DNA of 32,837 nt from a virus, in IMG/VR virus record IMGVR_UViG_3300032820_000060, positions 1-32,837 of that record, one strand, 5' to 3'. Under the pieces are notes generated by a model, which saw only the letters and a list, made by a program, of their open reading frames with translations, was not told where the DNA came from and ran no database searches. Every line of letters begins with the position of its first letter. Positions within the stretch are counted from its first letter, which is position 1. The position numbers and the translations under genes were made by a program. This document shows, one piece after another, positions 1 through 32,837 of this stretch.

Positions 1-981
1 AAGATTACCACCAATTACGACATCTCCAGTTGTAGTTACATCAACAGCACCCGAAACACTACCACCACTAATTGTCAGTGTACCGTCTGTTATATCACCA
101 CTACCAGTTGATATATTTCCAGAAGTGGTAGCTATATTTCCAGAAGTAGTCGATATACTTCCACTACCGTGTGCTGTTATAGCTCCATCAGAAGTTGTAA
201 CTAGACTAGTACCAGTAACAACACCAGCATCGGATATACTACCACCAGCAGTAGAAATACTACCAGTACCAGAAGTTGAAATATTACCGTTTGCATCGGC
301 TGTAAAACTAGCTGCCGTAGCAGCTCCACTAACATCAACACTAGCACCCGCAATGTTTCTACTGGCATCTACTACTACCTGACCACCAACTAAGATAGTA
401 CCAGAAGTAGTTTGTAAATTTCCAGAAGTAGTAGCTATATTTCCAGAAGTAGTAGATATATGTCCACCAGCGTCTGCAGTTATACTTCCACCAGAAGTTG
501 TAGCTAGACTAGTACCATCAACTCCACCAGAAGATGACAATGCTGGAACCTTTCCAGAAGCATTAGTAGTTATAATAGTACTATTACCAGTTGCACCAAC
601 ACCAGATGGTAAATTAATACTATATGAATTCGCAAGATCACTGGGTGTATCAATAGTAACACTCTCTCCTCCATTTTGACCATCACCCATTACTAAAGAA
701 GCACCAGTACCACTGCCTTCAGCTGAATTTAATTTAGTAACAGTATCTGCAGTTTGTGGTGATAACATAGACGTATATGCAGAACCACCAATAGGTATTG
801 GGTTATGATTGGTATCATCCCCATCACCAATATACAAAACACCAGTACCTTCATTTTCTGTTGACCCAAAGGCCCATAACATTTCACCTGCTTCTAAGTT
901 AGTAGGTGTACCTGATAAAGTACTCAGGTCAGCACTAGAATCTACAGATTTATTTGTACGTTTAAGTTGTATAACGCTCAT
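1..981 (-). CDS. Repetitive tail fibre protein, N-terminal part (runs off left edge)
   Basis: The frame is open from an ATG at 981 to the window edge (327 codons, no stop), so the 3' end is missing. The start has an AAGGAG ribosome binding site about 8 bases upstream, overlapping the stop of the 68-residue gene. Residues 1-65 (MSVIQLKRTNKS..., then LYIGDG near residue 50) resemble the short N-terminal attachment module of many phage fibres, such as Mtd_N-like domains with an LKR...AGE...IGDG pattern; this is a likeness by eye. From about residue 150 the chain is low-complexity Ser/Thr/Gly with runs of a TTSGNIA-type heptapeptide and an in-frame 101-residue duplication. Such sequence usually forms a beta-solenoid or trimeric fibre shaft. 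The likely role is receptor binding or a distal fibre. The receptor-binding tip is not in the window. Confidence 0.8.
   Translation of the reverse strand, partial: MSVIQLKRTNKSVDSSADLSTLSGTPTNLEAGEMLWAFGSTENEGTGVLYIGDGDDTNHNPIPIGGSAYTSMLSPQTADTVTKLNSAEGSGTGASLVMGDGQNGGESVTIDTPSDLANSYSINLPSGVGATGNSTIITTNASGKVPALSSSGGVDGTSLATTSGGSITADAGGHISTTSGNIATTSGNLQTTSGTILVGGQVVVDASRNIAGASVDVSGAATAASFTADANGNISTSGTGSISTAGGSISDAGVVTGTSLVTTSDGAITAHGSGSISTTSGNIATTSGNISTGSGDITDGTLTISGGSVSGAVDVTTTGDVVIGGNL
116..517 (-). repeat. In-frame direct repeat in the tail fibre gene (116-214 and 419-517)
   Basis: Two 99-base copies start 303 bases apart, which is exactly 101 codons. By hand alignment they differ at 12 positions (about 88% identical). 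They encode related 33-residue segments that begin GTSLATTSGGSITA and GTSLVTTSDGAITA and end in ISTTSGNIATTSGN. Inside and beside them lies a finer 21-base tandem unit, around tttccagaagtagtagctat, which gives the TTSGNIA heptapeptide. The fibre shaft seems to grow and shrink by unequal exchange of these units. Confidence 0.85.
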
Positions 982-994
982 ATCTTTTCTCTCC

Positions 995-1201
995 TTATGA
1001 AGTAGTTATTGTCTTTACTGCTCCATTCTCGTCAGTTATTATTATATCCGTTCCATCGTATGTCAAAATGACATATTTAGTAGGATCGTCCGATTTTTCC
1101 AATTTTATCTGAGTTCCATTAACTATATTTATAATATCGTTGATTTTATCTCTCATCTGACCGATAGTATCAGTCAATTTTAGTTGGTCTATAACGGCCA
1201 T
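995..1201 (-). CDS. Small virion-associated protein, 68 residues, function unknown
   Basis: The 68-residue frame starts at an ATG preceded by AGAGGAG at a good distance, inside the 3' end of the overlapping 55-residue gene. It ends 13 bases before the fibre gene. Residues 1-30 (MAVIDQLKLTDTIGQMRDKI...) look like an amphipathic helix or short coiled coil. Residues 31-68 alternate polar and hydrophobic residues with DGTD and DENG turns, typical of beta hairpins. No family is recognised. Its place directly before the fibre gene, in the same operon, suggests a small fibre-associated, adaptor or assembly protein, but this is inference. A TATAAATA sequence lies inside it at 1126-1133 on the same strand, probably by chance. 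Confidence 0.75.
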   Translation of the reverse strand: MAVIDQLKLTDTIGQMRDKINDIINIVNGTQIKLEKSDDPTKYVILTYDGTDIIITDENGAVKTITTS

Positions 1202-1337
1202 CTGATTCTCCTCTTAAGAGAAGGAGCCGGAGCTCCTTCACCTCTTTTTCTAGTAGAGCTACTCTTTGCTCTAACGGTTTCTCTTTACTGATATTAATGA
1301 TAGCACCCGTTTTGGGGTCTTTCTTAAAGTTTTTCAT
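1170..1337 (-). CDS. Very small coiled-coil protein, 55 residues
   Basis: The ATG at 1337 shares its A with the TAA stop of the DUF4815 gene (TAATG). No separate ribosome binding site is visible, so translation is probably coupled to that gene. The product begins MKNFKKDPKTGAIINISKEK and continues with a leucine-rich, charged segment at residues 22-42 (LEQRVALLEKEVKELRLLLL) that reads as a short coiled coil. The last 10 codons overlap the start of the 68-residue gene in another frame. The tight junction, the otherwise empty 135 bases and the plausible protein sequence argue that it is real. The function is unknown; a small structural or chaperone-like protein for the fibre or baseplate is possible. 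Confidence 0.65.
   Translation of the reverse strand: MKNFKKDPKTGAIINISKEKPLEQRVALLEKEVKELRLLLLRGESDGRYRPTKID
1221..1238 (-). promoter_or_regulatory. Strong RNA hairpin with a UCCG (UNCG-class) tetraloop
   Basis: In the transcript this reads AAGGAGC, UCCG, GCUCCUU: a perfect 7-base-pair stem with a UCCG loop closed by a C-G pair. This is the exceptionally stable cUNCGg class, a type known from T4 intercistronic regions. It lies in the end of the 55-residue gene. Next comes the palindrome CTCTTAAGAG at 1211-1220, then the AGAGGAG ribosome binding site of the 68-residue gene. No U-run follows, so it is not a standard terminator. It may protect the mRNA from decay or tune translation of the next gene. 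Confidence 0.6.
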
Positions 1338-4300
1338 TACGGTAGTAAGAGATTAACATTAAATGTCGTTACTACCGTAGTATTATCATCTGTAGCTGTC
1401 AAAATAACTACATCACTAGTAGCAGAACTTCCAGTAAACCTTAGAGTTAATACATCATCAGTAAGAGGATCATTGACAATTGTAACCTGACCATATTGTG
1501 AAGATGCACTATAATTAACAGTACCAGTACCATTCGTGATATAGTTTGGATGAAGATCTATTACCAAATCAGCACCACCCTGATATATAGATTGTTCAGG
1601 TATAGTAGTCCATGTTAATTGTGTGGACGCTACAAGAGTAATATAAATCTCTTGAGTTGAAGTTAATGGTGTATCAGGAGTACTATCAGTAACAGTTAAT
1701 GGAATCGTAGTTAGGTCATCATCACCAGAAGTATCCCCAAAAGTTAACATACCACTTGATGCATTAATAGAATTGACTTCTAATTTATTTGCAATATCTG
1801 TACCAACACTATAAAGATATGGTGTAGTACCACCACTAATATAACCAGAAACATCTAAAGTATGTGTTCCGTCATTATTAGGAACAGACTGTGCTGGTAT
1901 TGGTGATATGGATAATGGTGCGACACCACCAACATTATTAATACTTACTGTTGCTACCTCAATAGCTGTAGAAGGAATAACAGCGTCATGGTCATTATAC
2001 CCGATTACTTTCAGGTTTTTAATCTTAGGAACATCTACCGTATTATCACCCTTAATAACTATTTTCACTTCCAAACTATTAATATACCCAAAAACAGATT
2101 CGTATGAAAATGGTTGATAAACAGAAGATGTGCCAGACAATGGATAGTTGATCGGAATCTCGGTGAAAGCTTTATCACCATCACTCCAATACACTTCTAT
2201 CCAATTTCCAGTAGGACATATAGCATCAAAATCTACTCTAACACCGTTAATACTGTTATTAAATTCAATGAGTTTAGTAGTGTATTTTGATTGCGATGTT
2301 CCATCTGTACGATGTGTCTCTGGTACATATCCCACCAATTTATAAAGAACATTGGTAGTATCAAATGAAATATTTTTCCCACCCGATACAATATGACCAT
2401 TAGTCTGTTCACCTGTAACTACTAATAGGGTAGTATGTCCTGCACTGGTTTCAAGTGCTAAATAATCTCCAACACTAACATTAGTAAGTTTATCTGCGGG
2501 AGCATTTGCACCATCTTTTCCCAAAAGACCAGAACTACTCACACCAATAGATATAAAATCTGCAGCAACTTTTGGACTAATCTGAGTCCAGTTTAAATTT
2601 TTATCCTCAAAAGTAGGAGTCATAGAATCTATTAAATTAGAAACAACCAATAAATCTGAGGCCTCAGTGTATAAAACTGGTGAAACCCTACTATCAGTTG
2701 ATCCTATTTCCCAATCAATCGAAGGATTTTCCACTTCAGTCGAAGACTGTAAATAGGTATTAGTATTTGACGCTAACTCTGTAGTAGAGGAACCAACCTG
2801 CAACTTCCATGTCTCTGAAGTACCTGTTGGCACATAATTAGTTGAGTTTAAATACAACATATCTGCTCTAATATGTGGATTAGAAACCCCAATAGTATCT
2901 GAAGCATAGAAACTTGTTATCTGAGGTGTAAATCCATTACCACTAATAGCCTCCAACACAAAAGAATCATTTTGTCTGGACTTAACAGTAAAGGTAGTAT
3001 TTAACTTCTCTGTTAATATTCCACCAACACTAGTAGCTCCTGTATCCGAAACACTAACTGGTTGATAATGACTCGTATAGTTTGGATGATAAACACTAAT
3101 CGTTAGAGAAGTGCCTTCTGTTACATGATTTACAGTAAATTTTCCTGTAATCATTTCAAAGGTTAATGTGAAGGTATTTGGATTCCACTCTATTATTTTT
3201 CCGTAATTATGAGACGCGGAATTTGCTGCTAATAATGTTGCATTACTGGGTTGAGCTTGTATCTGATCTGCCGGAACATCTGCTAACTGTTGGAAAGCAG
3301 TCAATCCTTTAAACACCTCTATACCACCCATAGACGAAATATTACTATCAATAGTAGTTGCCGTAGCTGCTGAAACAGTAACTTCCTGTACTTCTCTACC
3401 AACAAATCCAGTTAACTCAACTGTCTCGTCTACCGAATAGGAGTGCGTTGGTTGATAAACCCGAATCTGATCCGAATAGTCAGTATTCATGAAGATTTTC
3501 TCTATCGGATTCACCAGAGAAGAAACAGCAAGAGGTATAGACACCCCTGATGTATTGAAATCAGCTCTGTATAGATTGAATTTTAGATTAGAGAATCCAT
3601 TACCATTTAATGGCCCAATAGAAGAACCAGAATATCGACCCGTAGTCAATTTAGCCGTAGACGAAGAAGTAGCAACAACAAGACCATATTTACCTCTCCT
3701 CAGTAAAACCTTTTCAGGGAAAGTGAAAGTCTGTTTTCCTACATCGGTAATACTAGTAAGAGTAACACTTGTAGTTGAGTAAGGAACCACCTGTCCAGTT
3801 GCCATATCTTTCAGCTGAACAAAAATAGGAACATTCATGTCAACCGTATCAACATACAGATCTACTTTAGTATAGAAAGTATCGGTTACAACATCAAACT
3901 CCTGCACAAGACCAGACAATGATTTCTCTTGACCTACCTGACCAAAACCCCTAGCATAAAGATAGTTAGATCCTAAAACAGTATTACCATCTTTGATCTC
4001 TATCAATTTTTTACCACTTAGTGTTGATGACGGTAAAGCTACATTAATATTACCACCTGTATACCCGTTAACAACCAAATCCCCATCCATATATAGATCC
4101 CATGTACCAGAAGGAGCAGGTGAAATAGTACCTGTAATACTACCAGATACATAATTTCTAAGGTTATTACCCAAAAGTCTTTTGCCCTTATTGTCTACCG
4201 AAATAGAAGACGTGTATACAGAATCGTCTAAACCACCATACCAGAAATGTTGCCACCCATTCCATACTGAAGTAGTATCTGCACCATCAAATCTCTTATC

Positions 4301-6772
4301 TGGATCTGAACTAATGAAAGGTGTTTGGGTGTCATCGTACCAAACAATCGGATCGAGAGAGACATGACACACCGAAGCTCCTGTTTCATTAATCAAAATA
4401 GAACCAGAAGTTTGAAGATTTGCTATGTCAGAAACACCAGTTCCAACAGTTGGTAATGTGATAACCTTATCAGTCGCATGACTAACACTACCCTTTACAG
4501 TAGCATAGTTTGGACGTAATTCATTTTCTACATAATCAATAGAAACATCATTAGAAGTGGTCTTTCCGATTCCTCTAAAACCATCAACAATAACCCCCTC
4601 TATAACACTTGTACCCACATCCGTATTGAGGGCTTCCGTTTCGAGTGGAGTAAATACAATTTTTTCCTCTAACTTTGAGATTCTCTCTCCTAAGTTATGA
4701 ATATAATTAACATTTTTAACACCATGCGTTCTTTGGAAGTCAATACCGTCATATGGACTCAGAGTTAAATCATATAACTTAATACCGTTTTCAACAAAAT
4801 TCTTATCTACACGATCAACATATTTAGCACCAATTACCTTAGTAAGTGAGCCATCTGAGCTAAGAACAAGAGAATCTATTCGTTTTCCATTAACAACACC
4901 CTTTCCTCTAAATCGACAGTTATAGAATATCTTATCATCCGATCTTAAATCTAAAACATCAGCCAAGGAAGAGTCAAAATCCATCAATTTATCAAAATTG
5001 CCTACATAAGATCCACCATGATAAACATTTTCTGTGCCACCCGATTGCCAATATGTGTATTGAATAGATACTACCCCAGTTGGATCAAGTGAAGTTGGTC
5101 TAAGTCTGATAGTAGTATCACCTAATTGACTAGGTGTATCATTTTTCTCCATCATATATTGACTAGTAACATCTACCCAAGCAGGATCGTTCAAATCAGT
5201 GGTATTAGGAGTAACAAAACTCTTATATTGATGTGCTGTAAATGAAATAACATCTTTAACAGCATTACCCCCATTCTCTACCTTTATACTAGTCAACAAT
5301 TCTGTACCACCATCCCAAAGACTATTAAGTAATAATACACCATCATCTTTGAAAGTCTTTGTACCGCCAGTAGAGAATGAATGACTATAGGAATAAACAA
5401 CAGAATAATTTGGAATATTATTAACATTAGTACTAAAAAACTTACCGTCCTCTTTAAGTGTAAACTTCAGCTTTGTACCATCTACTGTTATATACAGATC
5501 TTCAATAGTATAAGAAGTCAGGACTCCCCCGTCCGAAGTCTGTGCTATTAATACAATATTTTCCAAATCAACAAAATTACCAGTTAGGGTGGATACATTT
5601 ATAAAACCTGATTCAACTTCAAATCTCGCAGGATCATCAGTCTGTTTCTGAACTTTTCTTACACCATCAAATACAAAATCTTCCATATCTGTAACTGATG
5701 GAGCAGACAGTGTAAATAATTTCGATTGAGTTCCCTGAAAAGAAAATGTATTTTGACCTAACCCGTCATACAAAGGAATATCACCCAAATGTCTAACATC
5801 CGAAGAAGATTTGTCGGGCTCATAGGAAACATCCTCCAAATATACTTTAAGATAAGTGAAATCGTGAGGGGCAACATGTGTAGGGGTTGCAGCTCCAACC
5901 GTTTCAGGAATATTATTGTTGTTAACACCACTATCCTTGAGATCCATAGATTGACCAAAAGTCAAACCCGCTATTGCAGTTTTGTGTATGTAGGAATACT
6001 GACCAGTTTCTATGTTCGCAGTAATCTTATTTACTGATAGAGGATCACGTGCTTTAGGTACTGTTACCGAATTTGATGACCCTTCTATACTAATTTCTCT
6101 ACCATCCACGATAGCTAAACCATCACTAACCTTGACAGAATAGCTAGTACCCGTATCTTTAATATCTATGTCAAAAGCATCAGTTACATAATCACCATCC
6201 GATTTTTTTACTTTGTCGGAGTACTTATCTTCTGTGATTATAGTAGACGCAGTTGAAGATGATTGGAAAACCTTTCCCCCAATCAATCTAAAAATTTCTA
6301 TAAATATCTCATCCTCTATTATTTCAGTTCTTGATGATAGTGTTAGACTAACTTTAAATCTATCAGCACCGGGCCCTCTGTAGTTAGGAGAACCGGCTGC
6401 ATTATCATATAGTGTATCATCAGAACCAGCACCAACAAATTCCTCAACAACCACAAACCCAATTAGATCATTGACCCCAACATTCTGGATAGTTGTTGTA
6501 TCGACATTGATTGCCATTCCATTAAGGTAATAAATACCATTCTTGACAGTTACAGTATTGGCCACTGAATCATACGACATTTCACCACCTGATAAAACAT
6601 CTCCATCATCTAGCAAACTATTCCCCACCTTTCCTATCTGATCTGATAAGATGGTTTGTAGCTGAGTTAACTCTCTAGCTTGTACTGAAAAGGATGGCCT
6701 GAATAATATCCTGTAATAGTTACTGTCCTCACTAAAATCATCGTAGTAAGGCCGTATATTCATGTTTGCCAT
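1337..6772 (-). CDS. DUF4815-type virion structural protein with C-terminal Ig-like domains
   Basis: The 1811-residue product starts MANMNIRPYYDDFSEDSNYY, followed by YRILFRPSFSVQARELTQLQ. This is the characteristic N-terminus of the DUF4815 proteins of marine T4-like phages, which are virion proteins near the baseplate or fibres. Residues about 1-600 fit that domain, including a DGLAIVDGREI segment. A beta-sandwich-like region near residues 960-1080 (VDLYVDTVDMNVPIFVQLKD and following) matches a module I recall from the same family. From about residue 1620, two Ig/cadherin-like domains follow (ISPIPAQSVPNN...; TTIPEQSIYQGG...), of He_PIG type by eye. The start has AAGGAG upstream in the 9-base gap after gp8. 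The C-terminal Ig domains may bind host surface or capsule sugars. The family call is firm; the exact location in the particle is not. Confidence 0.85.
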   Translation of the reverse strand: MANMNIRPYYDDFSEDSNYYRILFRPSFSVQARELTQLQTILSDQIGKVGNSLLDDGDVLSGGEMSYDSVANTVTVKNGIYYLNGMAINVDTTTIQNVGVNDLIGFVVVEEFVGAGSDDTLYDNAAGSPNYRGPGADRFKVSLTLSSRTEIIEDEIFIEIFRLIGGKVFQSSSTASTIITEDKYSDKVKKSDGDYVTDAFDIDIKDTGTSYSVKVSDGLAIVDGREISIEGSSNSVTVPKARDPLSVNKITANIETGQYSYIHKTAIAGLTFGQSMDLKDSGVNNNNIPETVGAATPTHVAPHDFTYLKVYLEDVSYEPDKSSSDVRHLGDIPLYDGLGQNTFSFQGTQSKLFTLSAPSVTDMEDFVFDGVRKVQKQTDDPARFEVESGFINVSTLTGNFVDLENIVLIAQTSDGGVLTSYTIEDLYITVDGTKLKFTLKEDGKFFSTNVNNIPNYSVVYSYSHSFSTGGTKTFKDDGVLLLNSLWDGGTELLTSIKVENGGNAVKDVISFTAHQYKSFVTPNTTDLNDPAWVDVTSQYMMEKNDTPSQLGDTTIRLRPTSLDPTGVVSIQYTYWQSGGTENVYHGGSYVGNFDKLMDFDSSLADVLDLRSDDKIFYNCRFRGKGVVNGKRIDSLVLSSDGSLTKVIGAKYVDRVDKNFVENGIKLYDLTLSPYDGIDFQRTHGVKNVNYIHNLGERISKLEEKIVFTPLETEALNTDVGTSVIEGVIVDGFRGIGKTTSNDVSIDYVENELRPNYATVKGSVSHATDKVITLPTVGTGVSDIANLQTSGSILINETGASVCHVSLDPIVWYDDTQTPFISSDPDKRFDGADTTSVWNGWQHFWYGGLDDSVYTSSISVDNKGKRLLGNNLRNYVSGSITGTISPAPSGTWDLYMDGDLVVNGYTGGNINVALPSSTLSGKKLIEIKDGNTVLGSNYLYARGFGQVGQEKSLSGLVQEFDVVTDTFYTKVDLYVDTVDMNVPIFVQLKDMATGQVVPYSTTSVTLTSITDVGKQTFTFPEKVLLRRGKYGLVVATSSSTAKLTTGRYSGSSIGPLNGNGFSNLKFNLYRADFNTSGVSIPLAVSSLVNPIEKIFMNTDYSDQIRVYQPTHSYSVDETVELTGFVGREVQEVTVSAATATTIDSNISSMGGIEVFKGLTAFQQLADVPADQIQAQPSNATLLAANSASHNYGKIIEWNPNTFTLTFEMITGKFTVNHVTEGTSLTISVYHPNYTSHYQPVSVSDTGATSVGGILTEKLNTTFTVKSRQNDSFVLEAISGNGFTPQITSFYASDTIGVSNPHIRADMLYLNSTNYVPTGTSETWKLQVGSSTTELASNTNTYLQSSTEVENPSIDWEIGSTDSRVSPVLYTEASDLLVVSNLIDSMTPTFEDKNLNWTQISPKVAADFISIGVSSSGLLGKDGANAPADKLTNVSVGDYLALETSAGHTTLLVVTGEQTNGHIVSGGKNISFDTTNVLYKLVGYVPETHRTDGTSQSKYTTKLIEFNNSINGVRVDFDAICPTGNWIEVYWSDGDKAFTEIPINYPLSGTSSVYQPFSYESVFGYINSLEVKIVIKGDNTVDVPKIKNLKVIGYNDHDAVIPSTAIEVATVSINNVGGVAPLSISPIPAQSVPNNDGTHTLDVSGYISGGTTPYLYSVGTDIANKLEVNSINASSGMLTFGDTSGDDDLTTIPLTVTDSTPDTPLTSTQEIYITLVASTQLTWTTIPEQSIYQGGADLVIDLHPNYITNGTGTVNYSASSQYGQVTIVNDPLTDDVLTLRFTGSSATSDVVILTATDDNTTVVTTFNVNLLLP

Positions 6773-6781
6773 AATTTCTCC

Positions 6782-7951
6782 TTAAAAACTTAATATCAAT
6801 TTAATCTCGTTAGTCGAAGAAGAAGTCAGTGTTTTTGCCTCTTCTCTATTGTCTATATAAATAATTTCCCCAGAATACCTCAGATAGTCAGAACTACCAG
6901 TTACAGCCTTAGCACCTAACCTCTCTCCTAACAAGTAATTATCACCCGAAACATATGATAAATGATTATCTGTTGATCCGTCGCTCTTTGTCTTTCTTAA
7001 AGGATTGGTTATCAAACCAATTTTTCTATATGTAGTATTAGTGTTATCTGGAACCAAAAAATCTGCAGTTACTAGGACATAATATCCATCTAATTCTCTA
7101 ATAGGATCAGATCCATGACCACCTGGCGGAGATATTATAGGTCTAAAATAGTTTATAATGGGTACTGAGTTATGCTCCTCATTTCCATTAACTAAGACCT
7201 TCGTAACTACATTATATTTAGAACCAGAGTTAGCAGAATTATTATAGTTTGAATCACAGACTATTTTCTTAACTCCATTAACCTCTTTGATTATACCAGA
7301 AAAACCTGTACCATCGCCAACCACTGTAACAGTATTATCTACTGTTAACAGATCTGAAGGAATAGCACCAGCTTTTTTAAATGCATGTATTCCTCCTGGC
7401 TTTGCATTAGCTCTGACATCCCATTGAGTAGTATTCTCTGACCTAGTGTCAACCTTGTCGATTTTAATCCAATTAGAACTAGGTGTTTCTATTTTCTCAC
7501 CCCATTCTGTTGGGATAGTATACATATATTTCCATACATATCCATCGCTTGTACTTTCTACTCCACTAGTGGAAACAGAAGTAGGGGCAACTGTTGAGTT
7601 TGCCCCATCGTTATTATCTAAACATTTATAGACATTAGACCCATTTACCACAAAGTAGTTTGTACCGATTATAGCTACACCATCATCATACATAGTATAT
7701 AGAGTACCCGAAGTATACTCTACATGCTTCATTACTCTGGACAAATTGTTATAGTACACTCTAGTCAAATAAGTAATATCTGCAGAATCCTCAAGGAATC
7801 TGTCATAGGTGTTGGTTGGCGTGGGTGCCGTTGACTCCCACGCGGTATCCTTACCAACAAATATGTACAATAACTGGTCAACATTTTTTATTGACCTGAT
7901 AAAATTATCAGAGTGTAGAAATCTAATGTTAGTAGTTGCTATAGCTGTCAT
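6782..7951 (-). CDS. gp8: gp8-like baseplate wedge subunit
   Basis: The 389-residue product is a little longer than T4 gp8 (334). The N-terminus carries the pattern seen in gp8 of marine T4-like phages: YIFVGKDTAWE near residue 30, then a Pro/Thr spacer and ITYLTRVYYNNL. The middle holds NVYKCLDNNDGANSTVAPTS and SDGYVWKYMYTIP, which I recognise as strongly conserved in that group. In T4, gp8 forms the wedge together with gp7, gp10, gp6, gp53 and gp25. AAGGAG precedes the ATG, overlapping the end of the 1751-residue gene. In T4, gene 8 directly follows gene 7. Here four large genes (about 18 kb) separate it from the protein in the gp7 position. Confidence 0.85.
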   Translation of the reverse strand: MTAIATTNIRFLHSDNFIRSIKNVDQLLYIFVGKDTAWESTAPTPTNTYDRFLEDSADITYLTRVYYNNLSRVMKHVEYTSGTLYTMYDDGVAIIGTNYFVVNGSNVYKCLDNNDGANSTVAPTSVSTSGVESTSDGYVWKYMYTIPTEWGEKIETPSSNWIKIDKVDTRSENTTQWDVRANAKPGGIHAFKKAGAIPSDLLTVDNTVTVVGDGTGFSGIIKEVNGVKKIVCDSNYNNSANSGSKYNVVTKVLVNGNEEHNSVPIINYFRPIISPPGGHGSDPIRELDGYYVLVTADFLVPDNTNTTYRKIGLITNPLRKTKSDGSTDNHLSYVSGDNYLLGERLGAKAVTGSSDYLRYSGEIIYIDNREEAKTLTSSSTNEIKLILSF

Positions 7952-7962
7952 CTATATTCTCC

Positions 7963-10900
7963 TTATGAACCACTTCCTGAAGCAGGTGGTTTAACTGTCC
8001 AAGACAACTGAACCTGATCTCCTGGCGTCCAAGTGGGGCCAGAATCACCTATGTTTGCACCACCCGTAGATCCAGCACCAACATCAACAAATCCAAAGAA
8101 CATATGGAAATCTGGATGTGGTAATGATAATCTCATCCTATTAGGAGTTGCGTTATCATATTCATACATTTCCTTGAATCCATAAGGAGCAATTGATGTA
8201 ACAAACTGCATTAACTGTGTATCCGATCTAAAATAATGCTCGACAGTAACAGTATCACCCACCTCGTTATCAACCTCTTCACCATTAACAGTTTTCCTAA
8301 AATCATGGTTGAAAAATAACCTTTTAGCATCAGCTAAAGTGTATTCTGGTGGATCGGCCGTGATGTTTGTAGCACTTTGAATCTTAATAGACTCTGATGG
8401 TGTAGTTTCAATGGTTTTGACCAGAGTAATCATATCAACTATAGATGGGAAAGGAATCAGACCGCCCTCCTCTATCTCATCCATCAATCTTTCTGCATAA
8501 CTCATGGTAGTACTACCATCATTATATTCACTAGTTCCTACTAATGGTTGATTAACCTGTCCATTCACTCTAAAACTAGCAGGAATTGGAAAATCACCAG
8601 TTATTATAGTTTCACCATCATCAGCATACCAATCATATTTGATTGATGGTATCATTCTACTAGTCCAACACTTATATACTGGAAATTTATCTTCCATTTC
8701 AGTTGGTGTAAAACCATAATGTGCAGTTGTATCAACACCCCACTTATCTTCTGCTGAAGTAAAATCACCAAATGGTGTATTTGTCGGAACAGGCCAACTA
8801 TAACTATTATCACTATTTGAAGATGTAGTTGTGCCGAATCTACCATAACTAGCATCTCTTTTTAGTATTAAAGAGTTATCCTTAGCATGTTTAAAACCAT
8901 CTAGCTCTGTATCTATAACCTGAGCTAAAGTAGTGTTATCTAAGAAATCATAGTTATCACTGATGTTTTCATTATTATTTGCAGCATCCCTTGCAAAAGA
9001 CAGTCTAAACGGTGCAGTTTCACGATAACCTTGTTGTAGAGCTTGAGCAAAATTATTACCTCCACTTATTGTTGTATCAGAAGTACTATAAACCCCGCTA
9101 TTATCAATCACTGGAGTATCACCCTGTTTGATATAACTATACTGGATACCAGTTTCAGTTAACATTTTCTTTTCGTAGATAGTTGGATCAAAGTCAATTG
9201 TTCGTGGAATATAATCCCTGAGGCTAACCTTTTTAAGATTACGAGAACCAACTAATTGTTTTAATCGAACCATAAAGTTTTTATAGTTATCTAAAGTCCT
9301 ATCTCCATCGTAGGTGATATAAGTAGCTTCACTACTGACTAAAGTATTAATAGTATTAGAAATAAATCTACTGTTTGGTGCGTCTTCAGCTACAACTGAA
9401 TGTGTCGTACCCTCATTAGCATTAAACACCAAAACTCTATCAGGATAATTTATTTCTGAAAAATCCCAAACTATAGTAGATTCACTGCCATCTCTACCAG
9501 AAAACTTTTGACCTAAGAATTGGTCATAGTCCTGAATCTCCCACTTAGCTAGAACAAAACTATCTCCAATATCCCAGCTACCATTTTGTGGTGGATTACC
9601 TCTCGCATCATTTGCAGATGTTCCAACGATACTATCATGCCAAGTAGCTTGAGAACCTGCTAGGAAATCTACATCCAATTGTCCTCCAGCAGTAAGTATC
9701 TCAGACTTATAATAAGTATCATCAACCGCCCAAGTTGCATTCGGTGGTGAGTTTCCCTCCGAATCATTATCAGATGTACCGATTAAGTCCATCCCAGCAG
9801 TAAGAGTTTTTGGAGCATATTTCCACTCATTACCATATTCCCATCTATTGGGTGGTGAATTACCAGCCACATCAGCATGATTGGTTCCTAGTATGTCATC
9901 ACCAGCGTTTGGATGACCCGTTGGAAAAACTGGATGTGTTACCACAGTATAACTATTACCTGCTTCATATGAAAAATCGTTATAGGTAACTCCGCCCGGA
10001 TCTGGATAAACAAACGATTGATATTTTTGAGTCGCATCAGCTTTTCTAAAAACAAAATCCCCTTCAATAGTCGTTCCCGAATCATCATCAACAACAGTAA
10101 TCTGATGTGGTTGTAAGTGTAATTCTGTCCATCTATGAGATGGTTCTTCTATTGCCAATGCATTTTCATCGACATAACCAACCACTACCACTGGACTTTT
10201 TTGGAAATCCCATAATACTGAACCATCACCATGAGAATATAGTTCCCCACCATAAAGTATAGTATGGGTATTATCACCAGAGAAATCAGCAACAGGATCA
10301 GTTCCCAGTATACTTTCTGATTCAGTATAAACTTTGTGATCGTTAGAATCGTGTAAAACCGAAACACCATAATTAACATTTCCCATCTGATGTTCAGGAA
10401 AAACACCAGTTTTCAAGAATCCTTCTACCCCATACCCTGTTGGATCAGCTGGACTTAGATAATGTTCCTTTTGATTTGTGGTGGTTTGTTCTATCAGATC
10501 TCTATCCTCTGACCGATAATAATCTGTCCAGTTAAATCCAGAAGTCTGACTAAAACCACCAGCTTCGGAAAGTTTATCTAACTCGTCTGTCCAATCCTCT
10601 TTTAAATACCAACCAGATTGTATTTTCTGGTCATGCATATTACCCGGCACTGGATGTCCATTTTGGCTTCCATAATTAACCGTAAAGAATTTCGGTGGAG
10701 TAACGAATCGAGAATCACTAGTAATCTTCATATCTATAACAGGTATAGCTTCAGAAGTATCAGTACCCCTAACCATATAACTACCATCAGAGGAATCAGA
10801 AGACATTTTCAGTGTCTTAACTGCATCATCTGAATAATTATGCAATAAACCTAATCCAGTTGCGGTTAGAGTATCACCAACAGCACCAGCATTATTAGTA

Positions 10901-13218
10901 TTGGCTCCCGTTGATGTTATATTTCCATCTGACGCACCGAATAATCTTAGACCATTCTGCCAGATTGTTTCAATGTTAATAACAGGACTTGCACCAGCAG
11001 TACCAGTGGCCACAATATTACCACTAACATCAACTGTTGTACTAACCGTATAATCATTTAACCAATTAGTAAGTTTAGCATGTCGGATAATTGCATTAGC
11101 TATATTACCATATGGACTAATGAATATTTGACATCTGTTATTAGTAAAGTCGATTCTACCATCAGTACTATCAAACAGTAAAGATACCATAAACTGAAAA
11201 TAATCAAAAGAACTATCAATTTCAAAAGTATTATCAGCATTACTAGAAACATTAACCTTTCTGGTATGATTAGTCTGTGCATAAAAACTTCTTCTGTCTG
11301 TCCATGTCGTAGACCCAAAACTATAATCATAATTATATGGACTACTATCCGCATCCGCTTTCATATCATTAGTAAAATCAGTAGCTCCAGTATCAATAGT
11401 GAACAAATCAGCGGAAGGTGAAACCCAGATTCTTGCAAATTCTGAGGTTAACTTACCGTCAGGATCAAAATTACCTTCATTAGCACCATTAGCTGTTTTT
11501 CTGTGTACAGTACTACCTGTAATCGTACTATTTGATCTATTTCCTGAAGGATCTGCATTAGTATTTGTCGTAGTAGTTTCAGCCCCTGTCTGTGTCCATG
11601 TTGGATGTTTTTTCTTAATAGTATTAGGAACCACACGTTTTGTAGTATAATTAGTTCCGCCTATAGTTTGTACAGAATGTCCTACCTGAGTTTCCGTTGG
11701 ATTATCTACAGTATTTTCAAATACACCAGACTCATACAAAACAGCACCTGTCATTTGAATCTTATTAGCAGAATTAGTGATCTGTTCTGTATCCTTTACA
11801 GGATTAATAGCTCTAGCTAATTCATCCAAATACATACCATTCCATGTAATCTCATTGCCAGTTGGAGTAGTAAACTTAAAATTATACTCGACTGTTAGGT
11901 TATCGTTCCTATCAATCTTGATTTGATTACCAGCTGGTGGACAATAGTATGCAATAGTTTCTGGATCAACAGAATATGTTCCTGCAAAAACATCATCTGA
12001 ATACATTACTTTGGATGGAAAATTTTGTACCTCGATCGCAACTACCTGACCAGTTTTTTCTGTTTCAACATCTCTCGTAATCCATTTATTGGATGGATTA
12101 TTTTGATTCCATTTTTCCGTATTCTCTGATCTAGTATTAAAAGACCAATACCATCTTTCTTCTGGAGTATCTAAGGTATAGTCAACAGCATAAAACTTTT
12201 TTGAATCCTCTCCATCAAAAACACTACCCTCGAAAAATTCCTTAGTAACAACCCCACGAATTAACTCAAGACCATCACCATTATCGGCTGAATATTGTCT
12301 TCCATCATCTACTTCTGGAGTCGCATCACTTCCCGAAGAACCATTTACCCATATAGTTCCATTGACATCCTTACCGTTTTTTAGTTGATATTTCGCAATC
12401 ATTTCCTCATCATCTGTCTTAAATGCAGCAGGAGTCCATTTCCCAGCACCCATTGATTGACGGATAATGGATTGTGTACCACCATACGCTTGACTATCTA
12501 ACACATCCCAATCAAACCAACTTTTTGCCCAATTGGTATACTTGTCAATATTGATTGTAGGTAATAGATTACCATTATCAGCAATTCTTACATTCTCTCT
12601 AGCAGGTTTAAACAGTGGTTGTTTAAGTCCAGGCACTGGATTACCACCACCGTCAAGAACAGGAGTATATCCAACAAAAACATTTTGATTAAAATCAAAT
12701 GCATTCTGTGCATTAAAGGAAGTCCATTCTCCTGTATCTGGATTTAAGTCCTTACCCATTCTCATTTCCTGTGGATTAAACCCTTCAATCAGTTGAGCTT
12801 GTCTAGTATCCACATTACCAATGACACCATATCTACTCTCACCCAAATGTTGTGCAGAAGCACCACCATATGTTACATAATCTAGTGTAGAAGTAAATCC
12901 ATTTTTAACATTATCCTTAATAGTACTACTTAACAACGCATCAGTTGTATCTTTTCCAACTGTAACTTTGAACTGGTAAGCAATTAATTTGTTCGACCAA
13001 TAATATCCTTCTGGATTCGTATCTGTCAGTTCGTTTCCTTGAGAATCGAACAGAGTCTCCTGATCTCCATAGAGGATAGCATTGATTAAGTTTTCTCTGA
13101 AATGTTTTGTAATTGTGTTTTTAAAGCCATGTTTCTGGATTGTACCGTCAGGCTTAGTAACAACAAGATTTCCAAAACCTTCAATAGAATTAATAAATTC
13201 CGTAATCTTCTTTTTCAT
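7963..13218 (-). CDS. Large unrecognised virion protein, 1751 residues
   Basis: The N-terminus (MKKKITEFINSIEGFGNLVV, then DGTIQKHGFKNTITKHFREN) resembles the opening of many phage tail and fibre proteins, where a short G-x-hydrophobic-DG...N segment starts a structural chain. The rest is unrecognised. It is rich in Asp, Asn, Thr, Gly, Ser and aromatic residues, with no membrane segment or signal peptide, and looks like a chain of beta domains. A threefold motif of the form GT-x-x-(N/A)D...GN-x-PP lies at about residues 1105-1227. The C-terminus ends in TWTPGDQVQLSWT, much like the end of the 268-residue protein. AAGGAG precedes the ATG. Its size and place between the giant protein and gp8 suggest a virion fibre or baseplate decoration. 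Enzymatic activity cannot be judged. Confidence 0.85.
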   Translation of the reverse strand: MKKKITEFINSIEGFGNLVVTKPDGTIQKHGFKNTITKHFRENLINAILYGDQETLFDSQGNELTDTNPEGYYWSNKLIAYQFKVTVGKDTTDALLSSTIKDNVKNGFTSTLDYVTYGGASAQHLGESRYGVIGNVDTRQAQLIEGFNPQEMRMGKDLNPDTGEWTSFNAQNAFDFNQNVFVGYTPVLDGGGNPVPGLKQPLFKPARENVRIADNGNLLPTINIDKYTNWAKSWFDWDVLDSQAYGGTQSIIRQSMGAGKWTPAAFKTDDEEMIAKYQLKNGKDVNGTIWVNGSSGSDATPEVDDGRQYSADNGDGLELIRGVVTKEFFEGSVFDGEDSKKFYAVDYTLDTPEERWYWSFNTRSENTEKWNQNNPSNKWITRDVETEKTGQVVAIEVQNFPSKVMYSDDVFAGTYSVDPETIAYYCPPAGNQIKIDRNDNLTVEYNFKFTTPTGNEITWNGMYLDELARAINPVKDTEQITNSANKIQMTGAVLYESGVFENTVDNPTETQVGHSVQTIGGTNYTTKRVVPNTIKKKHPTWTQTGAETTTTNTNADPSGNRSNSTITGSTVHRKTANGANEGNFDPDGKLTSEFARIWVSPSADLFTIDTGATDFTNDMKADADSSPYNYDYSFGSTTWTDRRSFYAQTNHTRKVNVSSNADNTFEIDSSFDYFQFMVSLLFDSTDGRIDFTNNRCQIFISPYGNIANAIIRHAKLTNWLNDYTVSTTVDVSGNIVATGTAGASPVINIETIWQNGLRLFGASDGNITSTGANTNNAGAVGDTLTATGLGLLHNYSDDAVKTLKMSSDSSDGSYMVRGTDTSEAIPVIDMKITSDSRFVTPPKFFTVNYGSQNGHPVPGNMHDQKIQSGWYLKEDWTDELDKLSEAGGFSQTSGFNWTDYYRSEDRDLIEQTTTNQKEHYLSPADPTGYGVEGFLKTGVFPEHQMGNVNYGVSVLHDSNDHKVYTESESILGTDPVADFSGDNTHTILYGGELYSHGDGSVLWDFQKSPVVVVGYVDENALAIEEPSHRWTELHLQPHQITVVDDDSGTTIEGDFVFRKADATQKYQSFVYPDPGGVTYNDFSYEAGNSYTVVTHPVFPTGHPNAGDDILGTNHADVAGNSPPNRWEYGNEWKYAPKTLTAGMDLIGTSDNDSEGNSPPNATWAVDDTYYKSEILTAGGQLDVDFLAGSQATWHDSIVGTSANDARGNPPQNGSWDIGDSFVLAKWEIQDYDQFLGQKFSGRDGSESTIVWDFSEINYPDRVLVFNANEGTTHSVVAEDAPNSRFISNTINTLVSSEATYITYDGDRTLDNYKNFMVRLKQLVGSRNLKKVSLRDYIPRTIDFDPTIYEKKMLTETGIQYSYIKQGDTPVIDNSGVYSTSDTTISGGNNFAQALQQGYRETAPFRLSFARDAANNNENISDNYDFLDNTTLAQVIDTELDGFKHAKDNSLILKRDASYGRFGTTTSSNSDNSYSWPVPTNTPFGDFTSAEDKWGVDTTAHYGFTPTEMEDKFPVYKCWTSRMIPSIKYDWYADDGETIITGDFPIPASFRVNGQVNQPLVGTSEYNDGSTTMSYAERLMDEIEEGGLIPFPSIVDMITLVKTIETTPSESIKIQSATNITADPPEYTLADAKRLFFNHDFRKTVNGEEVDNEVGDTVTVEHYFRSDTQLMQFVTSIAPYGFKEMYEYDNATPNRMRLSLPHPDFHMFFGFVDVGAGSTGGANIGDSGPTWTPGDQVQLSWTVKPPASGSGS
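9537..9904 (-). repeat. Three diverged protein repeats inside the 1751-residue gene
   Basis: Three consecutive units of about 36-40 residues share a core: GTNHADVAGNSPPNRW, GTSDNDSEGNSPPNATW and GTSANDARGNPPQNGSW. Each is followed by an acidic or Gly-containing turn with an aromatic residue (EYGNEW, AVDDTY, DIGDSF). The units resemble short carbohydrate-binding or linker repeats, but no family is recognised. The DNA copies are clearly diverged, so the duplication is not recent. Confidence 0.75.
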
Positions 13219-13232
13219 TCTTATTCTCCTTA

Positions 13233-15062
13233 TTATTGTGCTATTGAATTGCCTAACGGAACTGATATTTTTAACTTATCGTTTTTTGTAAAATCTGCGT
13301 GTGGTTGGAAAGGTAAAACCATTTTAAAATTAAAAGCATCATTGTCAAATCTACCAAAATCTCCCCTTGTATTACTTCCGGCGGGAACATTCGTTATTGA
13401 ACTCCACCACATACTAGGATCAAATAAAACCAAAGTCAGTTGATTCTCAAACGATTTAATATTATATTCATTTCCAAGATCTATATCCAAATGATTTGTT
13501 GTACTGCTTTCACCTGTCAAATATTTACTCAAAAATGCAACGTGGTTAGCAGGGTCTGTATTTCCAACTTTCATAGAACTTACTACACTTGCAGTTAGAT
13601 CATTAGAAGCTTGATTAGCAACTAAATCATCCAAACCAGCTCTTAGAATGTCCGTTAAAATAACTATTTTTGGCCCATCCGTTTCTTGTATCATCATAAT
13701 ACCATTCTGTTCTAAATATGATGCATCTGACCCATGTTCTATTGCTAAAACTTTATCACTACCACTCCATCTATGGAAATCTGAATTAGCTGGGTAATTT
13801 AGGGAATCTGGAACATTTGCGTTCTGTGAATGTAATGATGTTATAACTTCTGTTCCATAATATCTTGTACCAGTTCCATCACCATCATATCCACCCGCTA
13901 GAAATGGAGTATTTCTTGATAGAATACTAACCCTAGATGGTAATAGAGTATCGGACGTGAAATTCTCCGTCTGGCCCTGTCGGAAAGCCCAATTTAATAA
14001 ATTTTTAGGAGCCCAAGATCCACTAGAACCACCATCACTATCACGACCCTTCAAGGAAAAACGAAGTCTTACGTCCTGAATACCATCGTTAAGATCTAAA
14101 TCGTTCGGTGAATCAGATGCCGTTAGAGGTTTATCAGTTGGCCCATACCATCCAAGTTTTGATATTTCTTCAGTGGAATCTAGTGTAGACGCTACTGTAT
14201 CTTCAGTAACACTATCGTTTGCAACTAAATCATAGTCTATTAAAGAATACCATCCTTGGGCCCAATTATTACCTGCAGCTCCGCCTTCTTTCAAAACAGA
14301 ACCAGAATTTCTAATATACAACTGTATAGTTGATAATTTTCCATAGTTATATGCAAAATTAGATCCACCTTCTTCCTGAGTGCCCCACTGACCTGAACCC
14401 TGAACTGTCCAAGCGTTTGAACCAGATCCACTTTCTCTCTTAAATAATACCGTATCAACAGGAACTCCTCCTTGCACACCACTACCAGTATAGGCCTCTG
14501 GGTGATTAATCAAAATAGTACCTGCATCATAATCGGCACCACCTTGACCAGTTGTTCCATAAGTAGGTGTTAGTGTTCCTACTGTTACACCCCATCCAGC
14601 CCCTTGTTCATCAGTAATAGAATGATTATCGGTAGCATCTACTTTAGTCCAGAAAGTTGCAAGATTCTCGTCTGCTTTTGCTCTAAAATCTGTTTCCAAT
14701 TCGTGTGTAGCTCCTACAACACCTATAATACCTACTGTATCTTTTGAAAATTTAACATATCTGTCTGTAGATGTATCTCCAACAATAGAGTCTGCTAAAT
14801 CATCAAAATTAGAATTAGTAAACGACCCATCTCCTAATGACCAATCGGTACTCTTTCCACCCAAAATAACGGGTGGCCCATTTTCAAATTTAACCACAAT
14901 AGCTAAACTTTGAACTGTAATATTCCTTCTAGCCGCAGATGATATAGAATTAACATCACTATTATCCGATTTTATCATTGCTAGTTGATAAACACATTCA
15001 TTCAACCAGTTTGTTAAAGTGGAATTGGATGTGTTGTTACTTGAACCTATTATTCCAGCCAT
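13233..15062 (-). CDS. Unrecognised virion protein, 609 residues
   Basis: The start MAGIIGSSNNTSNSTLTNWL is preceded by AGGAGAAA in the 14-base gap after the 268-residue gene. An N-terminal helical stretch (residues 15-30, LTNWLNECVYQLAMIKSDN) is followed by mostly beta-type sequence. The middle (residues about 150-350) is rich in Gly, Ser, Asn and Trp. Residues about 400-480 are a mixed region containing HRWSGSDKVLAIEHGSDASY and ETDGPKIVILTDILRAGLDD. No signal peptide or membrane span is visible, and no family is recognised. Operon context makes it a likely virion protein. It may work with the 268- and 1751-residue proteins, since the three genes form one block behind a putative late promoter. 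Confidence 0.85.
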   Translation of the reverse strand: MAGIIGSSNNTSNSTLTNWLNECVYQLAMIKSDNSDVNSISSAARRNITVQSLAIVVKFENGPPVILGGKSTDWSLGDGSFTNSNFDDLADSIVGDTSTDRYVKFSKDTVGIIGVVGATHELETDFRAKADENLATFWTKVDATDNHSITDEQGAGWGVTVGTLTPTYGTTGQGGADYDAGTILINHPEAYTGSGVQGGVPVDTVLFKRESGSGSNAWTVQGSGQWGTQEEGGSNFAYNYGKLSTIQLYIRNSGSVLKEGGAAGNNWAQGWYSLIDYDLVANDSVTEDTVASTLDSTEEISKLGWYGPTDKPLTASDSPNDLDLNDGIQDVRLRFSLKGRDSDGGSSGSWAPKNLLNWAFRQGQTENFTSDTLLPSRVSILSRNTPFLAGGYDGDGTGTRYYGTEVITSLHSQNANVPDSLNYPANSDFHRWSGSDKVLAIEHGSDASYLEQNGIMMIQETDGPKIVILTDILRAGLDDLVANQASNDLTASVVSSMKVGNTDPANHVAFLSKYLTGESSTTNHLDIDLGNEYNIKSFENQLTLVLFDPSMWWSSITNVPAGSNTRGDFGRFDNDAFNFKMVLPFQPHADFTKNDKLKISVPLGNSIAQ

Positions 15063-15076
15063 TTATTTTCTCCTAT

Positions 15077-15883
15077 TTACTCTTTGTTAAGTGCCGTGTT
15101 AGTATAGGTAAATTTCACAGTATCTCCAGAAGTCCATGTAATATTAGCTGTGCTACTATCCTCTGAAATATTACCCTCGTCTAATATAATATCTTGATCT
15201 TCGTTATATAGTCTATATTTAGTTGGTTCTATGGTAGAGTCAATCACTCCATATACTTCAATGGAAAAGTTTGACGGAAATGATGTATTTTGACTTACGA
15301 TATTAGTTCCGCTCTCACTCTGCGAATAAAAATCAGTTACAAAAGATCCAGACCCATCTGTTCCAAAGGAATCATCACCAAATTTCATATAGCCAGGATT
15401 TAACTTTGGTGCAATTGCATTACCCGTTAGTCTTTTTGCTAGCTGTGAATTTACTGTTGAATTTTGTGTGGCTATATTGAGATCAACTCCTATGGTTTTA
15501 ATATAATCATTCTCGTCATATTCGACCTGATCGTCTATATCAGCTGTATGGAGTAGTACATAATCACTGCCCTGAAATCCTAAATCAGATTCCTGATAGG
15601 AACTCATACCCCCATAACGATTATAGATGTTAATCTTGTCTATTTGTTTGGTATTGACTCCTGTTGTCGGTAAATAGTATCTAGTCAATCCACTAGTCCA
15701 TGTATAGGTAAATCTTAACAGCCCACCTACAGCCACACAGTTACAAGAGATATATCCATTTGTAGGATACCAATTGGCATCATCCTCAACCTTAAATTTG
15801 AACCAACTGTTAGTCGGTGAAAATACACTATTAGATCTAAGAACGTACCTAATTATATTATGAAAATCCGTAGTCGAAGCCAT
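15077..15883 (-). CDS. Unrecognised virion protein, 268 residues
   Basis: This is the first gene after the only clear intergenic gap. The ATG has AAGGAT 6 bases upstream and a TATAAATA promoter motif 23 bases upstream. Residues 1-25 (MASTTDFHNIIRYVLRSNSV) look helical; the rest is largely beta with many aromatics. The C-terminus (NITWTSGDTVKFTYTNTALN) resembles that of the 1751-residue protein (TWTPGDQVQLSWT). No family is recognised. Its size and position suggest an adaptor or baseplate-attached protein that could link the giant protein or the following fibres to the wedge. That is inference from context only. Confidence 0.8.
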   Translation of the reverse strand: MASTTDFHNIIRYVLRSNSVFSPTNSWFKFKVEDDANWYPTNGYISCNCVAVGGLLRFTYTWTSGLTRYYLPTTGVNTKQIDKINIYNRYGGMSSYQESDLGFQGSDYVLLHTADIDDQVEYDENDYIKTIGVDLNIATQNSTVNSQLAKRLTGNAIAPKLNPGYMKFGDDSFGTDGSGSFVTDFYSQSESGTNIVSQNTSFPSNFSIEVYGVIDSTIEPTKYRLYNEDQDIILDEGNISEDSSTANITWTSGDTVKFTYTNTALNKE

Positions 15884-15905
15884 TGTTTATCCTTTTGTCT
15901 GTATA

Positions 15906-15913
15906 TATTTATA
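15906..15913 (-). promoter_or_regulatory. Putative T4-type late promoter (TATAAATA)
   Basis: The minus strand reads TATAAATATATACAGAC, a perfect match to the T4-family late promoter -10 element. It falls in the 34-base gap between the giant gene and the 268-residue gene, about 23 bases before the start codon and ahead of its ribosome binding site. The same 8-mer also occurs inside genes on the minus strand (1126-1133, 25430-25437) and twice on the plus strand, about what is expected by chance in AT-rich DNA. The support therefore rests on its location: it would restart transcription after a 10-kb gene. Confidence 0.6.
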
Positions 15914-15917
15914 AAGT

Positions 15918-18900
15918 TTAAGAGATAGTAATAGTAACCGAAGCAGTAAATGGGCCCATAAGATACCAAGTAGAACCTTGATAATCATACGGACTCGAAT
16001 TGCTAATATCTGTCCAATGTACTACTGTAAAACTTTTACCTGCAGCCCAGTATCCAGAAGCACTTGATGCTGTTAAATTATAATGAGTTCTACCTCCACC
16101 CGTCAATACATGATATTTTGAACCAGATTTAACCGCTATACCATCATAGCCATCTTCCCAGTTTCCGAGATTACTACTACTAATAGAAAGACCTGATCCA
16201 CCTTTCAGAACTGTTAAAGTAGTTCCAAAATCACCAGTAGTATTATCTGTTGCCTCGGTAAAAGTTTTAGTAATAGTTACAGAGTTTTTATAATTAGTAA
16301 AACAGGGTGGGATTGCACTATGAGTGTGTGTATAGGTAACTGAACCTGAACCCGACCACAAACCATAATCCTTACTCACAGACCATGTATATGAATGAGT
16401 CCATGTACCCGAGGCAGCATTTGTGTTTATATTCGGTGCATTAACAGATATCCCATGAGTAGAGCCACCATAAATATTTGCGGTCAAAGTATTACCATTT
16501 GCCGCAGTAAGACTAGCACCCCATGTTACGTCATATGGACTTGGATCAGCCGGACGACTAGATGATACACTCCAAGAACCAAGACTATAAGTATTATTTG
16601 AAAGACTCCAACTTGTACTTGTAGAGGTATAATTAGAAATAGATGGCGGGCCGGGATTAGCAGGTCTTGTGGTGGTCTTTACCTTAAATGTTGTTGTGTC
16701 AGACCCACTATGATTTCCATTGGCTGTCCAACTCATTTTTAAGGTAAATGTTTCTTCTTCGTCTGAATTATGCTCAGTTGACTCTGCTGTTACCTTTCCA
16801 GTAGAACTATTTACTGATACCTTAATACCATTTTTTTCATCATCCCCTTCTATTGAATAGGAGATAGATGATGCCTCCGCAGTATTTGATGATGATGCAT
16901 TTGTTCCATTAGCAGTACTCCCATTTGCCCAGTCCAAACCGTTAATATCACCATAAGAATTTATTGTTGGTGCTGGATCTGGTGCAGCTGGTCTAGCAGG
17001 TTTTGTTATTGTAATAGTAGCAGTATCTGTATGGTCATGATCTCCTTGTGCAATTGATTGATTATAGGTCATTGTTACTGTTTGAGTTTCATTAATTTCG
17101 TTGTCAGTTGCAGTATTGAGTTCATATGAAACCGTACCTTCGGGAGTAATAGTAGCCGTGCCAGCTGATATAGAATAACTAACTGTACCACCAGAACCAC
17201 CTACTGCATCTGTAAAATTCACACTAGAATATTTAGTTCCTGTCTCATTCCAAGTGTAACTAATGCCACTATAATTGGAAATTGATGCATTTGTTGTGGG
17301 TGCAGATGGTCTAGCAGATTGTTGAATGGCCCATCCAGAACTTTCAACGGTTTTAGTCCAATCAGAATTATCATGGGTAAATGCCCTAGTTCCCTTAATA
17401 CCCGTAATAGTGGTAGCAGATGATGCATTAGTAGTGTATGTCCAGAGTCCATTTGTATCAGTACTTCCAGCAATCAAAGCTCCCCATGAACCAGCAGTTA
17501 TATCACTATCACCACCAACTGAGCTCAGTTGAACTGAAAAATCATTATACCAATTTTTTGATACTGTACTAGCGGGCTCTCCTGTAATACTGGGCCATGT
17601 TGGTTCTGGATAGGCTGGGAACATAACTGAATCTGTCTTTTTAACATCCGTACCACTAGCAGTAGAACCACTATTATTTGTCCTAGACCAATCATACTCA
17701 TAGGTAATAGTAACAGTCTGAGTACTAGTAGTAGTATTATTACCTGTTAATGTTGTACCCGATAATCCTGCATGATCCCCTCCAGACGTAATAGTCTTAG
17801 ATACATTAGCATAAGAATAATTACTATCAGTAGTATAGGTAACAGCTACTCCACTATTGTAATTGGTGGGATCAGCAATAGATACACTATTGTTTGGTGC
17901 ACTATAGTCTGGTTCTCTAGCTTGGGTAATTTTCCATCCACTACTAGTAATAGTCTTAGACCAAGAAGGAGCTGCATCCAGAGTTGCAGTAACGGATGCA
18001 CCCACTCCAGTAATCACATTTTGAGCATTTGAAGTATTATTGTCAGTATATGACCAAGTGCCGTTAGATATAGATCCATGAGTAGTAGTCCAATCAGAAT
18101 AAGTGAAACTTGTAGAATCTCCAGATAAAGTTAAGCCTAAATCTTCATTCCAAGTACCAGACACATCAACATCACCTTGAATACTGGGCCATGTTGGTTC
18201 TGGATAGGCTGGAATTGTAAGGGTATCTGTTGTGGAAGATGATCCATACCCGAGGCCTCCACTATTAGTCTTAGACCAATCATAACTATATGTAACAGTT
18301 ACCGTTTTTGTAGAATTGGTGTTATTATTACATGTTATTGTACCCTGATATACTGATGCGTATGAAGAATTTTCTGTAATTTCTATACTAGTATAATTAT
18401 AACTTTCATCTCTGGTAGGTGTAACAGAAACACCCGTACTATTCCAGTTTGCTGGAGTACCACAACTAATCGAAACACTAGGTGCAGTCGGAACAGGTTG
18501 AGGAGTAGTAGTATGTACCCAAGAATCAGAATGACTACCCGTATGGTCAGATGAATTATGTTCCCAACTATATGTTGCTGTAATAGTTGCAGTCTCATTT
18601 GATTCGGTAGTGTTGTTATTTGAACTCCTAACGGTAAAACCACCACTAGAATTTATTGATGCGGATATCGCACCACTATTAGACGTAATAGTCCAAGACC
18701 CATTAAACCCTGAACCATTGGATACAGACATAGTTCCTGTTGAACTACCATTCCAGCTACATGAGGTATTACCTTGATTATTTACCGTTGGGGTAGTAGA
18801 GGGGGCTGGATATGCTGGAATAGAAATAGTATTACTATTAACTTGAACATTTGATCCAGATCCATTTTCGCCACTCTCATTATTTTTAGACCAGCTATAA

Positions 18901-21900
18901 CTATGGGTAGTGTGTACAGTTTTAGCAGAAGTTGAAACATTATTTCCATAAAGTATCCTATCCACACCAGATGCAGATAAAGAAGAGTATCCCCCACTAA
19001 TAGCAGTAGTTTCATTTGAATAGGTATATGTAGAATCCCTTGTTACGTTAGACTCCCAATCTGTATTCCAATCAATGGGATTTTCGTTTGGATTCTCTAG
19101 TGCAACGGTAACAGTAGGTGCCGTTGGAACAGGCTCTTTGTTGGAAGTATGGGTAAAAGTTTTATCAACCACACCCGACCACAAACCACCATTACTAGCT
19201 ACCCAATGATACTCAACTGTTACAGTTGCTGTTTTATTCTGTTGTGTAAGGTTTTTATCAGCTGTGGAATTACCTATCGTTACTGTGGCTTGATGATTAC
19301 CAGAATCTACAATAGTTCCTGTAATATAAGAAAACAATTGTGGGTCAACATCAATATCCCAACCATCCTCATATCCAGAAGCCGGTGAGTAATTCGTACC
19401 AGAACCCAAAGATACAGTAGTTGTAGTTGATGCATTATAAGCAGAAGAGGTATCGTAGATAGTATTAATAGATGGTGAGCCAGGATTTGTAGGTCTGGCA
19501 GGCATTTTGATATTATATGTAACATCCTGTGTACCTGACCAATCACCATCAACTTTATTAGTAATCCAATCTATAGTAACAGTAACATCAAAATCCTGAT
19601 TAGAAGTTTGAATAGGATTGTTATTAGAAGATGAGTTAGAAATATTAACCCCATAGGTAGAATTTGCATCACTCCAAACATATTGACCCAAAGTTATTAA
19701 ATTACTGGTAGACGTATAAGACCTTGATATGTCATCGGCTGAGGCCACATACTGACCACCCGATCCTGATAAAGAAAGATTATGAAAACCTGACCAGTTC
19801 CAGCCACTTGTCGTATCTGCAGTTGTATCTATATCACCAATTGTAGCTGTCATGTTGCCAGGATTTGCAGGTCTAGCCAACAACGACATTGCCGAATCAG
19901 CAATTACAGTATCACTCCAAGTATTTCCCGACCAGTTAAGAGTAACCCTGAAGTTCAGTGGATGTGAAGCTGTATTCACATCGGTATTATACCATTCTGC
20001 TTGTATTTTTGTATGATTGTCGATAAAGGAAACACTCTGTACATAACTACTATTTGTGGTTTCCTCAACATTCCAAGAATCCAGAGTAACCCCAGCAGAA
20101 TTAGTCATTGTTATAGCTCTTTTATCAGATCCACCATCTTCCACCTCTGCCTCATCCCACCATTTAACATCTCCCCATGCTGATACCGATAAAGTTGGTG
20201 CAGTTGGTTTTGCAGGTCTAGCAACAGTAGAAAAGGTAAAAGTTTCCTCAGTCCAACCAGTATCAGAATTTCCATGTTGTGCCCATCGTCTTTTACATGT
20301 AATGGTAGCACTCTGAGCAGCCAATCCAGCTGTATTGCTTAAATCACTCATCGACCAAGCACTAGAAACATATAATTTAGTTTTGTCTGCACTTTGAGAT
20401 ACTCCTATCTTACCATTGCTACTTACAACTTCTGGATCAGAAATCCAATAATGGTCATCAAAAGTTTGTCCAGTTGTTGGGGGAAAGGTAAATTCCACAG
20501 GAGTTGTAACATTCCATTCATTGTCTAAATCATCAGACATACTATAAAATGTTGGTCTGGTACTTGCCGATGCAGCTTCTGCTACATCAAAAGTAACCGT
20601 TGCTATAGAACTTTGTAACCCTATATCATCAACAGCTCTATATTTTAATAGATTAGAAGACGTATTATTAGCCGTACTATAGAAATTATTATAGGGGGTA
20701 GCTGATATTGCTGCAATATCCATTGAAGGAATTTGAGTACCTACACTAACTTGATATTGTTGACCATGAAAAACTGTAAGATTGTCGGGTATTTGTGTTA
20801 CAACAAATTTATCTAAATTATTGTCAATATCTGAACTAGTTAGTGTAAAAATAGTAGTAGTTTCATGTCCTATCTGAACTGTTTGATCTGTAGCCTCAGG
20901 TGCATTAGAATCCACTGTTCCACTTACTGTCAGTTCATCATAAGTGTCTAAGTCAGATAACTGAACCACAAATTCGTAATTGGTAGCAGGTGTTGTAGTC
21001 GGAGCTGTCGATATAGTAAGTAATCCAGTGCTAGAGATAGTCGCAGTTATATCAGTACTACCATTAACCTCTGCTCCAACAGACCAGCTGAGCACATCTT
21101 CGTTGTCAACATCCTGTCCAGTAAATTGTATCTGTTCAGTACTTCCCCGTATAATATTTGGTGATACAGTTACATTAGAAGCAGGGGATGTAATTACAGG
21201 GGCATCATTAATCGGTAATATATTATATTTAATCTGTGCCTCTGAGAATAGTCCAGTACTATCCGTCGCTTTCCATGTTACAGGATCATCTAAACCATAC
21301 GCATTAGCATCATATGTATAATTATAAGTTCCATTAGTAGCATGTACTAGTGTATACTGTCCTTTGGATGTATTTGTATTCCCTACAAAAGAATATGTAA
21401 ATTGTTCATTCGGGTCATCAGGATCAGAAACTTGACCTTCATCAAAATTATCTTGTATAGTTCTTAAAGTTTGAGTTCCTGCTATATTGTAGGTAGTATC
21501 CTCTGTTACCTCTCTTGATAAAACAAAACCCACAACGGGTGGATCAGGAACTGCATTCACATCAATATAAATTGTTGCGTTATCAGACCACGCATCACTC
21601 TCATCCTTTACTCGGTATATGAAATAATTATCCTCTTTATCACCATTCCAATTAGCAGTTGGTGTATATGTAACAGTGGTGTTTATAGGATTATTTCCCG
21701 TATGAGATAATGAACCCTCTAAATTTGTAGTATTAACAATATCCCAATGAGTTATCGCGTCGTCAACATCCGACACATACTGTGAAAAATCAATTACTAA
21801 ATCAGTATCTTCATCAGTAGAAAGGTTTTGCCAAGATGCTATAGGTGGATCATTAGTTGCAGCAATATTAATAGTAATAGTTTTTTCTTCACCAAGAACC

Positions 21901-24900
21901 TCACCATCATACATTTTATATTTTATATAAGTTGACCCATTCCAGTTTGCTTCATCTGGAGTCCAATATATTTCGTGATAACTACTACTATATCCACCAG
22001 ACCAAAGAGTATATGGCAAAGCACTGGTAGTAATAGTTTCTGTAGTTCCATCATCCTTATCTCTTGTAAAATACCCCTTTCCAATCTCTGTTATCACCCA
22101 CCAATGAGACGTATCATCTGGATCAGACCAATTACTACGAGTCTCCCCGGCTAATTCTATATGGAACACATCCGTAGCATCAGTATTACTTTCTGCAGCA
22201 GAAAAAGTCCAATCGTCATAGGTAGGTGGATCATTAACTGGAGTAACATCTATCCTCTCTATTACAGTATTTCCAAATGTAGTACCATCATGAGCTCTCC
22301 AATCAAATTGTGCTTGATCGGAGCCATGCCAATTTTGTACAGGAGTGAAAACTACTTGATTCTCTCCAGCACTACCAACCGCATCACCATCTGCCAACGC
22401 TGTACCATTAGGTTTTGTCAATTGACCATAATTATGATGTACGGCATGTACAATATAGTATGTAAGAGCATCGCCATCTGCATCCGTGGCAGTTAAAGAA
22501 ACAGTGATAGCAGTATCTTCTTGTGTGGTATGAGTACCTGCTGTTGCAACAGGAGAATCATTCACTGAGCTAATAGTAACAGGTACTGCAGCACTATCCA
22601 CAGTCTTATTGTTGGAAGTTGCAGTAAACTCCACACTACCAGCACTACCATGAAAGTTTGCTGTTGTTGGATTCCACCTGAAAGTTCTAGGGCCAGAAGC
22701 AGGTTCTTTTTCAATAGTACCATGAGACAAATTACTAGTACTTTTTACAGTGTAGGTAATATGAGCATCATCGTTATCAGGATCAGATGCAGCAGGAATA
22801 TCAAAAGTATCAGATATATCCTCTACCAATGTAATTGTATGGTCAGACGGTGTATCTAATCCATACCATACAGGGGAATCATCAACTGCATTAACAGTTA
22901 TTTGGATAGTTACTGCATCACTATATTTACCAGTATTATCATGTGGGCTCCTAACTTTATAATTAAAGGAGTCCATAAATCCACCCTGATCTGGTGCTGA
23001 ATATGTGAGTTGATTAGTAGATAAAAGATGGGGAACTGGAGTTGCACTACTTAAAAGTGTAGAGCTTCCCTGTTCTTGAAGATACCCATTAGAAGGCATT
23101 GTGGTTATATAATAACCAATAGATGTATTAGTTTCCTCATCTGAACCAATCAGGTCAAAATTTATCTGACCCTTTTCATCAACAGATAATGGCGAAGGAT
23201 TAGACCCACCTGCAACTGGGTTATCATCTACCATAGCTATATTAATAGCAATAGTTCCATCATTCTCACTATCCCACTGGCCATCATTTACCTTAAAGGT
23301 AAAACTATCATAGTCATTATTCGTACCATTATGAGAATAAGTAACTAATCCATTATTCAGAGAAGTGGTATCCAAAGTTCCATATGTTGGATTATTTGTT
23401 ATAGTATAGGTTAGGGTATTATTCTCTACATCAGAAGCGGGAAGTGTTATCGCAATACTCCCACCTTCTGAAATTTCATTTGTTCCAATTGTATCGTTAT
23501 GTGCAACTGGTTTATCATTAACATCATTAACTTTAAGATATACAGTCTTTTCTAGGCCATAGTTAGTTCCATCATGTGCCCTATATTTAAACTGATCTGT
23601 TCCATGAAAATTGGGAGATGGCATATAGAAAATAGGAACCGTTGTGGTAGTACCAGAATGTGTTACAGTAACCACATTACCATTATTCGCAGGATGACTA
23701 GAATCTGGAACTGGATCGTTTAGCTCGTACTCATGTCCAGAGTTGTAATCTGTCCAATAGATATTTAAAAGCTTACCATTTACTGGTTCTTCTGTGATTT
23801 GGAAAGTACATGCTTGTTCTTCGATATCAGTTGCGGATAAAGTTATAGTCATTCCATTATCTTCATTTGACTCTTGTCTATTTGATTCAGATCCAATCGT
23901 GGCTGCAACAGGTAAATCATTGACAGGCTGTGTATGCATCTTAAAGTCTGCGACTGGACTGTCTACTGTACCATCATTACACTTCCATGTAAAAGTATCA
24001 AAAGTATTTGGTAAATTAAACTCGTTGTCGTTGGGTATATAGTATACTGTTCCAGATAATGACTGTCCAGCTGTTCTTATTCCATTATTATCTTGTACCA
24101 CCCCCATAGAAGGCTCTGATACCAGAGTATAGGTCAGAGTATCCCCATTCGCATCACTTCCAGAAAAAATATAACTAGTTATATCATATGGAGTATCTTC
24201 TGTTCCTGATGGGGGAGTAACGTCTGGTAGGACAGGTACATCATTCGTAACAAAAAACAACGCTATTTTTTCATCTGAAGTAATAACCCCATCTGTACAG
24301 GTATACTTTATAGAGTCCATTGTCGCAACATCATTAGTGTAATCTGTATTTGGTGTATAGATATAAAATGGGGAATTGGGATATGCTGGATCTGGAGTCA
24401 ATGTTCCATTGGTAGGAGATTCTGTTATTGTCCAGCCAGTATAATTCTGAAACACTGCATGTAAATTAACATTTTTCGGAACATTTTTCTGAACTGCAAG
24501 AGCTCCAACATCAGTGGCTGTAGGATTCGGTATAGCTGTTATGTTTGGATTACTAACCTGTTGACCACCTACCGTAATATTAGTAGAAAAACTACTACTA
24601 GTGGATATGGTTTTCTCAGAACTAAGACCTGTTGAAAAATCTTTATTGGCTATCCTAAAATATGCAAACCCACTATCTACTGTATACTGGTTATTATTAA
24701 TATCACCCATATAAGACTTAACCATAAACATTATTTCTATGTCTGAAATTACGGTTTTTGGATCAATAATAAAAATTCCATCCTCAGAGTAATAAGTACC
24801 TCCACTCGTATCAACTGTAGTTTTAGGAGTTATCGAGTCTAAGTCATCCATAGAATTTACCTGATGAACCCAAAATCTAGGTGTGTCTCCAACAGGTATA

Positions 24901-26102
24901 TTAGCCATTTGAGTTAAAACGTCAAATTCAAATGAAGTAGTATGACCCACCTGATGTGGTGTTCCTGATGACATAAAATCACTCATACTAGCATTGGGTT
25001 GTTCTGTTATTAAATTTACTGGAGTTAAGTCAAAGTTGCTAGTAATGCTCTCACCATAGGAAATAGATTTTTCACCCGAAGTCAATGTTGCTGTACGTGC
25101 AATAGAGTTTGGTTCTTCTTGTCTCTCCCCACTAAAACTAACAGTACTGGAACTAATATCCTGAAGACCTTGAACAACTGAAACAACATTATAAGCTAAA
25201 TGTCTTTCACCACTAAAAGAAACAGTATCAACCGAAGCTTCTTGTATTGTTTGTACTACAGGAAACATATCCATATTTAACTCACGTTCACCACTAAAGG
25301 AAACAGTGTCGGAGTCAACTAACTGACCTCCCTGTACTACGGGAACTATATCCATATTTAGCTCACGTTCACCGTCAAAGGAAACAGTGTCGGATGAAAT
25401 CAATTGGCCTCCTTGTATCACAGGAACCATATTTATAAGAAGATATTTTTCCCCAGTAAAAGAAACCGTATCTGTAGAAACATTTTGAAAATTATCTACT
25501 ATTGGGAAAATTCCCATATTAAGTTCACGTTGTCCTTCAAAGGAACCAGCAACAACCGTTACTGTTTGTGTATTATGAACAACAGGAACTATATCCATAT
25601 TTAGCTCACGTTCACCGTCAAATGAAACTACATCTGAATCTACCAATTGGCCTCCTTGTATCACAGGAATTGTATTCATAGCCAAATATCTTTCACCACT
25701 AAAAGATTCTGTTATAGACTCAGTTAACTGAACTCCTTGTACTACAGGAAACATATCCATATTTAACTCACGTTCACCATTAAAGGAAACAGTAAGAGAA
25801 GAAATAGTTTGATTTGAATTAACAACAGGATGTGTGAGCATCACAAATTCAATTGTTATAGTACCCAAAGTACCTGTAACATTTGAGCCAGAATGGGAAA
25901 GAACATGTCTTACTTGAGTTGTACTTTCTTCTGTAATAGTAAAGGATTCAGATAATTGAACAGAAGTCGTAGAAAGATACTCGCGAGCCTGTGGTGCTAA
26001 AATGGCATATAAAGTTGCACCCAGATCATCTGCAAGAAAATCTCCACCAAACCCTACTAAAAATTCCTTTTCTTCTTTTGCTACATGTAGTTTTGCAACC
26101 AT
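15918..26102 (-). CDS. Giant repeat-rich virion protein (cadherin-like and Ig-like arrays), 3394 residues
   Basis: The gene fills nearly a third of the window. Visible architecture: residues 1-99 form a unique N-terminal segment (FGGDFLADDLGATLYAILAP). Residues 100-328 hold nine 27-residue repeats of the VSFSGERELNMDMFPVVQ type. Residues about 330-520 are unique. Residues about 520-1850 hold about twelve cadherin-like domains with joints such as VNDSPVA and INDAPVI and acidic ATDADGDALTY motifs, typical of Big_9/tandem-95 repeats, which often bind calcium. Residues about 1960-3260 hold about twelve Ig-like domains joined by Pro-rich linkers (ARPANPG, AYPEPTWP). A final C-terminal domain covers about 3262-3394. 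No signal peptide or membrane segment is visible. The start lies 2 bases after the wedge gene's stop, with only a GGGG-like ribosome binding site, so translation is probably coupled. The likely role is a very long fibre or adhesin binding cell-surface glycans; a tape-like or decorating role is an alternative. Confidence 0.85.
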   Translation of the reverse strand: MVAKLHVAKEEKEFLVGFGGDFLADDLGATLYAILAPQAREYLSTTSVQLSESFTITEESTTQVRHVLSHSGSNVTGTLGTITIEFVMLTHPVVNSNQTISSLTVSFNGERELNMDMFPVVQGVQLTESITESFSGERYLAMNTIPVIQGGQLVDSDVVSFDGERELNMDIVPVVHNTQTVTVVAGSFEGQRELNMGIFPIVDNFQNVSTDTVSFTGEKYLLINMVPVIQGGQLISSDTVSFDGERELNMDIVPVVQGGQLVDSDTVSFSGERELNMDMFPVVQTIQEASVDTVSFSGERHLAYNVVSVVQGLQDISSSTVSFSGERQEEPNSIARTATLTSGEKSISYGESITSNFDLTPVNLITEQPNASMSDFMSSGTPHQVGHTTSFEFDVLTQMANIPVGDTPRFWVHQVNSMDDLDSITPKTTVDTSGGTYYSEDGIFIIDPKTVISDIEIMFMVKSYMGDINNNQYTVDSGFAYFRIANKDFSTGLSSEKTISTSSSFSTNITVGGQQVSNPNITAIPNPTATDVGALAVQKNVPKNVNLHAVFQNYTGWTITESPTNGTLTPDPAYPNSPFYIYTPNTDYTNDVATMDSIKYTCTDGVITSDEKIALFFVTNDVPVLPDVTPPSGTEDTPYDITSYIFSGSDANGDTLTYTLVSEPSMGVVQDNNGIRTAGQSLSGTVYYIPNDNEFNLPNTFDTFTWKCNDGTVDSPVADFKMHTQPVNDLPVAATIGSESNRQESNEDNGMTITLSATDIEEQACTFQITEEPVNGKLLNIYWTDYNSGHEYELNDPVPDSSHPANNGNVVTVTHSGTTTTVPIFYMPSPNFHGTDQFKYRAHDGTNYGLEKTVYLKVNDVNDKPVAHNDTIGTNEISEGGSIAITLPASDVENNTLTYTITNNPTYGTLDTTSLNNGLVTYSHNGTNNDYDSFTFKVNDGQWDSENDGTIAINIAMVDDNPVAGGSNPSPLSVDEKGQINFDLIGSDEETNTSIGYYITTMPSNGYLQEQGSSTLLSSATPVPHLLSTNQLTYSAPDQGGFMDSFNYKVRSPHDNTGKYSDAVTIQITVNAVDDSPVWYGLDTPSDHTITLVEDISDTFDIPAASDPDNDDAHITYTVKSTSNLSHGTIEKEPASGPRTFRWNPTTANFHGSAGSVEFTATSNNKTVDSAAVPVTISSVNDSPVATAGTHTTQEDTAITVSLTATDADGDALTYYIVHAVHHNYGQLTKPNGTALADGDAVGSAGENQVVFTPVQNWHGSDQAQFDWRAHDGTTFGNTVIERIDVTPVNDPPTYDDWTFSAAESNTDATDVFHIELAGETRSNWSDPDDTSHWWVITEIGKGYFTRDKDDGTTETITTSALPYTLWSGGYSSSYHEIYWTPDEANWNGSTYIKYKMYDGEVLGEEKTITINIAATNDPPIASWQNLSTDEDTDLVIDFSQYVSDVDDAITHWDIVNTTNLEGSLSHTGNNPINTTVTYTPTANWNGDKEDNYFIYRVKDESDAWSDNATIYIDVNAVPDPPVVGFVLSREVTEDTTYNIAGTQTLRTIQDNFDEGQVSDPDDPNEQFTYSFVGNTNTSKGQYTLVHATNGTYNYTYDANAYGLDDPVTWKATDSTGLFSEAQIKYNILPINDAPVITSPASNVTVSPNIIRGSTEQIQFTGQDVDNEDVLSWSVGAEVNGSTDITATISSTGLLTISTAPTTTPATNYEFVVQLSDLDTYDELTVSGTVDSNAPEATDQTVQIGHETTTIFTLTSSDIDNNLDKFVVTQIPDNLTVFHGQQYQVSVGTQIPSMDIAAISATPYNNFYSTANNTSSNLLKYRAVDDIGLQSSIATVTFDVAEAASASTRPTFYSMSDDLDNEWNVTTPVEFTFPPTTGQTFDDHYWISDPEVVSSNGKIGVSQSADKTKLYVSSAWSMSDLSNTAGLAAQSATITCKRRWAQHGNSDTGWTEETFTFSTVARPAKPTAPTLSVSAWGDVKWWDEAEVEDGGSDKRAITMTNSAGVTLDSWNVEETTNSSYVQSVSFIDNHTKIQAEWYNTDVNTASHPLNFRVTLNWSGNTWSDTVIADSAMSLLARPANPGNMTATIGDIDTTADTTSGWNWSGFHNLSLSGSGGQYVASADDISRSYTSTSNLITLGQYVWSDANSTYGVNISNSSSNNNPIQTSNQDFDVTVTIDWITNKVDGDWSGTQDVTYNIKMPARPTNPGSPSINTIYDTSSAYNASTTTTVSLGSGTNYSPASGYEDGWDIDVDPQLFSYITGTIVDSGNHQATVTIGNSTADKNLTQQNKTATVTVEYHWVASNGGLWSGVVDKTFTHTSNKEPVPTAPTVTVALENPNENPIDWNTDWESNVTRDSTYTYSNETTAISGGYSSLSASGVDRILYGNNVSTSAKTVHTTHSYSWSKNNESGENGSGSNVQVNSNTISIPAYPAPSTTPTVNNQGNTSCSWNGSSTGTMSVSNGSGFNGSWTITSNSGAISASINSSGGFTVRSSNNNTTESNETATITATYSWEHNSSDHTGSHSDSWVHTTTPQPVPTAPSVSISCGTPANWNSTGVSVTPTRDESYNYTSIEITENSSYASVYQGTITCNNNTNSTKTVTVTYSYDWSKTNSGGLGYGSSSTTDTLTIPAYPEPTWPSIQGDVDVSGTWNEDLGLTLSGDSTSFTYSDWTTTHGSISNGTWSYTDNNTSNAQNVITGVGASVTATLDAAPSWSKTITSSGWKITQAREPDYSAPNNSVSIADPTNYNSGVAVTYTTDSNYSYANVSKTITSGGDHAGLSGTTLTGNNTTTSTQTVTITYEYDWSRTNNSGSTASGTDVKKTDSVMFPAYPEPTWPSITGEPASTVSKNWYNDFSVQLSSVGGDSDITAGSWGALIAGSTDTNGLWTYTTNASSATTITGIKGTRAFTHDNSDWTKTVESSGWAIQQSARPSAPTTNASISNYSGISYTWNETGTKYSSVNFTDAVGGSGGTVSYSISAGTATITPEGTVSYELNTATDNEINETQTVTMTYNQSIAQGDHDHTDTATITITKPARPAAPDPAPTINSYGDINGLDWANGSTANGTNASSSNTAEASSISYSIEGDDEKNGIKVSVNSSTGKVTAESTEHNSDEEETFTLKMSWTANGNHSGSDTTTFKVKTTTRPANPGPPSISNYTSTSTSWSLSNNTYSLGSWSVSSSRPADPSPYDVTWGASLTAANGNTLTANIYGGSTHGISVNAPNINTNAASGTWTHSYTWSVSKDYGLWSGSGSVTYTHTHSAIPPCFTNYKNSVTITKTFTEATDNTTGDFGTTLTVLKGGSGLSISSSNLGNWEDGYDGIAVKSGSKYHVLTGGGRTHYNLTASSASGYWAAGKSFTVVHWTDISNSSPYDYQGSTWYLMGPFTASVTITIS
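17315..19135 (-). repeat. Three A-B pairs of Ig-like domains in the giant gene
   Basis: Six consecutive domains of about 100 residues alternate between two types. A domains open with EPVPTAPTV, QPVPTAPSV or REPDYSAPN and carry a TVTYSYDWSKTN-like strand. B domains open with AYPAPSTTP, AYPEPTWPSI or AYPEPTWPSI; the last two end with WSKTITSSGWKITQ and WTKTVESSGWAIQQ. At the DNA level, 33 bases at 17586-17618 and 18180-18212 are identical, 594 bases (198 codons) apart. This is the size of one A-B pair, so the pair is the unit that duplicated. Confidence 0.8.
20550..24545 (-). repeat. Array of about twelve cadherin-like (Big_9 type) domains in the giant gene
   Basis: Domain joints appear in order at about residues 621, 726, 861, 957, 1077, 1182, 1292, 1417, 1519, 1632 and 1732 (TNDVPVL, VNDLPVA, VNDKPVA, VDDNPVA, VDDSPVW, VNDSPVA, VNDPPTY, TNDPPIA, PDPPVVG, INDAPVI, SNAPEAT). 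Most units hold a D-x-(D/E)-x-(D/N)-x-L-T-Y-hydrophobic motif and a G-T/S-D-x-F-x-Y/W-(R/K)-hydrophobic-D-G motif. This is the classic pattern of bacterial cadherin-like repeats. Unit lengths vary (about 95-135 residues) and DNA copies are diverged, so the array is old compared with the N-terminal repeats. Confidence 0.8.
25119..25805 (-). repeat. 27-residue (81-base) tandem repeats at the N-terminus of the giant gene
   Basis: Eight full units and one partial unit, with no insertions, cover residues 100-328. The consensus is VSF-x-GER-E/Y-LNMD-hydrophobic-hydrophobic-PVVQGGQL. Units come in sets of three: a Y-type (GERYLAMNTIPVIQ), an E-type with IVPVV and an E-type with MFPVV. The order is E, Y-E-E, Y-E-E, then an H/Y-type and a partial unit. 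The DNA confirms a 243-base period: 38 bases at 25342-25379 recur identically at 25585-25622, and 26 bases at 25401-25426 recur at 25644-25669. Another 47-base stretch at 25261-25307 recurs at 25747-25793 (486 bases away) with one difference. Confidence 0.9.
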
Positions 26103-26104
26103 AC

Positions 26105-28453
26105 TTATACCCCAAAGTTTGAATCGTATGTGTCTAATTCGTGTGTAACACCTTTTATAACTCTAACAACTCCGCCATCTCCATCAGAACCGACCCCATC
26201 AGAATCAAATTCTCTATCAAAATCTTTACCATTTCTATCTCTGGTATCATCTCCCCCACTACCATCTGTGTTAAATTCCCCATCTTCTTTAGTCTTAAAA
26301 TCCTTGCCCTGTCCTGCTTTTCTTTCACCACCACCTTCGTTTCCATCATTAAACCCACCCGACATATCAACAGGAGTAGATTTTTCTGCTGGCTGTGGTT
26401 TTTCTTCTCCCCCTCTCTCAAACAAGTCTACAGTAATGTGCTCTTGTGTCTCAAAAACTTCCCCCACAATACCGCGATTGGTTCTCCAGGCATCTATATT
26501 TTCAGTTGTATCCAAACCACCATCAGAAGAATCCAAATATTCCTTAACTACTCTATTTTTAAAAGTACCGATTCCTGTATCAGCGGTTCCAAATGCATCT
26601 GAAAACGGAAGAAAGTATGTCTTAGAATTTAGATGGTCATCATAATCAGTAGTGAATGATGAAGCATTTAGATTATTTTCTCCAGTAAAATAATATAACC
26701 GACTGACAATATTTTCAAAGGGATCACTATCAAAACCATCTATACCTATACTACCTAAACCGTAATCATAGGAAACAGAAGTGGCTGGTGGTGGCCCCAG
26801 TGAAATTAATTCAATAGATTCTATCGAAGACGATTGGTCGGTGAGGCTTAAATCAAAAGGGGCTGATACCCTTTCCTCTTTACCAAATAGCTTCATACCA
26901 GCTGGATGTAACATCCTAGAAACAGTCGCCGACCAGTTGTTCATTGGTGTCTGTGATTTGATCTCGTAGCTAAATTCTTGATAGTAATTACTGTCTCGTA
27001 ATTTCGCCTCACCGTCAAGTGTATTTATTAGAGATTCAAAAAAACTTTCTGTACTGGTAACACCTGTATTAAATCCTGCACTGTTTGCAATAAGAGCTCC
27101 TGTTCTTACAATAGTAGCCTCTGCTGTAGACTGTCCTCCTAAATAACCCATTTCTGGTATTTCTATTTCTTTGATATTTCCAAATCCTGATATGGTAACG
27201 ATTCCATTTTCATCTATAGGATTAAAACGATAATTCAATCCACCGTAGGGTATGGTCGCAACCCCCGACTCCACAAAAATCTGGGCTGGAATTTCTGACG
27301 CACTATATTTCTTTCTCAGTCTAATCGTAGTTATAGTAGTATTCGTATCCTTATCTATTACATCGACAAGTTCTGAATCACCCTGTCCATTAACCTGATA
27401 ATCACTCAACAACACACCACCCAAATCTTTAACCCAAAATCTACTACCATCAACTAATACGATAGTAGCAATAGCACCAGACTTCTGACCTGTTAAAATA
27501 TCTCCTGTCTGAATAGTAAGTCCAGATTCCAATTCATAAACCTCGTAAAAATCGTTAATCAAACTAACATTACCGCCACTAACATTTACAGTTACATTAG
27601 CATTAGTTAATGTATGAGGCTCTAACTCTTTAATCTTGACCTGAGAACCAAACGACCTTACTGAATCTGAACCACCCACGAAAGAAATGTTTATCAAATC
27701 GGTAGGAAGTAGTGCAGAATGACTTTGGTAAGTGAGTCCAGACAAACCCGGCAATAATGTAAAGGTGGTATCTGCCAGATCAATCGTATCACCAACAGAA
27801 AAAGTTCCCGTTACATCCTTAAGAGCTAACCTATAATAGTTACGATTGATGCCAGTATCAGATAACTTATGATAACTAGATCCAGAAATAACACCAGTTG
27901 CCCCGCTTCCAGTGGCAACAATCGTTTTTCCAACTATATCACTAAGATTAGAAGCACTCTGAATCCTAACATAAGTTCTTTCTACCCAGTTACTATCAGA
28001 GAGTTTAAAAATTCTATCTGAAGGATAGGTTAGTGATATAACTTCCTTAAATAAAAGGTTAAAAAGAAATTCAAAACTTTTTTCGTTTCCTCTATTTTCA
28101 TAAAAGTTTTTCATTAGACCCATAGAGGAGCGAATAGATGATAATTTCTGTACAGGAATCCCATCCATGTACTCACTAACAAACTTTGAAATCAGTTTGG
28201 CAGGAGTTTTTTGGAAATCTTGATAATCCTTTATTGAAGATAGTGCAGAGTAGCCCTGTCTATTTTCAACAGGTAGGGTATATTCGGATTCGTTTTCCAA
28301 AAACCCAACAGTTAAATCAGAAATATCACCAATAGTTATACTACTGGAAGATTCTAACCATTTATAATAACTGATTAGAAAATCCGACAAATCTCCACCC
28401 GCTAAAAAGGATGGGATTTGTGATTGTATAATAGGTGAAATATTAGAGTTCAT
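26105..28453 (-). CDS. Baseplate wedge protein in the gp7 position, with disordered charged tail
   Basis: The 782-residue product sits directly after gp6, where T4 has gene 7 (1032 residues). Residues 1-170 carry a pattern I recognise from structural proteins of marine T4-like phages: SFLAGGDLSDFLISYYKWLE, later RGNEKSFEFLFNLLFKE and YPSDRIFKLSDSNWVERTY. Beta-rich repeated modules follow (ATGSGATGVISGSS; GDILTGQKSGAIATIVLVDG; AEATIVRTGALI), each resembling small beta-barrel inserts. Residues about 684-782 are a Gly, Asp, Lys and Glu-rich tail (GKDFKTKEDGEF, GKDFDREFDSDGVGSDGDGG) that is probably disordered. The start has GAGGAGG inside the end of gp6. Role: wedge or neighbouring baseplate structure. 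Direct equivalence to T4 gp7 is not shown. Confidence 0.75.
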   Translation of the reverse strand: MNSNISPIIQSQIPSFLAGGDLSDFLISYYKWLESSSSITIGDISDLTVGFLENESEYTLPVENRQGYSALSSIKDYQDFQKTPAKLISKFVSEYMDGIPVQKLSSIRSSMGLMKNFYENRGNEKSFEFLFNLLFKEVISLTYPSDRIFKLSDSNWVERTYVRIQSASNLSDIVGKTIVATGSGATGVISGSSYHKLSDTGINRNYYRLALKDVTGTFSVGDTIDLADTTFTLLPGLSGLTYQSHSALLPTDLINISFVGGSDSVRSFGSQVKIKELEPHTLTNANVTVNVSGGNVSLINDFYEVYELESGLTIQTGDILTGQKSGAIATIVLVDGSRFWVKDLGGVLLSDYQVNGQGDSELVDVIDKDTNTTITTIRLRKKYSASEIPAQIFVESGVATIPYGGLNYRFNPIDENGIVTISGFGNIKEIEIPEMGYLGGQSTAEATIVRTGALIANSAGFNTGVTSTESFFESLINTLDGEAKLRDSNYYQEFSYEIKSQTPMNNWSATVSRMLHPAGMKLFGKEERVSAPFDLSLTDQSSSIESIELISLGPPPATSVSYDYGLGSIGIDGFDSDPFENIVSRLYYFTGENNLNASSFTTDYDDHLNSKTYFLPFSDAFGTADTGIGTFKNRVVKEYLDSSDGGLDTTENIDAWRTNRGIVGEVFETQEHITVDLFERGGEEKPQPAEKSTPVDMSGGFNDGNEGGGERKAGQGKDFKTKEDGEFNTDGSGGDDTRDRNGKDFDREFDSDGVGSDGDGGVVRVIKGVTHELDTYDSNFGV

Positions 28454-28454
28454 T

Positions 28455-30194
28455 CTATGCCCTCCTCATTACGACATCTATATCATTTTTGTCAATGACC
28501 ATCACTTGACCCTTGAGTAATTCTACATCTTTTTGGTCAATCGTAGATGTGAATGTAATGTCGCTAGTAGAAGTAATCTCAATAGGATTGATTTCCACCT
28601 TTCCATTATCTGATACAGTTCCGACTGCTGTCTTAACAACTTGACCATTCAAATCAACCAGATTCAAAACACCATCAGTCTCGACAAATTTCACATTAGA
28701 ATAAACAGGTGTAACAAAATAATCAGAAGAAACTGAATCCAGTGCTGTGTTGAAATTAAACTCCCAAGAATCTAACTGTCCAGATACAACCGAAGGTGTA
28801 ACCTTTTTGTATAAAGATAACTGAAGATAATTACTAACAATCGCAGAATCTGAATTATCTATACTTGTCGCTAAGGGAGAAAATCTGAAAGACTGTCCAA
28901 ACGAATCTAAGTTAACTTGTCCATAGTTATATATACTAGAAGAAACTTTATTCATAATAGATCCAGCTGGAATCAGTGCACTAGAAGAATCATAAAGAAC
29001 TTCGGTATTGACTTTCATATAAATAAAGTCTGGATCTACCACTTCTGGAATAATACCAATTACTTTATTTCTTTTTAACATATCTGTCTTAACCCATTCT
29101 TTTTCTGATTCAGTTAGTAGTGCGTTATCCTTTTTCCATATAGAAATAAAAACCTTACCATATGCAACAGGATCGTTTTCTTCGCCACCCCATGAAATAA
29201 CAGATTTCAAGTTAGGAAATTTATTTTGAGAAAGAGTAGTATAGTCATCACTAGTAACAGCTCTATTCTGACTCTGAAAGGATTTGGGTGCCATGTATCT
29301 AATCGACTCCAATGACTGTGGCTCTGAACCACCACTAGCAACAGAAGTAACCTGTATATCCTCCAGAACTGCAACAGTACTAGATTCTCTAATTTGAGAA
29401 ATGCCATTAGGCTCGTCTAAAGAGGAAACTAAATACCTTAATTCTACCAAACTTCCATCAGTTGGTTTGTAACCAGTTTCTACACCATCCCCAAACACAA
29501 CCTCAAACTGACCCGCTTCAACTTCATTCAAATAATACACTTTAGCCAAACTTGCTCCAGTTTGTAAAAGAGCAGTGATGTCTTCAAACTCATTGTATGT
29601 TACAAAAGTATTATCATCGGATGTATTTTCTGGTTTAACTCTTACCTCTAATGTAAACTTATCTACATTAGAATCTAGTAGGAATTTTTGATTTAAATTA
29701 TTACTATCAGAAATATACTCCCTAGTAACTTTAGAGCCCTCTTGACATGTAATAGACGCAGTCTGTCCGGGCTGGATTACATACTCGTCAATAGGGTAAA
29801 ATTTAAAAGTTTTAGATTCATCGTTCTCACCCTCAAATAATTTACTTGTTGATAAGGTGATTGGATTGCTATCATCTATATTCGTAGCATTAAAGGTTAT
29901 CTGTGCACATGTCGCAGAACGAGGTGTATATCCTAATTGCTTCGCTAAAGAAACAACAGATTCTCTCTTTACTGCACTATCCAAAAACATCTCATTAGCT
30001 AACATGTTCGTATAGTAGCCCATGTAATGTGTATTGTATGCTAAAACGTCTAATAAAGAAGAAAGAACGGAACCTTCAAAATTAAATCCACCATCCACCT
30101 TAAATAACGAATCATCCGAGCTCAAAAACTGTTTCAAATTCTCCTTTATTCCATCAAAATCTAGTTCAGTAACTCTTAGTTTATTGGTTAACAT
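28455..30194 (-). CDS. gp6: gp6-like baseplate wedge protein
   Basis: The 579-residue product (T4 gp6 is 660) begins MLTNKLRVTELDFDGIKENL and holds FEGSVLSSLLDVLAYNTHYM followed by ANEMFLDSAVKRESVVSLAK and LGYTPRSA. These are hallmark sequences of gp6 in T4-like phages of marine bacteria. The central part (residues about 180-420) fits a Baseplate_J-like region. In T4, gp6 dimers connect neighbouring wedges and form the continuous inner ring of the baseplate, and gp25 and gp53 contact it. The ATG overlaps the gp25 stop by one base (TAATG), and its ribosome binding site AGGAG lies within the final Arg codons of gp25, so translation is coupled. The stop is TAG. Confidence 0.93.
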   Translation of the reverse strand: MLTNKLRVTELDFDGIKENLKQFLSSDDSLFKVDGGFNFEGSVLSSLLDVLAYNTHYMGYYTNMLANEMFLDSAVKRESVVSLAKQLGYTPRSATCAQITFNATNIDDSNPITLSTSKLFEGENDESKTFKFYPIDEYVIQPGQTASITCQEGSKVTREYISDSNNLNQKFLLDSNVDKFTLEVRVKPENTSDDNTFVTYNEFEDITALLQTGASLAKVYYLNEVEAGQFEVVFGDGVETGYKPTDGSLVELRYLVSSLDEPNGISQIRESSTVAVLEDIQVTSVASGGSEPQSLESIRYMAPKSFQSQNRAVTSDDYTTLSQNKFPNLKSVISWGGEENDPVAYGKVFISIWKKDNALLTESEKEWVKTDMLKRNKVIGIIPEVVDPDFIYMKVNTEVLYDSSSALIPAGSIMNKVSSSIYNYGQVNLDSFGQSFRFSPLATSIDNSDSAIVSNYLQLSLYKKVTPSVVSGQLDSWEFNFNTALDSVSSDYFVTPVYSNVKFVETDGVLNLVDLNGQVVKTAVGTVSDNGKVEINPIEITSTSDITFTSTIDQKDVELLKGQVMVIDKNDIDVVMRRA

Positions 30195-30604
30195 TATCTT
30201 CTCCTCTCGATAAAAAATGATAGCTCCTGTACCTGTACAGGCTGAGGATTATTAACTAACGTGTAGATAACAGTAATCCCATATGAATTTTTTTCTTCGT
30301 CAGGAACAACAACCACACCCTCTAATAAAACTCTCGGTTCAAAAGTTGTTATTACATCCGAAATTGCCTTCTCCAACATCGTAACACTGACAGATGATAT
30401 TGGTTCAAACAAAAGATTATATATTCCAGAAGAAATTTCTGGGTGAAAAGGCTTTTCTTCGGTTTGTGTTAAGATTAAATTCTGTACACTTTGTTTAATA
30501 GAATCCTCACCCGAAATGGTTAACAGGTCTTTAGATATTGGATGTGTTTCAAAGCTATTTCTAATGTCCGTATATTTTCTTTGAGAAGGTGTTTTCAAGT
30601 TCAT
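30194..30604 (-). CDS. gp25: gp25-like baseplate wedge protein
   Basis: The 136-residue length is near that of T4 gp25 (132). The sequence shows KPFHPEISSGIYNLLFEP (residues 51-68) and the conserved EPR motif at residues 89-91 (TTFEPRV), which marks the GPW/gp25 family shared by T4, P2 W and the type VI secretion protein TssE. In T4, gp25 is at the wedge core and helps start sheath assembly; its old name as a lysozyme is not supported by structure. AGGAGG precedes the ATG in the 9-base gap. The order gp25-gp6 agrees with their physical contact in the baseplate. Confidence 0.95.
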   Translation of the reverse strand: MNLKTPSQRKYTDIRNSFETHPISKDLLTISGEDSIKQSVQNLILTQTEEKPFHPEISSGIYNLLFEPISSVSVTMLEKAISDVITTFEPRVLLEGVVVVPDEEKNSYGITVIYTLVNNPQPVQVQELSFFIERRR

Positions 30605-30613
30605 TATATCCTC

Positions 30614-31342
30614 CTACTTTATTAGTCTAATTAACAACACTAGATTATTATATAATAGAGAAATGGATTCTTTCAAAGTTGCATAACTATCCACTGCTGT
30701 TGTGTAATTATTTTTCGTCTTAGCCCAAACTGATAGTGCCAACTGTTTACTTCTAGTAACATTATCCACAATATCCTTCAACTGATAATATAGCTCTATC
30801 TGTTCTCTAAACTCTTCTTCTGCGGCACCAATCAATTTTTTCTTTAAGTATGCTTCTGCCGAGGAACGAAATCTTTCTTCTAAATCAAAAAAACCTCTTC
30901 GTGCAATATGTTGAGCGTATTCCACCCCTTTATTAATAGACTGAATTGTATCTGTAATGTTAGAGGCCCCAACTAATGCTGCATCCTGTAATTTCAAAAT
31001 CTGATTCTCAATACCCTGAGTGGAATTAATAATACTTTGAGTATTATCTAAAATTTCTGATAAATTTTCTGTATCAGTATCTAAACCACTCTGTTCCATC
31101 GGATCTTCCCCGATACTACCTGTTTGTATAAATTCCCCCAAGGCACCCACACCCTCAAGAGAAATATCTTCAATCTTAGTATCAGCCTCATTAAGTTTAA
31201 CACCAACCTCAGTACTGACTATATCATTAATATTGCTATAATTAATCACAGAACTGGAAACTGTTGAAGAAATTGTACTAGTCTTTCTCAAGCCCTCATT
31301 AATATCCTGTAACTTCTTATTAATTTTTTCATTCGATGCCAT
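30614..31342 (-). CDS. Helical coiled-coil virion-associated protein, 242 residues
   Basis: The start lies within the end of the gp5-like gene (14-base overlap, different frame), with GAGGT upstream, so translation is likely coupled. The sequence is mostly helical. It has an N-terminal polar segment, an acidic stretch at residues about 55-95, an amphipathic helix at about 90-135 (LSEILDNTQSIINSTQGIEN), a charged helix at about 147-190 (DLEERFRSSAEAYLKKKL) and a leucine-rich C-terminus (ISLLYNNLVLLIRLIK). No family is recognised. A helical protein encoded between the spike and gp25 could be a hub or wedge linker or an assembly factor; this is context only. Confidence 0.8.
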   Translation of the reverse strand: MASNEKINKKLQDINEGLRKTSTISSTVSSSVINYSNINDIVSTEVGVKLNEADTKIEDISLEGVGALGEFIQTGSIGEDPMEQSGLDTDTENLSEILDNTQSIINSTQGIENQILKLQDAALVGASNITDTIQSINKGVEYAQHIARRGFFDLEERFRSSAEAYLKKKLIGAAEEEFREQIELYYQLKDIVDNVTRSKQLALSVWAKTKNNYTTAVDSYATLKESISLLYNNLVLLIRLIK

Positions 31343-32492
31343 ATTTTGACCTCAACCCTTCAAGCCTAGTTGTCAGTTCTGATTCTAAGTCAGACCATCT
31401 CTCCAAATCATCCTCAAGTGTCTGTATTTCCGATTCAAACGATCTTATGGTTCCGATTAAAGCAGATAATTGTTCGATACTTTCATTCACTCCACTCATA
31501 GCAGTATTAACACCTGTACTCATACCCAAAGTTACTACATCATTTAACACAACTGGAACCACACCACTTGGAGATCCAACTGCCGCCCCCTGACCAATAG
31601 TAGCAGAAAAAGTATCTGCGGTAACATTCCTACCACTTACCGTTGTGCCCCCAACCTTAATCACCCCATTAACCTGTAAATTTCCTTCAATAGTAACAGT
31701 TGGTGCATTGAGTTTAACAAAATCACTATTAAGAACTACCTCGTCTGTGGAATTAACAGTAAGGGAAGTAGTGTTTTCTGTTTTGTTACCACTCACATCT
31801 TCAATAACACTACCATCTACTGATACATTCATGTTTTTATCAACAACCACATTCTTATTTTTGGTAATAAACTCATAATCATTACCTACTATTTTCGTTG
31901 TCTTATCACCATCTGGAGCAATTTCCAAGTAACTACCCGATCTATGAGCAACCGAAAGACTCTCACTGCCAGGAGTATCATTAACTTCTAAGATATGACC
32001 ACTCTCGGACTCTGATACATGGTTATAAGGATAGATTCTGGGTATATCACTATCATCACGCAAAGTTCCTTCAGTAACACCTCGTGCTAGTTTGGTAGTA
32101 TTTACATCCCCAATATCCGACTCTGCACCCACAGGTTTAGAAGGTTTAAAGGTATTTGTCTCTGGATCATTAAACCCTTCCAGTGGTTTGTTCTGGTTGA
32201 TATACCCAGCATCAATCATATGAGTCATGATAGGCTCTTGAGCACTCTCACCATCTCGAAAAAATCCCATTACCCATGTACCTTCTTTCACACTAGGTAT
32301 ACTGCCGGGAGTAGAATTAATGGGCATTGCAGGATAGGCCCAAGGCAAAGAATCTGTAGGAACCTCCGATCTATCTTCGGAATGAAATCCTAAAATCCTC
32401 ACTCGAGCTCGACCCAGTTCTAATGGATCTTGTCTATCTTCAACGACTCCCTGCCACCAGACGTATCCTGACAGGCCCATAAAATTCTGCAT
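31329..32492 (-). CDS. gp5: gp5-like baseplate hub spike without a lysozyme domain
   Basis: Residues 1-130 match the gp5 OB-fold: GYVWWQGVVEDRQDPLELGR (residues 9-28), ARVRILGFHSED, SLPWAYPAMP and a GTWVMGFFRDG segment. Residues about 195-300 show the short alternating repeats of the trimeric beta-helix needle (VVVDKNMNVSVDGSV, VTIEGNLQVNGVIKVGG). At 387 residues it lacks the lysozyme domain found in T4 gp5 (575 residues), as several marine T4-like gp5 proteins do. Residues about 335-383 are a predicted coiled coil (IEQLSALIGTIRSFESEIQT, then LEDDLERWSDLESEL), which T4 gp5 does not have. AAGGAA precedes the ATG. Role: membrane-puncturing needle under the hub. Confidence 0.9.
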   Translation of the reverse strand: MQNFMGLSGYVWWQGVVEDRQDPLELGRARVRILGFHSEDRSEVPTDSLPWAYPAMPINSTPGSIPSVKEGTWVMGFFRDGESAQEPIMTHMIDAGYINQNKPLEGFNDPETNTFKPSKPVGAESDIGDVNTTKLARGVTEGTLRDDSDIPRIYPYNHVSESESGHILEVNDTPGSESLSVAHRSGSYLEIAPDGDKTTKIVGNDYEFITKNKNVVVDKNMNVSVDGSVIEDVSGNKTENTTSLTVNSTDEVVLNSDFVKLNAPTVTIEGNLQVNGVIKVGGTTVSGRNVTADTFSATIGQGAAVGSPSGVVPVVLNDVVTLGMSTGVNTAMSGVNESIEQLSALIGTIRSFESEIQTLEDDLERWSDLESELTTRLEGLRSKYGIE

Positions 32493-32493
32493 A

Positions 32494-32837
32494 TTATATT
32501 CCTTGCGACCAAATGTGTCCTGTGTCTTTCGTTCTAGGGATATTATCCTTAATCCAATCCATCAATTGTGAATTGACTTCTTGCTCATCCTCAAACGGCT
32601 TTCCTTCCCGCTTCAATGTCAAGTAGGTGAATCCCTTAATAACATCAGTCTTAGTTCCATCAGGAAGCTCCCAAAAGACTGTCTGATCTCGATTGTTAAG
32701 GATAACATGAATCGACCCGTCAAGACCCGGCACCTGTTTTGACCTGATAATGTCATACATAGTATTAGCTGCACCTTCGTGTGTCTTGAGTAGAATCTTA
32801 TCATCTACCACACGTTCTCTGGTCTTGTTTGCGTGTA
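32494..32837 (-). CDS. Unrecognised protein, C-terminal part (runs off right edge)
   Basis: The frame stays open to the window edge. A GTG at 32811 could be a start but has no clear ribosome binding site, and the codons before it (HANKTRER) read on naturally, so the gene probably begins outside the window. The visible part is a mixed alpha/beta sequence: LNNRDQTVFWELPDGTKTDV, then KGFTYLTLKREGKPF and a C-terminal helix (VNSQLMDWIKDNIP). It does not resemble T4 gp53. It ends one base before gp5, so it belongs to the same operon and may be a hub-related or assembly protein. The function is unknown. Confidence 0.7.
   Translation of the reverse strand, partial: HANKTRERVVDDKILLKTHEGAANTMYDIIRSKQVPGLDGSIHVILNNRDQTVFWELPDGTKTDVIKGFTYLTLKREGKPFEDEQEVNSQLMDWIKDNIPRTKDTGHIWSQGI

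Follow-up and report, generated by a model that had tools for sequence, protein, structure and literature searches.

Baseplate cassettes similar to the one described in this work are known in the Pelagibacter phage HTVC008M and the Methylophilales phage Melnitz (Kyanoviridae). Both share gp25-like and gp6-like genes at 38-42% identity with the window, the whole 32,837-base virus record that was analysed, and carry gp7-, gp8- and DUF4815-like genes in matching order. HTVC008M and Melnitz are also the best named matches of the gp6-like product, at ~38-39% identity. In contrast, the genes lying between gp7 and gp8 in the two phages are not those of the window, this interval being variable, and neither genome has a match to the profile of the 27-residue repeat described below, which as a control recovers every unit of the record analysed here. 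A second term of comparison is given by large structural proteins of phages that carry cadherin-like domains. The structural protein of Cellulophaga phage phi46:3 gave a tblastn match of ~98 residues (40%) to the giant ORF of the window, which involves the cadherin-like part only, and the 27-residue array is unmatched in the phage records searched. A third term is provided by beta-helix proteins, such as the SufB/SufD core, the autotransporter UpaB and P22-type tailspikes, which are built of strand-turn coils. Most of the predicted, low-confidence model of the array can be aligned to them, but the structural alignments show 4-10% identity, that is, no sequence similarity. To our knowledge, exact 27-residue sequence repeats are not known in proteins of this kind.

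As judged from PHROG matches and from tblastn comparisons to HTVC008M and Melnitz, the window hosts a T4-like myovirus baseplate cassette, in which homologues of gp5, gp25, gp6, gp7 and gp8 are found in order. The cassette includes a gp5-like hub, a 242-aa protein, gp25-like, gp6-like and gp7-like genes, the giant ORF, three uncharacterised genes, and then a gp8-like gene and one encoding a DUF4815/VrlC-like protein. The gp25-, gp6-, gp7- and gp8-like products are wedge proteins. The variable gp7-gp8 interval is made of four ORFs:

15918..26102, minus strand: giant ORF, 3394 aa, with an N-terminal region, the 27-aa array, cadherin/Ig-like domains and further internal repeats
15077-15883, minus strand: 268-aa ORF
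13233-15062, minus strand: 609-aa ORF
7963-13218, minus strand: 1751-aa ORF

The last three ORFs have no Pfam or PHROGs match, and the 609-aa ORF has no match in phage records either. The gp5-like hub protein (31329-32492, minus strand) is only 387 aa long, as opposed to the 868 positions of the matched PHROG 430 profile, and given this short length may lack the lysozyme part. Within the ORF at 1-981, positions 106-503 contain short repeats in tandem, of 21 and 24 bases, and over its first 73 residues the ORF matches a gene of Melnitz with a tail fiber annotation.

Downstream of the array, the product of the giant ORF has Pfam matches past the cut-off to Cadherin_4 (E 3.7e-26), Big_9 (1.6e-20), Cadherin_3 (1.5e-11) and Cadherin_5 (3.1e-7), and the best of these cadherin/Ig-like stretches fall within residues about 860-1510. 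The protein is thus provided with tandem cadherin-like domains, and we infer that it may work as an adhesin. A second set of internal repeats resides in the C-terminal half, at residues about 2220-2990 (about 17100-19450 in the window). Self-BLAST of protein chunks shows lags of about 195-230 residues and 30-50% identity among these repeats, which have no phage match at E 1e-3.

The 27-residue array consists of eight complete, gap-free units of 81 bases (residues 96-311), followed by a partial ninth unit of 17 residues. Units are listed below in the order of translation, preceded by the N-terminal stretch:

25818..26102, minus strand: N-terminal 95 residues of the giant ORF, the last few of which (..HPVVN) are similar to a unit end
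25737..25817, minus strand: unit U1 SNQTISSLTVSFNGERELNMDMFPVVQ, E type, F23
25656..25736, minus strand: unit U2 GVQLTESITESFSGERYLAMNTIPVIQ, Y type
25575..25655, minus strand: unit U3 GGQLVDSDVVSFDGERELNMDIVPVVH, E type, V23
25494..25574, minus strand: unit U4 NTQTVTVVAGSFEGQRELNMGIFPIVD, E type, F23, the most divergent
25413..25493, minus strand: unit U5 NFQNVSTDTVSFTGEKYLLINMVPVIQ, Y type
25332..25412, minus strand: unit U6 GGQLISSDTVSFDGERELNMDIVPVVQ, E type, V23
25251..25331, minus strand: unit U7 GGQLVDSDTVSFSGERELNMDMFPVVQ, E type, F23
25170..25250, minus strand: unit U8 TIQEASVDTVSFSGERHLAYNVVSVVQ, H replaces Y
25119..25169, minus strand: partial unit U9 GLQDISSSTVSFSGERQ, with which the repeat ends

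The N-terminal 95 residues have otherwise no relative in the searches made, and on the basis of gene position are proposed to be the baseplate-side anchor. A degenerate unit upstream of U1 was discarded, as only the last residues match, and no domain is called there by the 27-residue HMM. Residues Q3, S11, F12, G14 and L18 are invariant in all eight complete units. The repeat HMM finds nine domains in the giant ORF product, and zero in the remaining proteins of the window. The residue at position 17 is, from U1 to U8, E Y E E Y E E H, and F23 is found only in units 1, 4 and 7. Both the equal length of the repeats, free of indels, and their Y-E-E alternation had been noticed in the first-pass annotation, and are confirmed, with H at the third Y place.

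The first-pass annotation did not recognise the repeat family, and no relative emerged from any collection searched. A tblastn search of 50,697 phage records, carried out with the 341-aa N-terminal part of the protein and with the array alone, gave no match to the repeat. No relative was found in IMG/VR with the 341-aa protein, with the unit profile, or with DNA patterns (three and two spaced SFxGE motifs; PV[VI]QGGQL; the core that had been suggested earlier as a query), nor in bacterial genomes with one DNA pattern; such scans require exact motifs, and distant relatives would escape them. The motif matches, either read or HMM-scanned, were collagen-like, low-complexity or due to chance. A collagen-like fibre repeat was discarded as well, as the units have no GXY run, and the collagen-like contigs retrieved by the pattern scans are unrelated. 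On the repeat, the best Pfam match (E 0.11) is below the cut-off, and NCBIfam scores are ~16-18 bits versus cut-offs of 107-200. The match to PHROG 37335 (21.9 bits) was taken as due to chance, since this profile also matches a pair of archaeal genomes used as controls, and reaches only 10.5 bits on its own stretch. No paper on a 27-residue phage fibre repeat was found in the literature search. The repeat sequence is new with respect to the collections searched, in a protein of an ordinary kind.

A hidden period of three, with a duplication unit of three repeats and not of one, had been proposed for the array. All the exact matches of at least 20 bases are found at offsets of 243 or 486 bases. 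Those of 38 bases (25585-25622 and 25342-25379) and 26 bases (25644-25669 and 25401-25426), 243 bases apart, are exactly as annotated; the recurrence 486 bases away is also there, but spans 43 exact bases (25737-25779 and 25251-25293) and not 47. Over the whole region, DNA identity is 60% at offset 81, 56% at 162, 63% at 243, 62% at 324, 62% at 405 and 65% at 486, thus lowest at 162, highest at 486, and at 243 only slightly above the values at 81, 324 and 405. Equal identity at 81, 162 and 243 bases had been set as evidence against the period of three, and the values observed are neither equal nor clearly apart. The best stretches of 60 bases match at 53/60 positions at offset 81, 47/60 at 162, 51/60 at 243, 53/60 at 405 and 57/60 at 486, and units 1, 3, 6 and 7 resemble one another at nearly every lag. 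As 53/60 matches also occur at 81 and 405, three units are not established as the sole unit of exchange, and the claim that the duplication unit must be three repeats was overstated.

The period was tested by permutation of the eight units. Over whole units the period of three is marginal (p 0.046 for DNA, 0.10 for amino acid identity, 0.039 for BLOSUM, 0.025 for same codon at shared residues, four non-independent values, all drawn from one data set). Over positions 17-23, p is 0.0036, the smallest value attainable in the design; as this segment was chosen after the data had been seen, the value to use is 0.029, corrected over 27 windows. By permutation, no period of three is found in positions 1-16 (p 0.50) and 24-27 (p 0.46). 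In the segment 17-23, units U1 and U7 read ELNMDMF and U4 ELNMGIF, units U2, U5 and U8 read YLAMNTI, YLLINMV and HLAYNVV, respectively, and both U3 and U6 ELNMDIV. The three-unit rhythm is therefore statistically supported, on only eight units, in one seven-residue segment, and is a real but modest feature of this strand-like segment.

At shared residues, the same codon is used more frequently within the three classes (70/104) than between classes (149/280), which is consistent with some past multi-unit duplication. Unit pairs at lags 1, 5 and 6 also share codons above expectation, and the excess at lags 1 and 5 indicates that exchange has not proceeded by threes alone. The pairs most above codon chance are U1/U7, U1/U6, U3/U6 and U6/U7 (lags 6, 5, 3 and 1, respectively), and in U3/U6 and U1/U7 the DNA is identical over positions 17-23. 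Recent exchange, invoked earlier to explain the likeness of the units, fits these four pairs; in many others, codon sharing is about that expected by chance. In the tree of units no branch is strongly supported. U2, U5 and U8 are grouped (bootstrap 67, SH-aLRT 93), and a constraint joining U1, U4 and U7 is neither favoured nor rejected. The data fit a history in which multi-unit and single-unit exchange are mixed. We give an even chance to the rhythm being a mere by-product of a history in which segments of a few units were copied, devoid of structural or functional meaning, a view compatible with either of the folds discussed below. The raised codon sharing within classes and at lags 1, 5 and 6, the two pairs with identical segments, and the U2/U5/U8 group, despite its low bootstrap, speak for it. 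Yet, U4 retains the class residues E, N and F, though its silent sites have no excess similarity to U1 and U7 (6/12 same codons with U1, 5/12 with U7, about 5.5 expected by chance), and the signal ends at the edges of the segment 17-23.

Structure was predicted by AF2 as single-sequence monomer models, with no homologous alignment. The model of residues 96-338 (pLDDT 65.8, pTM 0.58) is beta-solenoid-like, with three to four short strands per unit; that of residues 1-345 has a pLDDT of 53, and many of its structural neighbours are beta-helices. Short strands recur once per unit, with about one coil per 27-residue unit, at variance with the earlier suggestion that three repeats make one turn, or one face each of a triangular solenoid. 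Foldseek retrieved nothing below E 0.01 with these models. VIA-align of the low-confidence 96-338 model gave a Z of 16.9 with a SufB/SufD-type chain (rmsd 3.0 over 216 residues), 13.6 with UpaB and about 9 with phage tailspikes. Random perfect repeats are modelled by AF2 as beta-solenoids in over 40% of cases (PMC11795689), and the predicted fold is therefore not far from what could be obtained with a meaningless repeat. Because of this bias and of the low confidence of the models, the prediction argues only weakly against three units per turn, and does not prove a solenoid. Hydrophobic alternation in the proposed strands is not above that of shuffles (p 0.19).

On account of its location between gp7-like and gp8-like genes, and of the cadherin/Ig-like domains that follow, the array is most likely to be the N-terminal portion of a fibre or adhesin of great length. 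The explanation that we tentatively prefer, at somewhat less than even confidence, is that the array forms a structural rod at the N terminus of a giant T4-like myovirus adhesin or tail fibre, with one beta-solenoid coil per unit. Each 27-residue unit would most likely be one coil, with strands at about positions 8-13 (TVSF) and 17-23 (ELNMDMF), plus the PVVQ segment, and the five invariant residues could stack as ladders. The rod would join the baseplate-bound N terminus to the long cadherin/Ig-like string reaching for the host. The segment 17-23 displays side chains in the E-Y-E order, which probably originated from one or more multi-unit duplications, the protein being kept while silent sites diverged.

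Next comes a homotrimeric fibrous beta-shaft, in which three intertwined chains add one layer per 27-residue unit, and a single chain would not fold by itself. Parallel homotrimers are common among phage fibres and tailspikes, and short strands, conserved Gly/Pro and the low confidence of the AF2 monomer model are in line with such an architecture. We regard it as possible but rather unlikely, as no solved shaft matches in sequence, no fold match is significant, and cadherin-like strings are often monomeric. That the array is no rod, but a variable receptor-binding patch contacting host or sugar directly, is improbable: positions 17, 19 and 21, exposed-looking, vary as a set and could be reshuffled by unit exchange, but Pfam and NCBIfam give no match to a binding domain, and the N terminus of baseplate-attached fibres, close to which the array resides, is usually the virion-side end. 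There is likewise a slim chance that the array is a new fibrous beta-repeat with a surface code of three layers (E, Y and E along one strand) kept by selection; every third layer might then offer, as an example, an aromatic contact to a partner protein or a neighbouring chain. Blocks of three units acting as one structural repeat, with 81 residues per turn or triangular prism, would account for the rhythm of positions 17-23, the identical tracts at 243 and 486 bases and the codon sharing within classes, but are very unlikely, as the rest of the unit lacks the period, 8.6 units are not a whole number of triplets, models give about one coil per unit, and a coil of 81 residues is unlike those of known solenoids.

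As it stands, the array is one more uncharacterised repeat; if structural, its rhythm would help to explain how phage fibres are built. The long, repeat-bearing adhesins of marine phages have been poorly described so far, and an internal rhythm of this type can show how rods grow by block copying.
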